This document shows, in pieces, positions 1 to 64,000 of a stretch of DNA of 64,000 nt. The notes under the pieces are model-generated. The model saw only the letters and a list, made by a program, of their open reading frames with translations. It made no database searches and was not told the DNA's origin. A program made the position numbers and the translations under genes. Location: assembly GCF_023896955.1 (NCBI RefSeq), contig NZ_JAMHIW010000013.1, positions 62,001-126,000 of the forward strand. The letters are read 5' to 3'. Source of the stretch: Micromonospora sp. RHAY321. Its GTDB lineage: Bacteria; Actinomycetota; Actinomycetes; Mycobacteriales; Micromonosporaceae. Each line of letters starts with the position of its first letter. The first letter of the stretch is position 1.

Positions 1-1
1 C

Positions 2-1435
2 AAGTCGGTGGAGATCGCCGGGCCGGGCTTCCTCAACATCCGCCTCGACGCGGCCGCCGCCGGTCAGCTCGCGCGGGTGATCGTCGAGGCCGGCGCGGAG
101 TACGGCCGCAGCGACCGGCTCGCCGGCGAGAAGATCAACCTGGAGTTCGTCTCCGCCAACCCGACCGGCCCGGTGCACATCGGCGGGGTCCGCTGGGCGG
201 CCGTCGGTGACGCGCTCAGCCGGCTGTTGCGGGCCACCGGCGCCGACGTGGGCACGGAGTACTACTTCAACGACGCCGGGTCCCAGATCGACCGGTTCGC
301 CCGCTCGCTGCTCGCCGCCGCGAAGGGTCAGTCCGCGCCGGAGGACGGCTACGGCGGGGCGTACATCGGTGAGATCGCCGCGGAGGTGCAGGCCCGCCGG
401 CCGGACGTGCTGACCATGGACGACGACGCCGCCCAGGAGGTGTTCCGGGTCGAGGGCGTCGCGCTGATGTTCGACGAGATCCGCTCCTCGCTGCGCGACT
501 TCGGGGTGGAGTTCGACACCTACTTCAACGAGAAGGACCTGCACGACCGGGGTGAGCTGGACCTCGCCCTGGCCCGGCTGCGTGAGCAGGGCCAGGTGTA
601 CGAGTCCGAGGGCGCCACCTGGCTGCGGACCACCGACTTCGGTGACGACAAGGACCGGGTGCTGCGCAAGTCCAACGGCGAGTGGACGTACTTCGCCGCG
701 GACTGCGCCTACTACCTGGACAAGCGGGAGCGCGGTTTCGAGCGGGTCGTGATCATGCTGGGCGCCGACCACCACGGCTACATCGGCCGGATGAAGGCGA
801 TGGCCGCCTGCTTCGGTGACGACCCGGAGCGCAACCTGGAGATCCTCATCGGGCAGCTGGTCAACCTGCTGCGCGACGGCGCCCCGGTGCGGATGAGCAA
901 GCGGGCCGGCACGGTGATCACCCTGGAGGACCTGGTCGAGGCGATCGGGGTGGACGCCTCCCGGTACGCGTTGGCCCGCTACTCCAGCGACTCACCGATC
1001 GACATCGACATCGAGCTGTGGACGCGGGCCACCCGCGACAACCCGGTCTACTACGTGCAGTACGTGGCTGCCCGGACGGCGGGCGTGGCCCGCAACGCCG
1101 CCGAGGTGGGGCTGCTCCAGGGCGACGCCGACGACTTCCGCCCCGAGCTGCTCGGGCACGAGAAGGAGAACGAGCTGCTCAAGGCGCTCGCCGAGTTCCC
1201 GGCGGTGGTGGCCACGGCCGCCGAGCTGCGGGAGCCGCACCGGGTGGCCCGCTACCTGGAGGAGAGCGTCGCCGCCTCCTTCCACCGGTTCTACGACAAC
1301 TGCCGGGTGCTGCCGCTGGGCGACGAGGAGGTCACCGACCTGCACCGCGCCCGGCTCTGGCTCAACAACGCCACCCGCACGGTGATCGCCAACGGGCTGC
1401 ACCTGCTGGGTGTGTCCGCTCCCGAGAGGATGTAG
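2..1435 (+). CDS. argS: Arginyl-tRNA synthetase, 5'-truncated by window edge
   Basis: Class I arginyl-tRNA synthetase, which charges tRNA-Arg with arginine in the cytoplasm. The reading frame is open from base 2, so the start lies outside the window and 477 C-terminal residues are visible. The HIGH-type signature is present as PTGPVHIGG (His codon at 176-178), and the KMSKS-type signature reads VRMSKRAGT near 893. The remainder matches the catalytic core followed by the C-terminal anticodon-binding helical domain, ending in [13 protein letters not shown] as ArgRS proteins typically do. It lies 6 bp upstream of lysA, so the two are probably co-transcribed; an argS-lysA-hom order is common in actinobacteria. 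Confidence 0.97.
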
Positions 1436-1441
1436 TCCCTG

Positions 1442-2824
1442 ATGCGTGCACACGAGGCTGGTGCGCTGCACGGCGACATCGGCAGCCGGCCGCCCTGGCT
1501 GCGTACCCCGGACGACGTCAACGCCCTCGTGCCGGCGCTGTGGCCGCGCAACGTGACGCGCGGCGCCGACGGCGCGGTCGCCGTCGCGGGCCTGAGCGTG
1601 CGCGACCTCGCGGCCGAGTTCGGGACCCCGGTGTACGTGCTGGACGAGGACGACCTGCGGTCACGCTGCCGGGACTTCCGGGCCGCCTTCCCGACCGAGG
1701 ACGTCTACTACGCCGGCAAGGCGTTCCTCTGCCGGGCGGTGGTCCGGATGATCGCCGAGGAGGGGCTGTACCTCGACGTCTGCACCGGTGGTGAGCTGGC
1801 CACCGCGCTGGCGGCCGGGATGCCGCCGGAGCGGATGGGCTTCCACGGCAACAACAAGTCGGTGGCCGAGCTGGGCCGGGCGCTGGACGCCGGCGTGGGG
1901 CGGATCATCGTCGACTCGTTCACCGAGATCGACCGGCTGACCGCGCTGGCCCGCGAGCGGGGGGTACGCCCCCGGGTGCTGGTCCGCGTCACCGTCGGCG
2001 TGGAGGCGCACACCCACGAGTTCATCGCCACCGCGCACGAGGACCAGAAGTTCGGTTTCTCGCTGGCCGGTGGCGCCGCCGCGACCGCCGCGTTCAAGAT
2101 CCTCGACGAGGACGTGCTGGAGCTGCGAGGGCTGCACTCGCACATCGGCTCGCAGATCTTCGACACCAGCGGGTTCGAGGTCTCGGCACGCCGGGTGCTC
2201 GCCCTGCAGGCGCAGATCCGCGACGCGCGCGGGGTGGAGCTGCCCGAACTGGACCTCGGCGGTGGCTTCGGCATCGCCTACACCACCCAGGACGACCCGG
2301 CCGCTCCGCAGGACCTGGCCAAGCGGCTGCGCAAGATCGTCGACTCGGAGTGCGCGGCGGAGAACCTGGCCCTCCCGCACCTGTCGATCGAGCCGGGGCG
2401 GGCCATCGTCGGGCCGGCCGTGTTCACCCTCTACGAGGTCGGCACGGTCAAGGACCTCGACGGCATCCGGACGTACGTGAGCGTCGACGGCGGGATGAGC
2501 GACAACATCCGCACGGCGCTCTACGACGCGTCCTACTCGGCGACGCTGGCCTCCCGTGCCTCGACGGAGCAGCCGTTGCTCGCCCGCGTGGTGGGAAAGC
2601 ACTGTGAGTCCGGGGACATCGTGGTGAAGGATGAATTCCTGCCCGCCGACGTGCAGCCCGGAGATCTTGTCGCGGTGCCCGGCACCGGCGCCTACTGCCG
2701 CAGCATGGCCAGCAACTACAACCACGTACCCCGGCCGCCGGTGGTCGCGGTGCGTAACGGCCAGGCACGCCTGATCGTCCGGCGGGAGACCGAAGAGGAC
2801 CTGCTGGCATTGGATGTTGGATGA
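1442..2824 (+). CDS. lysA: Diaminopimelate decarboxylase
   Basis: PLP-dependent decarboxylase that converts meso-diaminopimelate to L-lysine, the last step of lysine synthesis. The 460-residue length suits the actinobacterial family. The PLP-binding lysine is K93 in [18 protein letters not shown] and GGGFGIAY form part of the alpha/beta barrel, [10 protein letters not shown] belongs to the phosphate-binding region, and the catalytic CESGD motif starts at C388. The ATG at 1442 is 6 bp after argS, and the stop overlaps the hom start by 4 bp (ATGA), which indicates translational coupling. The chosen start leaves a 50-60 residue N-terminal extension before the barrel, as is usual in this family. 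Confidence 0.97.
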
Positions 2825-4152
2825 CGTCACCTGTGCGCTTGGCATTGCTCGGCTGCGGCACGGTCGGCCAGGAGGTGGTCCGGCTGCTGCACGAGCAGGC
2901 GAGCGACCTGGCCGCCCGGATCGGCGCCCCGCTGGAGATCGCCGGCATCGCCGTCCGGCGGCTCGGCCGCGACCGCGGTGACCTGCCGGTCGACCCCGCC
3001 CTGTTCACCACCGACGCGCTCGGCCTGATCAAGCGCGACGACGTGGACGTGGTGATCGAGGTGGTCGGCGGCATCGAGCCGGCCCGAGGCTGGCTGGTCG
3101 AGGCGCTGCGCGCCGGCAAGAGCGTGGTCACGGCCAACAAGGCGCTGCTCGCCGAGGACGGCGTGGCGCTGCACGAAGCGGCGGCCGAGGGCGGCGGTGA
3201 CCTCTACTACGAGGCGTCCGTGGCCGGGGCCATCCCGCTGCTGCGTCCGCTGCGCGAGTCACTGCACGGGGACCGGATCAACCGGGTCACCGGCATCGTC
3301 AACGGCACCACCAACTTCATCCTCTCCGCGATGGACGCCACCGGCGCCGGCTTCGCCGAGGCGCTCGAGGAGGCCACCGAACTGGGCTACGCGGAGGCCG
3401 ACCCGACGGCCGACGTGGAGGGCTTCGACGCGGCGGCCAAGGCCGCGATCCTCGCCTCGCTGGCGTTCCACACCCGGGTCGGCGCCGCCGACGTGCACCG
3501 GGAGGGCATCACCGAGGTCACCGCCGCCGACGTGGCCAGCGCCCAGGCGATGGGCTGCACGATCAAGTTGCTCTGCATCGCGGCCCGGGGCGTCGACCCC
3601 GCCGGCCGGGAGACGGTCAGCGTCCGGGTGCACCCGGCGATGATCCCGCGCAGCCACCCGCTGGCCAGCGTCGGCGACGCCTTCAACGCGGTCTTCGTCG
3701 AGGCGGACGCGGCCGGGCAGTTGATGTTCTACGGCCGGGGTGCCGGTGGGGCGCCGACCGCGAGCGCCGTGCTCGGCGACGTGGTGGCGGTGGCCCGCAA
3801 CCGGCTCGCCGGGGTGCGGGCGGCCAGCGAGAGCGCGTACGCCGACCTGGCGGTGCGGCCGATGGGTGAGGCGCTGACCCGCTACCACGTCAGCCTGGAC
3901 GTGGCCGACCGTCCCGGTGTGCTGGCCGCGGTGGCCGGCGTGTTCGCCCGGCACGACGTGTCGATCGCGACCGTGCGGCAGGGCTCGGCGGGTGGGTCGA
4001 CGGGCGCCACCGGCCGGGCCGGTGACGCCGAGCTGGTCATCGTCACCCACGTGGCGCCGGACGCCGCGCTCGCCGCGACGGTGGACGAGCTGCGTGGTCT
4101 GGACATCGTCCGGTCGGTGACGAGCGTGCTGCGGGTCGAGGGCGGGGCGTGA
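2821..4152 (+). CDS. hom: Homoserine dehydrogenase with C-terminal ACT domain
   Basis: NAD(P)-dependent reduction of aspartate semialdehyde to homoserine, the branch point toward threonine and methionine. The 443-residue protein opens with a Rossmann motif GCGTVGQ at residues 11-17. The catalytic domain contains NGTTNFIL and an [21 protein letters not shown]-type region characteristic of homoserine dehydrogenases. The last ~95 residues ([20 protein letters not shown] onward) are an ACT domain, so feedback inhibition by threonine is likely from family knowledge. Its ATG overlaps the lysA stop by 4 bp. A run of Gly, Ser and Thr ([13 protein letters not shown]) inside the ACT domain looks like a flexible loop insertion. 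Confidence 0.97.
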
Positions 4153-4287
4153 GTCGTTGACCCGGTGGTGGGGCGCGTGCGTCCCGCCAGGTGGGTAACC
4201 CGGGGTGCGCCACCGGTGGCTCGGGCAGGCTGGTCCAGGGTGGCCTGGTCCTCAGGTCGACGCGGCGGTAGAGGCGAGGAGAGCGAC

Positions 4288-5337
4288 ATGTGGCGGGGTC
4301 TGATCGAGGCGTACCGGGATCGGCTGCCGGTCACCGCGGCCACGCCCGTCGTGACACTGCACGAGGGGGACACCCCGCTGCTGCCCGCGCCGGTGCTCTC
4401 CGCGCGGCTCGGTTGCGACGTGCACCTCAAGGTGGAGGGCGCCAACCCGACCGGCTCGTTCAAGGACCGCGGGATGACCCTCGCGGTCTCCAAGGCGGTC
4501 GAGGCCGGCAACAAGGCCATCATCTGCGCCTCCACCGGCAACACCAGCGCCTCGGCGGCGGCGTACGCGGCTCGGGCCGGGCTGACCTGCGCGGTGCTGG
4601 TGCCGCAGGGCAAGATCGCGCTGGGCAAGCTGGCCCAGGCGCTGGTGCACGGCGCGAAGCTGCTCCAGGTGAGCGGCAACTTCGACGACTGCCTCGCGAC
4701 GGCCGCCAAGCTCGCCCAGGACTACCCGGTCGCGCTGGTCAACTCGGTCAACATCGACCGGCTGCACGGGCAGAAGACCGCCGCCTTCGAGATCGTCGAG
4801 GCGCTCGGTGACGCGCCCGACATCCACTGCCTGCCGGTGGGCAACGCCGGCAACATCGCCGCCTACTGGATGGGGTACGCGGAGGAGCACGCCGCCGGCA
4901 CCACCACCCGGGCGCCGAAGATGTACGGCTTCCAGGCCGCCGGCGCGGCCCCGATCGTCACCGGCCAGGTGGTGCCGGAGCCGTCGACCATCGCCACCGC
5001 GATCCGGATCGGCAACCCGGCGAGCTGGACCAAGGCGCTGGACGCCCGGGACGCCTCCGGTGGCCTGATCGCGGCGGTGACCGACCGGGAGATCCTGTCC
5101 GCGTACCGGCTGCTCGCCCGCGAGGTGGGGGTCTTCGTCGAGTTGGGCAGCGCGGCCAGCGTTGCCGGCCTGCTCCAGCAGGCGGCGGCGGGTGCGGTGC
5201 CGCCCGGTTCGACGGTGGTCTGCACGGTGACCGGCCACGGCCTGAAGGACCCGGAGTGGGCGATCTCCACGGCGCCCGCCCCGCTGACCATCGCGAACGA
5301 CCCGCTGGCGGCGGCCCGCGCCCTCGACCTGGCCTGA
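4288..5337 (+). CDS. thrC: Threonine synthase
   Basis: PLP enzyme that converts O-phosphohomoserine to threonine. I chose the ATG at 4288, giving 349 residues. It is preceded by a purine-rich GAGGAGAG ribosome site, it matches the usual N-terminus ([15 protein letters not shown]), and upstream in-frame codons add only low-complexity Arg/Gly sequence. The PLP lysine is K59 in GSFKDRG, and VGNAGNI provides the phosphate-binding loop. It follows hom after a 135-bp gap in which I see no clear terminator or riboswitch. It belongs to the lysA-hom-thrC-thrB biosynthetic group, although thrB lies 5 kb downstream beyond two transporter genes. Confidence 0.97.
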
Positions 5338-5341
5338 GCGG

Positions 5342-5361
5342 CCGCCGCGCCCGGGCGGCGG
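5342..5361 (+). terminator. Weak GC hairpin after thrC
   Basis: A 7-bp GC-only stem with a 6-nt loop begins 5 bp after the thrC stop. There is no U-run, so this is only a possible attenuating or pausing structure. Confidence 0.35.
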
Positions 5362-5481
5362 TCAGCGCCGGAAACGGGGCCGGTGACGGCCGGCGTGGGG
5401 CCGGCGCGGGTCGGGGTGATCGAGTCCGGCACACTTTCGGGTATCCCCGCCCGCAGTCTCTTCCAGGAGTGAGCCAGGCCG

Positions 5482-8400
5482 ATGTCGCTGCTCGCCAGAT
5501 TCAGCCTCGCCAACCGAGGGCTGATCGCCCTCATCGCGGTGGTGACCACGGCGTTCGGAGCGTTCGCCGTGCCGTCGCTGAAGCAGCAACTGCTGCCGTC
5601 GCTCGAATTCCCGGCCGCGTTCATCGTGGCCTCCTACCCCGGCGCCGGACCCGAGATCGTCGAGTCGCAGGTGACCGAGCCGATCGAGAACGCCCTCCAG
5701 GGCATCCCCGGTCTGGACAAGGTCACCTCCACCTCCCGTGAGGGATCGGCCACCGTCCAGGTGCAGTACGAGTTCGGCACCGACCTGGACGACGTCGTCA
5801 ACAAGATGCAGACCGCGCTGAGCCGCATCGACGCCCAGCTGCCGGAGAGCGTCGACCCGCAGGTCATCGCGGGCAGCACCGACGACCTGCCAGCGGTGGT
5901 GCTGGCTGCGGCCGGCACCGCGGACGAGCGGGCGCTCGCCGAGAAGCTGCGCGCGACAGTGGTGCCGGAGCTGGAGGGCATCGAGGGGGTCCGCACGGTC
6001 GAGGTGACCGGAACCCGCGACGACGTCGTGGTGGTCACCCCCGACCCGGCCAGGATGGCGGCGGCGAAGCTCCAGCCGACGGCGATCGGCGCCGCGCTGA
6101 AGACCAACGGCGTGGCGGTCCCGGCCGGCGCGGTGAACGACGGCAACCTTGCCCTCCCGGTGCAGGTCGGCACGCCGGTCACCACCCTGGACGACCTGCG
6201 CGGCATCGTGGTCGCCCCCGGCGCGACCCCTGTCCGTCTCGGTGACGTCGCGGCCGTCGAGCAGACGCTCGCGCCGGCCACCGCCATCACCCGGACCAAC
6301 GGCAAGGACAGCCTCGGCATCGCGGTCACCGCGGCGCCCGACGGCAACGCCGTGGAGATCTCCCACGAGATCCGGGACCGGCTGGCTGACCTGAAGGACG
6401 CCTCCGGCGCGGAGCTGACCGTGGTCTTCGACCAGGCGCCGTTCGTCGAGAAGTCGATCGAGTCGCTGACCACCGAGGGCCTGCTGGGCCTGTTGATGGC
6501 GGTCATCGTCATCCTGGTGTTCCTGCTGTCGGTGCGCTCGACCGTGGTCACCGCGGTCTCCATCCCGCTCTCGGTGCTGGTGGCGCTGATCGCTCTCTGG
6601 ATCGGCGACTACTCGCTCAACCTGCTCACCCTCGGCGCGCTGACCATCGCGGTCGGGCGGGTGGTCGACGACTCGATCGTGGTGTTGGAGAACATCAAAC
6701 GCCACCTGGAGTACGGCGAGGAGAAGCGCCACGCGATCATCACCGGCGTCCGCGAGGTGGCCGGCGCGGTGACCGCGTCCACGCTCACCACGGTCGCGGT
6801 GTTCGCGCCGATCGCGCTGGTCGGCGGGTTCGTCGGGCAGCTCTTCGCGCCGTTCGCGATCACCGTGACGGTGGCCCTGCTCGCCTCGCTGCTGGTGTCG
6901 CTGACCGTGATCCCGGTGCTGGCGTACTGGTTCCTCAAGCCGCGCGGCGGCACCGCCGACGACGAGGCGGTACGGCGCGGCGCGGAGGAGAAGGAACTGC
7001 GCAGCCCGTTGCAGCGGGCGTACCTGCCGGTGATCGGGTTCGCGACCCGCAAGCGGTCGACCCGCTGGATCACCGTCGGGCTCGGTCTGCTGGTGCTCTT
7101 CGGCACCTTCGGGTTGGCCCAGAAGCTGGAGACCAACTTCCTGGACGACTCCGGTCAGGACACGCTCAGCTTCCAGCAGGAGCTGCCGGCGGGCAGCGGC
7201 CTGACCGCCACCGACGCGGCCGCCAAGCAGGTCGAGACGGTGCTCGGGCGTACCGACGGGGTGGAGACCTACCAGGTGACCGCCGGCGGCGGGGACAACC
7301 CGTGGGCGGGTGGCGGCGGCAACAACACCGCGACCTGGTCGGTGGCGCTCGACGGGGACACCGACGCGAAGCAGATGCGCGAGGTGCTGCGCGAGGAGTT
7401 CGACAAGCTCGGCGCCGGACTGGGCGAGATCAGCTTCGGCGGCGGGCAGGACGCCTCCACCAGCCAGCTGGAGGTGATCGTCCAGGGCAGCGACCCGGAG
7501 GTGCTGACCCGGGCCGCCGAGGCGGCGCGGACGGCGATGGCCGGCGTTCCGGACGTCGAGGACGTCACCACCAGCCTGGCCGCGCGGGTGCCGCGGGTCG
7601 ACGTGACCGTCGACCGGGTCGCCGCGGGCCGGGTCGGGCTCACCGAGGCCGCGGTGGGTCAGCTCGTGTCGCAGGCGTTCCGTGGCGCGCCGCTGGGTCA
7701 GGTCGCGCTCGACGGCCAGCAGCAGAACGTGGTGCTGCGGCTGGGCGCGCGGCCGCCGGTGTCGGTGGAGGAGCTGCGGGCGCTGCCGGTGGGTCCGGTC
7801 AAGCTGGACGACATCGCGGACGTCACCCAGGCCGAGGGGCCGCAGCAGGTCACCCGGATCGACGGTGAGCGCAGCGTGTCCGTGACCGGCACGGCGACCG
7901 GCTCGAACCTGGGCGCGACGAGCCAGGAGCTGCAGAAGCGGCTGGACGGCATCGACGTGCCAGGGGCGACCTTCGTCATCGGCGGCGTCAGCGCGGACCA
8001 GGCGGACGCGTTCGGCGACCTGGGCCTGGCGGTGCTGGCCGCGATCGCGATCGTGTTCCTGATCATGGTGGCGACGTTCCGCAGCCTCACCCAGGCCCTG
8101 ATCCTGCTGATCTCCATCCCGTTCGCGGCGACCGGCGCGATCGGCCTGCTGCTCGTGACCGGGACTCCGCTGGGCGTGCCGGCGCTGATCGGCGTGCTGA
8201 TGCTGGTCGGCATCGTGGTGACCAACGCGATCGTGCTGCTCGACCTGATCAACCAGTACCGGGCCCAGGGCATGGGTGTCGGGGAGGCGGTGGTCGAGGG
8301 TGGCCGTCGCCGGCTGCGCCCGATCCTGATGACCGCGGTCGCGACCATCTTCGCGCTGCTGCCGATGGCGCTCGGGTTGACCGGTGAGGGCGGCTTCATC

Positions 8401-8763
8401 TCCCAGCCGCTGGCGGTCGTGGTGATCGGTGGCCTGCTCAGCTCGACGCTGCTCACCCTGATCCTGGTGCCGACGCTGTACACGATGGTGGAGCACACCA
8501 AGGAGTCGCTGCGGGAGCGGCGCCGCCAGCGGCGCTCCGGCGAGCCGGCGGTGACCGGACCGGCGACCGACGAACCGGCCGGCCCGAACCAGGTCGCGGT
8601 GCCGTCCGGTGCGCCGGCCGTGGCACACGCCGAGGGTTCGCAGCCGGTGGCGGGGCGACCTGCCCCGTCGGGTGCGCTGGTGGACGGCACGGACCAGTTC
8701 GAGGTGCTGCGGCTGCCCCGTAGCCGTACCTCGCCGCTGCCCCCGTCGGAGCCGACCGAGTAG
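5482..8763 (+). CDS. RND superfamily exporter (AcrB/HAE1-like)
   Basis: Large proton-driven efflux pump of 1093 residues. The layout is AcrB-like: an N-terminal membrane anchor (residues ~10-30), a long extracytoplasmic porter region, a block of five to six membrane helices at ~330-500, a second porter region at ~540-830, and a second helix block at ~840-1020. The proton-relay aspartate pair is present (D396-D397 in VGRVVDDSIVVLENI). The opening sequence with PGAGPEIVESQVTEPIENAL is typical of HAE1-type pumps. The C-terminal ~75 residues are a charged, Pro/Ala-rich cytoplasmic tail. CAGGAGTGAG precedes the ATG. No membrane-fusion or outer-membrane partner is encoded nearby, as expected in a Gram-positive. 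Substrate is unknown; it resembles SwrC of Bacillus in type. Confidence 0.9.
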   Translation: MSLLARFSLANRGLIALIAVVTTAFGAFAVPSLKQQLLPSLEFPAAFIVASYPGAGPEIVESQVTEPIENALQGIPGLDKVTSTSREGSATVQVQYEFGTDLDDVVNKMQTALSRIDAQLPESVDPQVIAGSTDDLPAVVLAAAGTADERALAEKLRATVVPELEGIEGVRTVEVTGTRDDVVVVTPDPARMAAAKLQPTAIGAALKTNGVAVPAGAVNDGNLALPVQVGTPVTTLDDLRGIVVAPGATPVRLGDVAAVEQTLAPATAITRTNGKDSLGIAVTAAPDGNAVEISHEIRDRLADLKDASGAELTVVFDQAPFVEKSIESLTTEGLLGLLMAVIVILVFLLSVRSTVVTAVSIPLSVLVALIALWIGDYSLNLLTLGALTIAVGRVVDDSIVVLENIKRHLEYGEEKRHAIITGVREVAGAVTASTLTTVAVFAPIALVGGFVGQLFAPFAITVTVALLASLLVSLTVIPVLAYWFLKPRGGTADDEAVRRGAEEKELRSPLQRAYLPVIGFATRKRSTRWITVGLGLLVLFGTFGLAQKLETNFLDDSGQDTLSFQQELPAGSGLTATDAAAKQVETVLGRTDGVETYQVTAGGGDNPWAGGGGNNTATWSVALDGDTDAKQMREVLREEFDKLGAGLGEISFGGGQDASTSQLEVIVQGSDPEVLTRAAEAARTAMAGVPDVEDVTTSLAARVPRVDVTVDRVAAGRVGLTEAAVGQLVSQAFRGAPLGQVALDGQQQNVVLRLGARPPVSVEELRALPVGPVKLDDIADVTQAEGPQQVTRIDGERSVSVTGTATGSNLGATSQELQKRLDGIDVPGATFVIGGVSADQADAFGDLGLAVLAAIAIVFLIMVATFRSLTQALILLISIPFAATGAIGLLLVTGTPLGVPALIGVLMLVGIVVTNAIVLLDLINQYRAQGMGVGEAVVEGGRRRLRPILMTAVATIFALLPMALGLTGEGGFISQPLAVVVIGGLLSSTLLTLILVPTLYTMVEHTKESLRERRRQRRSGEPAVTGPATDEPAGPNQVAVPSGAPAVAHAEGSQPVAGRPAPSGALVDGTDQFEVLRLPRSRTSPLPPSEPTE

Positions 8764-8778
8764 TCGGACCGCGTCGTG

Positions 8779-8816
8779 CGACGCCCCCGGCGGGTTCAGA
8801 CCCGCTGGGGGCGTCG
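8779..8816 (+). terminator. Strong terminator hairpin after the RND gene
   Basis: Two 17-nt arms (8779-8795 and 8800-8816) pair with a single non-Watson-Crick position and a 4-nt TCAG loop. The hairpin starts 15 bp after the RND stop codon. It lacks a strong U-run, as is usual for high-GC actinobacteria. Confidence 0.8.
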
Positions 8817-8913
8817 CGGCTTTCCGGGTCGGAACGTTGCGGGTGGACCGGGGAACGGTCGTGGCTGGTCGGGCGCGGTATCGAACCTTGTCATCCGGGT
8901 ATGGTCCTGCTCC

Positions 8914-10155
8914 GTGGCGTCCACCCTCTCCGTCCTGACCGGTAACCGGAGTTTCCGTAACCTCTTCCTCGCCGAGCTGGTGGTCTTCGGTGCCGACTGG
9001 TTCGTCATGGTGCCGCTGCTGGTGTTGCTGCCCGAGCTGACCGGCAGCGGTGTCTGGGGCGCGCTGGTGCTGGCGGTGGACACCGGCATCGTGGCGCTGC
9101 TGCTGCCGTACACCGGCACGGTGGCCGACCGGTTCGACCGCCGCAAGATCATGATCGCCGCGAACGTGGCCGCGCTGCTCGGCGTGCTGCTGCTGCTCGG
9201 CGTACGGGCCGGAACGGCCTGGCTGGCGCTGGTCGCGATCGGCGTGGTGGCGGTCGCCAAGGCGTTCTATTCGCCGGCCGCACAGGCCGCGCTGCCGAAC
9301 GTGCTGGAGCCGGACGAGCTGGCGGCCGGCAACGCGGTGGCCGGCTCGGCCTGGGGCACCATGACGGTGGTCGGCGCCTCGCTCGGCGGCGTGCTCAGCT
9401 CGGCGGCCGGCCCGTACGTCTGCTTCTGGGTGGCGGCGGTGGGCCTGGCGCTCGCCGCGGGCCTCGCCGGGCGGATCCGCCGGCCGTTGCAGGCCCCCCG
9501 GGACGCCGACCGGCCGGCCCAGCGGACCTGGGCGGCGGTCCGCGAGGCGCTCGGCTACATCGGGCACCGGCCCCGGGTGCTGGCGCTGGTCACGGTGAAG
9601 TCGGCGGTTGGTCTGGGCAACGGGGTCCTGACCGTGTTCCCGCTGCTCGCCGGCGTGTACGGGGTCGGCTCGCTGGGCGCCGGCCTGCTCTTCGCGGTGC
9701 GCGGGGCGGGGGCTCTGGTGGGCCCGATCCTGATGCGTCGGGTGCTGACCAACAGGTCCTGGTTGCTGCCCGGGCTGGCGCTGTCCATGTCGCTCTACGG
9801 CCTGTCCTACCTGGGTGCGTCGGTGGTCCGCTGGTTTCCGCTGGTGCTGCTGCTGGTCTTCGTGGCGCACTTCGCCGGCGGCAGCAACTGGGTGATGTCG
9901 AACTTCGCGCTGCAGGGCGAGGTGCCGGACCGGCTGCGGGGGCGCGTCTTCGCCACCGACATGATGCTCGCGACGCTGGCCATCTCGGTGAGCCAGCTCG
10001 CGGTCGCCCTGGTGGTGGACGTGGTGGACGAGCGGGTGGTGCTGGCCGGCTGCGGGCTGGTCACCCTCGTGTACGCGGTCGGCTGGCGGATCGCGACCCG
10101 CCGGCTCTCGCTCACCGAGCCGACCGCCACGCCGGTTCCGGATCCGGCCGGCTGA
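8914..10155 (+). CDS. MFS transporter (enterobactin-exporter/EntS-like type)
   Basis: Major facilitator protein of 413 residues from the GTG at 8914. That start gives MASTLSVLTGNRSFRNLFLA, the normal N-terminus for this family; in-frame codons upstream run through the preceding terminator and encode Arg/Gly-rich sequence. About twelve hydrophobic segments are visible. The loop between helices 2 and 3 reads GTVADRFDRRK, the MFS signature A (G-x3-D-R-x-G/D-R-R). A second half-repeat begins near VLALVTVKSAVGLGNGVL. The substrate cannot be read from sequence; similar proteins are annotated as drug or siderophore exporters. It has its own transcription unit between the RND terminator and thrB. Confidence 0.85.
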   Translation: MASTLSVLTGNRSFRNLFLAELVVFGADWFVMVPLLVLLPELTGSGVWGALVLAVDTGIVALLLPYTGTVADRFDRRKIMIAANVAALLGVLLLLGVRAGTAWLALVAIGVVAVAKAFYSPAAQAALPNVLEPDELAAGNAVAGSAWGTMTVVGASLGGVLSSAAGPYVCFWVAAVGLALAAGLAGRIRRPLQAPRDADRPAQRTWAAVREALGYIGHRPRVLALVTVKSAVGLGNGVLTVFPLLAGVYGVGSLGAGLLFAVRGAGALVGPILMRRVLTNRSWLLPGLALSMSLYGLSYLGASVVRWFPLVLLLVFVAHFAGGSNWVMSNFALQGEVPDRLRGRVFATDMMLATLAISVSQLAVALVVDVVDERVVLAGCGLVTLVYAVGWRIATRRLSLTEPTATPVPDPAG

Positions 10156-10219
10156 GCGCACCGGTCCCATGCTGCGGGCGCGGGACCGGAACGTCGGTGC
10201 CGACCCCTAGCATGAGCCC

Positions 10220-11164
10220 GTGCCGACGAACTTCACCGCCGGGCCGGTCCGGGTCCGGGTCCCCGCCACCAGTGCCAACCTGGGCCCGGGCTTCGACGCG
10301 CTGGGTCTCGCCCTCGGTCTCCACGACGACCTGGCCGCCGAGGTCACGACGGGTGGGGTCCGGGTGACGGTGACCGGGCAGGGCGCCGGTGAGCTGCCCG
10401 ACGACGACCGGCACCTGGTGGTGCGGGCGATGCGGGCCGCCTTCGACGTGCTCGGCGCCCAGCCCGAGGGGCTGAGCGTGGAGTGCGTCAACCGGATCCC
10501 GCAGGCGCGCGGGCTGGGCTCGTCGTCCGCCGCGATCGTCGCCGGGGTGTTGCTGGCCCGTGCCCTGGTCGCCGACGGGGAGCGGCGGCTGGACGAGGCG
10601 GCAGCCCTCCGGCTGACCGCCGAGATCGAGGGCCACCCGGACAATGTGGCGCCGTGCCTGCTGGGTGGCTTCACGTTGGCCTGGTCCGAGCCGACCGGCG
10701 CCCGCGCGGTTTCCCTGCCGGTCGCCGAAGGGGTGCGGCCCACTCTTTTTGTGCCCGAGGTGCGCGGGTTGACCGCGTCGGCGCGGGCGGCGTTGCCGGC
10801 CACCGTGCCGCACGGCGACGCCGCGTTGACCGCCGGGCGGGCGGCGCTGCTGGTGCACGCGCTGACCACGGACCCGGCGCTGCTGCTGCCCGCTACCGTC
10901 GACCGGCTCCACCAGGATTACCGCGCACCCACGATGCCGGCGACATCGGCCCTGGTCAACGCGTTGCGAGCGGCCGGTGTGGCGGCTGTGGTCAGTGGGG
11001 CCGGCCCGACCGTTCTGGCGCTCAGCGAGCCTCCGGCGGGCTTCCAGCTGGGAACAGACTGGCAGATCTGGAAGTTACCGATAGACGTCAGCGGTGCGCG
11101 GGTCGCCCGGGGTAGACTTGGACACGCCGAGCGGGACCCTGTTGCCGCAGGTCGGAAGAGTTGA
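10220..11164 (+). CDS. thrB: Homoserine kinase
   Basis: GHMP-family kinase that phosphorylates homoserine to O-phosphohomoserine, the substrate of ThrC. The 314-residue protein begins with a GTG. The ATP-binding glycine/serine loop is PQARGLGSSSAA at residues 94-105. The N-terminal VRVPATSANLGPGFD is diagnostic of homoserine kinases, and AVVSGAGPTVLAL forms the C-terminal GHMP motif. It is separated from hom and thrC by two transporter genes. A TAGCAT hexamer about 10 bp upstream suggests a short-leader or leaderless transcript. The stop codon lies within the presumed promoter and leader region of rho. Confidence 0.96.
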   Translation: MPTNFTAGPVRVRVPATSANLGPGFDALGLALGLHDDLAAEVTTGGVRVTVTGQGAGELPDDDRHLVVRAMRAAFDVLGAQPEGLSVECVNRIPQARGLGSSSAAIVAGVLLARALVADGERRLDEAAALRLTAEIEGHPDNVAPCLLGGFTLAWSEPTGARAVSLPVAEGVRPTLFVPEVRGLTASARAALPATVPHGDAALTAGRAALLVHALTTDPALLLPATVDRLHQDYRAPTMPATSALVNALRAAGVAAVVSGAGPTVLALSEPPAGFQLGTDWQIWKLPIDVSGARVARGRLGHAERDPVAAGRKS

Positions 11165-11459
11165 TTACGCTCTAGACCTAGCACAGCCGCGAAGCACGCG
11201 ATCTCCTGCGGGGCGGCGCACCCCCGAAGCTCTCGGCGGTCAGCCCGTCACCCCTGCCAAGGCCCACGCCGCACCGCAGTTTCCACAGGTCGCCGCAGAC
11301 GGCGAGACCTGCTCACCGACTTCTGGTGAGTCGGGATACCGACCGGCTGCTGTGTCACAGACTCCCGCGACGCGTCCTTGCGAGGCGGGTGCACCGAGGC
11401 CGCCCGGCCACCTGAGCTCCGACTCCGGGCAGTCCCGGCCTATCGAGGGAAGGAATCCA
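11165..11459 (+). promoter_or_regulatory. Long 5' leader region of rho
   Basis: About 295 nt separate the thrB stop from the rho start and contain no independent gene. The rho frame stays open across it back to 11094, but that reading is composition-driven (Pro/Arg/Ala) and overlaps thrB. A TAGACT hexamer at 11112-11117 inside thrB and a TAGACC near 11173 are promoter -10 candidates. A long rho leader fits autoregulation by Rho-dependent attenuation, which is known for rho in other bacteria; here that is inference. Confidence 0.5.
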
Positions 11460-13559
11460 TTGAGCGACACCACCGACGTGACGTCGGATGTTTCCAACGT
11501 CGCTGGCGATGCCACCACCGCCGCTCCCGCCCGTCGGCGGCGTAGCGGCACCGGTCTGTCGGCGATGCTGCTGCCAGAGCTGCAGAGCCTGGCCGCGTCG
11601 CTCGGCATCTCCGGCACGGCTCGCATGCGCAAGGGCGAGCTGATCGCCGCGATCTCCGAGCGGCAGGGCGGCAACGCCGCCGGGACCCCTCGACCGCGGG
11701 CCGAGGTAGCGGCTGCGGCCGCTCCGACCCGTGAGGAGGTGCGGGAGACCGTGGACCGTCCGGCGGCCGAGGCACGCAGCACCGACCAGGCGCCGGCCGA
11801 GCCGGCCGCCGAGACCGAGACCCGGGGTCGTACCCGGCGGAGCCGCACCACCGCGGCGGAGGCGCGTACCACTGAGGCGCGTCCGACCGAGGCGCGTGCC
11901 GCCGAGGCGCGTACCGACGAGGCGGAAGCCGGCGAGCGGACCGACCGGGGCGAGAACCGCCGGGACCGGGCCGAGCGTCCGGAGCGCGCGGAGCGTGCGG
12001 ACCGCGGCGACCGTGCCGAGCGGGGCGAGCGTGCCGAGCGCGGCGAGCGCAGTGACCGAGGCGACCGTGCCGAGCGGGGCGAGCGTGCCGAGCGGGGCGA
12101 GCGCAGTGACCGGGGCGACCGTGCCGAGCGCGGCGACCGCAACGATCGTGCGGAGCGTGCCGACCGGGGCGAGCGCAACGACCGTGGCGAGCGTGCCGAG
12201 CGTGCCGAGCGCAACGAGCGCAGTGACCGGGGCGACCGCAACGACCGCAACGACCGTGGTCAGCGCGTCGAGCGCGACAACGACGACGATGACGGCGAGG
12301 GCGGCGGCCGGCGTGGCCGGCGCAGCCGCTTCCGGGACCGTCGCCGTGGCCGTGGCGAGCGCACCGAGACCGGTGGCGACTCCGGTGGTGGGCGTGAGCC
12401 GCAGGTCAGCGAGGACGACGTGCTCGTCCCGGTGGCCGGCATCATCGACGTGCTCGACAACTACGCCTTCGTGCGGACGACCGGTTACCTGGCCGGTCCG
12501 AACGACGTGTACGTCTCGATGTCCCAGATCAAGAAGTACGGCCTGCGCCGCGGTGACGCGATCACCGGTGCGGTGCGTGCGGCCCGCGAGGGCGGCAACA
12601 GCGGCGACCAGCGGCGCGACAAGTACAACCCGCTGATGCGGCTGGACACCATCAACGGCATGGAGCCGGAGGAGGCGCGGCGCCGGCCGGAGTTCTACAA
12701 GCTCACGCCGCTCTACCCGCAGGAGCGCCTGCGCCTGGAGACCGAGCCGCACATCCTGACCACCCGGGTCATCGACCTGGTCATGCCGATCGGCAAGGGC
12801 CAGCGGGCGCTCATCGTGTCGCCGCCGAAGGCGGGTAAGACGATGGTGCTGCAGGCGATCGCGAACGCGATCACCCGCAACAACCCGGAGTGCCACCTCA
12901 TGGTGGTGCTGGTCGACGAGCGGCCCGAAGAGGTCACCGACATGCAGCGTTCGGTGAAGGGCGAGGTCATCGCGGCCACGTTCGACCGGCCGCCGCAGGA
13001 CCACACCACGGTGGCCGAGCTCGCGATCGAGCGGGCGAAGCGCCTGGTCGAGCTGGGGCACGACGTGGTCGTGCTGCTGGACTCGGTGACCCGGCTGGGC
13101 CGGTCGTACAACCTGGCGGCGCCGGCCAGCGGCCGGATCATGTCGGGTGGTATCGACTCCACCGCGCTCTACCCGCCGAAGCGCTTCCTCGGCGCGGCCC
13201 GCAACATCGAGAACGGCGGGTCGCTGACCATCCTCGCCACCGCGCTGGTGGAGACCGGGTCCATGGCGGACACGGTCATCTTCGAGGAGTTCAAGGGCAC
13301 CGGTAACGCGGAGCTGAAGCTGGACCGGAAGATCGCCGACAAGCGGACCTTCCCGGCCATCGACATCAACCCGTCCGGCACCCGTAAGGAAGAGGTCCTC
13401 CTCGCGCCTGAGGAACTGGCCATCATCCACAAGCTCCGCAAGGTGCTGCACTCGCTGGACTCGCAGGCGGCGCTGGACCTGCTGCTGGACCGGCTCAAGC
13501 AGTCCCGCACCAACATCGAGTTCCTGATGCAGATCGCGAAGTCGACGCCGGGGGAGTGA
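11460..13559 (+). CDS. rho: Transcription termination factor Rho (large actinobacterial form)
   Basis: RNA-dependent hexameric ATPase that terminates transcription. I chose the TTG at 11460 because a GAGGGAAGGA ribosome site precedes it and it gives the expected MSDTTDVTSD N-terminus; the product is 699 residues. Order of parts: a Rho_N helix-extension-helix (LSAMLLPELQSLAASLGI, residues ~35-75); a charged Arg/Glu/Asp/Gly-rich insert (~80-320) built of degenerate RGDRAERGER-like repeats; the cold-shock RNA-binding fold (AGIIDVLDNYAFVRTTGYL); the Walker A loop PPKAGKT near residue 456; and Walker B (VVVLLDSVTRLGRSYN). The insert is typical of high-GC Gram-positive Rho and probably adds RNA affinity. 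A clear terminator follows. Confidence 0.97.
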   Translation: MSDTTDVTSDVSNVAGDATTAAPARRRRSGTGLSAMLLPELQSLAASLGISGTARMRKGELIAAISERQGGNAAGTPRPRAEVAAAAAPTREEVRETVDRPAAEARSTDQAPAEPAAETETRGRTRRSRTTAAEARTTEARPTEARAAEARTDEAEAGERTDRGENRRDRAERPERAERADRGDRAERGERAERGERSDRGDRAERGERAERGERSDRGDRAERGDRNDRAERADRGERNDRGERAERAERNERSDRGDRNDRNDRGQRVERDNDDDDGEGGGRRGRRSRFRDRRRGRGERTETGGDSGGGREPQVSEDDVLVPVAGIIDVLDNYAFVRTTGYLAGPNDVYVSMSQIKKYGLRRGDAITGAVRAAREGGNSGDQRRDKYNPLMRLDTINGMEPEEARRRPEFYKLTPLYPQERLRLETEPHILTTRVIDLVMPIGKGQRALIVSPPKAGKTMVLQAIANAITRNNPECHLMVVLVDERPEEVTDMQRSVKGEVIAATFDRPPQDHTTVAELAIERAKRLVELGHDVVVLLDSVTRLGRSYNLAAPASGRIMSGGIDSTALYPPKRFLGAARNIENGGSLTILATALVETGSMADTVIFEEFKGTGNAELKLDRKIADKRTFPAIDINPSGTRKEEVLLAPEELAIIHKLRKVLHSLDSQAALDLLLDRLKQSRTNIEFLMQIAKSTPGE
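12006..12113 (+). repeat. 54-nt tandem repeat inside rho
   Basis: Two adjacent 54-nt in-frame units (12006-12059 and 12060-12113) are almost identical, and a partial third copy follows. Each encodes GDRAERGERAERGERSDR. The surrounding 11940-12290 stretch is a more degenerate expansion of the same Arg/Asp/Glu/Gly codons. Confidence 0.85.
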
Positions 13560-13577
13560 TCCCCGGGTGACCACCGG

Positions 13578-13606
13578 AGGGGCACGGCCATCTCGGCCGT
13601 GCCCCT
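13578..13606 (+). terminator. rho terminator
   Basis: A 12-bp perfect stem (AGGGGCACGGCC with its complement) and a 5-nt loop, 18 bp after the rho stop and followed by TCGTCGTG. This is a strong intrinsic-type hairpin. Confidence 0.8.
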
Positions 13607-13712
13607 TCGTCGTGTCCACCCGCCGTGCGGACGGGCGACGGGTGTGAAGTTTTCCTTCGGTTCAGCCGGTACATCTTGAAACTTCTATTCACAATCGGGT
13701 TGACTGTCGTCC

Positions 13713-16700
13713 ATGCGTACCCGCAGACGATCCGCCCGCCGCACCGGCGTCCTGCTGCTGACGCCGCTGCTCGCCCTGGCCGTTCCGGTGCCGGCGACCG
13801 CCGCGCCGGCCCCGCCCGCCGTCGCCGCCCCGACGGCCGCTCCGGCCGCCGCCGCCACCGGCCTGGAGCCGGCCGGCGGCCTGGAGACCACGAAGGCCAC
13901 CCGACCGGTCGCGCCGGGGGTGCAGCTCACCTCCTTCGACCGGTACGACGCCGATGGCTGGCTGCGTGCCGACGCGCTCACCACCGACCTCACCGGCGGG
14001 GCCACCGTCGACTACGTCAACTCCGGAGCGGTCAGCCGTGCCGAGCCTCTGCGCACGGCGGTGGACAGCTCGCGCGCGGTCGCGGCGGTCAACGGCGACT
14101 TCTTCGACATCAACAATTCCGGTGCCGCCCAGGGGGTCGGCATCCGCGACGGTGAGCTGATCCAGTCGGCGGTCAGCGGGCACCGTAACGCGGTGGCGGT
14201 CACCGCCGACGGGCTCGGGCGCGTGATCGAGGTGAACTTCGACGGCACCGCCACCCTGCCGGGCGGCCCGGTGCCGCTGACCCAGTTCAACAACATCGTG
14301 CAGGCCGACGGCATCGGTGCGTTCACCGAGCTCTGGGGGACGTACTCCCGGCAGCGGGCGGTGGAGGGCGCGGCCCGGGTCGTCGAGGTCACCGTCGTCG
14401 GCGGCCGGGTGGCCGCGGTTGCCGGCGCGGCCGGCAGCGGCCCGATCGTCGCCGGCAGCACGGTGCTGCTCGGTCGCGACGCCGGCGCGGACGCGCTGGC
14501 CGGGCTCCGCGCCGGTGACCCGGTGACGGTGGCCTGGCGGCCCAAGCCGTCCGACGGCAGCACCCTGCACGCGGCGGTCGGCGGCGGCAACGTCCTGGTC
14601 CGCGACGGGGTCGTGCAGACCATCACCGATCCCGCGCTGGCCCCGCGCACCGCGGTCGGCTTCACCGCCGACGGTCGCAAAATGATCATGTTGACGGTGG
14701 ACGGCCGGCAGGCCGACAGCCGTGGCGTCACCCAGACCGAGATGGGCCGGATGATGGCCGAGCTGGGCGCCCACCACGCGCTCAACCTGGATGGCGGCGG
14801 CTCGTCCACGCTGCTGGCCCGGGAGCCGGGCGCGCCGGCCGTGCAGGTGGAGAACAGCCCCTCCGACGGCAGCGAGCGGCCCGTGCCCAACGGCCTGGCC
14901 ATCTACGCACCGAAGGGCAGCGGCCGGCTCACCGGCTACTGGGTGGAGACCGCCAGCGACCCCACCGCCGCCCCGGGCGTCTCGCCGGTGCGCGGTGGCC
15001 GGCCGGACCGGGTCTTCCCCGGGCTGACCCGCACTCTCACGGCGGCCGGCTACGACGAGACGTACGGCCCGGCGGCCGGCACGCCGACCTGGCGGGCGAC
15101 TCCGGCGGTGCACGGCCGGGTCGACCGGCAGGGGGTGTTCCATGCCGGCGCTCCGGGGGCCAGCACGGTCACCGCCGCCCGTGGCCGGGCCGCCGGCTCG
15201 CTGGGCCTCACCGTGCTCGGCCCGTTGCAACGGATCGGTTCCACAGTCGACCGCGTCGGGCTGACCGGCCGGGACGGCAGCGCGGTGGTCGGGGTGGTCG
15301 GCTACGACGCCGAGGGCAACACGGCGCCGATCGAGCCGGCCGACCTGACCCTCGACTACGACCGGGACCTGCTGCGTGTCGTACCCACCGGGAACGGCAA
15401 CCTCGCCGTCACCGCGCTGCGGGACACCGGCTCCGGCCTCATCACCGTCCACGTCGGACGGACCAGTGCCGTCGTGCCGGTCACCGTCGGGCTGACCGAC
15501 GTGCCGGTGGCCGGCTTCGAGGACGCCGCGTCCTGGCGGTTCAGCCAGGCCCGCGCCAGCGGATCGGTCGCGCCGGCGCCGGGCCACACCGGCACCGGCC
15601 TGCGGATGTCGTACGACTTCAGCCAGTCCACCGGCACCCGGGCCGCGTACGCCGACCCGCCGGCCTGGATCGAGGTGCCCGGCCAGCCGCAGGCGTTCGG
15701 TATGTGGATCCACGGCAACGGCACGGGGGAGTGGCCCAGCCTGCACCTGCACGACGCCCAGGACACCCAGCACGTGCTGCGCGGCCCGCTGATCACCTGG
15801 ACCGGCTGGCGGTACGTGGAGTTCGCGGTGCCCGCCGGGGTGCAGTACCCGGTCCGGGTGCGCCGGTTCTACGTGGCCGAGACCAACGCCGCCGCGCAGT
15901 ACACCAGCGAGGTGGTCATCGACGACCTGGTGGCGAAGGTGCCGCCCTCCGTGGACGTGCCGGCGGAGCCGCCGCGTACCGACCGGGTGGTGGTCCGCGA
16001 CGGCACCGTGGACGGCGCTCCCTGGCGGTTCGCCGTGCTGTCCGACGCCCAGTTCGTCGCCGCCGACCCGGACAGCGACCTGGTCGCCCAGGCCCGTCGG
16101 ACGCTGCGCGAGGTGAAGGCCGCCCGGCCGGACTTCCTGCTGATCAACGGGGACTTCGTCGACACCGCCTACCCGGCGGACTTCGCGCTGGCCAGGCGGA
16201 TCCTCGACGAGGAGCTGGGCGACGCGCTGCCCTGGTACTACGTGCCCGGCAACCACGAGATCATGGGTGCGCCGATCAGCAACTTCCAGGCCGCGTTCGG
16301 TGCCACCTCGCGGGTCTTCGACCACGCGGGCACGCGGTTCGTCACGCTGAACTCGTCCACCGGCACCCTGCGCGGCGGTGGCTTCGACCAGGTCCGGATG
16401 CTGCGGGAGGCGCTGGACGCGGCGGCCACCGACAAACGCGTCGGCTCGGTCGTCGTGCTGCACCACCACCCGGCGCGCGACCCCAGCCCGGCTGAGGCCA
16501 GCCAGCTCGGCGACCGCAAGGAGGCGGCGCTGCTGGAGCAGTGGCTGGCCGACTTCCAGCACCGCACCGGCAAGGGCGCGCTCTTCGTCGGCGGGCACGT
16601 CGGAACCTTCCACGCCGAGCGGGTGGACGGGGTGCCGTACGTGATCAATGGCAACGCGGGCAAGACGCCGTCCACCCCGGCGGACCAGGGCGGCTTCACC

Positions 16701-17111
16701 GGATGGTCGGAGTTCGGCGTGGACCCGGTCACCCCGGCCGAGGCCGACCAGGCCCGGCGCGACCCGCGCGCCGAGGGACCCCGCTGGGTGGACGTGGAGT
16801 TCCACGCCCACGTGGACCGTCTGGCGCTGACCGCCCCGGCCAGCGTCGTGGTCGGCACCCCGGCGCGGGTCACCGCCACGCTGACCCAGCCCGGTGGCCG
16901 TACCGTCCCGGTGGCCGCGCCGGTCAGCGCCGACTGGGCCGCCTCGCCGCAGGTGTACGTCGGCTCGGCGGCCGGGGTACGCCCCTGGCACACCGCCCGT
17001 TTCGACCCGGCAACCGGCACCCTGACCGCCCTGCGTCCCGGCGCCCCGGTACGCCTGACGGTCACCGTCAACGAGATGCGCACCGAAGCGACCATCGCCA
17101 TCACCCGCTGA
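13713..17111 (+). CDS. Secreted phosphodiester glycosidase fused to metallophosphatase
   Basis: Exported protein of 1132 residues. A twin-Arg-rich N-terminus, MRTRRRSARR, precedes a hydrophobic core and an ATA-AP cleavage site near residue 30. Residues ~55-390 match the NAGPA/phosphodiester glycosidase fold (VNGDFFDINNSGAAQG, and LNLDGGGSSTLLAR at 357-370). Ig-like material (~410-560) and a jelly-roll-like segment follow. Residues ~765-985 are a calcineurin-like metallophosphatase with metal-binding motifs SDAQF, NGDFVD (~811), GNHE (~845), HHHP (~916) and GGHVGTFH (~959). A Big2-like domain ends the protein. A relatively AT-rich promoter stretch (13645-13712) precedes the ATG. A role in scavenging phosphate from wall glycophosphates or teichoic acid is plausible but inferred. 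Confidence 0.85.
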   Translation: MRTRRRSARRTGVLLLTPLLALAVPVPATAAPAPPAVAAPTAAPAAAATGLEPAGGLETTKATRPVAPGVQLTSFDRYDADGWLRADALTTDLTGGATVDYVNSGAVSRAEPLRTAVDSSRAVAAVNGDFFDINNSGAAQGVGIRDGELIQSAVSGHRNAVAVTADGLGRVIEVNFDGTATLPGGPVPLTQFNNIVQADGIGAFTELWGTYSRQRAVEGAARVVEVTVVGGRVAAVAGAAGSGPIVAGSTVLLGRDAGADALAGLRAGDPVTVAWRPKPSDGSTLHAAVGGGNVLVRDGVVQTITDPALAPRTAVGFTADGRKMIMLTVDGRQADSRGVTQTEMGRMMAELGAHHALNLDGGGSSTLLAREPGAPAVQVENSPSDGSERPVPNGLAIYAPKGSGRLTGYWVETASDPTAAPGVSPVRGGRPDRVFPGLTRTLTAAGYDETYGPAAGTPTWRATPAVHGRVDRQGVFHAGAPGASTVTAARGRAAGSLGLTVLGPLQRIGSTVDRVGLTGRDGSAVVGVVGYDAEGNTAPIEPADLTLDYDRDLLRVVPTGNGNLAVTALRDTGSGLITVHVGRTSAVVPVTVGLTDVPVAGFEDAASWRFSQARASGSVAPAPGHTGTGLRMSYDFSQSTGTRAAYADPPAWIEVPGQPQAFGMWIHGNGTGEWPSLHLHDAQDTQHVLRGPLITWTGWRYVEFAVPAGVQYPVRVRRFYVAETNAAAQYTSEVVIDDLVAKVPPSVDVPAEPPRTDRVVVRDGTVDGAPWRFAVLSDAQFVAADPDSDLVAQARRTLREVKAARPDFLLINGDFVDTAYPADFALARRILDEELGDALPWYYVPGNHEIMGAPISNFQAAFGATSRVFDHAGTRFVTLNSSTGTLRGGGFDQVRMLREALDAAATDKRVGSVVVLHHHPARDPSPAEASQLGDRKEAALLEQWLADFQHRTGKGALFVGGHVGTFHAERVDGVPYVINGNAGKTPSTPADQGGFTGWSEFGVDPVTPAEADQARRDPRAEGPRWVDVEFHAHVDRLALTAPASVVVGTPARVTATLTQPGGRTVPVAAPVSADWAASPQVYVGSAAGVRPWHTARFDPATGTLTALRPGAPVRLTVTVNEMRTEATIAITR

Positions 17112-17118
17112 CGTGTGC

Positions 17119-17158
17119 GGAAGGGTCCCTTCCTGTCGCCCCAGGAAGGGACCCTTCC
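17119..17158. terminator. Perfect 17-bp palindromic hairpin
   Basis: Arms 17119-17135 and 17142-17158 pair perfectly around a 6-nt loop. Each arm is itself nearly palindromic (GGAAGGGTCCCTTCC and GGAAGGGACCCTTCC), so alternative foldings exist. It lies between convergent genes, 7 bp after one and 30 bp from the end of the other, and probably works in both directions. Confidence 0.8.
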
Positions 17159-17188
17159 CTGCGCCGCAGACCTCGGAAGCCGCGACCC

Positions 17189-18085
17189 TCAGAAGTCCCC
17201 GTCGGCGACCTGGAAGACCGTGAGGCCCAGGGCGCGCCACATCTGGACCACCTGGACACGGTCGTCGAAGACGCCGACCACCCGGTAGCGGTCCCGGATC
17301 TCCCGGTCGTAGATCTCGCGTTTGACGATCGAGTCCTTGCGCGAGTCGCCGACGGCACGCAGGTGCAGGCCGAGGTAGGGGACCCGGACGTGCCGGGCCA
17401 GCCACGCCTCGGTGGCGGCCCGGGCCGAGGCGTCCCGCCCGGAGCAGAAGACCACCCCGTAGCCGGCCGCGTGCATCGCCCGGACCGCCGCGATCACCGC
17501 CGGGTTCGGCTCGTCCTCGCCGACCCGGGTCATGTCGTACGGGCTGCGGGAGACGGCCAGCGCGACGGTGCCGTCGATGTCCACGAGCACGATCTCCGGT
17601 GGCTCGGTCGACGGGGGGTGGACGGTGGCGGGTCGTCCGGTGCGGGCCTGCGGCACCGGCAACGGCAGCGCCCGCCCCGCCAGGTACCGCTCGTGCAGTC
17701 GGGAGATCACGTCGGCACCGACCCGGTCGGCCTCCGGGCGGGCGGCGTCGCGGCGCAGGCACTCGGCCAACGGCACGTCGGTGAAGTCGTGCACCTCGAA
17801 CTCCGCGCCGTACCGGGCGGCCAGGTCGGCCCAGTCCCGCAGGGTCCGCGAGCGCAGGTTGGTGTCGTCCACGCAGACGTCCGCGCGGGCACGCAGCAGC
17901 GCCTCGACCTGGGCTCGCTGGACCACGGTCACCTGCGCCTCCGCCCACTGCGTGAAGAGCCGCTCGCCGTGCAGCATGCGGCGCAGGTCGTCGCGGTTGA
18001 CCCGGACCACGGACGGCTGGAGGGTCCGGGCGAAGGTCGTCTTGCCGGACGCGGGCAGTCCCCGGGTGGCGATCAGGCGGGTCAT
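17189..18085 (-). CDS. T4-Pnkp-like 5'-kinase / 3'-phosphatase
   Basis: Two-domain end-healing enzyme of 298 residues. Residues 1-150 are a P-loop kinase: Walker A GLPASGKTT at 9-17, VNRDDLRRML, and DDTNLRSRT at ~73-81. Residues ~163-298 are a HAD-type phosphatase with the nucleophile motif VDIDGT at 168-173, CSGRD, KREIYDREIRDRYRV and VFDDR, ending in FQVADGDF. The kinase-then-phosphatase order is that of phage T4 polynucleotide kinase, which repairs cleaved RNA or DNA by adding a 5' phosphate and removing a 3' phosphate. No ligase is adjacent. It converges on the phosphodiester glycosidase gene and is divergent from rpmE. Actual substrate (nicked tRNA or DNA) is unknown. Confidence 0.85.
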   Translation of the reverse strand: MTRLIATRGLPASGKTTFARTLQPSVVRVNRDDLRRMLHGERLFTQWAEAQVTVVQRAQVEALLRARADVCVDDTNLRSRTLRDWADLAARYGAEFEVHDFTDVPLAECLRRDAARPEADRVGADVISRLHERYLAGRALPLPVPQARTGRPATVHPPSTEPPEIVLVDIDGTVALAVSRSPYDMTRVGEDEPNPAVIAAVRAMHAAGYGVVFCSGRDASARAATEAWLARHVRVPYLGLHLRAVGDSRKDSIVKREIYDREIRDRYRVVGVFDDRVQVVQMWRALGLTVFQVADGDF

Positions 18086-18360
18086 CGGCTCCCCTCCGGC
18101 TCGGCGCGCGTACCCCCGACGGGGTACTCGGCGGCGGGCCGCCGACCGGCTGAATGCCCGGCCAGGCGGCGGGAATGCGGACGGGTAGGCACGTGTTGAC
18201 GATGCCGGACGAGGTGTGCGGCCCGATTATCGGGTCGGCTCAGGCCCATGGCACACTGGTCAATCGGCCACCGGTTCCGGTTCACGCCCGAGCCCGTCGT
18301 GCACGGCGCGACGGGCGGTGACGGCGACCCGGCGACCACCAACGAGAGGACCGAGGCGAG

Positions 18361-18585
18361 ATGAAGGCAAACATCCACCCGGAGTACGTGACCACCGAGG
18401 TCAGCTGCTCCTGTGGCAACACGTTCACGACCCGCAGCACCGCCAAGGGCGGGGCGATCCACGTCGAGACCTGCAGCGCCTGCCACCCGTTCTACACCGG
18501 TAAGCAGCGCGTTCTCGACACCGCCGGTCGGGTCGCGAAGTTCCAGCAGAAGTACGCCAAGGTTCAGGCGAAGAAGGCCAAGTAA
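18361..18585 (+). CDS. rpmE: 50S ribosomal protein L31 (zinc-binding form)
   Basis: Small ribosomal protein of 74 residues. The zinc-binding cysteines are present (CSCGN near residue 16 and [12 protein letters not shown]), so this is the C-plus paralogue rather than the zinc-free form induced in zinc starvation. The YTGKQR motif and Lys-rich tail are typical. GAGAGGACCGAGGCGAG precedes the ATG. The 275 bp upstream contain a TTGACG hexamer (18196-18201) and a CCGATTATCGGG palindrome but no Zur box that I can recognise with confidence. The gene is followed closely by prfA, the usual actinobacterial order. Confidence 0.97.
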
Positions 18586-18690
18586 CTTACCGTTCGGCGC
18601 CCGTGTCCGGTTTCGCACCGGACGCGGGCGCCGTCGGCATTCCCCCCGTCTTCGCCCTGGCACCGCACCCGTCGAAGGAGCATCCGCAGC

Positions 18691-19779
18691 ATGAGCAGCG
18701 AGCGTCTGGCCGGTCTCCTCGACGAGTACGCGGAGCTGGAGAAGCGGCTGGCCGATCCGGCCATCCACGCCGACCAGGCCACCGCGCGTCGGGTCGGCCG
18801 CCGGTACGCCGAGCTGGTGCCGCTGTACAAGGCCGCCGGTGAGTTGGAGCAGGCACGCGCCGACCTCGCCGCGGCCCGGGAACTCGCCGCCGAGGACCCC
18901 TCCTTCGCGGCCGAGACCGAGGCGATCGCGGCGTCCCTGCCGGCCCTGGAGGAGCGCCTCGCCGAGTTGCTCATCCCGCGTGACCCGCACGACGCCAAGG
19001 ACGTGATCGTCGAGATCAAGGCCGGCGAGGGCGGTGAGGAGTCCGCGCTCTTCGCCGGTGACCTCCTGCGGATGTACAGCCGGTACGCCGAGCGCCACGG
19101 CTGGATCACCGAGGTGATCGACGCGCAGGACTCCGACCTCGGCGGGGTCAAGGACGTCTCACTGTCGATCAAGACAAAGGGCGTCCCGGAGGGCGGCAAC
19201 GGCGTCTGGTCGCGGCTCAAGTGGGAGGGCGGCGTGCACCGGGTGCAGCGGGTCCCGGTCACCGAGTCGCAGGGCCGCATCCACACCTCCGCAGCCGGAG
19301 TGCTGGTGCTGCCGGAGGCCGAGGACGTCGACGTCACCATCGACCAGAACGACCTGCGCATCGACGTGTTCCGCTCGTCCGGCCCGGGTGGCCAGTCGGT
19401 CAACACCACCGACTCGGCGGTGCGGATCACCCACCTGCCCACCGGCATCGTCGTCTCCTGCCAGAACGAGAAGTCCCAGTTGCAGAACCGGGAGCAGGCA
19501 ATGCGGATCCTGCGGGCACGGCTGCTCGCCGCGGCACAGGAGCAGGCCGACGCCGCCGCCTCGGACGCCCGCAAGGCGCAGGTGCGCACGGTGGACCGCT
19601 CGGAGCGGATCCGCACCTACAACTTCCCGCAGAACCGGATCACCGATCACCGGATCGGCTACACCGCGTACAACCTGGATCTGGCGCTCGCCGGTGAGCT
19701 GGACGGGGTGCTGGACGCCCTCACCGAGGCCGACCGGGCCGCCCGGTTGGCCGGCGACACCGAGCTGACCCGCCGCTGA
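18691..19779 (+). CDS. prfA: Peptide chain release factor 1
   Basis: RF1 (362 residues) reads UAA and UAG stop codons and triggers release of the nascent chain. The tripeptide anticodon region reads PVT in [17 protein letters not shown], matching the PxT type of RF1 and not the SPF of RF2. The peptidyl-transferase GGQ motif lies in [20 protein letters not shown]. Its glutamine is expected to be methylated by PrmC, which is encoded 1.7 kb downstream. The gene sits 105 bp after rpmE with a good AAGGAG ribosome site. Confidence 0.97.
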
Positions 19780-19785
19780 GCGATC

Positions 19786-19807
19786 GCCGCCGTCGGCGTC
19801 CGGCGGC
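19786..19807. terminator. Possible terminator between prfA and the GGDEF gene
   Basis: A 7-bp stem GCCGCCG/CGGCGGC with an 8-nt loop lies between two convergent stop codons. It is short and GC-only. Confidence 0.35.
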
Positions 19808-19828
19808 CGGGGCTCATCGCACCGGCGC

Positions 19829-21376
19829 TCAGCTCGCGCGGGGGCGGGACTTGGCGGCCAGCATCTCCCGGTCGGCCTGCTCGAAGGCGACACTGAGCGC
19901 GTTGCGCAGACCGCTGCCGCCGGAGACCTCGGCGAAACCGATGCTCACCCCGACCGGGGTGCCCGGCACCAGCGACTCCCAGTCCTCCGCGAGGACCGCG
20001 GCCTCGATCCGGCGGGCCACCTCCGCCGCCTCGGCCATGCCGGTGTCCGGCAGCACCACCACGAACTCGTCGCCGCCGTAGCGGGCCACGAAGTCACCCC
20101 GGCGCATCACCCGGTTGATCACCCCGGCGATGCGTTGGAGCACCAGGTCCCCGGAGTGGTGCCCGTGCCGGGTGTTGACCGCCTTGAAACCGTCCAGGTC
20201 GCAGACGCCGATCACGACCTGCTCGCCACGGGTGACCACGGCGGTGATGTACCGCTCCAACCGCCGCCGGTTGGGCAGCCCGGTGAGCGGGTCGGTCAGC
20301 GCCTCGCCCTCGAACCGCGCCGCCTCCCGGCGCATCTCCTCGTGGTCGATCCGGGCGGCGATGCCGTCGATGTAGACGTCGCGCAGACGGTCGTTGCGCT
20401 GCGCGGCGAGCCGGAACGCCAGCCGGTCGGCACGGTGCGCCGCCAGGTGGTCGCCGGCCCGGCTCAGCGCGATGCTGCGCAGCCGGGCGGGCTCGGCCGC
20501 GCCGAGCGTCTCGGTGGACACCAGGATGGTGTCCAGCCGGGTGACCGCCTCGATCGGGCGCCCGTCGGCGACGGCCAGGCAGACCAGCCCGAGTTGACGC
20601 ATGTCGCGGGCGCGGGCGCTGTCCCCGCCGTGGTTGAGCAGCCGGGACGGCTCGGTGTCGCCGGCGGCCTCCACCCGGTCGCCGAGCGCCGCCTGCCGGG
20701 CCGCCGCGTACCCGTATGCGGCGAGGCTGCTCGGGCGCAGCCGGCCGGCCCGCCCGGTGCGGACGAACCGGGCCAGGTCGGCGGCGACGTCCCGCAGCAC
20801 CCGCAGGCACCCGTCGCTGTCGCCGTTGTGGTCCAGCGCCACGGCGTTGCGCAGTCGGATCCCCGGCGCGGCGAACGTCTCCTCCGGGATCCCGGCGGTG
20901 ACCCCGAGCTGCCGGGCGCGCTCGATCGCGCCCAGGGCGTACCCGTGGAAGCTGAGATAGCTGTAGGCCATGGCGAGGTCGTGCCAGCCCCAGGCGGTGT
21001 CCCGGTCCGGGTCCTCCACGGCGCCCAGCGCCCGGGCCGCCTTGACCAGGTGGGTGACGCAGCGGTCCAGCGCGCCCTGGTGGTGGGCGGCGAGCGCGGC
21101 CAGCGCGTTGAGGTGGCCGTGCAGGTAGGGCTCGGCGAGGTCGCGCACGGCCGCCGAGGCCTCCTCGATGGCCCGGGTGTACTCCGCCGTCCGACCGAGA
21201 TTGATCAGCGCGGAGAGCCGCTGCACCATCGCGTCCGCTCGCGCCGCCGGGTCGGTCGTGGTGCGGATCACCCGTTCCAGCAGGGTGTACGCCTCTGCGG
21301 AACGACTGGCCTCCTGCAACGCCCGAGCGCGCGTGAGGGCGTCAACCTGGTCATCGACCCGGTCGAGCCAGCCCAC
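19829..21376 (-). CDS. GGDEF protein with N-terminal TPR-like region
   Basis: Putative diguanylate cyclase of 515 residues. I chose the GTG at 21376 because GGGAGG lies 7-8 bp upstream and the coding signature fades beyond it. Residues ~1-340 are Ala/Leu/Arg-rich helical repeats resembling tetratricopeptides (ALQEASRSAEAYTLLERVIR, and others), with no membrane segment. The GGDEF domain occupies the C-terminal ~165 residues: LTDPLTGLPNRRRLE, then DLDGFKAVN, and the active-site YGGDEF near residue 434. The catalytic loop is intact, so cyclic-di-GMP synthesis is likely; no EAL domain is attached. It is divergent from prmC with 72 bp between the start codons. Confidence 0.85.
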   Translation of the reverse strand: MGWLDRVDDQVDALTRARALQEASRSAEAYTLLERVIRTTTDPAARADAMVQRLSALINLGRTAEYTRAIEEASAAVRDLAEPYLHGHLNALAALAAHHQGALDRCVTHLVKAARALGAVEDPDRDTAWGWHDLAMAYSYLSFHGYALGAIERARQLGVTAGIPEETFAAPGIRLRNAVALDHNGDSDGCLRVLRDVAADLARFVRTGRAGRLRPSSLAAYGYAAARQAALGDRVEAAGDTEPSRLLNHGGDSARARDMRQLGLVCLAVADGRPIEAVTRLDTILVSTETLGAAEPARLRSIALSRAGDHLAAHRADRLAFRLAAQRNDRLRDVYIDGIAARIDHEEMRREAARFEGEALTDPLTGLPNRRRLERYITAVVTRGEQVVIGVCDLDGFKAVNTRHGHHSGDLVLQRIAGVINRVMRRGDFVARYGGDEFVVVLPDTGMAEAAEVARRIEAAVLAEDWESLVPGTPVGVSIGFAEVSGGSGLRNALSVAFEQADREMLAAKSRPRAS

Positions 21377-21448
21377 TCGCAACCTCCCGTCGTGTGCGCA
21401 CCGGCGCACCCGTTCGTGGCGCCGCTCGCGACGCTTCATGATTATGGC

Positions 21449-22396
21449 GTGACCACTCTGCCGCAACACCCCCCCGAAGGGACAGGCCGGCTCCGTCCGT
21501 CCGCCGCGGTGGCCCGGGCGGCCCGGGCGCTGACCGCCGCCGGGGTGGGTCCGGCCCGCGTGGAGGCCGAGCTGTTGGCGGCGTACGTGCTGGGCGTGCC
21601 CCGGGGCCGGCTGGCCCTCGCCGACGACCTGACCGGCGACCAGGCGGACCGGCTGGACGAGTTGGTGCGCCGCCGCGCCGACCGGGAGCCGTTGCAGCAC
21701 CTGACCGGTCTTGCCGGCTTCCGGCACCTGGAGCTGGCGGTCGGCCCGGGGGTCTTCGTGCCCCGGCCGGAGACCGAGCTGCTGGCCGGCTGGGGCGTCG
21801 AGCAGGCCCGGGGCCGGCCCGACCCGCTGGTGGTGGATCTGTGCAGCGGCTCCGGCGCGATCGCGCTGGCGGTGGCGCAGGAGCTGCCGAACGCCCGGGT
21901 GATCGCGGTGGAGCGGTCTCCGGCGGCGCTGGCCTGGCTTCGCCGCAACGCGGCGGAGCGGGTCGCGGCGGGGGGCCGCCCGATCGAGGTGGTCGAGGCC
22001 GACGTCACCGCGCCGGACCTGCTGGCCGACCTGGTCGGCCGGGTGGACGTGCTGCTCTGCAACCCGCCGTACGTGCCGGTCGACGTGGTCGTGTCGCCGG
22101 AGGTGGCCGGGCACGATCCGGCGGAGGCGGTCTTCGGCGGCACGGACGGTCTGGCGGTGATCCGGCCGGTGATCACCCGCGCGGCGGCGCTGCTACGCCC
22201 GGGCGGCGCGTTCGGCGTGGAGCACGACGACACGCACGGCGCGGCGGTGCCGGGGCTGCTCGCCGAGGACGGCCGGTTCGCCGACGTGACGGAGCGTCTG
22301 GACCTCACCGGCCGCCCCCGGTACGCCACCGCGTCCCGACGGGCGGACGGCCAGCAAGCCCCGGTCGGGCCGGCGTGGCAGACTGACTCCTCGTGA
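21449..22396 (+). CDS. prmC: Release factor glutamine methyltransferase
   Basis: SAM-dependent N5-glutamine methyltransferase acting on the GGQ motif of RF1 and RF2. Start at the GTG 21449 gives 315 residues beginning MTTLPQHPPEG; upstream sequence overlaps the divergent gene's promoter. A helical N-terminal domain (~15-100) precedes the Rossmann methyltransferase. The SAM loop is VVDLCSGSGAIALAVA, and the catalytic NPPY is in LLCNPPYVPVD. A rather long tail follows ATASRR. The stop codon overlaps the start of the next gene by one base, so prmC, the Sua5 gene and the phosphatase gene form an operon that deals with translation quality. Confidence 0.95.
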   Translation: MTTLPQHPPEGTGRLRPSAAVARAARALTAAGVGPARVEAELLAAYVLGVPRGRLALADDLTGDQADRLDELVRRRADREPLQHLTGLAGFRHLELAVGPGVFVPRPETELLAGWGVEQARGRPDPLVVDLCSGSGAIALAVAQELPNARVIAVERSPAALAWLRRNAAERVAAGGRPIEVVEADVTAPDLLADLVGRVDVLLCNPPYVPVDVVVSPEVAGHDPAEAVFGGTDGLAVIRPVITRAAALLRPGGAFGVEHDDTHGAAVPGLLAEDGRFADVTERLDLTGRPRYATASRRADGQQAPVGPAWQTDSS

Positions 22397-23043
22397 TGCT
22401 CTACGACTGCCGCTCACCCGCTGATCGCGACCGTGGCATCGCTGCGGCCATCGAGGCGGTCAAGAACGGCGAGCTGGTCGTCCTGCCGACCGACACCGTC
22501 TACGGCATCGGCGCGGACGCGTTCACCCCGTACGCGGTCAAGGCGCTGCTGGACGCGAAGGGCCGGGGCCGACAGATGCCGCCGCCGGTGCTGATCGGCT
22601 CGCGGCACACCCTGGACGGGTTGGTCTTCTCGCTGCCCTCGGCCGCGCGGGATCTGGTGGAGGCGTTCTGGCCGGGTGCGCTGACGATCGTGGTCGAGCA
22701 CTCGCCGAGCCTCCAGTGGGACCTGGGCGACAAGACCGGCACGGTGGCGGTGCGGATGCCGCTGCACCCGGTGGCCCTGGAGGTGCTGCGCGAGACCGGC
22801 CCGATGGCGGTCTCCTCGGCCAACAAGACCGGCCAGCCCGCCGCGGTGACCGCCGAGGAGGCGCGCGACCAGCTCAGCTACTCGGTGCGCGCGTACCTGG
22901 AGGCCGGTCCCTGCCCGGACCCGGTGCCCAGCACGATCGTGGACCTGACCGGCGAGGTGCCGCAGTTGCTGCGCGCCGGTGCGATCCCACTGGAGAAGCT
23001 GCGCGACGTGGTGCCGGATCTCGTCGACGTCCAGGGGGCCTGA
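22396..23043 (+). CDS. L-threonylcarbamoyladenylate synthase (Sua5/TsaC/YrdC family)
   Basis: Makes threonylcarbamoyl-AMP from threonine, bicarbonate and ATP for t6A modification of ANN-decoding tRNAs. The protein has 215 residues from the ATG at 22396; a GTG one codon upstream is equally possible. The KNGELVVLPTDTVYGIGADA segment is the YrdC signature, and PMAVSSANKTGQPA forms the threonine/ATP pocket. It is closer in length to TsaC/YrdC than to full Sua5, because the extra C-terminal Sua5 domain is absent. It overlaps prmC by one base and abuts the phosphatase gene with no gap. Confidence 0.94.
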   Translation: MLYDCRSPADRDRGIAAAIEAVKNGELVVLPTDTVYGIGADAFTPYAVKALLDAKGRGRQMPPPVLIGSRHTLDGLVFSLPSAARDLVEAFWPGALTIVVEHSPSLQWDLGDKTGTVAVRMPLHPVALEVLRETGPMAVSSANKTGQPAAVTAEEARDQLSYSVRAYLEAGPCPDPVPSTIVDLTGEVPQLLRAGAIPLEKLRDVVPDLVDVQGA

Positions 23044-23655
23044 GTGCCCCCGTTCACCGTTCTGCACGTCTGCATGGGCAACATCTGCCGTTCGCCGATG
23101 GCGGAGCGGCTGCTGGCCCTCGCGGTGCGGGAGCGGTTGGCCCGGCGCGAGCAGGACCCGGCCCGGGCCGAGGAGCTGCTGCACAGTCACAGCGCCGGCA
23201 CCGGCGGCTGGCACGCCGGGGAGGAGATGAACCCACCGGCGGCGCGGCAGGTCATCGGCCGGGGTGGGGCCGTGGAGGGGTTCGCCGCGCGCAAGCTGCG
23301 CTCGGACCACATCGACGCCGCCGACCTGGTCCTGACCGCCACGGCCGACCAGCAGGAGTACGTGGTGGCGCTGCGTCCGGACGCGGCGGCCCGCACGTTC
23401 GTGCTGGGTGAGTTCGGTCGGCTGCTGGCCGCGGTCGACGCCGCCGCGTTGCCGCCGGCGGAGGCGACCCCGGAGGCGGTGTACGCCCGGGGCGTGGCCC
23501 TGGTGGCGGCGGCCCACAGCGCTCGGTTGGGCGCCTCGTCGCTGCCGACCGACGATCTGGACGACCCGTGGGGTCGTGGCGACCAGTGCTTCAGCCGGGT
23601 CGCCGACGAGATCGAGGAGACCGTCCACCCGCTGGCCGGCGTGCTGCTGCCCTGA
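23044..23655 (+). CDS. Low-molecular-weight protein tyrosine phosphatase family
   Basis: Protein of 203 residues with the CX5R phosphatase loop at its N-terminus, C10-MGNIC-R16, followed by SPMAERLL; HSAGTGGWHAGEEMNPPA is the next conserved block. Family members dephosphorylate tyrosine, sometimes arginine, on proteins. The expected C-terminal DP general-acid motif may be DDLDDPWG around residue 175. It begins directly after the Sua5/TsaC stop codon, an arrangement common in actinobacteria, so co-transcription is near certain. The protein substrate is unknown. Confidence 0.9.
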   Translation: MPPFTVLHVCMGNICRSPMAERLLALAVRERLARREQDPARAEELLHSHSAGTGGWHAGEEMNPPAARQVIGRGGAVEGFAARKLRSDHIDAADLVLTATADQQEYVVALRPDAAARTFVLGEFGRLLAAVDAAALPPAEATPEAVYARGVALVAAAHSARLGASSLPTDDLDDPWGRGDQCFSRVADEIEETVHPLAGVLLP

Positions 23656-23761
23656 GCCTCGTGCGAGTTTCCTCCGGGTTTGGGGAAAACGCGGGGCGAA
23701 AGGGGCGTTCCGGGTCATTCTGAACGGGTCCTAGCGTGACCGGCTCCTGCGGGGAGAGCTG

Positions 23762-25876
23762 ATGATCCGGGCCCATCTCGACAAACTGCTGACCGTGGTG
23801 ATCGCCGGTGTGCTGGCCGGGTTGGTGCTGGCAGCGGCCGCCCTGCCGGCGGCCCTGGTCTTCGGGATCGGCTTCACGGCCCTCTCCACGCCCTACTCGG
23901 AGCTGCCGAACACGCTGCGCACGCCACCCACCGCGCAGCGCTCCAACCTCTACGCCAACGACGGCACCACCCTGATCACCTCCTTCTACCAGGAGGACCG
24001 GGTGGACGTGCCGCTGCAGGAGGTCGCCCCGGTGATGCGCCAGGCCATCGTGGCCGCCGAGGACGTCCGCTTCTACCAGCACAGCGGCGTGGACCTGCGC
24101 GGCGTGGTGCGCGCCTTCACCGTGAACAAGCGTGACGGCCAGACCCGGCAGGGCGCCTCCACGCTGACCATGCAGTACGTGCGCAACGTGCTCAGCAGCG
24201 ACCCCCGGCTGACCGAGCGGCAGCGCGAGGCGGCCACCGAGATCACCACCGCCCGCAAGATCCAGGAGATGCGGTACGCGCTGGCGCTGGAGCGGGAGCT
24301 CAGCAAGGAGGAGATCCTCACCCGGTATCTCAACATCGCCTACTTCGGCGCCGGGGCGTACGGCATCGCGGCGGCCAGCAAGCGCTACTTCTCGCGCTCC
24401 CCGGCGGAGCTGACCCTGGCCCAGGCGGCGATGCTGGCCGGTCTGGTCCGGTCGCCGGACAGCGACGACCCGATCAACGGCGACGCCGACAGCGCGTTGC
24501 AGCGGCGGGCGTACGTGCTGGACCAGATGGTGGAGGCGGACCAGGTGTCGGCGCAGCAGGCGGCGGCGGCCGGGGCCGAGCCGCTGGAGCTGCGGCCCAG
24601 CCAGACACCCAACGACTGCACGGCGGTGCCCGACGGTCACAACGACTGGGGCTTCTTCTGCGACTGGTTCACCCGCTGGTGGAGCAGCCAGCCGGCGTTC
24701 GGGTCGAGCGCCGACGAGCGGCAGCGCACGCTGCGCCGGGGCGGGTTCTCCATCGTCTCCTCGCTGGACCCGGGGGTGCAGCGGGCCACCACCGAGCAGG
24801 TGCTGCGCATCTACAAGCCGACCGACGCCCGGGCCATGCCCACGGCGGTGGTGCAACCCGGCACGGGGCGGGTGCTGGCGATGTCGGTGAACCGCAGCTA
24901 CAGCGTGGCGGACAACCCGGTCGGGCAGAAGAACCACCCCAACACGGTGAACCAGTTGGTGGCCGGCGGCGGGGCGATCGAGGGGTACCAGGGTGGGTCG
25001 ACGTTCAAGCTCTTCACCATGCTGGCCGCGCTGGAGTCCGGCCTGCCGCTGTCGACCGACTTCACCGCGCCGACCCGGCTGGTCACCCGCTTTCCCGTCA
25101 CCGGGGAGGCGAGCTGCGACGGCCGCTGGTGCCCGGCGAACGCCAGCCCCTCGTCGATGGACGGCCCGCGCACCATGTGGACCGCGTTCGGGCGCTCGGT
25201 GAACACCTACTTCGCGTGGCTCACCGAGCGGGTGGGCGCCGACCGGGTGGTGGAGATGGCCGAGCGGCTGGGCATCGTGCTGCGCGCCGACTCCGATGCC
25301 CGGCTGGCCCGGTACGGGGCGAAGAACTGGGGGCCGTTCACCCTGGGCGTCGCCGCGACCACCCCGCTCGACCTGGCGACGGCGTACGCCACGGTGGCGG
25401 CCGAGGGGACCTGGTGCGCGCCGCTGCCGGTGGTCTCGATCACCGACTCGGCGGGCCGGCCGGTGGACGCCGCCAAGCCGGACTGCCGGCAGGTGCTCGA
25501 CGCCGACGTGGCCCGGGCGGCCACCGACGCGGCGCGCTGCCCGGTGGGCGACCAGTCGATGTACGGGCGTTGCGACGGCGCCACCGCGCCCGACCTGCGG
25601 TCCAGACTCGGACGTCCGGTGGCCGGCAAGACCGGCAGCTCGGAGCGGTACGAGTCGGAGACGGTGGTGGCCTTCACCCCGCAGCTCGCGGTCGCCTCGA
25701 TGGCCGCCAACCCGGACGACCCGCGTGACGCGGTCGGTCAGGCGGTGCAGGCCCGGATGGTGGACGCCGTCGGCGCGGTGCTCGCCGCCGCCCTGCGCGA
25801 CCAGCCGGTGCGGGACTTCGTCCCGCCGAGCGAACGGGCCGCCTTCCAGGTGACCGGCGCCCGCACCGGCAACTAG
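23762..25876 (+). CDS. Class A penicillin-binding protein (glycosyltransferase-transpeptidase)
   Basis: Bifunctional peptidoglycan synthase of 704 residues anchored by one N-terminal membrane helix (residues ~10-40). The GT51 glycosyltransferase domain shows the catalytic E100 in AAEDVRFYQHSG and QGASTLTMQYVRN. The transpeptidase domain carries the nucleophile S413 in GSTFKLF (SxxK), S479 in SVN (SxN) and K623 in GKTGSS (KTG), all intact. The tail after the transpeptidase domain is short, with no PASTA repeats. GGGGAGAG precedes the ATG at 23762. Its stop codon overlaps that of the convergent SDR gene by 4 bp. Confidence 0.95.
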   Translation: MIRAHLDKLLTVVIAGVLAGLVLAAAALPAALVFGIGFTALSTPYSELPNTLRTPPTAQRSNLYANDGTTLITSFYQEDRVDVPLQEVAPVMRQAIVAAEDVRFYQHSGVDLRGVVRAFTVNKRDGQTRQGASTLTMQYVRNVLSSDPRLTERQREAATEITTARKIQEMRYALALERELSKEEILTRYLNIAYFGAGAYGIAAASKRYFSRSPAELTLAQAAMLAGLVRSPDSDDPINGDADSALQRRAYVLDQMVEADQVSAQQAAAAGAEPLELRPSQTPNDCTAVPDGHNDWGFFCDWFTRWWSSQPAFGSSADERQRTLRRGGFSIVSSLDPGVQRATTEQVLRIYKPTDARAMPTAVVQPGTGRVLAMSVNRSYSVADNPVGQKNHPNTVNQLVAGGGAIEGYQGGSTFKLFTMLAALESGLPLSTDFTAPTRLVTRFPVTGEASCDGRWCPANASPSSMDGPRTMWTAFGRSVNTYFAWLTERVGADRVVEMAERLGIVLRADSDARLARYGAKNWGPFTLGVAATTPLDLATAYATVAAEGTWCAPLPVVSITDSAGRPVDAAKPDCRQVLDADVARAATDAARCPVGDQSMYGRCDGATAPDLRSRLGRPVAGKTGSSERYESETVVAFTPQLAVASMAANPDDPRDAVGQAVQARMVDAVGAVLAAALRDQPVRDFVPPSERAAFQVTGARTGN

Positions 25877-27336
25877 CGGAGGTGTTCGGCGCCTCGGGCG
25901 ATGTTGCGGGCCATTCCACCGAAGACCACCGCGTGGAACGGGGCCACCGACCCCCAGTAGGCGTGCCCGGCCAGCCCGCGCGGCAGGAAGACGGCGCGCT
26001 GCACGTAGCGGCTGCCCCCGTCGTCGCCGGGTAGCGCGCGCATCTCCAGCCAGGCCCGGCCGGGCAGCCGCATCTCGGCGCGCAGCCGCAGCAGCTCGCC
26101 CGGGACGATCTCCTCGACCCGCCAGAAGTCCAGTGCCTCGCCGACCTGGAGGCGGTGCGGGTCGCGCCGGCCGCGGCGCAGCCCGACCCCGCCGACCAGC
26201 CGGTCCAGCCAGCCCCGGATGGACCAGGCGAGCGGGAACGAGTACCAGCCGTGCTCGCCGCCGACGCCCTCGATCACTCGCCAGAGCGCGGCCGGAGGCG
26301 CCTTCACGGCCTGTTCCCGGACGTCGGTGTAGGCGGTACCGCCGGACCAGGCCGGGTCGGTGGGCAGCGGCTCGGCCGGGGCGTCGGGGAGGCTCGCGGT
26401 CGACCAGCGGGTCTCCACCTGGGCGTCACGCACCTTGGCCAGCGCCAGCGCCACGGCCTGGTCGAACCCGGTCAGCCCCTCCGGCGGGTCGGGCACGTGG
26501 CGGGCGATGTCGTGGTCGTGCGCGACCGCCTCGTGGATGAGACTCTCCACCAGCGGTCGGGCGATGGCGTTCGGCACCGGGGTGACCAGACCGACCCAGT
26601 GCGAGGAGAGCGACGGGGTGAGCGGGCGGACCGGCACGATGATCCGGCGGCGCAGCCCGGCCACCCGGGCGTAGCGCTGCATCATCTCGCGGAAGGTGAG
26701 CACGTCGGGCCCGCCGATGTCGAAGCCCCGGTTGACCTCTTCCGGCAGCGCCGTGCAGCCGGCCAGGTAGCGCAGCACGTCGCGGACCGCGATCGGCTGG
26801 ATCCGGTTGCTCACCCAGCGCGGAGTGACCATGGCGGGCAGTCGCTCGGTGAGGTAGCGCAGCATCTCGAACGACGCCGAGCCGGAGCCGATGATCACCG
26901 CGGCCCGGAGGACCGCCGTCGGCACTCCGCTGGCCAGCAGGATCCGGCCCACCTCGGCCCGGGACCGCAGGTGCGGGGACGGCACCGTCTCGTCGGCCGC
27001 CGGCTCCGGACCGCCCAGGTAGATGATCCGGCGTACGCCGGCCGCCCGGGCCGCCGCCGCGAAGTTGGTCGCCGCCGCCCGGTCGGCCGCCTCGAAGTCG
27101 GCCCGGCCGAGCGAGTGCACCAGGAAGTAGGCGACGTCCACGTCGGCGAACGCGGCGGGCAGCGTCTCCGGCCGGCTCAGGTCCGCCTCGGCGATCTCGA
27201 CGGCCGACGCCCAGGGCACGTCGCGCAGCCGTACGGCCCTGCGGGCCAGGCAGCGCACGCTGTGCCCGTCGGCGAGCAGCAGCGGCGCCAGCCGCCCGCC
27301 GATGTATCCGGTGGCTCCCGTGACCAGGCATCTCAC
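25873..27336 (-). CDS. NAD(P)-binding SDR with C-terminal DUF2867
   Basis: Fusion protein of 487 residues starting at a GTG ([14 protein letters not shown]). The N-terminal ~290 residues are an atypical short-chain dehydrogenase fold with GATGYIGG at residues 7-14 and no canonical YxxxK pair obvious. The C-terminal ~170 residues match DUF2867, a START-like fold ([20 protein letters not shown], then a Trp-rich [12 protein letters not shown] segment). It resembles the YbjT/complex-I NDUFA9-like branch. Function is unproven; a redox or quinone-linked role is often suggested. It is divergent from glyA with 35 bp between the start codons. Confidence 0.8.
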
Positions 27337-27357
27337 AGCTGTCAGTGTGCCGCCCCC

Positions 27358-27363
27358 TAGACT
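27358..27363 (+). promoter_or_regulatory. Candidate -10 element of a leaderless glyA promoter
   Basis: TAGACT lies 8 bp upstream of the glyA GTG. A start point 6-8 nt downstream would fall at or beside the start codon, giving a leaderless mRNA; no Shine-Dalgarno sequence is present. Confidence 0.5.
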
Positions 27364-27371
27364 CGTTCGCT

Positions 27372-28661
27372 GTGGACACCGAGACGAGCACCTTCTGGGG
27401 GCCGGATTTCGCGCAGCTCAGGGCCACCGACCCGGAGATCGCCGGGGTGGTCCTCGGCGAGCTGGACCGGCTGCGCGGCGGCCTGCAGCTGATCGCCAGC
27501 GAGAATCTGACCTCGCCGGCGGTGCTGGCGGCGCTCGGGTCGACGCTGACCAACAAGTACGCCGAGGGCTACCCGGGCCGGCGCTACTACGGCGGCTGTG
27601 CCGAGGTGGACCGGGCCGAGGAGATCGGTATCGCCCGGGCCAGGGAGCTCTTCGCCGCCGAGCACGCCAACCTCCAGCCGCACTCCGGGGCGAGCGCCAA
27701 CCTGGCCGCGTACGCGGCTCTGGTGCAGCCGGGCGACACGGTGCTGGCGATGGACCTGCCGCACGGTGGGCACCTGACGCACGGCAGCCGGGTGAACTTC
27801 TCGGGCAAGTGGTTCGCGACGGTCGGCTACACCGTCCGCCGGGACACCGAGCTGATCGACTACGACGAGGTGCGGGACCTGGCCCGGGCGCACCGGCCCA
27901 AGATGATCATCTGCGGGGCCACCGCGTACCCCCGGCTGATCGACTTCGCCCGGTTCCGGGAGATCGCCGACGAGGTCGGCGCGTACCTGATGGTGGACGC
28001 GGCGCACTTCATCGGCCTGGTCGCCGGCCGGGCCATCCCGTCCCCGGTGCCGTACGCCGACGTCGTCTGCGCCACCACCCACAAGGTGCTGCGCGGTCCG
28101 CGCGGCGGCATGATCCTCTGCCGGGAGTCGCTGGCCCAGCGGATCGACAAGGCCGTCTTCCCGTTCACCCAGGGCGGCCCGTTGATGCACGCGGTCGCGG
28201 CGAAGGCGGTCGCGCTGCGGGAGGCCGCCCAGCCCGAGTTCCAGACGTACGCCGGCCAGGTGATCCGCAACGCCCAGGCGCTCGCCGCCGGGCTGGCCGC
28301 CGAGGGGATGCGCCCGGTGTCCGGCGGCACCGACACCCACCTCGCCCTGATCGACCTGCGCGAGGTGGGGGTGACCGGTGCCGAGGCCGAGGCGCGCTGC
28401 GACGCGGCGTCGATCACCCTCAACAAGAACGCGATCCCGTACGACCCGCAGCCGCCGATGGTCGCCTCCGGCCTGCGGGTGGGCACGCCCAGTGTCACCA
28501 CGCAGGGCATGCGGGAGGGAGAGCTGCGGCAGGTCGCCGGCCTGATCGCCCGTGCGGTACGCGCCGATCCCGGCGCCCCGGGCGGCGCCGACGAGCTGAG
28601 CCGGGTCCGTGCCGAGGTGGCCGAGCTGGTCGCCGCGTTCCCGGCGTACCCCCGTGGCTGA
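27372..28661 (+). CDS. glyA: Serine hydroxymethyltransferase
   Basis: PLP enzyme that interconverts serine and glycine while charging tetrahydrofolate with a one-carbon unit. I chose the GTG at 27372 ([13 protein letters not shown]), giving 429 residues; the alternative at 27345 adds nine residues that read through the promoter. [22 protein letters not shown] and the PLP lysine K238 in [12 protein letters not shown] identify it. Its 3' end overlaps the next gene's GTG by 8 bp, tying it to the ATP synthase cluster, where it replaces the rfe/wecA-type gene I recall at that position in Streptomyces. It may be a second SHMT copy in this genome; that cannot be judged here. Confidence 0.95.
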
Positions 28662-29079
28662 GCCCGGGGTGGTCGAGGCGGACACCGACCGGCGTTGGCG
28701 ACTGCGGCACCTGCCGGTGCTGTTGATCGCGTCGGTGGCGCTGGCGGCGGTCGCCGCGGTGGTCGGCGGGGCGACCGGCGGCACGACGGCGGCGTTCGGC
28801 GCGGCGGCCGGCGTGGGTGTCACGGTGTTCAGCTACACGCTCACCACCGTGGTGCTGGCCCGGGCCGACCAGATCAACCCGCAGCTGTTGCTGCCGCTCG
28901 GGCTGGGCCTGTACGTGCTGAAGTTCAGCCTGTTGGGTGTGGTGATGGTGGCGGTGGCGTCGACCGGCTGGCCCGGGTTGGTGCCGCTCTGTCTCGGCAT
29001 CGTCGCCGGGGTGGCGGTGTGGACCGCGGTGCACATCTGGTGGCTGACCACCGTCCACGCGCGTCGATCGCGTAGCTGA
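28654..29079 (+). CDS. AtpI-like ATP synthase subunit I
   Basis: Small membrane protein of 141 residues with four hydrophobic segments (residues ~22-40, 45-65, 75-98 and 105-128) and a basic C-terminus (HARRSRS). Topology, size and position just upstream of the F-type ATP synthase genes match the ATP-synt_I family, which helps assemble the c-ring in other bacteria. The GTG at 28654 overlaps glyA by 8 bp; a second in-frame GTG lies at 28669. Sequence conservation in this family is low, so the assignment leans on context. Confidence 0.65.
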
Positions 29080-29080
29080 G

Positions 29081-29110
29081 CTGGCGATCGGCTGACCTGG
29101 CGATCGGCTG
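29081..29110. repeat. 14-bp direct repeat
   Basis: CTGGCGATCGGCTG occurs at 29081-29094 and again at 29097-29110, immediately after the AtpI-like stop codon. It is probably a slippage duplication and has no clear function. Confidence 0.6.
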
Positions 29111-29216
29111 GTCGTCTCATCCATCGGACGCGCGACAAGCTGTCGGCCACCGGTCATTCTCTCATGGCCGGAAGGGGAGTAGCGTGCCCACAGACGACGC
29201 GGCCCCCGGATGCCCA

Positions 29217-29232
29217 CACAACGACGGTTGTG
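29217..29232. promoter_or_regulatory. Inverted repeat in the ATP synthase promoter region
   Basis: CACAAC and GTTGTG flank a 4-nt spacer, 52 bp upstream of the AtpZ-like start and within the 204-bp gap where the main atp promoter should lie. It could be an operator; the evidence is the symmetry alone. Confidence 0.35.
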
Positions 29233-29283
29233 CGGGGGGTGAGGCACAGCCTCGTCTTCCCGGCTGATATCGTTCGCCCCGTC

Positions 29284-29520
29284 ATGGCTGGTGACCAAAC
29301 CCCCCGTCCCGCCGGTGAACCGGACGACATTCCGTCCGGCGCCGGTCAGGGTTGGACCGCGCTCAGCTACCTCGTCGGAGGCATGCTCGTGTGGGGTTTC
29401 ATCGGCTGGCTGGTTGACCAGTGGCTCGACACCGGAGGCGTTGCCACCGGGATCGGCGTCGTGCTCGGTATGGCCGGGGGAATCATCCTCGTCGTCCGCC
29501 GGCTCGGCACGCCTACTTAG
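29284..29520 (+). CDS. AtpZ/AtpI-like small membrane protein
   Basis: 78-residue protein with two membrane helices joined by a short acidic turn (GWLVDQWLDTGG). This matches the ATPase_gene1/AtpZ pattern of a glycine-rich hairpin ending in a basic VVRRLG. In other bacteria AtpZ, with AtpI, forms a magnesium/calcium-linked accessory of the ATP synthase. The ATG at 29284 is the only start that avoids a Pro/Thr-rich non-hydrophobic extension. It lies 11 bp before atpB, so it probably opens the main atp transcript. A separate four-helix AtpI-like gene sits upstream, so both accessory types are present. Confidence 0.75.
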   Translation: MAGDQTPRPAGEPDDIPSGAGQGWTALSYLVGGMLVWGFIGWLVDQWLDTGGVATGIGVVLGMAGGIILVVRRLGTPT

Positions 29521-29531
29521 GAAGGGACGCG

Positions 29532-30329
29532 GTGTTCGGACAGGCGAACGTTCTGGCAGCTGGCCAGGCGGCATTCCCACCCACTGTGGAGGACTTCTAC
29601 CTGCCCAGCATCCTGCCCTGGGGTGCGCACGAGTCGTACTGGTTCACCAAGATCACGGCGATGGTCTGGATCGCGGTCGGCGTCCTGATCATCTTCTTCC
29701 TGGCGAGCTACCGGAACCCGCAGCTGGTGCCGACGAAGAAGCAGTGGTTCGCCGAGTCGATCTACGGCTTCGTGCGGAACAACATCGCGGTCGACATGAT
29801 CGGGCACGCGGGTGTGCGGTTCGCGCCGTACTTCACCACGCTGTTCTGCTTCGTCCTGCTGACGAACGCGTTCGCGATCATCCCGTTCTTCCAGATCTCG
29901 CCGAACTCGCACATCGCCTTCCCGGCGATCCTCGCGATCATCAGCTACGTGCTGTTCAACTACATCGGCATCAGGCAGCACGGCTTCGTGAAGTACTTCA
30001 AGAACTCGCTGATCCCGCCGGCACCCTGGTACATCCTGCCGCTGCTGATCCCCATCGAGCTCTTCTCGACCTTCATCGTCCGGCCGTTCTCGCTCGCGGT
30101 ACGTCTCTTCGCGAACATGTTCGCCGGTCACATGCTCCTGCTGGTCTTCACGCTCGGCGGCTTCGCGATGCTGAGCGCCAACGCCTGGCTGGCCCCGGTC
30201 TCGGTGCTCTCCTGGGTGATGACCATCGCGCTCACCTTCCTCGAGTTCCTGGTGATCGTCCTGCAGGCCTACGTCTTCACCGTCCTGACCGCCAGCTACG
30301 TGCAGGGCGCGCTCGCCGAAGAGCACTGA
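29532..30329 (+). CDS. atpB: ATP synthase F0 subunit a
   Basis: Membrane subunit that forms the proton half-channels against the c-ring. From the GTG at 29532, preceded by GAAGGGA, it is 265 residues. Several hydrophobic helices are visible. The essential arginine lies in the conserved PFSLAVRLFANMFAGHM segment, and the last helix contains LQAYVFTVLTASYVQGAL. Length and motifs are normal for actinobacteria. It is followed after 66 bp by atpE. Confidence 0.96.
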   Translation: MFGQANVLAAGQAAFPPTVEDFYLPSILPWGAHESYWFTKITAMVWIAVGVLIIFFLASYRNPQLVPTKKQWFAESIYGFVRNNIAVDMIGHAGVRFAPYFTTLFCFVLLTNAFAIIPFFQISPNSHIAFPAILAIISYVLFNYIGIRQHGFVKYFKNSLIPPAPWYILPLLIPIELFSTFIVRPFSLAVRLFANMFAGHMLLLVFTLGGFAMLSANAWLAPVSVLSWVMTIALTFLEFLVIVLQAYVFTVLTASYVQGALAEEH

Positions 30330-30377
30330 TCCACCGCACCAACCGTTGTCGTCCCGCGTGAGAGTCACGCGTGATAA

Positions 30378-30638
<261 letters not shown>

Positions 30639-30666
30639 TCCCGCCCTTCTCGACCGGGAGGTAACC

Positions 30667-31206
30667 ATGTATTTCCTCGCCGCTGAGGGTGGTGAGTCGA
30701 CCCACAACCCGATCATCCCGCTCTGGCAGGAGGTCGTGGTCGGTACGGTCGCCTTCGCTGTGCTCTGCTTCGTGCTGATGAAGTTCGTCTTCCCCCGCAT
30801 GGAGCAGACGTTCCAGGCTCGGGTCGACGCGATCGAGGGCGGCATCAAGCGCGCCGAGGCCGCTCAGGCCGAGGCGAACCAGCTGCTCGAGCAGTACCGT
30901 GCCCAGCTCGCCGAAGCCCGGACCGACGCCGCGAAGATCCGCGACGACGCCCGGGCCGACGCCGAGGGGATCCGGCAGGACGTCCTCGCCAAGGCACGGG
31001 AGGAATCCGACCGGATCATCCAGGCCGGCAAGGACCAGCTCGCCGCCGAGCGGGCCACCATCGTGCGCGAACTGCGCTCCGAGGTTGGCGCGATCGCGGT
31101 GGACCTGGCCAGCAAGATCGTCGGCGAGTCGCTGGCCGACGAGGCGCGGCGCAAGGGCACCGTCGACCGGTTCCTGAGCGGTCTCGAGAGCACGGGGGCC
31201 CGCTGA
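30667..31206 (+). CDS. atpF: ATP synthase F0 subunit b
   Basis: Peripheral-stalk subunit of 179 residues. One membrane helix (~20-45, VVVGTVAFAVLCFVLMKFVF) is followed by a long Ala/Glu/Arg-rich coiled coil (ARVDAIEGGIKRAEAAQAEA onward) that reaches to F1. CGGGAGG precedes the ATG. The stop overlaps the atpH start by one base, so translation of b and delta is coupled. No second b or b-delta fusion is seen, unlike in mycobacteria. Confidence 0.96.
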   Translation: MYFLAAEGGESTHNPIIPLWQEVVVGTVAFAVLCFVLMKFVFPRMEQTFQARVDAIEGGIKRAEAAQAEANQLLEQYRAQLAEARTDAAKIRDDARADAEGIRQDVLAKAREESDRIIQAGKDQLAAERATIVRELRSEVGAIAVDLASKIVGESLADEARRKGTVDRFLSGLESTGAR

Positions 31207-32027
31207 TGCAGGCCGCCAGCCGGGAGTCGTACAAGATCGCGGCCGAGAGCCTTGACGCGTACGTCCGCGGCACCGACCCGGTCGCGGTGGCCCACGCGGC
31301 GAACGACCTGCTCGCCGTCGCCGGGCTGCTGCGGCGGGAGCCGCGGTTGCGCCGGGCGCTCTCGGACCCGGCCCGGTCCGGCGCGGACCGCGCCGAACTG
31401 CTCGGCGGAATGCTGCGCGGCAAGATCGGCGACGGGGCGATCGACCTGCTCGCCTCGGTGGTCTCCGGCCGCTGGTCGACCCCGACCGAGCTTCTCGACG
31501 GCGTCGAGCGGCTCGGCGTGGAGGCCGTGCTGGCCAGCGTCGACGCGACCGGCGACCTGGGCGAGGTCGAGGACGAGCTGTTCCGTTTCGGGCAGGTCGT
31601 CGCCGGCCAGCCCGAGCTCGCCGCGGTGCTGTCCAACTCGGCGGCCCCGCTGGACCAGCGGGGCGTCCTGGTCGGCGAGCTCCTCGCCGGCAAGGCGCAC
31701 CTGTCCACCGTCCGCCTCATCGAGGTGGCGCTGGCCGGCTTCGGGGGGCGTTCCTTCGCCGGATCGCTCACCCGGCTCGTGGAACTCGCCGCAGAACGGC
31801 GGGACCGTCAGGTGGCGTACGTCACCGTGGCGGCCCCGTTGAGTGACGAGGAAGAGCAGCGCCTGGGCGCGAGCCTCGCCGCGATATACGGTCGAGAGGT
31901 CTCCGTCAAGCAGACGGTCGACCCCCACGTCCTGGGTGGCGTGAGCGTGCGGGTCGGCTCCGACCTGTACGACGGCACCATCCTGCGCCGCCTCAACGAG
32001 ACCCGCAACGCGCTCGCGAAGCGCTAA
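31206..32027 (+). CDS. atpH: ATP synthase F1 subunit delta
   Basis: 273-residue delta subunit linking the b stalk to the top of F1. It is about 100 residues longer than the E. coli protein; the longer form is usual in high-GC Gram-positives. The C-terminal part is the most recognisable (VTVAAPLSDEEEQRLGASLA, then VDPHVLGGVSVRVGSDLYDGTIL). It overlaps atpF by one base. A 116-bp gap with a direct repeat and possible internal promoter separates it from atpA. Confidence 0.94.
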   Translation: MQAASRESYKIAAESLDAYVRGTDPVAVAHAANDLLAVAGLLRREPRLRRALSDPARSGADRAELLGGMLRGKIGDGAIDLLASVVSGRWSTPTELLDGVERLGVEAVLASVDATGDLGEVEDELFRFGQVVAGQPELAAVLSNSAAPLDQRGVLVGELLAGKAHLSTVRLIEVALAGFGGRSFAGSLTRLVELAAERRDRQVAYVTVAAPLSDEEEQRLGASLAAIYGREVSVKQTVDPHVLGGVSVRVGSDLYDGTILRRLNETRNALAKR

Positions 32028-32070
32028 GCGGCTCCGCCGCCCAGCGTTGGGGCGGCTCCGCTGCCCAGCG
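32028..32070. repeat. 19-bp direct repeat between atpH and atpA
   Basis: GCGGCTCCGCCGCCCAGCG (32028-32046) recurs with one change at 32052-32070, starting right after the atpH stop. A TTGACA hexamer at 32076-32081 follows and could be the -35 of an internal promoter, but no convincing -10 sits at the right spacing. Confidence 0.5.
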
Positions 32071-32143
32071 CCCGATTGACAGACGCCATTCGGACCGGTC
32101 GGTACTAGGTATCCCGGGCCCCTGAATTTTAAGGAAGCAGAGG

Positions 32144-33796
32144 ATGGCCGAGCTGACCATCTCGACGGAGGAGATCCGCGGCGCCCTGGAGCGCTACGTC
32201 TCCTCCTACTCGACCGACGTCTCCCGCGAGGAGGTCGGCACCGTCGCCGACACCGGTGACGGCATCGCCCACGTCGAGGGCCTGCCCTCGACCAAGACCA
32301 ACGAGCTCCTGGAGTTCGAGGACGGCACGCTCGGCGTGGCGCTGAACCTCGACGTCCGGGAGATCGGTGTCGTCGTTCTCGGTGACTCCGCCAAGCTGGA
32401 GGAGGGGCAGCGCGTCAAGCGCACCGACCGCGTGCTCTCCGTGCCGGTCGGCGACGCCTTCCTCGGCCGCGTGGTCAACGCGCTCGGCCAGCCGATCGAC
32501 GGCCTCGGCGACATCGCCGACGAGGGCTACCGCGAGCTGGAGCTGCAGGCTCCGAACGTGATGTCCCGGCAGTCGGTGTTCGAGCCGCTGCAGACCGGCA
32601 TCAAGGCCATCGACGCGATGACGCCGGTCGGCCGGGGCCAGCGGCAGCTGATCATCGGTGACCGGAAGACCGGCAAGACCACGGTCGCCCTGGACGCCAT
32701 CCTCAACCAGCGGGACAACTGGCGCACCGGCGACCCGAAGAAGCAGGTCCGCTGCATCTACGTCGCCATCGGCCAGAAGGCCTCCACGATCGCCTCCATC
32801 AAGGGCCAGCTGGAGGAGGCGGGCGCGATGGAGTACACCACCATCGTGGCCTCCCCGGCGTCGGACCCGGCGGGCTTCAAGTACATCGCCCCCTACACCG
32901 GCTCGTCCATCGGGCAGCACTGGATGTACGGCGGCAAGCACGTCCTGATCGTCTTCGACGACCTGAGCAAGCAGGCCGAGGCGTACCGGGCCGTCTCGCT
33001 GCTGCTGCGCCGCCCGCCGGGCCGTGAGGCGTACCCGGGTGACGTCTTCTACCTGCACTCCCGCCTGCTGGAGCGCTGCGCGAAGCTCTCCGACGAGCTG
33101 GGTGGCGGCTCGATGACCGGTCTGCCGATCATCGAGACGAAGGCCAACGACATCTCGGCCTTCATCCCGACCAACGTCATCTCGATCACCGACGGCCAGA
33201 TCTTCCTGGAGACCGACCTGTTCAACCAGGGCGTCCGTCCGGCGATCAACGTCGGCACCTCGGTCTCCCGGGTCGGTGGCGCCGCGCAGGTGAAGCCGAT
33301 GAAGAAGGTCGCCGGTTCGCTGCGGCTCAACCTGGCCCAGTACCGCGAGCTGGAGGCGTTCGCCGCCTTCGCCTCCGACCTGGACAAGGCCTCCCGGGCC
33401 CAGCTGGACCGCGGTTCGCGCCTGGTCGAGCTGCTCAAGCAGCCGAACTACTCGCCGTTCCCGGTGCAGGAGCAGGTCGTCTCGGTCTGGGCCGGCACCG
33501 AGGGCAAGCTGGACGACATTCCGGTGGGTGACGTCCGGCGCTTCGAGTCGGAGTTCCTCCAGTACCTGCGGCACAAGCACGCGGGTGTGCTGGCCGGGAT
33601 CGCCGACAACCAGTGGAACGACGACATCATCGGCTCCCTGGACAACGCGATCAGCGAGTTCAAGCAGGTCTTCCTCGGCAAGGGCGACGAGCGTCGGATC
33701 AACGACGCGCCGGCCGCGCCGCTGGAGGGCGAGGAGAACCGCGAGACGGTGACCCGCTTCCGCGACGGCGCGACCGACCGCCCGGCCGAGAGCTGA
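32144..33796 (+). CDS. atpA: ATP synthase F1 subunit alpha
   Basis: Non-catalytic nucleotide-binding subunit of the F1 hexamer, 550 residues. The P-loop GDRKTGKTT starts at residue 172. The Q-loop/arginine-finger region is recognisable in [27 protein letters not shown] lies just before the ATG. The C-terminal ~35 residues ([18 protein letters not shown] onward) form an acidic tail that is variable among actinobacteria. It is followed by atpG after 4 bp. Confidence 0.98.
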
Positions 33797-33800
33797 TCCC

Positions 33801-36166
<2,366 letters not shown>

Positions 36167-36188
36167 CAAGCTCGATCTGATCGGAAAT

Positions 36189-36222
36189 AAAAGACTGCCC
36201 CGGCAATGCCGGGGCAGTCTTT
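36189..36222 (+). terminator. Strong Rho-independent terminator after atpD
   Basis: A fully paired 15-16-bp stem (arms within 36189-36204 and 36208-36222) with a 3-nt loop is flanked by A and T tracts (AAAAG ... CTTTTG). It is the most canonical terminator in the window and lies between atpD and the LCP gene. Confidence 0.92.
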
Positions 36223-36333
36223 TGTTCATCTTCAGGACCTACCATCGCCGCAGTCCGTTTCTTGCGGTCGTCGGTTCCGCGCCACCCGAGATACGGTCGT
36301 TCCGCGCGTTCACCTGAACGAGCGTTGATCTTT

Positions 36334-36361
36334 GCAACCTTTCGGCTACGTGCGCCCGTCT
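36334..36361 (+). promoter_or_regulatory. Possible ECF-sigma-type promoter of the LCP gene
   Basis: GCAACCT (36334-36340) and CGTCT (36357-36361) are spaced as expected for extracytoplasmic-function sigma promoters (AAC in the -35, CGTC in the -10, 18 bp between AAC and CGTC). This agrees with an envelope-stress role for LCP genes but rests on two short matches. Confidence 0.35.
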
Positions 36362-36394
36362 CCTGGATCGTGGGCGTAACGATCGGAGATTCTC

Positions 36395-37531
36395 GTGGGT
36401 AAGGCCGGCAAGAGTGGCCGAAAGTCGTCCGTCTGGCGGGGTGTGCCGCGCTGGGCCAGGATCTGCACGGTGTTCGGCACGGTGCTGATGGTGCTCAGCG
36501 GGGCGGTGCTGGTCGGCACCGAGGTGCTGATCGCCCGCTACGAGGGCGCGGTCGGCAAGGCCGACCTCTTCGGCGACCAGGCGGCCGGGGCGCAGGCGAA
36601 GAAGGCGGACATCAAGGGCCCGCTCAACATCCTGCTGGTCGGTATCGACCCCCGCAGCCCGACCGCGCTGCCGCTGGCCGACTCGATCATGGTGCTGCAC
36701 GTGCCGGCCACCATGGACCGCGCGTACCTCTTCTCGCTGCCCCGCGACCTGTACGTCGACATCCCGGCGTTCTCCAAGGCGGACTTCAACGGCACCACCG
36801 ACAAGATCAACGCCTCGATGTCGTTCGGCAGTCGGGTGCCCGGCAAGAACCCCGACGCGGCACGCGGCTTCGAACTGCTGGCGACCACCGTGCAGAAGGT
36901 GACCGGCATCAAGCGCTTTGACGCCGGAGCGATCATCAACTTCACCGGCTTCCAGAAGATCGTGGACGCGATGGGCGGCGTCGACATGTACGTCGAGCGG
37001 GAGGTCAGGTCCGAGCACAAGCAGCCGGACGGCAAGCCGCGCCCCGGTAACACGCGCGGCGAGGGCTACGTCGGCCCGCAGGCGGTCTACAAGAAGGGCA
37101 ACCACCACCTCAGCGGGTGGCAGGCCCTCGACTACGTCCGCCAGCGCTACCCGAAGAACGGTGTCCCGGACGCCGACTACGGCCGGCAGCGCCACCAGCA
37201 GCAGTTCGTCAAGGCGATGGTGGGGCAGGCGTTCAGCGCCGACGTGGTCGCCAACCCGATCAAGCTCGACAAGGTGCTCCGCGCCGCCGGGCAGTCGCTG
37301 ATCTTCAACGGTCGCGGCAACAGCGTCGTCGACTTCGGCATCGCCCTGAAGAACATCCGGCCGAACACCATTGAGATGATCAAGTTGCCCGGTGGGCCGG
37401 TCTTCGAGGGCTCGAAGTACAAGGGTGAACAGTTCCAGCCAGGCGTGTCGGACTTCTTCACCGCCCTGCACAATGAACAACTGGACCCGTTCCTGCTCGA
37501 GCATCCGGAGTTCCAGAACAAGACCAAGTAG
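36395..37531 (+). CDS. LytR-CpsA-Psr family cell-wall glycopolymer ligase
   Basis: 378-residue membrane-anchored protein. A short basic cytoplasmic N-terminus (MGKAGKSGRKSS) precedes one membrane helix (~22-46), followed by an extracellular LCP domain (~75-290). LCP enzymes transfer polymers such as teichoic acids or arabinogalactan from lipid carriers to peptidoglycan. Conserved elements are NILLVGID, SLPRDLYVDIP with its pyrophosphate-binding arginine, DKINASMSFG, VDAMGGVDMYV and ALDYVRQRY ... GRQRHQQQF. It starts at a GTG preceded by CGGAGA. Its place between atpD and atpC is unusual. Confidence 0.9.
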   Translation: MGKAGKSGRKSSVWRGVPRWARICTVFGTVLMVLSGAVLVGTEVLIARYEGAVGKADLFGDQAAGAQAKKADIKGPLNILLVGIDPRSPTALPLADSIMVLHVPATMDRAYLFSLPRDLYVDIPAFSKADFNGTTDKINASMSFGSRVPGKNPDAARGFELLATTVQKVTGIKRFDAGAIINFTGFQKIVDAMGGVDMYVEREVRSEHKQPDGKPRPGNTRGEGYVGPQAVYKKGNHHLSGWQALDYVRQRYPKNGVPDADYGRQRHQQQFVKAMVGQAFSADVVANPIKLDKVLRAAGQSLIFNGRGNSVVDFGIALKNIRPNTIEMIKLPGGPVFEGSKYKGEQFQPGVSDFFTALHNEQLDPFLLEHPEFQNKTK

Positions 37532-37620
37532 TCGTGGCCCAGCTCTCCCCACCCGCGTTGGGGGCGCGTCGGCCAGCCGACTAGACTTTCGACGATCCGT
37601 CGCCGCAGCAAGGAGACAGC

Positions 37621-37902
37621 GTGGCACAGCAGCTTCACGTCGAGCTCGTCGCCGTCGAGGAGAAGGTCTGGTCCGGTGAGGCCGAGATGGTCGTCGCCCG
37701 GACGACCGAAGGTGAGCTCGGTGTCCTGCCGGGGCACGCGCCGTTGCTCGGCCAGCTCGCCGAGCCCGGCCAGGTACGCATCAAGCTCGCCGGTGGCCAG
37801 CAGGTCGCCTACGACGTTGACGGCGGCTTCCTCTCGGTGAGCGCCGACGGCGTCACCGTGCTGGCCGAGAGCGCTACCCCGGTCTCCGCGCAGAGCCACT
37901 GA
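37621..37902 (+). CDS. atpC: ATP synthase F1 subunit epsilon, short form
   Basis: 93-residue epsilon subunit starting at a GTG preceded by AAGGAGAC. Residues ~1-85 are the beta-sandwich ([58 protein letters not shown]). The protein ends eight residues later, so the C-terminal helical hairpin that makes epsilon inhibitory elsewhere is absent; usual lengths are ~120-140. Only 12 bp separate it from the DUF2550 gene, so no frameshifted remainder is hidden. It is separated from atpD by a terminator and the LCP gene and must be expressed from another promoter. Confidence 0.93.
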
Positions 37903-37914
37903 GCCGTACCGGGG

Positions 37915-38370
37915 ATGGAGATCGTCGAGGGAATCGGGATCGGCGTCGCGGTCATCCTCGGCGCGGTCCTCATCCTCTTCGTCCGGCGGGCACTGGTCAC
38001 CCGTAGCGGGGGCATCATCCGGCTCAGCGTCCGGGTCACCACCATGCTCGACGGCCGCGGCTGGTCGCCAGGCTTCGGTCGGTTCGCCGGCGACGAACTG
38101 CGCTGGTACCGGATGTTCAGCTTCGCGCTACGACCCAAGCGCGTCCTGTCCCGCAAAGGGCTCGCGGTGGAGCGCCGCCGGTTGCCCGAGGGGCAGGAAC
38201 GCCTCTCCATGCCGGCCGACTGGGTGATCCTCCGCTGTACCAGTCACCACGCACCGGTGGAGATCGCCATGGCGCGGTCGACGGTGACCGGTTTCCTCTC
38301 CTGGCTCGAGGCCGCCCCTCCGGGGGCGGTCTCGCCGCGTATGGCGTCCCAAGACTGGCCTGCTGCCTGA
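37915..38370 (+). CDS. DUF2550 membrane-anchored protein
   Basis: 151-residue protein with one N-terminal membrane helix (~5-25, GIGIGVAVILGAVLILFVRR) and a cytoplasmic beta-rich domain (SVRVTTMLDGRGWSPGFGRF, RWYRMFSFALRPKRVLSRKG). It matches DUF2550, which I recall following atpC in mycobacteria and Streptomyces. Function is unknown. It lies 12 bp downstream of atpC and is probably co-transcribed. Confidence 0.85.
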   Translation: MEIVEGIGIGVAVILGAVLILFVRRALVTRSGGIIRLSVRVTTMLDGRGWSPGFGRFAGDELRWYRMFSFALRPKRVLSRKGLAVERRRLPEGQERLSMPADWVILRCTSHHAPVEIAMARSTVTGFLSWLEAAPPGAVSPRMASQDWPAA

Positions 38371-38394
38371 CCCGCCTTCGCTCTGTCACCGTTG

Positions 38395-38466
38395 GGGTTT
38401 CCGGGGAGCCCACCCGCTCCGGGCGGTCAGGCTTGATCCCTCCGCGGGCGGGCTCCCCGGAAACCC
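38395..38466. repeat. Conserved-loop hairpin, copy A
   Basis: Arms 38395-38417 and 38444-38466 pair at 22 of 23 positions. The 26-nt loop (38418-38443) begins TCCGGGCGGTCAGG and ends CTTGATCCCTCC. The same loop, with one base changed, occurs in copy B at 46274-46299 on a stem of different sequence. A short downstream motif, CTGTCCGTC at 38477-38485, is also shared. It sits between two convergent genes and may double as a terminator. Confidence 0.85.
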
Positions 38467-38511
38467 TCGCGGGGCACTGTCCGTCGTTCAGGCGCGGTTT
38501 CCTGCCTGCCG

Positions 38512-38934
38512 TTACCGGTCTGGGATGGCGACGAGTTCCACCTCGTAGCCCTGGTTGTCGGTGAGGTAGGCGGCGTAGGTGGCCGGGCCGCCGGCATGTG
38601 GATGGCGGTCCGGGAAGAGCAGGGTCCACCCGTGAGTCGGTGCGGTCGCCACCAGGCGGTCCACGGCGGCCGGTGGGCCGGCGTGGAAGGCCAGGTGGTT
38701 GAGCCCCGGGGCGAGCCGGTCGTGGACCGCCCCGGAGAGCGCGGGTGACTGCTCCAGCACCAGGTAGGTCGGTCCGAGTCGCCAGGAGCGTCCGGCCGGC
38801 CAGTCCTGGTGGACGGTCCAGCCCAGCTCGCCGAGGAGCCAACCCCAGCTACGCGTGGCAGCCCCGAGATCGGGAACCCAGACCTCGACGTGGTGCAGCG
38901 CGCCGACGGTCAGCGCTTCCCGCCCGGCACCCAT
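38512..38934 (-). CDS. VOC/glyoxalase superfamily protein
   Basis: 140-residue single-domain protein of the vicinal oxygen chelate fold. Visible motifs are LHHVEVWVPDLGAATRSW at the start, NHLAFHAG in the middle and GYEVELVA at the end. These place candidate metal ligands at the N-terminal His, the central His and the C-terminal Glu. Such proteins act as glyoxalases, dioxygenases or resistance proteins; the specific reaction is not evident. I chose the ATG at 38934; it overlaps the end of the adenosyltransferase gene by 25 bp, suggesting an operon. Confidence 0.8.
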   Translation of the reverse strand: MGAGREALTVGALHHVEVWVPDLGAATRSWGWLLGELGWTVHQDWPAGRSWRLGPTYLVLEQSPALSGAVHDRLAPGLNHLAFHAGPPAAVDRLVATAPTHGWTLLFPDRHPHAGGPATYAAYLTDNQGYEVELVAIPDR

Positions 38935-39482
38935 AGCACATCTCCCGCCGGATTTGCCGTTCTTGACAGGATAAAGAGCAGATCGGAGAGCCGGTTGAGA
39001 TACTTTGCCGGGAGCGTGCTGGTGCGGTCCGGATCGTGGCTGACCAGCGCCCACGCTGCCCGTTCGGCACGCCGGGCGATGGTCCGCGCCACGTGCAGCA
39101 GCGCCGCGCCCGCGGTGCCGCCGGGGAGGATGAAGGAGTCGAGCTTGCTCAGGCGTGCGTTGTACTCGTCGCACCAGCCCTCGAGGCGCTCGACGTACTC
39201 CTCGGTCACCCGCAGCGGCGGGTACTTCGGGTCCGGCTCGACCGGCGTGGACAGGTCGGCGCCCACGTCGAAGAGGTCGTTCTGCACCGACCCCAGCACC
39301 GCCCGCAGTTCCTCGTCGAGCTGGCCCAGGGCGAGCGCGACACCGATCGCCGCGTTGCACTCGTCGACATCGGCGTACGCGGCGATCCGTGGATCGGTCT
39401 TCGGCACCTGCTCGTTGTTGCTCAGCCTGGTCATGCCGGCATCGCCGGCCTTGGTGTAGATGCGCGTGAGGTGGACGGCCAT
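38910..39482 (-). CDS. Cob(I)alamin adenosyltransferase, PduO type
   Basis: 190-residue ATP:corrinoid adenosyltransferase that makes adenosylcobalamin. The N-terminal [20 protein letters not shown] is the ATP-binding signature (TKTGD-type with Ala). [21 protein letters not shown] and [13 protein letters not shown] are the other PduO motifs, with the conserved Arg and Asp residues intact. Its product is the cofactor of the mutase encoded 4 kb away at 43742. The start codon shares the CATG tetranucleotide with the divergent murA start. The same pairing with murA occurs, as I recall, in mycobacteria. Confidence 0.93.
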
Positions 39483-40923
39483 GACGCACAGCCTACGGAT
39501 ACCGGACCTGACGATCCCGGCGCGGCCGGACACCACCGCCGGCTGGCCGGCGGTGGTGGGTCCCGGCGACGCGGGCGATCCCGCGGTCAACGACGTCGAT
39601 GTCATCCGGGTACGCGGTGACGCCCGCCTGGCGGGCACCGTGCACGTGGTGGGTGCCAAGAACTCGGCGTTGAAGCTGATGGCCGCCGCGCTGCTCGCAC
39701 CCGGCCGCAGCGTGATCACCAACGTCCCCCGGATCACCGACATCGCGATCATGGGGGAGGTGCTGCGCCGGCTGGGCTGCGAGGTCCGGTTCGACGCGGA
39801 CGACCCGGTCGACCCGATGGTCGCCCGGGGTGGGGTGGCCCGGTCCCGCTCGGTGACCATCGACGTGCCCGACCAGCCGGGCGCGGACGCGGACTACGAC
39901 CTGGTCCGCCGGCTGCGCGCGTCGATCTGCGTGCTCGGCCCCCTGCTGGCCCGCCGGGGGTTCGTGCGGGTGGCTCATCCGGGTGGCGACGCGATCGGCT
40001 CCCGTGGCCTGGACATGCACGTCTCCGGGCTGACCCGGATGGGCGCGGACATCTCCGGTGAGCACGGGTTCGTCATCGCGTCCGCCCCGCACGGGCTGCG
40101 CGGCGCGGACATCGTGCTGGACTTCCCGAGCGTGGGCGCGACCGAGAACCTCGTGATGGCGGCGGTGCTGGCCGAGGGCACCACCACGATCGACAACGCG
40201 GCGCGGGAGCCGGAGATCGTCGACATCTGCACCATGCTCAACCAGATGGGCGCCCAGATCTCCGGGGCGGGCACGTCCACCCTGCAGATCACCGGGGTGC
40301 CCGGGCTGCGCCCCGTGCGGCACGCCACGGTGGGGGACCGGATCGTCGCCGGCACCTGGGCGTTCGGCGCGGCGATGACCCGCGGCGACGTGACGGTGAC
40401 CGGGCTGGACCCGGCCTACCTCGAGGTCGCGCTGGACAAGGTGGTCGCGGCCGGCGGCCTGGTCGAGACGCGGGGCGACGGCTTCCGGGTACGGATGGAC
40501 GACCGGCCGCGGGCGGTCGACGTGGTCACGCTGCCGTACCCCGGCTTCGCCACCGACCTGCTGCCGATGGCGATCGGGCTCGCCGCGGTCAGCGACGGTG
40601 CCTCGCTGATCACCGAGAACATCTTCGACGGCCGGTTCATGTTCGCCAACGAGATGGCCCGCCTCGGCGCGGACATCAAGACCGACGGGCACCACGCGGT
40701 GGTGCGGGGCCGGGACCGGCTCTCCGGGGCGCCGGTGCGGGCCACCGACATCCGCGCGGGAGCGGGGCTGATCATCGCCGGGCTCTGCGCGGACGGGGTC
40801 ACCGAGGTGTCCCACGTGCACCACGTCGACCGGGGCTATCCGGACTTCGTGGCCGACCTGCGTGCGCTCGGCGTGGCCGTCGAGAGGGGCACCACGCCGG
40901 AGGAGCCCTCGCTGGAGATCTGA
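39481..40923 (+). CDS. murA: UDP-N-acetylglucosamine 1-carboxyvinyltransferase
   Basis: Transfers enolpyruvate from PEP to UDP-GlcNAc, the first committed step of peptidoglycan synthesis. The core starts at [20 protein letters not shown], with [15 protein letters not shown]. The residue equivalent to E. coli Cys115 is aspartate (D170, in [15 protein letters not shown]; codon 39988-39990), as in mycobacteria, which predicts fosfomycin insensitivity. The ATG at 39481 gives 480 residues, about 40 longer at the N-terminus than most MurA, and has GAGGTGG at suitable spacing. A GTG at 39556 is a reasonable alternative start. Confidence 0.93.
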
Positions 40924-40933
40924 GGGCACTCCC

Positions 40934-40949
40934 TTAGCCGTCGTTCAGG
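40934..40949 (+). promoter_or_regulatory. Shared acyl-CoA regulon motif upstream of the hbd gene
   Basis: TTAGCCGTCGTTCAGG, 51-66 bp upstream of the start codon. It matches the motifs upstream of the tandem dehydrogenase gene, ccr and the ethylmalonyl-CoA mutase gene. It is probably an operator of one transcription factor. Confidence 0.55.
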
Positions 40950-40999
40950 CCCGCCGACTAGGGTGCAGGCAGGCACTCAAACAGGCGAGGGAGAAGCAG

Positions 41000-41848
41000 A
41001 TGGCGGGTCGACTCGCGGTCGTCGGGGCCGGGCTGATGGGCTCCGGCATCGCCCAGGTGGCGGCGCAGGCGGGCTGGCAGGTGACGCTGCGCGACCTGGA
41101 CGACGCGGCCACCACCCGAGGGCTCGGCGGCATCCGGAAGTCGCTGGAGAAGTTCGCCGAGAAGGGCAAGATCGAGGCGTCCGAGGTCGAGGCGACGCTC
41201 GCCCGGATCACCCCGACCACCGACCTGGAAGCGGCGGCGGACGCGGACATCGTGGTCGAGGCGGTCTTCGAGCGCCTCGAGATCAAGCACGAGGTGTTCC
41301 GCGCCCTGGACAAGATCTGCAAGGCCGACGCGGTGCTCGCCACCAACACCTCGGCCATCCCGGTCACCCAGATCGCCGCGGTCACCGAGCGGCCCGAGGC
41401 GGTCGTCGGCACCCACTTCTTCTCCCCGGTGCCGATGATGCAGCTCTGCGAGCTGGTCCGCGGCTACAAGACCAGCGACGCCACCCTGGCCACCGTGCGG
41501 GCCTTCGCCGAGGAGATCGGCAAGACGGTGGTGGTGGTCAACCGGGACATCGCCGGCTTCGTCACCACCCGGCTGATCTCCGCCCTCGTGGTGGAGGCGG
41601 TCAAGCTGGTCGAGTCCGGCGTGGTGTCCGCCGAGGACCTGGACACCGCCTGCCGGCTGGGCTTCGGGCACGCCATGGGCCCGTTGGCCACCACCGACCT
41701 GACGGGCGTGGACGTGCTGCTGCACGCCTCGAAGAACATCTACACCGACACGGCCGACGAGAAGTTCTTCCCGCCGGAGCTGCTCCAGCGGATGGTCACC
41801 GCAGGCGACCTGGGCCGCAAGACCGGCAAGGGCTTCTACACGTACTGA
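41000..41848 (+). CDS. 3-hydroxybutyryl-CoA dehydrogenase
   Basis: 282-residue enzyme that oxidises or reduces 3-hydroxyacyl-CoA, most likely acetoacetyl-CoA/3-hydroxybutyryl-CoA. The ATG at 41000 has GCGAGGGAGAAG upstream and gives the Rossmann motif GAGLMGSG at residues 9-16. The catalytic His lies in GTHFFSPVPMMQL, and the Asn/Ser pair in NTSAIPVTQI. The 3HCDH C-terminal domain starts near GFVTTRLISALVVEAVKL and ends GRKTGKGFYTY. Size matches BHBD/Hbd rather than the longer fatty-acid oxidation enzymes. It fits polyhydroxybutyrate or ethylmalonyl-CoA metabolism. Confidence 0.93.
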   Translation: MAGRLAVVGAGLMGSGIAQVAAQAGWQVTLRDLDDAATTRGLGGIRKSLEKFAEKGKIEASEVEATLARITPTTDLEAAADADIVVEAVFERLEIKHEVFRALDKICKADAVLATNTSAIPVTQIAAVTERPEAVVGTHFFSPVPMMQLCELVRGYKTSDATLATVRAFAEEIGKTVVVVNRDIAGFVTTRLISALVVEAVKLVESGVVSAEDLDTACRLGFGHAMGPLATTDLTGVDVLLHASKNIYTDTADEKFFPPELLQRMVTAGDLGRKTGKGFYTY

Positions 41849-41858
41849 GCGGGACATG

Positions 41859-41891
41859 GAAAGGGGCGGGCGCGCGGCGCCCGCCCCTTTC
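41859..41891. terminator. Bidirectional terminator hairpin
   Basis: A perfect 15-bp stem (GAAAGGGGCGGGCGC with its complement) and a 3-nt loop lie 11 bp after the hbd stop and 6 bp from the end of the opposing ABC permease gene. Confidence 0.85.
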
Positions 41892-41896
41892 TCGTG

Positions 41897-42742
41897 TCAG
41901 CCGTCGCGCTTGGTGGTCCACCGGAAGGTGGTCAGGCAGAGCACCACGCCGATCACGCACCACAGGGCCAGCACCACCGCCACCCGGCCCAGCTCGAACG
42001 AGCCACCCGGTTCCTGCGCGCCGAAGCTCTCCGGCAGGAAGACCGACCGCAGCCCCTGGCACATCCACTTGAGCGGGAACAGCGCGGCCACCTGCTGCAT
42101 CCACGTGGGCAGGTCGGTGAAGACGAAGAACACGCCGGAGATGAACTGGAGCACCAGGGCGACCGGGGTGACCACCGCCGAGCCGCTGCGGGCGGTGCGG
42201 GCCAGCGACGAGATGGCGATGCCGCACAGGGTGCAGGCGGTCACGCCGAGCACGGCGACCCAGCCGAAGGTGAACCATTTCCCGGCGGTGCCCGGTAGGT
42301 CGAGGTCGAACAGGGCCACCGCGACCGCCAGCAGCAGCGCCGTCTCGGCGATGCCGATCGCCACCACCATGATCACCTTGCCGGCGAACCAGACCCACTT
42401 CGGCATCGGCGTGCCGCGGTAGCGCTTGAGCACGCCCCGGTCCCGCTCGATCGGGATCCAGATGCCGAGGTTCTGGAAGCTCACCGTCATCAGACCGGTC
42501 GCGATCATGCCGGTGATGAAGTACTGGGTGAACTTGACCCCGCCGCCGATCGTGCCGTCGAAGATCGACGCGAAGATCAGGATCATGATGATGGGGAAGC
42601 CCATCGTGAAGACCACGGACTCCCGGCTGCGCAGGAACTGGGTGATCTCCAGCCGGCCCTGCCGCAGGGCCAGCGCGCCGGCACCGGGCCGACGGCCGAG
42701 GGTCACGGTGACCGGCGTCGCCGGCTTCGTCGTGGTGGTCAT
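41897..42742 (-). CDS. ABC-2 type transporter permease
   Basis: 281-residue membrane protein with about six helices. The first helix includes VFTMGFPIIMILIFASIF, and a FQNLGIWIPIERDRGVLKRYRGTPM segment marks the cytoplasmic loop typical of ABC-2 (DrrB-like) permeases. Its start overlaps the stop of the ATPase gene by 4 bp, so the two are translationally coupled. Such pairs export lipids, drugs or polyketides; the cargo is unknown. Confidence 0.9.
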   Translation of the reverse strand: MTTTTKPATPVTVTLGRRPGAGALALRQGRLEITQFLRSRESVVFTMGFPIIMILIFASIFDGTIGGGVKFTQYFITGMIATGLMTVSFQNLGIWIPIERDRGVLKRYRGTPMPKWVWFAGKVIMVVAIGIAETALLLAVAVALFDLDLPGTAGKWFTFGWVAVLGVTACTLCGIAISSLARTARSGSAVVTPVALVLQFISGVFFVFTDLPTWMQQVAALFPLKWMCQGLRSVFLPESFGAQEPGGSFELGRVAVVLALWCVIGVVLCLTTFRWTTKRDG

Positions 42743-43590
42743 CGCGCGTGTCCGATCATGGTGAGGTAGACGTCCTCCAGGGTCGGCCGGGTCACCGTGA
42801 GGCCGGGGACCTCGCCGCCGTAGCGCGCGGCCAGGTCGGCCACGAGGGCCGTCGGCGTCGCGCTCTGCGCGCTCTCCGGGGTCCCTTCCGGGGTACGCCA
42901 GGAGACCGTCGCCAGCGCTTCCTGCCGGTTGCCCAGCCGGTTCGGTGCGGCCACCTCGACCAGCCGGCCGCCGGCGATCACTCCGACCCGGTCGGCCAGC
43001 GCCTCGGCCTCGTCCAGGTAGTGGGTGGTCAGCACGATGGTGGTGCCGGCCGCGGCGAGGTCGCGGATCAGCTCCCAGAACTCGCGGCGGGCCTCCGGGT
43101 CGAAGCCGGTGGTCGGCTCGTCGAGGAAGAGCAGCTCGGGGCGGCCGATGATGCCGAGCGCCACGTCGAGGCGGCGTTTCTGCCCGCCGGAGAGCGTGTG
43201 CGTGCGGGCCTTCGCCTTGCCGGCCAACCCGACCCGCTCGATCACCTTGTCGGGGTCGTCGGCGTCCGGATAGAAGCCGGAGAAGTGCCGGATCACCTCG
43301 GCCACGGTCAGCTCGTCGAACTCGCCGGTGCCCTGGAGCACGATGCCCACCCGGGAACGCCAGCCCTGATCCGGGTGCGCCGGGTCCGCGCCGAGCACGG
43401 AGACCTCTCCGGCGTCCCGGCTCCGGTAGCCCTCCAGGATCTCCACGGTGGTGGTCTTGCCGGCACCGTTCGGGCCGAGCAGTGCGAACACCTCGCCACG
43501 GTGGACGTCCAGATCCACGCCCGCCACCGCCACGTTGTCGCCGTACGCCTTGCGCAGCCCCCGGACGGAGATGGCCAGCTCGTCATCCAT
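42739..43590 (-). CDS. ABC transporter ATP-binding protein (DrrA-like)
   Basis: 283-residue nucleotide-binding subunit. Walker A GPNGAGKTTT, Q-loop VLQGTGEF, signature LSGGQKRRLDVALG, Walker B LLFLDEPTTGFD and H-loop LTTHYLDEAE are all intact. A C-terminal ~70-residue extension is typical of DrrA-type exporters. I chose the ATG at 43590; upstream in-frame sequence is Arg/Gly-rich and lies in the promoter region shared with the divergent mutase gene 151 bp away. Confidence 0.93.
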   Translation of the reverse strand: MDDELAISVRGLRKAYGDNVAVAGVDLDVHRGEVFALLGPNGAGKTTTVEILEGYRSRDAGEVSVLGADPAHPDQGWRSRVGIVLQGTGEFDELTVAEVIRHFSGFYPDADDPDKVIERVGLAGKAKARTHTLSGGQKRRLDVALGIIGRPELLFLDEPTTGFDPEARREFWELIRDLAAAGTTIVLTTHYLDEAEALADRVGVIAGGRLVEVAAPNRLGNRQEALATVSWRTPEGTPESAQSATPTALVADLAARYGGEVPGLTVTRPTLEDVYLTMIGHAR

Positions 43591-43690
43591 GGCGTCCAGT
43601 GTGCGTCCTGGCCAGCGCGGTCCGCCGCCCGGGGTGTGGCGGTCCGCGCCACTGCGGGCGCTTCGCACCCGGACGTCCGCGACATGGACC

Positions 43691-43704
43691 TGTGTGGTTT
43701 TCCA
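43691..43704. promoter_or_regulatory. Inverted repeat upstream of the mutase gene
   Basis: TGTGGTTTTCCACA, a 5-bp inverted repeat around a TTTT centre, lies 10 bp upstream of the acyl-CoA motif in the divergent promoter region. It may be a second operator. Confidence 0.4.
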
Positions 43705-43713
43705 CAGCCCGTT

Positions 43714-43731
43714 TTACTGAACGGTAACTTA
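43714..43731 (-). promoter_or_regulatory. Shared acyl-CoA regulon motif at the mutase promoter
   Basis: On the minus strand this reads TAAGTTACCGTTCAGT (43716-43731), identical to the ccr copy at 14 of 16 positions. On the plus strand TTACTGAACGGTAA is partly palindromic. It ends 11 bp before the ATG and overlaps a possible -10 (TAAACT, 43729-43734) of a leaderless promoter, so a bound protein would block transcription. Confidence 0.6.
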
Positions 43732-43741
43732 AACTCCGGCC

Positions 43742-45748
43742 ATGGATGAGAAGGCACTTTCGGGGCGGCTGCCCGAGCGGGACCGCCCGTGGGTGATGCG
43801 CACCTACGCCGGCCACTCCTCGGCCGCCGCGACCAACGCCCTCTTCCGCCGAAACCTGGCGAAGGGGCAGACCGGTCTCTCGGTCGCCTTCGACCTGCCC
43901 ACCCAGACCGGGTACGACCCCGACCACGAGCTGGCCAGCGGCGAGGTCGGCCGGGTCGGCGTCCCGGTCGCCCACCTCGGCGACATGCGGGCGCTCTTCG
44001 ACGGCATCCCGCTGGCCGACATGAACACCTCGATGACCATCAACGCGCCGGCGATGTGGCTGCTCGCCCTCTACGGCACGGTGGGGCTGGAGCAGGGCGC
44101 CGAGCTGGTTCGCTGCACGGGCACCACCCAGAACGACATCATCAAGGAGTACCTGTCCCGGGGGACGTACATCTTTCCGCCGGCCGCGTCGCTGCGGCTC
44201 ACCGCCGACGTCGTCGCGTACACCCTGCGCGAGATGCCACGCTGGAACCCGGTCAACATCTGCTCGTACCACCTCCAGGAAGCCGGTGCCACGCCGGTGC
44301 AGGAGGTCGGCTTCGCGTTGGCCACCGCCGTCGCCGTGCTCGACGCCGTCCGCGACTCCGGGCAGGTGCCCGCCGAGCGGATGGGCGACGTGGTGCAGCG
44401 GATTTCGTTCTTCGTCAACGCCGGGGTGCGCTTCGTCGAGGAGATCGCCAAGATGCGCGCGTTCGGCGTGCTCTGGGATGAGATCACCCGCGACCGGTAC
44501 GGAGTCGGCGAGGCAAGACAGCGGCGGTTCCGCTACGGCGTGCAGGTCAACTCGCTCGGCCTGACCGAGGCGCAACCGGAGAACAACATCCAGCGCATCG
44601 TGCTGGAGATGCTCGGCGTGACGATGTCCCGTGACGCCCGGGCCCGCGCGGTGCAGCTCCCCGCCTGGAACGAGGCGCTCGGCCTGCCCCGACCCTGGGA
44701 CCAGCAGTGGTCGCTGCGGATGCAGCAGGTCCTGGCGTACGAGTCGGACCTGCTCGAATACCCCGACCTCTTCGACGGCTCGCACGTGATGACCGCGCTG
44801 GTCGACGAGATCGTCACCGGGGCCCGGGTCGAACTGGACAAGGTGCTGGAGCTGGGCGGTGTGGTCGCCGCCGTGGAGACCGGCTACCTCAAGAGCGCGC
44901 TGGTCGCCTCGCTGGCGGAGCGCCGCCGCCGGATGGAGTCCGGCGCCGACGTGGTGGTCGGCGTCAACCGGTTCGCCGAGACCGAACCCTCCCCGCTGAC
45001 CGCGGCCGGAGCGGAGGCCGTCGAACAGGTCGACCCGGCGGTCGAGGCCGCCGCCGTGGACGGCGTACGCCGGTGGCGGGCCGACCGGGACGGCGCGGCC
45101 GTCGACGCGGCCCTGGCCCGACTCCGCGCCGACGCCGCGACCACCACGAACCTGATGCCGGCCACCCTGGAGTGCGTGCGGGCCGGGGTGACCACCGGCG
45201 AGTGGGCCGGCGCGCTGCGCCAGGTCTTCGGTGAGTACCGGGCGCCCACCGGGTTGGCCGGCGCCACCGGCACCGGCGGCGACCCCGGCCTCACAGCCGT
45301 CCGTGAGCGGGTCACCGCCACCGCCCGCGAGCTGGGCAGCGGCCGGCTGCGGCTCCTGGTCGGCAAGCCCGGCCTGGACGGGCACTCCAACGGCGCCGAG
45401 CAGATCGCGGTACGCGCCCGAGACGCCGGCTTCGAAGTCGTCTACCAGGGCATCCGGCTGACGGCCGGGCAGATCGTCGCCGCCGCGGTCGAGGAGGACG
45501 TCGACCTGGTCGGGCTCTCCGTGCTCTCCGGCTCGCACCTGGCCGCCGTGCCGGCGGTCCTCGACGGCCTACGCGCGGCCGGCCGGGCGGACCTGCCGGT
45601 GGTCGTCGGCGGCATCATCCCCGCCAGCGACGCCGACACGTTGCGCGCCGCCGGGGTGGCCCGGGTCTTCACCCCGAAGGACTTCGCCCTCACCGGCATC
45701 ATCGACGACCTGGTGACCGTCATCCGCGAGGCGAACGACCTGCCCTGA
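43742..45748 (+). CDS. meaA: B12-dependent acyl-CoA mutase, probable ethylmalonyl-CoA mutase (MeaA/Ecm type)
   Basis: 668-residue single-chain mutase. The N-terminal TIM barrel (~1-520) holds WVMRTYAGHSSA and GLSVAFDLPTQTGYDPDHE, then TTQNDIIKEYLSRGTYIFPP. The C-terminal cobalamin-binding domain has the DxHxxG motif at D546-G551 (LDGHSNG), with LVGLSVLSGSH and VVVGGIIP following. The single-chain form and the MRTYAGHSSAAATNALFRR opening match MeaA, now known as ethylmalonyl-CoA mutase of the ethylmalonyl-CoA pathway, better than two-subunit methylmalonyl-CoA mutase. ccr, encoded at 62393, makes its pathway precursor, and the adenosyltransferase at 38910 makes its cofactor. Methylmalonyl- or isobutyryl-CoA as substrate cannot be excluded by eye. 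Confidence 0.85.
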   Translation: MDEKALSGRLPERDRPWVMRTYAGHSSAAATNALFRRNLAKGQTGLSVAFDLPTQTGYDPDHELASGEVGRVGVPVAHLGDMRALFDGIPLADMNTSMTINAPAMWLLALYGTVGLEQGAELVRCTGTTQNDIIKEYLSRGTYIFPPAASLRLTADVVAYTLREMPRWNPVNICSYHLQEAGATPVQEVGFALATAVAVLDAVRDSGQVPAERMGDVVQRISFFVNAGVRFVEEIAKMRAFGVLWDEITRDRYGVGEARQRRFRYGVQVNSLGLTEAQPENNIQRIVLEMLGVTMSRDARARAVQLPAWNEALGLPRPWDQQWSLRMQQVLAYESDLLEYPDLFDGSHVMTALVDEIVTGARVELDKVLELGGVVAAVETGYLKSALVASLAERRRRMESGADVVVGVNRFAETEPSPLTAAGAEAVEQVDPAVEAAAVDGVRRWRADRDGAAVDAALARLRADAATTTNLMPATLECVRAGVTTGEWAGALRQVFGEYRAPTGLAGATGTGGDPGLTAVRERVTATARELGSGRLRLLVGKPGLDGHSNGAEQIAVRARDAGFEVVYQGIRLTAGQIVAAAVEEDVDLVGLSVLSGSHLAAVPAVLDGLRAAGRADLPVVVGGIIPASDADTLRAAGVARVFTPKDFALTGIIDDLVTVIREANDLP

Positions 45749-45780
45749 CCGGGGCGGACCCGGGTGACCGTCTCGGCAGG

Positions 45781-46077
45781 TCAGCGGCCGTCGTAGGTCA
45801 TGCAGTCGGCCATGTCGTTGTCCGGGCCCACCCTGATCGACGGCGCGTGGCACTCCAACTGCTCGTTGTGCCGGCAGTCCGAACGCTGGCACGCGCCCAC
45901 CTGGGCGATGAGATCGTCCGCGCCGCCGCGGACCGGGGACTCGACGAAGGTGTGGCAGTGCGCGTGATCCATGCTGCCGATCGTGATCGCGAAGGCGTGG
46001 CAGTCACCGGCGCTGTTGTAGGCGCAAGCCGCGACCACGCACTCCTGAACCCGGGGCATCTCCATCGCTGCGGTCAT
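45781..46077 (-). CDS. Cys-rich protein with two DUF1540 repeats
   Basis: 98-residue acidic protein with eight cysteines in two similar blocks. Each block reads C-x4-C-x7-C-x14/15-C (CVVAACAYNSAGDC then HC; CQRSDCRHNEQLEC then DC). This is the DUF1540 pattern, presumed metal-binding. Histidines accompany several cysteines (CHAF, HAHCH, CHAP). AGAGGAGG precedes the ATG at 46077. It is convergent with the mutase gene. Function is unknown; small duplicated DUF1540 proteins are common in actinobacteria and spore formers. Confidence 0.85.
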   Translation of the reverse strand: MTAAMEMPRVQECVVAACAYNSAGDCHAFAITIGSMDHAHCHTFVESPVRGGADDLIAQVGACQRSDCRHNEQLECHAPSIRVGPDNDMADCMTYDGR

Positions 46078-46249
46078 GCCGGCCTCCTCTGGCTCTTGCC
46101 CCGATCCTAGGCTTTTGTCGTCTTCCCGGGCTGGCTATGGCAGCCTGCCGTCGGCGGTGGGCGGGCTTGCCTGTCGGTTTGGCGGGGTCTGTGCTGGTTG
46201 TGGCCAGGACGCCTCCGGTCCCCTGCACTGTGCCGGGTGCGTGGGGGGT

Positions 46250-46323
46250 GGGGTGGGGCCCGCCGTGCCCGGCTCCGGGCGGTCAGGCTTGATCCCTGCG
46301 CCGGGCACGGCGGGCCCCACCCC
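46250..46323. repeat. Conserved-loop hairpin, copy B
   Basis: Arms 46250-46273 and 46300-46323 pair perfectly over 24 bp. The 26-nt loop (46274-46299) differs from copy A at one position, while the stem sequence is unrelated to that of copy A. CTGTCCGTC at 46335-46343 repeats the downstream motif of copy A at nearly the same distance (11 versus 10 nt). No gene ends here, so a simple terminator role is unlikely. Confidence 0.85.
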
Positions 46324-46388
46324 GTCGGTGGTCGCTGTCCGTCCCGGCGCGGCAAGCTCACCCCGGTGGCCGTCGTTGCGGTGGTGGC

Positions 46389-46424
46389 GATACCTGTGAG
46401 GCATAAATATGCCTCTGAGGTATC
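46389..46424. repeat. AT-rich 36-nt palindrome
   Basis: The left arm GATACCTGTGAGGCATA and right arm TATGCCTCTGAGGTATC pair at 15 of 17 positions around a 2-nt AA centre. The core GAGGCATA-AA-TATGCCTC is perfect. Its base composition contrasts strongly with the surrounding very GC-rich DNA. It could be a protein-binding site or a mobile-element remnant. Confidence 0.75.
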
Positions 46425-46654
46425 AGGCGTCTTGCCGAGACCGGCCGGGTGTCGCCTCGTGGTGGGTGATCGACTCGTTGTCGGTGATGTCGTGGGGTCC
46501 TGGGGGTGGGGATGCCCCGATGTCAGGGATGCCGAGTGGATCACCACCGCAGGGGGCCGGTGTGACGCCCGGGACGGTCGGGCGACCTGACCCGGTCGTG
46601 GCCTGTTGTCCGGTTTATGCCGGGTTGACCTGTGACCCGGTGCACCCGTGCGCC

Positions 46655-46938
46655 GGAATGGGGGCCGGCCGGGGGTGGTTACATACCCTGACGATCGCAG
46701 CACCACGGCCCGCCGCCCCGACCCCCAAGGTTGGAATGCCAGGCCCCGGCCGGTCGTTGCAGATCCGCTGAACAACCGCACCAGCACCCGCTCAACGGGG
46801 TGCCAGCGGATGGGCCACCCCCGGAATGAGCCTGGCCCGGCGGTCGTTACACAACCCCTGAACGACCGCAGCACCCGCTCCACCGGGTGCCGCACCCCGG
46901 AATGACTCCGGCCCGGCGGTCGTTACACACAGACCCGG
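46655..46938. repeat. Tandem array of ~76-90-bp structured repeats
   Basis: Units begin with GGAATG at 46655, 46733, 46823 and 46899 (lengths 78, 90, 76 and a partial). Conserved blocks are GGCCCGGCGGTCGTTACACA, CTGAACGACCGC, AGCACCCGCTC and GGGTGCC. In unit 3 these form a 9-bp stem (46840-46848 with 46861-46869) and a 7-bp stem (46871-46877 with 46884-46890). The second stem is kept in unit 2, while the first has one mismatch there. The units are imperfect, so the array is old or selected for structure. Confidence 0.75.
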
Positions 46939-47072
46939 CGCCACGAGCCCCCCGCCCGTGAGCCGCCGAAAAGACTTTCCCCCGTGTTTGAGAAGCGCCG
47001 GACGAGGTGCTTGCACCCGCGTGTCGTTCCCCCGAGCGACCGGGTGTCTACCCCCGTGAAGGAGCTACCCCC

Positions 47073-47630
47073 ATGAACACGATCATCCGTAAGAGCATGC
47101 TGTCCGTTGCTGGTCTCGCGTTCGCCGGTGGTGTGTTCGCCGGCCCGATCGCCGCCCACGCCGCCACCCCGGTCGATGCGAAGCCGGTTGCGGTTGCGGT
47201 GCAGACCGTCAAGCCGCAGGGCGAGCAGTCCCGGATCACCCTGAACGATGAGCAGGTGGCGAACGTGAAGGCGATCATCGCTGCGACGAAGAAGGCGGGT
47301 CTGCCGGAGCGGGCCGCGGTCATCTCGATCGCGACGAGCCTGCAGGAGTCGAAGCTGGAGAACCTGGGCCACCTCGGCGATATGAACGATCACGACTCGC
47401 TGGGCCTGTTCCAGCAGCGGCCGAGTTCGGGTTGGGGTACCCCGGAGCAGATCACCGATCCGGCCTACTCGACGACGGCGTTCCTGAAGGGTTTGAAGCA
47501 GGTCGACGGGTGGCAGGACATGCCACTGACCGACGCCGCGCAGACCGTGCAGGTATCGGCGTACCCGGACGCCTACGCCCAGTGGGAGCAGCAGGCCACC
47601 GACCTGGTCACCCAGCACTGGAACAGCTGA
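47073..47630 (+). CDS. Secreted lysozyme/transglycosylase-like protein
   Basis: 185-residue exported protein. A signal peptide (MNTIIRKSMLSVAGLAFAGG onward) ends at AHA near residue 33. The mature part contains AVISIATSLQESKLENLGH, then DSLGLFQQRPSSGWGTPEQI and YPDAYAQWEQQA. This pattern occurs as the lysozyme-like tail of many actinobacterial wall hydrolases, and the Glu in LQESKL is the likely catalytic acid. A wall-degrading or remodelling role is therefore likely but unproven. GAAGGAG lies 9 bp before the ATG. An unusually long non-coding region precedes it and a strong hairpin follows. Confidence 0.8.
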   Translation: MNTIIRKSMLSVAGLAFAGGVFAGPIAAHAATPVDAKPVAVAVQTVKPQGEQSRITLNDEQVANVKAIIAATKKAGLPERAAVISIATSLQESKLENLGHLGDMNDHDSLGLFQQRPSSGWGTPEQITDPAYSTTAFLKGLKQVDGWQDMPLTDAAQTVQVSAYPDAYAQWEQQATDLVTQHWNS

Positions 47631-47648
47631 CCCGATAGAGCAACCCGA

Positions 47649-47685
47649 CCGCTGGCCGGCACCCGACACGGGTGCCGGCCAGCGG
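47649..47685. terminator. Terminator after the secreted protein gene
   Basis: A perfect 16-bp GC stem (47649-47664 with 47670-47685) and a 5-nt GACAC loop, 18 bp past the stop codon and between convergent genes. Confidence 0.85.
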
Positions 47686-47728
47686 CATGTCTGGACCCGG
47701 CGGGAACCGCTCTGACCAGAGTGGTCTG

Positions 47729-48346
47729 TCAGACGCGGAAGCCGGCGGCGCGGGCTGCCTCGCGTTCCCGGCGACGTTCGGAGCGTCGGCGTACGAACCA
47801 GTAGACGAAGGCGACGAGGCCGAGCAGGAAGGCGAGCACCAGCACCGGCAGGATGATCGCCACCAGGGAGACCACCACGCTGGTGGCGTCCTCGGCGGTG
47901 CTGGCCACCGGGGCACCGAACCCGGCGGTGGTGGCGTTGATCACCGGCCGCGCCGCGGACTTGAGCAGGTGTACGCCCAACGCGAGCAGAACGCCGGTGA
48001 CCACCGGCACCCACTGGTGCGACGAGAAGAAGCTCCCCGGGTCGCTGACCGTCACCGTCTCCGACGACGATCCGGCGCCGAAGGCCAGGCCGCCGGCGGT
48101 GGGGCGGACGACGGTCTGCACCACGTCGTTGACGTGGTCGACCACCGGCACCTTGTCGGCCACCATCTCGACGGCGAGCAGGGCGGCCAGGATGACGATG
48201 ACCCAGCCGTTACCGAGCCAGGTCCAACCGCTGGGCAGGTCGATCAGGTCGGTGTAGCGGGCGAGCAGACCGAGGGTGAGCAGGGGTATGTAGGCGTTCA
48301 GCCCCGCCGAGGCGGCGAGGCCGGTGCCGGTGAGGACTTCGAACAC
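47729..48346 (-). CDS. DUF4126 membrane protein
   Basis: 205-residue protein with about four or five hydrophobic segments. The start [20 protein letters not shown], followed by [18 protein letters not shown], is the DUF4126 signature. The C-terminus is strongly basic ([17 protein letters not shown]) and probably cytoplasmic. Function is unknown. It is divergent from nucS with 71 bp between the start codons. Confidence 0.85.
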
Positions 48347-48417
48347 GGTCTCAGCATCGCACCGACGCGCCAGTGCCGCTCGCTGGCGACCGGTGGGTGC
48401 TCGGCTACCCTCGTCGG

Positions 48418-49077
48418 GTGCGGTTGGTCATTGCGAAGTGCTCGGTGGACTACGTCGGACGGCTCTCGGCTCACCTGCCGCTGGCCACCCGGTTGCTGAT
48501 GGTGAAGGCGGACGGGTCGGTGTCCATCCATGCCGACGACCGGGCGTACAAGCCGTTGAACTGGATGAGCCCCCCGTGTCGGCTGGAGGAGGCCCCCGGC
48601 GTGTGGCGGGTGGTCAACAAGGCCGGCGAGGAGCTGCGGATCACCCTGGAGGAGATCTTCCAGGACACCTCGTACGAGCTGGGGGTGGATCCCGGCCTGC
48701 GCAAGGATGGGGTGGAGGCGCACCTGCAGGAGTTGCTGGCGGCCAACCCGGGCGCGTTGGGTGAGGGGTACACGCTGGTCCGCCGCGAGTACATGACGGC
48801 GATCGGCCCGGTCGACCTGCTCTGCCGCGACGCCAACCAGGGCGCTGTCGCCGTCGAGGTCAAGCGGCGCGGTGAGATCGACGGGGTGGAGCAGCTCACC
48901 CGTTATCTCGAGTTGATGAACCGGGATCCGCTGCTCAGCCCGGTGGCCGGGGTGTTCGCCGCGCAGGAGATCAAGCCGCAGGCCCGGGTGTTGGCCGCCG
49001 ACCGGGGCATCCGGTGCGTGGTCGTCGACTACGACAAGCTGCGCGGCATCGAGAAGGACGAGCTGACCCTCTTCTGA
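48418..49077 (+). CDS. nucS: Mismatch-specific endonuclease NucS (EndoMS)
   Basis: 219-residue nuclease of the non-canonical mismatch repair found in actinobacteria lacking MutS/MutL. The N-terminal DNA-binding/dimerisation domain is followed by a RecB-like nuclease domain with D133 (GPVDLLC) and E147-x-K149 (VEVKRR), then [15 protein letters not shown]. The C-terminus DELTLF resembles a beta-clamp-binding motif, as described for actinobacterial NucS. I chose the GTG at 48418 ([16 protein letters not shown]). TACCCT at 48406-48411 is a likely -10, giving a leaderless mRNA. Upstream in-frame ATG 48373 would fall inside the promoter. Confidence 0.95.
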
Positions 49078-49080
49078 GCG

Positions 49081-50577
49081 TCACCGCCCGTACATCACCT
49101 TGATGGCCTTCACCAGTCGGGCGACGTCGGTCGGGGTGCGCTCGAAGGTCATCGACGGCAGCAGGGACCGGGCCCGCCGGCGGGTGATCGCCTTGGCGCG
49201 GCCGAACTCGCGCAACCCGTCCTCGCCGTGGATCCGCCCGAAGCCGGAGTCGCCGACCCCGCCGAACGGCAGCGTGGACATCCCGGCGAAGGTCAGCGTG
49301 GAGTTGACCGACGCCATTCCGGAGCGCAGCCGTCGGGCGATGGCCACGGCGCGGCGCCGGCCGAAGACCGAACCGCCGAGGCCGTACGACAGGGCGTTGG
49401 CCCGGGTGACGGCCTCGTCGGCGTCGCGGACCCGGCTGATGGTCAGCGTCGGCCCGAAGGTCTCCTCGCGGACGGCGGCCGACTCCTCCGGTACGTCCAC
49501 GAGCACGGTCGGGTGCACGTACGGCGGCTGCACGGCGTTCGGCCCGCCGAGCACGGCGCGCCCGCCGGAGCTGACCGCGGCCTCGATGTGGCGGCGGATC
49601 ACGTCGACCTGGGCGGGCATGGTGATCGGGCCGATGTCGGCGCCCTCCGGCCCGACGGTCAACCGGGCCGCGCGTGCCACCACCTTGTCGACGAAGGCGT
49701 CGAAGATCGGGTCGACGGCGTACACCCGCTCGATGCCGATGCAGGTCTGACCGGCGTTGGTCATGCCGCCCCAGACGCAGGCCTCGGCGGCGGCGTCCAG
49801 GTCGGCGTCGCTGTCGACGATCATGGCGTCCTTGCCGCCGCCCTCGATGAGCACCGGGGTCAGCGTCTCGGCGCAGGCGGCCATCACCTTCCGGGCGGTC
49901 GCCGTGGAGCCGGTGAACGCCAGCTTGTTCACCCCGGAGCGGCACAGGGCCGCGCCCACGTCACCCAGCCCGTGCACGGCGGTGAACACCGGGTGCTCGG
50001 GGACGACCTCGGCGAAGGTGTCCACCATCCACTGGCCGACGGCGGGCGTGTACTCGCTGGGCTTGAGCACGACGGCGTTGCCGGCGGCGAGGGCGTACGC
50101 GGCGGAGCCGATCGGGGTGAAGACGGGATAGTTCCACGGCCCGATCACGCCGACCACGCCGTACGGCTGGTATTCGAGGTGGCCGGAGAACTCGGCGAGG
50201 ATCAGCCGGGACCGCACCCGGCGTGGGCCGAGCACCCGGCCGGCGTTGCGGGCGGCCCAGTCGATGTGCTCGATCGCGGTGACGATCTCGACGATGGCGT
50301 CGGCGACCGGCTTGCCGCCCTCGACGTGCACCAGCTCGGCGAGCTGCTCGATCCGCTTGGCGAGCAGGGCGCGCCAGCGCAGGAGCCGTTGGCGACGACC
50401 GGCGAAGCCGAGACCGGCCCACCACTCGCTGGCGGCGCGGGCGGCCTCGACGGCCTGCCGCACGTCGGCGTCGGTGGCGACGGGGAGGCGACCGGCCTCG
50501 ACGCCGGTGGCCGGGCTGGTGGAGACCAGTTGGCCCGCCTCGATGACCGGGGTTCCCGGGACCTGCACAGCCGTCAT
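49081..50577 (-). CDS. NAD(P)-dependent aldehyde dehydrogenase
   Basis: 498-residue ALDH-superfamily enzyme that oxidises an aldehyde to an acid. The catalytic Cys is C279 in NAGQTCIG, the general base E245 in LIEGGGKDAMIV, and the oxyanion Asn N149 in GPWNYPV; LAFTGSTATARK is the cofactor loop. The EGGGK form differs slightly from the common ELGGK. Among subfamilies it looks nearest to coniferyl- or succinate-semialdehyde-type enzymes, but substrate is open. Stops of this gene and nucS are 3 bp apart. A partial copy of the acyl-CoA motif lies 23-36 bp upstream. Confidence 0.92.
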   Translation of the reverse strand: MTAVQVPGTPVIEAGQLVSTSPATGVEAGRLPVATDADVRQAVEAARAASEWWAGLGFAGRRQRLLRWRALLAKRIEQLAELVHVEGGKPVADAIVEIVTAIEHIDWAARNAGRVLGPRRVRSRLILAEFSGHLEYQPYGVVGVIGPWNYPVFTPIGSAAYALAAGNAVVLKPSEYTPAVGQWMVDTFAEVVPEHPVFTAVHGLGDVGAALCRSGVNKLAFTGSTATARKVMAACAETLTPVLIEGGGKDAMIVDSDADLDAAAEACVWGGMTNAGQTCIGIERVYAVDPIFDAFVDKVVARAARLTVGPEGADIGPITMPAQVDVIRRHIEAAVSSGGRAVLGGPNAVQPPYVHPTVLVDVPEESAAVREETFGPTLTISRVRDADEAVTRANALSYGLGGSVFGRRRAVAIARRLRSGMASVNSTLTFAGMSTLPFGGVGDSGFGRIHGEDGLREFGRAKAITRRRARSLLPSMTFERTPTDVARLVKAIKVMYGR

Positions 50578-50599
50578 GGCGGAAGTCTAGACCCGAGGA

Positions 50600-50613
50600 T
50601 TACTCGCCGGTAG
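50600..50613. promoter_or_regulatory. Weak relative of the acyl-CoA motif upstream of the aldehyde dehydrogenase
   Basis: TTACTCGCCGGTAG matches the ccr site TTACTGAACGGTAG at 11 of 14 positions. It lies 23-36 bp upstream of the GTG. It could be a site for a related regulator. Confidence 0.3.
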
Positions 50614-50665
50614 GGCCGCGATTCGGGCCGGCGCGACGGGAGTCGCTTCGACCGGGCCGCTCGTT

Positions 50666-50691
50666 GATCAGAGCAGGCCAGGCTCTTGATC
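50666..50691. repeat. Imperfect inverted repeat in the aldehyde dehydrogenase-FHA gap
   Basis: GATCAGAGC and GCTCTTGATC face each other with one bulged base. It sits in the 255-bp divergent region, where a TTGACG hexamer near 50766 may belong to the FHA gene promoter. Confidence 0.35.
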
Positions 50692-50832
50692 GCAGACGCT
50701 GTCCGCCCGAATCGTGGATCGGGAGATGGCCGGGAGGTGGCGAGGAGCTGACCGCCGGGCGGTATTGACGATTACCGTCTGATGGCAGGCTGACGCGCGG
50801 AGTGATGGTGTGGGCTGGAGGGCTGACTGTCC

Positions 50833-51249
50833 ATGGAGGAACATCCGGAACTGATGCCGCTGTTGACGGTCGCCGGTGGGCCGATGCGCGGGGCGAGCTT
50901 TCGACTGCGGGTCGAACCGCTGGTGATCGGTCGGGCGCCGAACGGCCATGTCGTCATCAACGACCCGCACCTGAGCCGTCGGCACGCGGAGGTGTGGCTG
51001 GCCGCCGAGGGCGCGTCGCTGCGGGATCTGGGCTCCACCAACGGGACGTGGCTCAACGACCGCCGGATCACCGAGGTGGAACGGCTCTCCGACGGCGACG
51101 TGATCCGGCTCGGCCGCACCGAGCTCCGTCTGTTCGACCCGGGGGTGGCCCACACCGACCCGGTCGGGCTCAGCTTCGGCCCGTCCCGGCGCGACATCCG
51201 GCCGACGCTGCCCCTGCCGCTGGCCACGCCACCGACCGGACGCCGCTGA
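50833..51249 (+). CDS. FHA-domain protein
   Basis: 138-residue protein made almost entirely of one forkhead-associated domain, which binds phosphothreonine peptides. Conserved positions are VIGRAPNGHVVI, SRRHAEVW and STNGTWLND (residues ~30-75). An N-terminal MEEHPELMPLLTVAGGP and a Pro-rich tail (RRDIRPTLPLPLATPP) flank it. The tail threonines could be kinase targets. No Ser/Thr kinase gene is adjacent. GGAGGG lies 10 bp before the ATG. Confidence 0.9.
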   Translation: MEEHPELMPLLTVAGGPMRGASFRLRVEPLVIGRAPNGHVVINDPHLSRRHAEVWLAAEGASLRDLGSTNGTWLNDRRITEVERLSDGDVIRLGRTELRLFDPGVAHTDPVGLSFGPSRRDIRPTLPLPLATPPTGRR

Positions 51250-51358
51250 CGCGCCTGCCGAGGCATGAGCCGAGGGGCGGTCCGGCACATCCGCGCCGGA
51301 CCGGCGATGGCTGCCCGGCACATGGACGGGCGTCGGCGGGCGTGGCACCATCCCGCGC

Positions 51359-52420
51359 ATGGAGACCGAGCAGCGGACCGTGACGGCGAACGGCATCACC
51401 CAGGCGGTACGGGTGGCCGGCCCGCCGGACGGCGTGCCGGTGCTGCTGATCCACGGCAACTGCTCGTCCGCCCTGTTCTGGGAGCCGCTGGTCCGGCGGC
51501 TGCCGCCGACGCTGCGGGTGGTCGCCCCCGACCTGCGCGGCTACGGCGACTCCGAGACCGCCCCGGTGGACGCCACCCGAGGGCTGGGGGACTTCGCCGA
51601 CGACGTGGCGGCCCTGCTGGACGACCCGACGCTCTTCGGCGCCGACGCCCGCCCGGTGGTGGTCGGGCACTCCCTCGGCGGGGGCGTGGCGATGCGCCTG
51701 CTGGTCGACCACCCGCACCGGGTGGGCGCGCTGCTGCTCGCCGCACCCGTCTCGCCGTACGGCTTCGGTGGCACCCGCGACCTGGTCGGCACGCCGACCA
51801 CCCCCGACTTCGCCGGGACCGGCGCCGGCACGGCGAACCCGGACTTCGTCGCCCGGCTGGCCGCCGGTGACCGGAGCGCCGACGCCCCGGCCAGCCCGCG
51901 CGCCGTGCTGCGGGCCACCTATGTGGCCGATCCGGCGTCGCTGGGCGAGGACGAGGAGTTGCTGCTGGACACGCTGCTCTCCACCGCGACCGGGGACGAC
52001 AACTACCCGGGCACGGCGGCGCCGTCGGACAACTGGCCGGGCATGGCGCCGGGGGAGCGCGGGGTGCTCAACGCGCTCGCGCCGTCGTTCTTCCGGCTCG
52101 CCGACGAGCTGGTGGCCGTCGCCGAGAAGCCCCCGGTCACCTGGGTACGCGGCGACGCCGACGTGATCGTCTCGGACACCTCGCTGTTCGACCTGGCGTA
52201 CCTGGGCTCGCTGGGTGTGCTGCCCGGCTGGCCCGGTGAGCAGGCCTGCCCGGCGCAGCCGATGATCGGCCAGACCCGGGCGGTGCTGGAGCGGTACGCG
52301 GCGGCCGGCGGTGCGTACCACGAGGTGGTGCTGCCGGGGTGTGGGCACAGCCCGCACCTGGAGCGCCCGGCGGCGTTCGTCTCGGAGCTGCTGGCGCTGA
52401 CCGCCGTCCCGGCCGGCTGA
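51359..52420 (+). CDS. Alpha/beta hydrolase
   Basis: 353-residue serine hydrolase. The nucleophile elbow is GHSLG with S105, the oxyanion region IHGNCSS is at ~31-37, and the catalytic His is probably in LPGCGHSPHLERP near the C-terminus. Large cap-domain segments lie between residues ~140 and 270. Substrate is unknown; family members include esterases, lactonases and epoxide hydrolases. It precedes the tandem dehydrogenase gene by 132 bp in the same direction. Confidence 0.85.
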   Translation: METEQRTVTANGITQAVRVAGPPDGVPVLLIHGNCSSALFWEPLVRRLPPTLRVVAPDLRGYGDSETAPVDATRGLGDFADDVAALLDDPTLFGADARPVVVGHSLGGGVAMRLLVDHPHRVGALLLAAPVSPYGFGGTRDLVGTPTTPDFAGTGAGTANPDFVARLAAGDRSADAPASPRAVLRATYVADPASLGEDEELLLDTLLSTATGDDNYPGTAAPSDNWPGMAPGERGVLNALAPSFFRLADELVAVAEKPPVTWVRGDADVIVSDTSLFDLAYLGSLGVLPGWPGEQACPAQPMIGQTRAVLERYAAAGGAYHEVVLPGCGHSPHLERPAAFVSELLALTAVPAG

Positions 52421-52506
52421 GCGCTGGCGGACGGCGGCGTCGTGGGTGAAATATGCCACGGCGTCTCGACAACCCAGCGTCACGTGGCAGACTCGCGCGC
52501 ATAACC

Positions 52507-52522
52507 TTAGCGGCCGTTCAGT
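52507..52522 (+). promoter_or_regulatory. Shared acyl-CoA regulon motif upstream of the tandem dehydrogenase gene
   Basis: TTAGCGGCCGTTCAGT lies 31-46 bp upstream of the GTG, the same strand and nearly the same distance as in ccr (29-44 bp). It differs from the ccr copy only at positions 6 and 7. Confidence 0.6.
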
Positions 52523-52552
52523 GGTCGTGCGGACTGTCTGGGGAGGCCGGTC

Positions 52553-54343
52553 GTGGCGCGCGAGTTCAGCACCGTTGGCGTGGTGGGGCTGGGCACCATG
52601 GGTGCCGGCATCGTCGAGGTCTTCGCCCGCAACGGCATCGACGTGGTGGCGGTCGAGATCTCCGAGCCGGCGCTGGAGCGCGGCCGGGCCACCCTCACCG
52701 GCTCCACCGACCGGGCGGTGGCCAAGGGCAAGCTCGCCGCGGCGGACCGCGACGCCCTGCACGAGCGGGTGCACTTCGCGGTCGGCCTGGACGCGCTGCA
52801 CTCCGTCGACCTGGTCATCGAGGCGGTGCCCGAGCACCTGGACCTCAAGCAGCGGATCTTCGCGGAGCTGGACCGGGTCTGCCGGCCGGAGACCATCCTG
52901 GCCACCAACACCTCGTCGCTGAGCGTCACCGAGATCTCGGTGGCCACCACCCGGCCCAACCAGGTCATCGGCATCCACTTCTTCAACCCGGCGCCGGTGA
53001 TGAAGCTGGTCGAGGTGGTGCGCACCGTGGTGACCTCGCCCGAGGTGGTCGCCGACGTCGAGGCCCTCTGCGCCCGGCTCGGCAAGGTCGACGTCACCAT
53101 CAACGACCGGGCGGGTTTCATCGCCAACGCGCTGCTCTTCGGCTACCTCAACCACGCGGTCGGGATGTTCGAGGCGCACTACGCGACCCGCGAGGACATC
53201 GACGCCGCCATGAAGCTCGGGTGCGGCCTGCCGATGGGTCCGCTGGCGCTGATGGACCTGATCGGCCTGGACACCGCGTACGAGATCCTGGACACCATGT
53301 ACCGGCGCGGCGGGCGGGACCGCCGGCACGCCCCGGTGCCGCTGCTCAAGCAGATGGTCACGGCGGGGCTGCTCGGCCGGAAGTCCGGTCGGGGCTTCTA
53401 CACCTACGAGCGGCCCGGCTCGCCGGTGGTCGTACCGGACGAGGCGACGCCGCTGGCCACGGAGGCCGCGCTCGCCGACGGCGCGCGGGCCATCACCAAG
53501 GTCGGCGTGGTGGGCTCCGGGACGATGGCCACCGGGATCATCGAGGTCTTCGCGAAGGCCGGCTACGAGGTCGTCTCGGTGACCCGGGGGGCGGAGAAGT
53601 CCGCGAAGGTCTGCGAGGCGGTGAAGACGTCGCTGAACAAGGGCGTCGTACGCGGCAAGCTCGCCGAGGCCGACCGGGACGCCGCGCTGGGCCGGATCAG
53701 CTGGTCGGCCACGCTCGACCACCTCGCCGACGTCGACCTCGTGGTCGAGGCGGTGGTCGAGGAGCTGAGCGTGAAGAAGGCGCTCTTCGCCAGCCTCGAC
53801 GAGATCTGCAAGCCCGGCGTCGTGCTGGCCACCACCACCTCGTCCCTGCCGGTCATCGACGTGGCGATGGCCACCCACCGGCCGGCCGACGTGGTGGGGC
53901 TGCACTTCTTCAACCCGGCGCCGGTCATGCCGCTGGTCGAGGTGGTCCGCACCATCCGCACCTCCCCGGAGACCACCGCCACCGCCCGGGCGGTCTGCGC
54001 CGCGCTGGGCAAGACCGGCGTGGTCTGCGGCGACCGGTCCGGGTTCATCGTCAACGCGCTGCTCTTCCCGTACCTCAACGACGCGGTGAAGATGCTGGAG
54101 GCCAGCTACTCCACGGCCGACGACATCGACCACGCCATGAAGCTGGGCTGCGGCTACCCGATGGGCCCGTTCGAGCTGCTCGACGTGGTCGGGCTGGACG
54201 TCTCACTGGCCATCCAGCGGGAGCTGTACCTGGAGCTGCGCGAGCCGGGCTTCGCCCCCGCGCCGCTGCTGGAGCACCTGGTCACCGCCGGCTACCTGGG
54301 CCGCAAGACCCGCCGGGGCTTCCGCGACCACTCGCACCGCTAG
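52553..54343 (+). CDS. Tandem-duplicated 3-hydroxyacyl-CoA dehydrogenase
   Basis: 596-residue protein made of two complete 3-hydroxyacyl-CoA dehydrogenase units. Unit 1 (~1-290) starts VGVVGLGTMGAGIVEVFARN and ends GRKSGRGFYTYE. Unit 2 (~310-596) starts VGVVGSGTMATGIIEVFAKA and ends GRKTRRGFRDH. Both keep the HFFNPAPVM catalytic-His block, NTSSLSV or TTSSLPV, and the FIxNALLF C-terminal domain. It starts at a GTG preceded by GGGAGGC. Probable role is beta-oxidation or hydroxybutyryl-CoA turnover. Unit 2 is slightly more divergent in the Rossmann and Asn positions (TTTS for TNTS), so the halves may differ in activity. Confidence 0.92.
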   Translation: MAREFSTVGVVGLGTMGAGIVEVFARNGIDVVAVEISEPALERGRATLTGSTDRAVAKGKLAAADRDALHERVHFAVGLDALHSVDLVIEAVPEHLDLKQRIFAELDRVCRPETILATNTSSLSVTEISVATTRPNQVIGIHFFNPAPVMKLVEVVRTVVTSPEVVADVEALCARLGKVDVTINDRAGFIANALLFGYLNHAVGMFEAHYATREDIDAAMKLGCGLPMGPLALMDLIGLDTAYEILDTMYRRGGRDRRHAPVPLLKQMVTAGLLGRKSGRGFYTYERPGSPVVVPDEATPLATEAALADGARAITKVGVVGSGTMATGIIEVFAKAGYEVVSVTRGAEKSAKVCEAVKTSLNKGVVRGKLAEADRDAALGRISWSATLDHLADVDLVVEAVVEELSVKKALFASLDEICKPGVVLATTTSSLPVIDVAMATHRPADVVGLHFFNPAPVMPLVEVVRTIRTSPETTATARAVCAALGKTGVVCGDRSGFIVNALLFPYLNDAVKMLEASYSTADDIDHAMKLGCGYPMGPFELLDVVGLDVSLAIQRELYLELREPGFAPAPLLEHLVTAGYLGRKTRRGFRDHSHR

Positions 54344-54425
54344 GCGGGGCCGAGCACCTGGACCAGCCCGCGACCTGGTGACCGCCCCGGGTCGTCCTGC
54401 CCGGCGGACCGTACGCTTGGTGACT

Positions 54426-54749
54426 GTGAGCCCCCGTCGCAACCGCCCTCGCCGGGACGAGAACGCCAACCTGGACGACGACCGGGTCCGGCAGGGTGTC
54501 GCCTCCGTGCAGCAGTGGACCGACGGCGCCTGGCAGGTACGCGGGATCGGCGCGGGCGCGTCGGTCAAGACGTACCGCTGTCCCGGCTGTGACCAGGAGA
54601 TCCGGCCCGGGGTGGCGCACCTGGTGGCCTGGCCGGCCGACGGCCTGGGTGACCTGACGGACCGGCGGCACTGGCACAGCGGCTGCTGGCGTGCCCGGGA
54701 CCGGCGCGGCCCGGCGGTGCAGCGCGGCCGGGGCACTCCGCGCTACTGA
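54426..54749 (+). CDS. Small zinc-finger-like conserved protein
   Basis: 107-residue basic protein (MSPRRNRPRRDENANLDDDR) with CPGCDQEIRPGVAHLVAW followed by RRHWHSGCW, a Cys2/His/Cys arrangement that could bind zinc. I recall similar proteins annotated only as ATP/GTP-binding or hypothetical in actinobacteria. No nucleotide-binding loop is visible. The GTG at 54426 is chosen; TACGCT about 9 bp upstream suggests a leaderless transcript. It sits between the tandem dehydrogenase and a hydrolase gene. Function unknown. Confidence 0.75.
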   Translation: MSPRRNRPRRDENANLDDDRVRQGVASVQQWTDGAWQVRGIGAGASVKTYRCPGCDQEIRPGVAHLVAWPADGLGDLTDRRHWHSGCWRARDRRGPAVQRGRGTPRY

Positions 54750-54835
54750 AGCGACGCCGCGCTACTGAAGCGACCTGGATCACCCTGTTCGTGCCTGGGC
54801 GGGCGGCGGCGGCGAGTTCGCGACAGACTTGACCG

Positions 54836-55645
54836 GTGAGCACACCGATCCGCGCGTCGTCGATCCTGCCCGGCCGCCGGGAGGACATCGAGCTGCACAC
54901 CGCCGACGGTCTGCGGCTGGTCGGTGAGTTGGCCCTGCCGGCCGACCGGCCGCCGGTCGCCACCCTGGTCTGCCTGCACCCGCTGCCCACCCACGGCGGG
55001 ATGATGGACAGCCACGTGTTCCGCAAGGCGGCCTGGCGGCTGCCCGCCCTGGCCGACCTGGCGGTGCTCCGGTTCAACACCCGGGGGACCAGCAGCCTGC
55101 GCGGCACCAGCGAGGGCGCCTTCGACGGCGCCGTCGGCGAGCGCTACGACGTGGCCGCCGCCATCGAGTACGCGGAGTTCGCCGAGCTGCCCAACATCTG
55201 GCTCGTCGGCTGGTCGTTCGGCACCGACCTGGCGCTCAAGTACGGCTGCGACCCGGCGGTCGCCGGGGCGATCCTGCTCTCCCCGCCGCTGCGCTTCTCG
55301 ACACCCGACGACCTGGCCACCTGGGCCGGTTCCGGTCGGCCGCTGGTGGCCCTGGTGCCCGAGTTCGACGACTACCTGCGCCCGGCCGAGGCCGGGGAGC
55401 GGTTCGCCGCCGTGCCGCAGGCCGAGGTGGTCGGGGTGCCGGGCGCCAAGCACCTGTGGGTCGGCGACGCGGAGACGGTGCTCGACGAGATCGTCCGCCG
55501 GGTCAACCCGGAGGTCACGGTGCCCCTGCCGACGACCTGGGACGGCCCGATGGAGGCCGGGGACGTCAGCGCGTACGCCGACCGGACCGTGGCGTCGTTC
55601 GCCGACACCCCCGTCCCCGGTCCGCTCGCCAATCAGGCCGACTGA
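54836..55645 (+). CDS. Alpha/beta hydrolase (dienelactone-hydrolase-like)
   Basis: 269-residue cytoplasmic hydrolase. The nucleophile is S127 in GWSFGT, CLHPLPTHGGMMDSH forms the oxyanion region, and the catalytic His is probably in GAKHLWVG. The layout resembles the short-chain CocE/dienelactone-type hydrolases that lack a lid. It starts at a GTG; no Shine-Dalgarno is evident. Substrate unknown. Confidence 0.82.
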   Translation: MSTPIRASSILPGRREDIELHTADGLRLVGELALPADRPPVATLVCLHPLPTHGGMMDSHVFRKAAWRLPALADLAVLRFNTRGTSSLRGTSEGAFDGAVGERYDVAAAIEYAEFAELPNIWLVGWSFGTDLALKYGCDPAVAGAILLSPPLRFSTPDDLATWAGSGRPLVALVPEFDDYLRPAEAGERFAAVPQAEVVGVPGAKHLWVGDAETVLDEIVRRVNPEVTVPLPTTWDGPMEAGDVSAYADRTVASFADTPVPGPLANQAD

Positions 55646-55657
55646 CCCGAGGCCCGG

Positions 55658-56833
55658 TCAGCGGGTCTCCTGCCGGGGGAGCACCACCTCGCGCAGGATC
55701 AGTTGCAGCGCGGCCACGGTGGGGATGGCGATCAGCGCGCCCACCACACCCAGCAGCGCCACCCCGAGCAGCGCGGCCAGCAGGGCGGCCACCTCGTTGA
55801 CCTCCACCGAGCGCCGCATCACCTTCGGGTAGATCAGGTAGTTCTCCACCTGCTGGTAGATCAGGAAGAACACCGCGCAGGCGATACCCGTGGGCAGGTC
55901 GGTGGCGAAGCCGACCAGGCTGACGATCACCGCTCCCAGCGTGGCGCCGATCTGCGGGATCAGGTCGGTCACCGCGACCACCACTGCCAGCGCGAAGGGG
56001 TACGGCAGACCCACCACCAGCGCGAAGACGAAGGTGGTCGCGCCGGCCAGCACCGCGATGCTCAGCGCACCGACCATGTACGCGCCGACCTTGGCGAGGA
56101 TCTCGTCGCCGATCAGCTGCACCCGCTCCCGCCGGGACCGGGGCACCAGCGCGTAGCCCAGGGAGCGCAGCCGGTTGAAGTACGCCAGGAAGTAGATGGT
56201 CAACACCAGCACGGTCAGCGTCCGGAACACCGTGCCGAAGATCAGTTGGGCGCCGCCGAGCACCCCGCCGAGGGCCCGGCCGACGTTGTCCGCGTTCGCC
56301 GCGCTCTGCGCCCGCTCCACCAGGCCGAACCGCTCCACCAGATCGTTGACCGTCGGGTTGCGGCGCAGCTCCTCGACGTAGCTGGGCAACTGGTCGATGA
56401 ACTGCCCGGACTGCGTCACGATCGGCGGCACCAGCGCCACCACGCCGCCACAGAGCAGCAGCACCACCGTCAGCGCCACCACCGCGACCGCCAGGCCGTG
56501 CGGCACCTTCCAGCCGCGCAGTCGGACCACCGCCGGGTTGAGGCCGACCGCCAGGAAGAGCGCGATCGCCACCAGCACCAGGATGCCGCCGGCGTTGCGG
56601 ACCCCCAGATAGAGCGTGTACGCGAGCAGCACGCCGACCGCGCCGGTGAAGCCGATCAGGAAGCTGTTGCGCCGCAGCGGACGCCCCGGCGTGCCGAACT
56701 TTCCCGACGGGACGGCCGGCGGCTCGTCCGGGTCGACCTCCGGGGTCGGGACCGGCACCGGGATGGGTGCCTCGTCCGCTGGACGGCCAGGCGTCGCGTC
56801 CGGGTCGTCGGCGGGCTGGCCGTGCTGCGGCAC
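55658..56833 (-). CDS. AI-2E family transporter
   Basis: 391-residue polytopic protein. The cytoplasmic N-terminus (~1-55) is Pro/Asp/Glu-rich. About seven or eight helices follow, with the family's GAYMVGALSIAVLAGATTFV and LYPKVMRRSVEVNEVAALLA segments near the C-terminus. Members are named after TqsA/YdiK of E. coli but many move ions or unknown solutes, so autoinducer transport should not be assumed. A GTG start at 56833 has GGAGG at good spacing. Confidence 0.88.
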   Translation of the reverse strand: MPQHGQPADDPDATPGRPADEAPIPVPVPTPEVDPDEPPAVPSGKFGTPGRPLRRNSFLIGFTGAVGVLLAYTLYLGVRNAGGILVLVAIALFLAVGLNPAVVRLRGWKVPHGLAVAVVALTVVLLLCGGVVALVPPIVTQSGQFIDQLPSYVEELRRNPTVNDLVERFGLVERAQSAANADNVGRALGGVLGGAQLIFGTVFRTLTVLVLTIYFLAYFNRLRSLGYALVPRSRRERVQLIGDEILAKVGAYMVGALSIAVLAGATTFVFALVVGLPYPFALAVVVAVTDLIPQIGATLGAVIVSLVGFATDLPTGIACAVFFLIYQQVENYLIYPKVMRRSVEVNEVAALLAALLGVALLGVVGALIAIPTVAALQLILREVVLPRQETR

Positions 56834-56846
56834 CAGGACCTCCGGG

Positions 56847-57041
56847 TCAGGCGGCGGGTCGACGGGCGGCGGCGACGAACGCCTGCCAGGCGGCCGGCGC
56901 GAAGACCAGCACCGGGCCGCTCGGGTCCTTGCTGTCCCGCACGCCCACCACCCCGGGCAGATTGTCCGCCACCTCGACGCAGTCGCCCCCGCTCACGCCG
57001 CTGCGGGTGGACTTGCGCCATGCGGCGCCATTCAGCTCCAT
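56847..57041 (-). CDS. DUF397 protein
   Basis: 64-residue protein beginning MELNGAAWRKSTRSG, with CVEVADNLPGVVGVRDSKDP and PVLVFAPAAWQAFV. This is the DUF397 signature; such small proteins are partners of Xre/DUF5753 regulators in actinomycetes. Its start overlaps the regulator's 3' end by 10 bp. In Streptomyces similar pairs (AbaA/WhiJ-like loci) influence development and antibiotic production, and some behave like toxin-antitoxin systems; here the role is inferred from family. Confidence 0.9.
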   Translation of the reverse strand: MELNGAAWRKSTRSGVSGGDCVEVADNLPGVVGVRDSKDPSGPVLVFAPAAWQAFVAAARRPAA

Positions 57042-57841
57042 GTCGTCACGATCCTCTTCATCAGTTCGATGGACTGCCGGCGGGACAGGGCATCGTTCCG
57101 CACGCTCTCCCATCTCGCGAGAAGCGTAGCCAGACCATCCTCTGTGTCCACCACTGTGCCGCCAAGCTGGTTTTCCAGGTGACCGACCCAGCCGCCGTCC
57201 GCGCCTCGGGCCAGGACGAACGGGCCTGACAGTCCGGCGTACAGCCCGACCTCGGCGGGAACGATGTGCACGCTGACGTGGGGTTGCTCGGCGCAGGAGA
57301 TCAGATGGGTTATCTGCTCGACCATCAGCCCGAGGAACTCCTCACCGGTGCGACGCAGCGTCAGCTCGTCGATGACGGCCACGAACTGCGGCGGCTCGGG
57401 CTGGACCAGGAGCGACTGACGGTCCATCCGGCCGGCCAGCAGCCTGTCCAGACCGTCTGCGCTGAGGGTATCGTCGCCCCGGAGGACCGCCCGGGCGTAG
57501 TTCTCGGTCTGGAGCAGGCCAGGTATCAGCGTGGGTTGGAAGCAGCGCAGTTGGCGGGCGCCACGCTCGGCGTCCAGCCAGGGCCGGAACCAGCTCGGCT
57601 GGCCGTCCCGCTCGGCGAGCTTGAGCAGGTGGACCAGCAGGCCGCCGGTGGCGAGCACCTCGTCGGCGCGGGCCAGGAAGAGCCGGTCCAGCGGGCGCTG
57701 ACCCAGCTCCAGTGCGGACACCATCGAACCGGAGTAGTGCACCAGCCGGCCGAACTCCTCCTGGCTCATCCCGGCGGCGGTCCGCAGCCGGCGCAACTGG
57801 GCGCGGATCATGTCGGCCGTCGGCGCGGCGTCGCCTTCCAC
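57032..57841 (-). CDS. Xre-family regulator with DUF5753
   Basis: 269-residue DNA-binding protein. The helix-turn-helix is at ~15-70 (LRRLRTAAGMSQEEFGRLVH ... GSMVSALELGQR), and the DUF5753 ligand/partner domain at ~85-260 (FQPTLIPGLLQTENYARAVL and later blocks). The GTG at 57841 follows GGAGG by only 4 bp; an ATG at 57811 is an alternative. It forms a translationally coupled pair with the DUF397 gene and faces a divergent small gene at 58045. Confidence 0.9.
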   Translation of the reverse strand: MEGDAAPTADMIRAQLRRLRTAAGMSQEEFGRLVHYSGSMVSALELGQRPLDRLFLARADEVLATGGLLVHLLKLAERDGQPSWFRPWLDAERGARQLRCFQPTLIPGLLQTENYARAVLRGDDTLSADGLDRLLAGRMDRQSLLVQPEPPQFVAVIDELTLRRTGEEFLGLMVEQITHLISCAEQPHVSVHIVPAEVGLYAGLSGPFVLARGADGGWVGHLENQLGGTVVDTEDGLATLLARWESVRNDALSRRQSIELMKRIVTTWS

Positions 57842-58044
57842 AGTGCCTCCGCAGGTAGGGGGTCGTCTCCACCGGCCGGCCCGGCGGGTCGCGCCACCGA
57901 CGCAGCTACGCCGCTGGTCGCGCCGACGCCTTCCGACCGTAGTGGTGCGCTCAGCAGACTGTCACGTACCGGATCCGTGGTCGGTCGTTCCGGCCCGCCG
58001 CCATCCGGGCGCACGCGTCCCGTTTCCAGTCGAGGAGGTACCCC

Positions 58045-58488
58045 ATGCCCATCTCCACCCGTGCCGGCCGCCGGCCGTCACAGGCCGTCGGGACGGCGCC
58101 GAGGTCGTCCACAGGCTGCTCGCCGGGTGCCGGTCGGCCTGGACGGGCGCGTACGCCGATGTGCGGGCTGCCGCAGCCGCGGCTCGGGCCGTACCCCATG
58201 CATCCCCGACCCTGCGGGGCGCGGACGCCGCACACCCCGCTGCGGCCCATGTGGTGCTGCCGGGCGGATGGCCGGCCGTGGCCGTGCGCGGACGCGCGAC
58301 TGCTGCTCAAGGCGGAGTTCGACGCGGACCCGGCGGCCCTGACCATCTACCTGGCCGGGCTCTATCACGAGGCGGCGCACGACCTTTACCAGCTCAACCC
58401 CTACGACGGGCCGACGCCGCGGGAGCTGTTCGAACGTTTCGTGGCGTGGGGGCCGTTCCGTCGGCCGATCATCGACCCGCCCTCGTGA
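58045..58488 (+). CDS. Hypothetical actinobacterial protein next to the Xre/DUF397 pair
   Basis: 147-residue protein preceded by a strong GAGGAGG site. The first ~65 residues are low complexity, rich in Pro, Arg and Gly. The C-terminal half is conserved-looking: RPMWCCRADGRPWPCADARL, then a helical AGLYHEAAHDLYQLNPYDGP and ELFERFVAWG. I recall the WxCxxC/PWPC plus LYHEAAHD-type domain in small proteins beside Xre/DUF397 genes in Micromonosporaceae, sometimes annotated as flavin reductase without basis. Cysteines suggest metal or redox binding. Function unknown. Confidence 0.75.
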   Translation: MPISTRAGRRPSQAVGTAPRSSTGCSPGAGRPGRARTPMCGLPQPRLGPYPMHPRPCGARTPHTPLRPMWCCRADGRPWPCADARLLLKAEFDADPAALTIYLAGLYHEAAHDLYQLNPYDGPTPRELFERFVAWGPFRRPIIDPPS

Positions 58489-58512
58489 ACGGCAACTGTC
58501 CAAGATTGCCGT
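58489..58512. terminator. Weak hairpin between convergent genes
   Basis: A 7-bp stem (ACGGCAA with TTGCCGT) and a 10-nt loop begin directly after the 58045-58488 gene's stop codon. Confidence 0.35.
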
Positions 58513-58531
58513 GGCTGGTGCGCGGGAACCG

Positions 58532-60667
58532 TCATTCCTTCTCGACGGTGACCTTGCTGGGCTTGGCGCTGCGCTCGTCGGTGGTCGGCTTGGTGGGCCG
58601 CTTGCCGTTCTCGCCCGTGCTGGTGATCTTGGTGGGCTTGGCGCCCCGGCCACCCTCTCCCGGAACGGCGGCCACGGTCGGCTCGCCGTCCACTCCGGCG
58701 CTGGCCGTCCCGCCGTCGACGGTGGTCACCGGCTCGGCCACCGGCCGGGTCGCGGACTGCCCGGCCGGCTCGGGACCCGCGTTCGCCGGCTGCCGGGTGT
58801 CGGCGGGCTCGGCCTTGAGCCCGCCGGCGGCGGCTCCGGCGGCCGCCGGAGTGGCCTCGGCGGTCACCGTGGCGGGCGCGGTCGGCGCGTCGTCCCCGGC
58901 CACCGGCGCGGTCGGGCCGTCCCCGGAGGCCGGTGTGGTCGGGCCGTCCGCTGTGGTCGGTGCGGTCGCGGTCGCCCCCTCACCGGCGGCCGGCACACTC
59001 GCGGCACCGGTGCCGGTCGGGACGGTGACGGTCTGCAACCGCAGCTCGGCCAGCTGCCGCTGAAGCTCGTCGGACTCCTGCCGGGACTTCCAGGTCTCCT
59101 GCCGCAGGTCGGCGAGCTGCTGCTGGGCCTGGGCAATCTCCAGCATCACCTGGGCGAGCTGCTGCCGACCGGCGGCCGACTCCTGCTGGGTCGCCGCCAG
59201 GTGCTGCTGGGTGGTGGCGAGGTGCTGCTGCGTGGTGGCCGCGTACTCCTCGAACTGGCGGCGGGAGGCCGCGACGTGCTCGTCGGCCTTGCGGCGCTTG
59301 TCGCTCGCCTCGGTCTCGGCCCGGCTCAGCAGCTCGGCGGCCTCTTCCTCGGCCTGCCGGCGCATGGTCAGCGCATCCTGCTCGGCCGCCCTGCGGATCG
59401 CGTCGGCGCCCTGCTCGATCTCGTTCTTGCGGGTGGTGTATTCCGTCTCCAGCTCCTGCTGGCGGCTGCTGAAGGTGGTCTCCAGCTCCTGCTGGCGGCT
59501 CGTGAAGGTGGTCTCCAGCTCGTCCTGGCGGGACTTGTGCTGCTTTTCCAGCTCGTCGCGGCGCTTGGCGAACTCCTGCTCGGCGGTGGCCCGCCGCTGC
59601 GCCAGCTCCCGGTCGGCCGTCTCCCGCCGGGAGTTGACCTCCTGCTCCACACCGGCCCGCCAGGCGCCCAGCTCCTGCTGCGTCTGCGCCCGCGCCTGCT
59701 GCACGTACGCCTCGGTCTCGCTGCGCATCCGCTGCACGTACGCCTCGGTCTCGGCCCGGCTGCGCTTGGCCGACTCGGTGGCCTGCGTGATCAGCCGCTC
59801 CGCCTCCTGCTGGGCCTTCGCCCGGGTGGCGCGGCCGGCCATCGACGCGTCGTCGATGATCTGCTTGGCCTCCTGCTGCGCCTTGGCGTGGGTGGCCCGG
59901 CCGGCCTCCGTCGCGGTGTCGGTGAGCCGCTTGGCCTCCTGGAGGGCCTTGGCGTGCACCTCCTTGGCGGCGTCGCGCAGCTCGCTGGCCTCCTGCCGGG
60001 CGGTGGCCAGCGCCTCGCGGGCCGCCTCACGCAGCTTGGTGGACTCCTGCTGCGCCCGGCTGTGGATCTCCTTGGCCGTGTCCCGCAGCTGGGTGGCCTC
60101 CTGCTGGGCCTTCGCCAGCGCGTCCTGCGCCGCCTTGCGCAGCTTCGCCGACTCGTCCCTGGCCGACTGGAGGGTCGCGTCCGCCTCGGCGCGCCGGGCG
60201 GCGCTGTGCCGCTCCTCCTCGGCGCGCCGCGCGCCGAGGGCGATCTCGAAGTCCTTGAGTGCCCGCGCGGCCTGCTCGCGGGCCTCCTCGATGATGTTCT
60301 CGGCGGCGGCGCGACGGGCCTCGATCTCCTCGTTCGCCGCGGACACGATCGACTCGGCCTGCTCCTCGGCGAGGGTGAGGATCGACTCGACGCGGGGGCC
60401 GAGGTGGCGGAACGAGGCCCGGTCCACCACGTTCATCTGCTTGCGCACCTGGGTGAGGTCCCGCTGGAGCACCTCGACCTGGCCGGCGAGCTTGTGGATC
60501 TGTGTGTACGCCTGTTCCCGTTCGGCGGCGAGGGTCGCGATCTCGTGCTCGGCACGCGCGACGTACCGGTCGACCTGCTTCTTCTCGTATCCCCGCAGAG
60601 CGGACTCGAAGCTGGGCTCCGTCGTCACGTCCCCGCCGAGTGCGAACAGTTCCTCGCCGTGCGACAT
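58532..60667 (-). CDS. Large DivIVA-type coiled-coil protein (Scy-like)
   Basis: 711-residue coiled-coil protein. The N-terminus has a short DivIVA-like segment (FESALRGYEKKQVDRYVARA, ~20-40). A very long Ala/Glu/Gln/Arg coiled coil (~45-590) follows, with repeating AQQEA, LRDTA/LREAA and TTQQHLA units of irregular period, then a Pro/Ala/Thr-rich C-terminal tail (~600-711) ending in a basic VTVEKE. Such proteins act as cytoskeletal scaffolds at hyphal tips in Streptomyces (Scy). It lies downstream of a smaller paralogue and behind a hairpin. The assignment rests on composition and context, since coiled coils align poorly. Confidence 0.75.
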   Translation of the reverse strand: MSHGEELFALGGDVTTEPSFESALRGYEKKQVDRYVARAEHEIATLAAEREQAYTQIHKLAGQVEVLQRDLTQVRKQMNVVDRASFRHLGPRVESILTLAEEQAESIVSAANEEIEARRAAAENIIEEAREQAARALKDFEIALGARRAEEERHSAARRAEADATLQSARDESAKLRKAAQDALAKAQQEATQLRDTAKEIHSRAQQESTKLREAAREALATARQEASELRDAAKEVHAKALQEAKRLTDTATEAGRATHAKAQQEAKQIIDDASMAGRATRAKAQQEAERLITQATESAKRSRAETEAYVQRMRSETEAYVQQARAQTQQELGAWRAGVEQEVNSRRETADRELAQRRATAEQEFAKRRDELEKQHKSRQDELETTFTSRQQELETTFSSRQQELETEYTTRKNEIEQGADAIRRAAEQDALTMRRQAEEEAAELLSRAETEASDKRRKADEHVAASRRQFEEYAATTQQHLATTQQHLAATQQESAAGRQQLAQVMLEIAQAQQQLADLRQETWKSRQESDELQRQLAELRLQTVTVPTGTGAASVPAAGEGATATAPTTADGPTTPASGDGPTAPVAGDDAPTAPATVTAEATPAAAGAAAGGLKAEPADTRQPANAGPEPAGQSATRPVAEPVTTVDGGTASAGVDGEPTVAAVPGEGGRGAKPTKITSTGENGKRPTKPTTDERSAKPSKVTVEKE

Positions 60668-60775
60668 GCCCCCATCCTCACACGCATCGGCCCCTGCTGG
60701 GGCGATACGGACGCCCCTTCTGGGACCTACTTCACTCGGTTCGGGACGCTGCATGTCAAGGGTTGGGAAACGCAT

Positions 60776-60819
60776 ACGGCGCGAGGTCACACCGGTCACC
60801 CGGTGTCACCTCGCGCCGT
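60776..60819 (-). terminator. Terminator between the two coiled-coil genes
   Basis: Arms 60776-60795 and 60800-60819 pair at 19 of 20 positions around a 4-nt loop. It lies 25 bp beyond the 3' end of the upstream coiled-coil gene (minus strand), so the two genes are largely separate transcripts. Confidence 0.8.
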
Positions 60820-60844
60820 CGATGCCCCGACCTGACGCCTCGCG

Positions 60845-62107
60845 TCAGCCAGTGGTCTCCGCGGTCACCCGCTCCTGAGGGCCGTCAGCCTTCTTGGCCT
60901 CCGGCTTGGCCGCGGCAGCCGCCGCCGGCGGCACACCGGGGACGATGCCAGCGAGCCCGGAGAGCATCTGACCGAGCTGCGAGGTGACCGCGTCCTTCTG
61001 CCGGGTGAGGTCCTCGACCTCCCGGCGGGCGGCCTGGGTGGTCAGCTCAGCCTCGGTGCGGGCCTCGGTGAGCAGGCGCTGCGACTCGGCCTTGGCCTCG
61101 TTGAGCGTCTTCTCGGAGTGCGCCTTGGCCTTGTCGAGCGTCTCGGCGGCGCTGCGCTCCGACTCGACCCGGCGGGCCTCGGCGCGCTGCTCGATCTCCT
61201 TCGCGCGCTCCTGGGCGGCGCGGGCACGCTGCTCGGCCTCGCTGACCATCTTCTGGGTCTGCGCGACCTGGGCGGCGTGCCGCTCGGACTCCTCGCGCTC
61301 GGCCTTCTCACGCCGCTCGGCGAGCTGCAGCTCCAGGGCCTGTAGGTCCTTGTCGCGCTTGTCCCGCGCGTCGGTGAGCAGCTTGGTCGCCTCGGCGCGC
61401 TTCTCCTCGGCCTCACGGGCGGCCTTGGCCCGCTGCTGGGTGATCTCCCGCTCGGCGGTGGCCCGGAGGGTGGCCACCTCCCGCTCGACGGTCGACTTCA
61501 GCTCGGCCACCTCGTGCGCGGTGACGGTGCGCAGCTGCTTGGTCTCGCGGTCGGCGTCGGCGCGCAGCGTGTCGGCCTCGCGACGGGCCTGCACCCGGAC
61601 CTCGGCGGCCTCGCGCTCGGCGGCGGTGCGCAGGTTGCCGGCCTCGCGCTCCGCGCTGGCCTTCATCGCGGCGGCCTCGGCGCGAGCCTTGTCCGTGATC
61701 TCACGGGCCTCGAGGCGGGCGGCGGAGAGGATGCCCTCGGACTCGCGCTTGGCCTCGTTGCGGTGGTCGTTGGCCTGCTCCTCGGCGAGCCGGAGGATCT
61801 GCTCGACGCGGGTGCCGAGCCCGGAGAGGGTGGGCCGGCTGTTCTCTTCGAGCTGCTTGTTCGTGTCGGTGAGCTTCTGCTCCAGCGCACTCATGCGCTG
61901 CTCGGCTTGGCGGAGGCGACGCTGGGCGTCGTTCATCCGCTGCTCGGCCTCGGCACGGGCCTGCTCGGACTGGGTCAGCGCGGCGGTCATCCGGCCGAGG
62001 AAGTCGTCGACCTGGTGAGTGTTGTAACCGCGCAGGCCAACGGTGAAATCTGGCTGCGAGTTCGCGTTATCGAAGAACGCGAGAGGGGAGGACTGCTGCT
62101 GGGGCAT
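60845..62107 (-). CDS. DivIVA-type coiled-coil protein (FilP-like)
   Basis: 420-residue protein. It opens with a DivIVA-like segment (FTVGLRGYNTHQVDDFLGRM, residues ~21-40), then a coiled coil (~42-370) rich in EAEQR, AEREA and READTL units, and a short Pro/Ala/Lys-rich tail. It shares the LAEEQA and IL(R/T)LAEEQA segment with its larger neighbour, so the two are paralogues. FilP in Streptomyces forms intermediate-filament-like structures near growing tips. ATG at 62107; the 285 bp upstream hold the ccr terminator and this gene's promoter. Confidence 0.78.
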   Translation of the reverse strand: MPQQQSSPLAFFDNANSQPDFTVGLRGYNTHQVDDFLGRMTAALTQSEQARAEAEQRMNDAQRRLRQAEQRMSALEQKLTDTNKQLEENSRPTLSGLGTRVEQILRLAEEQANDHRNEAKRESEGILSAARLEAREITDKARAEAAAMKASAEREAGNLRTAAEREAAEVRVQARREADTLRADADRETKQLRTVTAHEVAELKSTVEREVATLRATAEREITQQRAKAAREAEEKRAEATKLLTDARDKRDKDLQALELQLAERREKAEREESERHAAQVAQTQKMVSEAEQRARAAQERAKEIEQRAEARRVESERSAAETLDKAKAHSEKTLNEAKAESQRLLTEARTEAELTTQAARREVEDLTRQKDAVTSQLGQMLSGLAGIVPGVPPAAAAAAKPEAKKADGPQERVTAETTG

Positions 62108-62264
62108 TGGGACATACTGGCAGACGCCCCAGGGTGCTTCGCAAGAGCGGTGCGGAGCTTTCGTGTCCTCTTTACATGGTCAACTCCCGCTCTCGGCGAG
62201 GCCGGACCAATGGGCGATCTTGGCAGGTCCCGGGCGGGACGGACGCCACGCAGCGTGACGCGGA

Positions 62265-62295
62265 AAAGGGCCACGGGGTGCCCCCGTGGCCCTTT
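62265..62295 (-). terminator. ccr terminator
   Basis: A perfect 14-bp stem (AAAGGGCCACGGGG with its complement) and a 3-nt loop lie about 98 bp beyond the ccr stop. On the ccr strand it is followed by TTTTCC, a short U-run. Confidence 0.8.
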
Positions 62296-62392
62296 GTTCG
62301 ATCCGGCTGGCTATCCCGCAATTGAGGTGGAAGAACAATGCCCGTTCGCCACATTGGCCATCCGGTGCTCGTCCGTCCGGCCGGTGGCCCGG

Positions 62393-63847
62393 TCAGTGCC
62401 CCCGGAACCGGTTGATCGCGTCCTCGTGCCGGGCCCGCAGCTCCCCGTCGCGTACGCCCAGACCGTCCGTGGGAGCGAGGCAGCGCACCCCGACCTTGCC
62501 CTGGTGGGCGTTGCGGTGCACCTCGTACGCCGCCTGGCCGGTCTGCTCCAGGGGATAGGTGCGGGACACCGTCGGGTGCACCTTGCCCAGCGCCACCAGG
62601 CGGTTGGCCTGCCACGCCTCGTGGTAGTTGGCGAAGTGGCTGCCGACGATCCGCTTGAGGTGCATCCACAGGTAGCGGTTGTCGTACTGGTGCTGGAATC
62701 CGCTGGTGGAGGCACAGGTGACGATCGTCCCGCCGCGCCGGGCCACGTAGACGCTCGCGCCGAAGGTCTCCCGCCCGGGGTGCTCGAAGACGATGTCGGG
62801 GTCCTCGCCGCCGGTCAGCTCGCGGATCCGCTCACCGAAGCGCTTCCACTCGTTCGGGTCCTGGGTCTCCTCGTCCTTCCAGAACCGGAAGCCCTCCGCC
62901 GCCCGGTCGATGACCAGCTCCGCGCCCATCCGGCGGCACAGCTCGGCCTTCTCGGGCGAGGAGACGACGCAGACCGGGATCGCGCCGCCGTTCAGCGCCA
63001 TCTGGGTCGCGTAGCCGCCGAGGCCGCCGGAGGCGCCCCAGATCAACACCACGTCGCCCTGCTTCATGTTGGCCCCGTGGTGCGAGACCAGCTGCCGGTA
63101 CGCGGTGGAGTTGACCAGCCCCGGGCTGGCCGCCTCCTCCCAGGTCAGGTGCCGCGGCTTGGGCATCAGCTGGTTGGCCTTGACCACGGCCAGCTCGGCC
63201 AGCCCGCCGAAGTTGGTCTCGAAGCCCCAGATCCGCTGCTGCGGGTCGAGCATGGTGTCGTCGTGCCCGGCCGCGTCCTCCAGCTCGACGGAGAGGCAGT
63301 GCGCCACGACCTCGTCGCCGGCCGCCCACCGCGTCACCCCCGGCCCGGTGCGCAGGACGACGCCGGCCGCGTCCGAGCCGACCACGTGGTACGGCAGGTC
63401 GTGCCGGCGGGTCAGCTCGGAGACCCGGCCGTAGCGCTGGAGGAACTTGAAGGTGGACACCGGCTCGAAGATGCTGGTCCACACCGTGTTGTAGTTGATC
63501 GCGCTGGCCATCACCGCGACCAGCGCCTCGCCCGGCGCAAGCTCCGGCGTCGGCACCTCCTGCACGTGCAGCGCTTTGCGGGGGTCCTTGTCCCGGGTGG
63601 CCATGCCGTCGAACATCCGGGCCTCCTCGGCGCGGACGACGACACCCCGGTAACTCTCCGGTACGGGCAGCCCGGCGACACCGGCCAGCTCGCGGTCCGG
63701 ATCGCTCGATTCCTCCGCCGCCATGATTGCTTCGAGGATGTCCTGCACGGTGACCTCCGGTTCGTCCGCACCCGCACGGGCCCGGGTGCTGCCATCGTCG
63801 GCGCCGGTGGGCACGACCGCCATGTCGGCATTCGACACATCCGGCAC
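62393..63847 (-). CDS. ccr: Crotonyl-CoA carboxylase/reductase
   Basis: NADPH-dependent reductive carboxylation of crotonyl-CoA to ethylmalonyl-CoA, the signature step of the ethylmalonyl-CoA pathway and a source of polyketide extender units. The zinc-free medium-chain dehydrogenase fold shows IWGASGGLGGYATQMALNGG as the NADPH loop. The long N-terminal part and inserts (RIWGFETNFGGLAELAVVKA, DPDIVFEHPGRETFGASVYV) are those of Ccr and not of simple quinone reductases. The GTG at 63847 has AGGAG with 8-bp spacing and gives 484 residues. The shared acyl-CoA motif lies 29-44 bp upstream. Confidence 0.95.
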   Translation of the reverse strand: MPDVSNADMAVVPTGADDGSTRARAGADEPEVTVQDILEAIMAAEESSDPDRELAGVAGLPVPESYRGVVVRAEEARMFDGMATRDKDPRKALHVQEVPTPELAPGEALVAVMASAINYNTVWTSIFEPVSTFKFLQRYGRVSELTRRHDLPYHVVGSDAAGVVLRTGPGVTRWAAGDEVVAHCLSVELEDAAGHDDTMLDPQQRIWGFETNFGGLAELAVVKANQLMPKPRHLTWEEAASPGLVNSTAYRQLVSHHGANMKQGDVVLIWGASGGLGGYATQMALNGGAIPVCVVSSPEKAELCRRMGAELVIDRAAEGFRFWKDEETQDPNEWKRFGERIRELTGGEDPDIVFEHPGRETFGASVYVARRGGTIVTCASTSGFQHQYDNRYLWMHLKRIVGSHFANYHEAWQANRLVALGKVHPTVSRTYPLEQTGQAAYEVHRNAHQGKVGVRCLAPTDGLGVRDGELRARHEDAINRFRGH

Positions 63848-63875
63848 CGGTCGCGCTCCTGTGGGCCGGGACGTT

Positions 63876-63891
63876 ACTGAACGGTAGCTAA
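63876..63891 (-). promoter_or_regulatory. Shared acyl-CoA regulon motif upstream of ccr
   Basis: On the coding strand TTAGCTACCGTTCAGT, extended by AA to an 18-bp partial palindrome. The same 16-bp pattern precedes the ethylmalonyl-CoA mutase gene and both 3-hydroxyacyl-CoA dehydrogenase genes in the window. Confidence 0.6.
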
Positions 63892-64000
63892 AGCCGGAAG
63901 TCCTCTGTGAAAAACTGCATCGACCGATGCGTGAAGGTGTCCGACGACCCCGCCAACCGCGCACTGCCGTGCTTGCGGGGCCGCTCTCGGGGCCTCCACG

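Follow-up and report, generated by a model that had tools for sequence, protein, structure and literature searches.

The two hairpins in the 64,000-nt stretch of Micromonospora sp. RHAY321 DNA analysed here (the window) belong to a family of short palindromic DNA repeats, apparently not described before, whose members measure ~72–75 nt and carry an apical hairpin of 20 nt on a 20–25-bp stem of almost free sequence. The initial annotation, made from the letters of the window, knew of no described family with this loop, and none emerged here: 12 hairpin loci had no match to the Rfam 15 covariance models at gathering scores, window positions 30000–50000 had no Rfam 15 match to the hairpins at E ≤ 1, and no description of the loop was found in the literature searched.

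As first noted, the 26-nt loops of the two window hairpins differ at one base (CCCTCC vs. CCCTGC). The stem of hairpin 1 contains a single A.C mismatch in 23 pairs and that of hairpin 2 is perfect over 24 pairs (Table 1). The 25-mer CTCCGGGCGGTCAGGCTTGATCCCT is found twice in the window against zero expected matches, and RNA folding yields −59.8 kcal/mol (z = −7.0) for hairpin 1 and −75.7 kcal/mol (z = −9.4) for hairpin 2. The shared motif CTGTCCGTC that had been reported behind the stems does follow both of them, but it occurs in the 3′ flank of only 9/205 family instances and was dropped as a family motif.

Table 1 Hairpin features and neighbouring gene in the window
Feature	Position	Strand	Remark
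DUF2550 gene (PF10739), preceding hairpin 1	37915..38370	+	
Hairpin 1, 5′ arm of stem	38395..38417	+	starts 25 nt past DUF2550 stop codon
Hairpin 1, invariant 20-nt core GGGCGGTCAGGCTTGATCCC, apical bulged hairpin	38421..38440	+	
Hairpin 1, 3′ arm of stem	38444..38466	+	22/23 paired
Hairpin 2, 5′ arm of stem	46250..46273	+	
Hairpin 2, invariant 20-nt core	46277..46296	+	
Hairpin 2, 3′ arm of stem	46300..46323	+	24/24 paired
GGTCGC box behind hairpin 2	46330..46335	+	

Among DUF2550 orthologues of Micromonospora, the hairpin is kept behind the gene in about 12/30; it is broken at loci L086 and L106, and another stem class (L093) or a different palindrome (L081) stands there instead. The stem class of hairpin 2 (class A) has three copies in the genome, each placed at the left edge of a paralogous 1.5-kb unit, ahead of a secreted-protein gene, and at a fourth paralogous site (C12:733339–733400) the hairpin is deleted between short GGTGG repeats. 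These units of ~1.5 kb lie at window 46229–47630 and at G000:C1:688153-, C12:742382-, and C12:733339-; the secreted-protein gene at window 47073–47630 had no Pfam match. Further palindromes lie nearby. An AT-rich one at window 46389–46434, GATACCTGTGAGGCATAAATATGCCTCTGAGGTATC, has similar stretches on both strands at at least 10 places in the genome and is graded here as either a repeat or an operator. Another palindromic repeat, at window 46467–46545 with outer arms TGATCGACTC/GAGTGGATCA, has a dozen related genome copies, and a palindrome similar to it is the one found in place of hairpin 1 behind the L081 DUF2550 gene.

Fifty-one distinct hairpins gave a gap-free alignment of 74 columns, in which paired cells reached 96.5%, compared with 65% after shuffling and 41–57% after sliding, and stem covariation was 0.756 compared with 0.178 when shuffled. 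Double-sided changes were present at 24/24 outer stem pairs. The combination of conserved loop and covarying stem claimed in the initial annotation is real, widespread, and statistically overwhelming. The stems vary freely, and are not conserved in sequence as part of a known IS or REP element. Across 234 instances the 20-nt core hardly varies, although loop conservation is partly built into this pooled sample, which was drawn via the loop. It consists of GGG, a bulged CG, a G.U pair, UCA[GGCU]UGA, and CCC. In Actinomycetaceae, UCA/UGA is exchanged for UGA/UCA, and because this swap of the inner pair (C-G to G-C) is compensatory, the core itself folds as GGG-CG-GUCA[GGCU]UGAU-CCC. Many copies are flanked on either side, at a fixed offset, by a GGTYGC box (65/227 5′ flanks vs. 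16 in control windows; 36/227 3′ flanks vs. 11), and CGTCG is often found behind the stem in one genus only. Locus L101:391 is a chimera whose 5′ arm comes from one stem class and whose 3′ arm comes from another, joined at the common loop, and therefore the loop can act as a crossover point.

The initial annotation allowed that only two copies might exist. Instead, exact matching places the 25-nt loop at seven sites of the 6.9-Mb genome, whereas its reversed control matches nowhere, and a covariance model built from relatives recovers the same seven genome places. With up to 3 mismatches, the loop was found in 52/151 sampled Micromonosporaceae genomes and 16/44 genera at 1–17 copies each, and never with the reversed control. 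Sampling across the order recovered it in most Micromonospora genomes and also in a further family (f76: G796, G873, G883), there on proper stems of unrelated sequence, while most two-mismatch matches elsewhere in the order lacked a stem and were discarded as chance. A few Actinomycetaceae, Trueperella bonasi among them, also carry the exact 20-mer of Table 1, on paired, unrelated, and often AT-rich stems; with up to one mismatch, 7/200 Actinomycetaceae genomes match the 20-mer or its variant. A phylum-wide sample of 397 genomes contained the loop in the genus of the window only. A phage or plasmid origin was rejected, as the viral contigs searched held no exact match to the loop and no similar record was present among the phages and plasmids searched. 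The element also forms short tandem arrays with units of 59–108 nt (L042:7561–7700, L263, L270), and in the L270 array it alternates with a diverged loop variant, GGGCGGTCAAGTTTTCTGAGCC.

With genes predicted by a simple codon-usage gene finder trained on the 64-kb window, a same-strand gene stands before the element at 55/70 independent loci, at a median of 19 nt from the stop codon. Convergent arrangements account for 36 of the 70 loci and divergent ones for 2; tandem arrangements are same-strand at 19 loci and antisense at 6, and 6 loci lie inside predicted genes. Of the two genes that bound a convergent gap, the sense gene is the closer one to the element in 31/36 cases (31:5, p = 1.3e-5), and the excess of same-strand over antisense tandem pairs is likewise significant (p = 0.015). 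The upstream genes, read from their translations, are varied housekeeping genes, such as rplL, gatB, clpC, phosphofructokinase (pfk), and nadA; one copy lies close behind a 5S rRNA gene (G076), and several Actinomycetaceae copies are also directly behind genes. As in intrinsic terminators, a sense-strand hairpin is found just past the stop codon, but the U-tract directly behind the stem is not. The 10 nt behind the stem hold 2.6 T compared with 2.1 farther on, a weak enrichment which indicates that most copies lack a canonical U-tract, and T4–T5 follows the stem in single copies only (e.g., L023 and L256). Copies within genes, of which some lie in both orientations, cannot simply be regarded as terminators. 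At L073, L130, L163, L188, and L228, the elements stand at the very end of predicted opposite-strand genes, where they apparently lengthen the protein C-terminus by ...PTQGSSLTARSGHGRPQPPTAT.

Across eight orthologous locus pairs, 38 stem pairs changed on both sides and 9 on one side, with the extreme pair (L010/L061) carrying 13 two-sided and no one-sided stem changes. The loop is unchanged in 7/8 of these pairs at flank identities of 77–95%, a comparison that lessens the loop-sampling bias, but not fully, since these loci were also found by their loop. Stepwise compensation in an RNA is expected to pass through G.U intermediates. On the sense strand, G.T is rarer than A.C (17 vs. 51 unique contexts; 15 vs. 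31 after collapsing related stems, p = 0.026). The few one-sided changes and the rarity of G.U intermediates suggest arm-to-arm copying at the DNA level by template switching. Alternatively, selection may act on the DNA hairpin or on the opposite strand, and the excess of A.C over G.T on the sense strand would favour the latter if wobble matters. Two further readings were rejected. In genome G174, the DUF2550 and methyltransferase copies differ in stem and each resembles its own orthologues, which argues against homogenisation among the loci of one genome. Insertion of the loop into pre-existing terminators is opposed by the methyltransferase copies described below, in which the stem travels with the loop, and inspection by eye revealed no unoccupied DUF2550 orthologue with the same stem and a plain loop.

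A 72-nt hairpin is also present in frame in 11/31 Micromonospora orthologues of a PF02636 methyltransferase gene, a sample biased towards occupied genes because the search query included the element. These copies are read in one frame throughout, encoding GVSGEPxRSGRSGLIPxRAGSPET, and show an identity of 1.00 in the loop and 0.95 in the arms, compared with 0.46–0.62 at third codon positions of conserved gene parts. The PF02636 genes of other species are without the element or retain fragments of its 5′ arm as relics, several carry a second, inverted copy in the variable linker, and some copies of the element are antisense to the containing gene. We found no clean empty site that showed a target duplication. 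Other linkers contain a different palindrome family instead. A second palindrome family, TTGATCAAGAGGTTTGCGTC with an 18-nt spacer and its inverse, has about a dozen genome copies (e.g., G000:C13:111025–111082) and is in frame in the same methyltransferase linker of other species (L289–L291, L285), where it encodes IKKFAS...DANLLING.

Taken together, we consider it probable, if not firmly so, that the element is a REP/RPE-like dispersed palindrome that usually serves as a terminator-like hairpin at gene ends and whose apical hairpin is read by a putative factor. A near-invariant tip on a freely rewritten stem suggests a cellular reader of that tip, and we infer that a protein recognises the hairpin. 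Copies behind stop codons would most likely act as a terminator or 3′-end hairpin of the upstream gene, given their placement. Selection presumably acts on the nucleic acid itself to preserve the loop, the simplest cause being the binding of a trans-acting factor, and the arms would stay perfect and drift together most simply if one were copied from the other in replication or repair. Copies may have spread within and between genomes, the in-frame methyltransferase insertion included. Several observations count against this reading: the weak T enrichment, the intragenic copies (some of them in both orientations), the missing clean empty site, and the preponderance of A.C over G.T on the sense strand. 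So does the window copy at 46250–46323, which lies in a divergent gap with no sense gene directly before it.

A bolder version is offered tentatively, as a possibility short of even chances: a factor common to distant actinobacterial families would read the invariant 20-nt bulged hairpin, and the stem would be a mere support that the cell rewrites arm to arm at the DNA level, so that the element would be a movable mark of gene ends, universal in its address and self-repairing in its body. It appears rather unlikely, yet deserving of serious weight, that the element is instead a purely selfish mobile palindrome (REP-, RPE-, or MITE-like), with the apical hairpin as a putative transposase or recombinase site, probably in single-stranded DNA, and gene ends merely tolerated or targeted. 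Its in-frame intragenic copies and relics, patchy distribution, inverted pairs and tandem arrays, the other palindrome families in the same linker, and the lack of RNA-type wobble pairs would all be consistent with such an origin, whereas the strong sense orientation would not. Orthologous copies are moreover kept over long divergence with the loop unchanged, which decaying selfish copies would not show. Nor is there a tie to Y1/RAYT transposases (PF01797), which occur in 9/52 genomes with the element and 32/99 others (p = 0.056, in the wrong direction) and are missing from the copy-rich genomes G009, G131, G096, and G001; mobilisation by RAYT/Y1 was rejected for this lack of co-occurrence.

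The initial annotation had proposed a structured RNA or a DNA hairpin recognised by a protein. This is supported in part: loop conservation and stem covariation hold up, the supposed flank conservation does not, and describing the pattern as the hallmark of a structured RNA overstates it, because one-sided changes and G.U pairs are rare and in-frame copies occur in both orientations. We regard it as improbable that the element is a structured RNA of the 3′ UTR on which an RNA-binding protein or base-pairing RNA lands and which contributes little or nothing to termination. The position of copies at 3′ ends on the sense strand, the covarying inner pair of the invariant bulged hairpin, and retention of the element under translation would fit this reading, but G.U is rarer than A.C, one-sided changes are few, and some copies are antisense to the containing gene. 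That these are ordinary intrinsic terminators, whose loops resemble each other for no other reason than recent duplication or homologous exchange, is scarcely credible, for although the three genome copies in paralogous 1.5-kb units and the arms joined at the loop in the L101 chimera agree with exchange, the same loops on unrelated stems in different families already contradict it and the loop stays the same even at flank divergences of 15–23%.

In known palindromic repeats it is the stems or end tags that are conserved, and here the arrangement is reversed, with the loop kept and the stem free. This reversal points to a putative, unrecognised loop-reading factor, for the finding of which the family supplies hundreds of natural variants. 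Two-sided changes without intermediates also form a natural record of the self-correction of bacterial palindromes; such correction can be mistaken for RNA covariation when new RNAs are sought.

Among known systems, SPRITE is likewise a dispersed small repeat with a terminator-like look; the passages describing it mention no fixed apical hairpin on free stems, and the two are set apart by description only. TRIT, from the RNIE work of Gardner and colleagues in 2011, is reportedly a conserved terminator motif of Mycobacterium tuberculosis and would likewise be a lineage-specific, sequence-conserved terminator family in an actinobacterium. Compared by description only, a free stem and in-frame copies are to our knowledge not features of TRIT. 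The Rickettsia palindromic elements (RPE) are described in passages of a later paper as lying between genes and in frame within genes, with an unknown mode of spread, a length of about 150 bp, and a conserved peptide (Ogata et al. 2000, 2002, via PMC10969869). The present element is likewise both intergenic and in frame in protein genes, but it has 72 nt, is conserved at the nucleotide level mainly in the loop, and lies mostly at gene ends; the likeness is one of behaviour only, as the taxa are unrelated. REP elements, as portrayed in passages of PMC3733652, are also short extragenic palindromes, often behind genes and in families that differ between genomes; they carry a terminal GTAG or CGTC tag, stems of 5–13 bp, and a link to RAYT/Y1 transposases, and the phyla named in those passages do not include actinobacteria. 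By comparison, the present element has a stem of 20–25 bp, no visible GTAG tag, a conserved loop, and no Y1 link. It differs from REP in tag, stem size, and Y1 transposase; its behaviour resembles that of RPE and REP, and its placement that of the SPRITE and TRIT terminator repeats.
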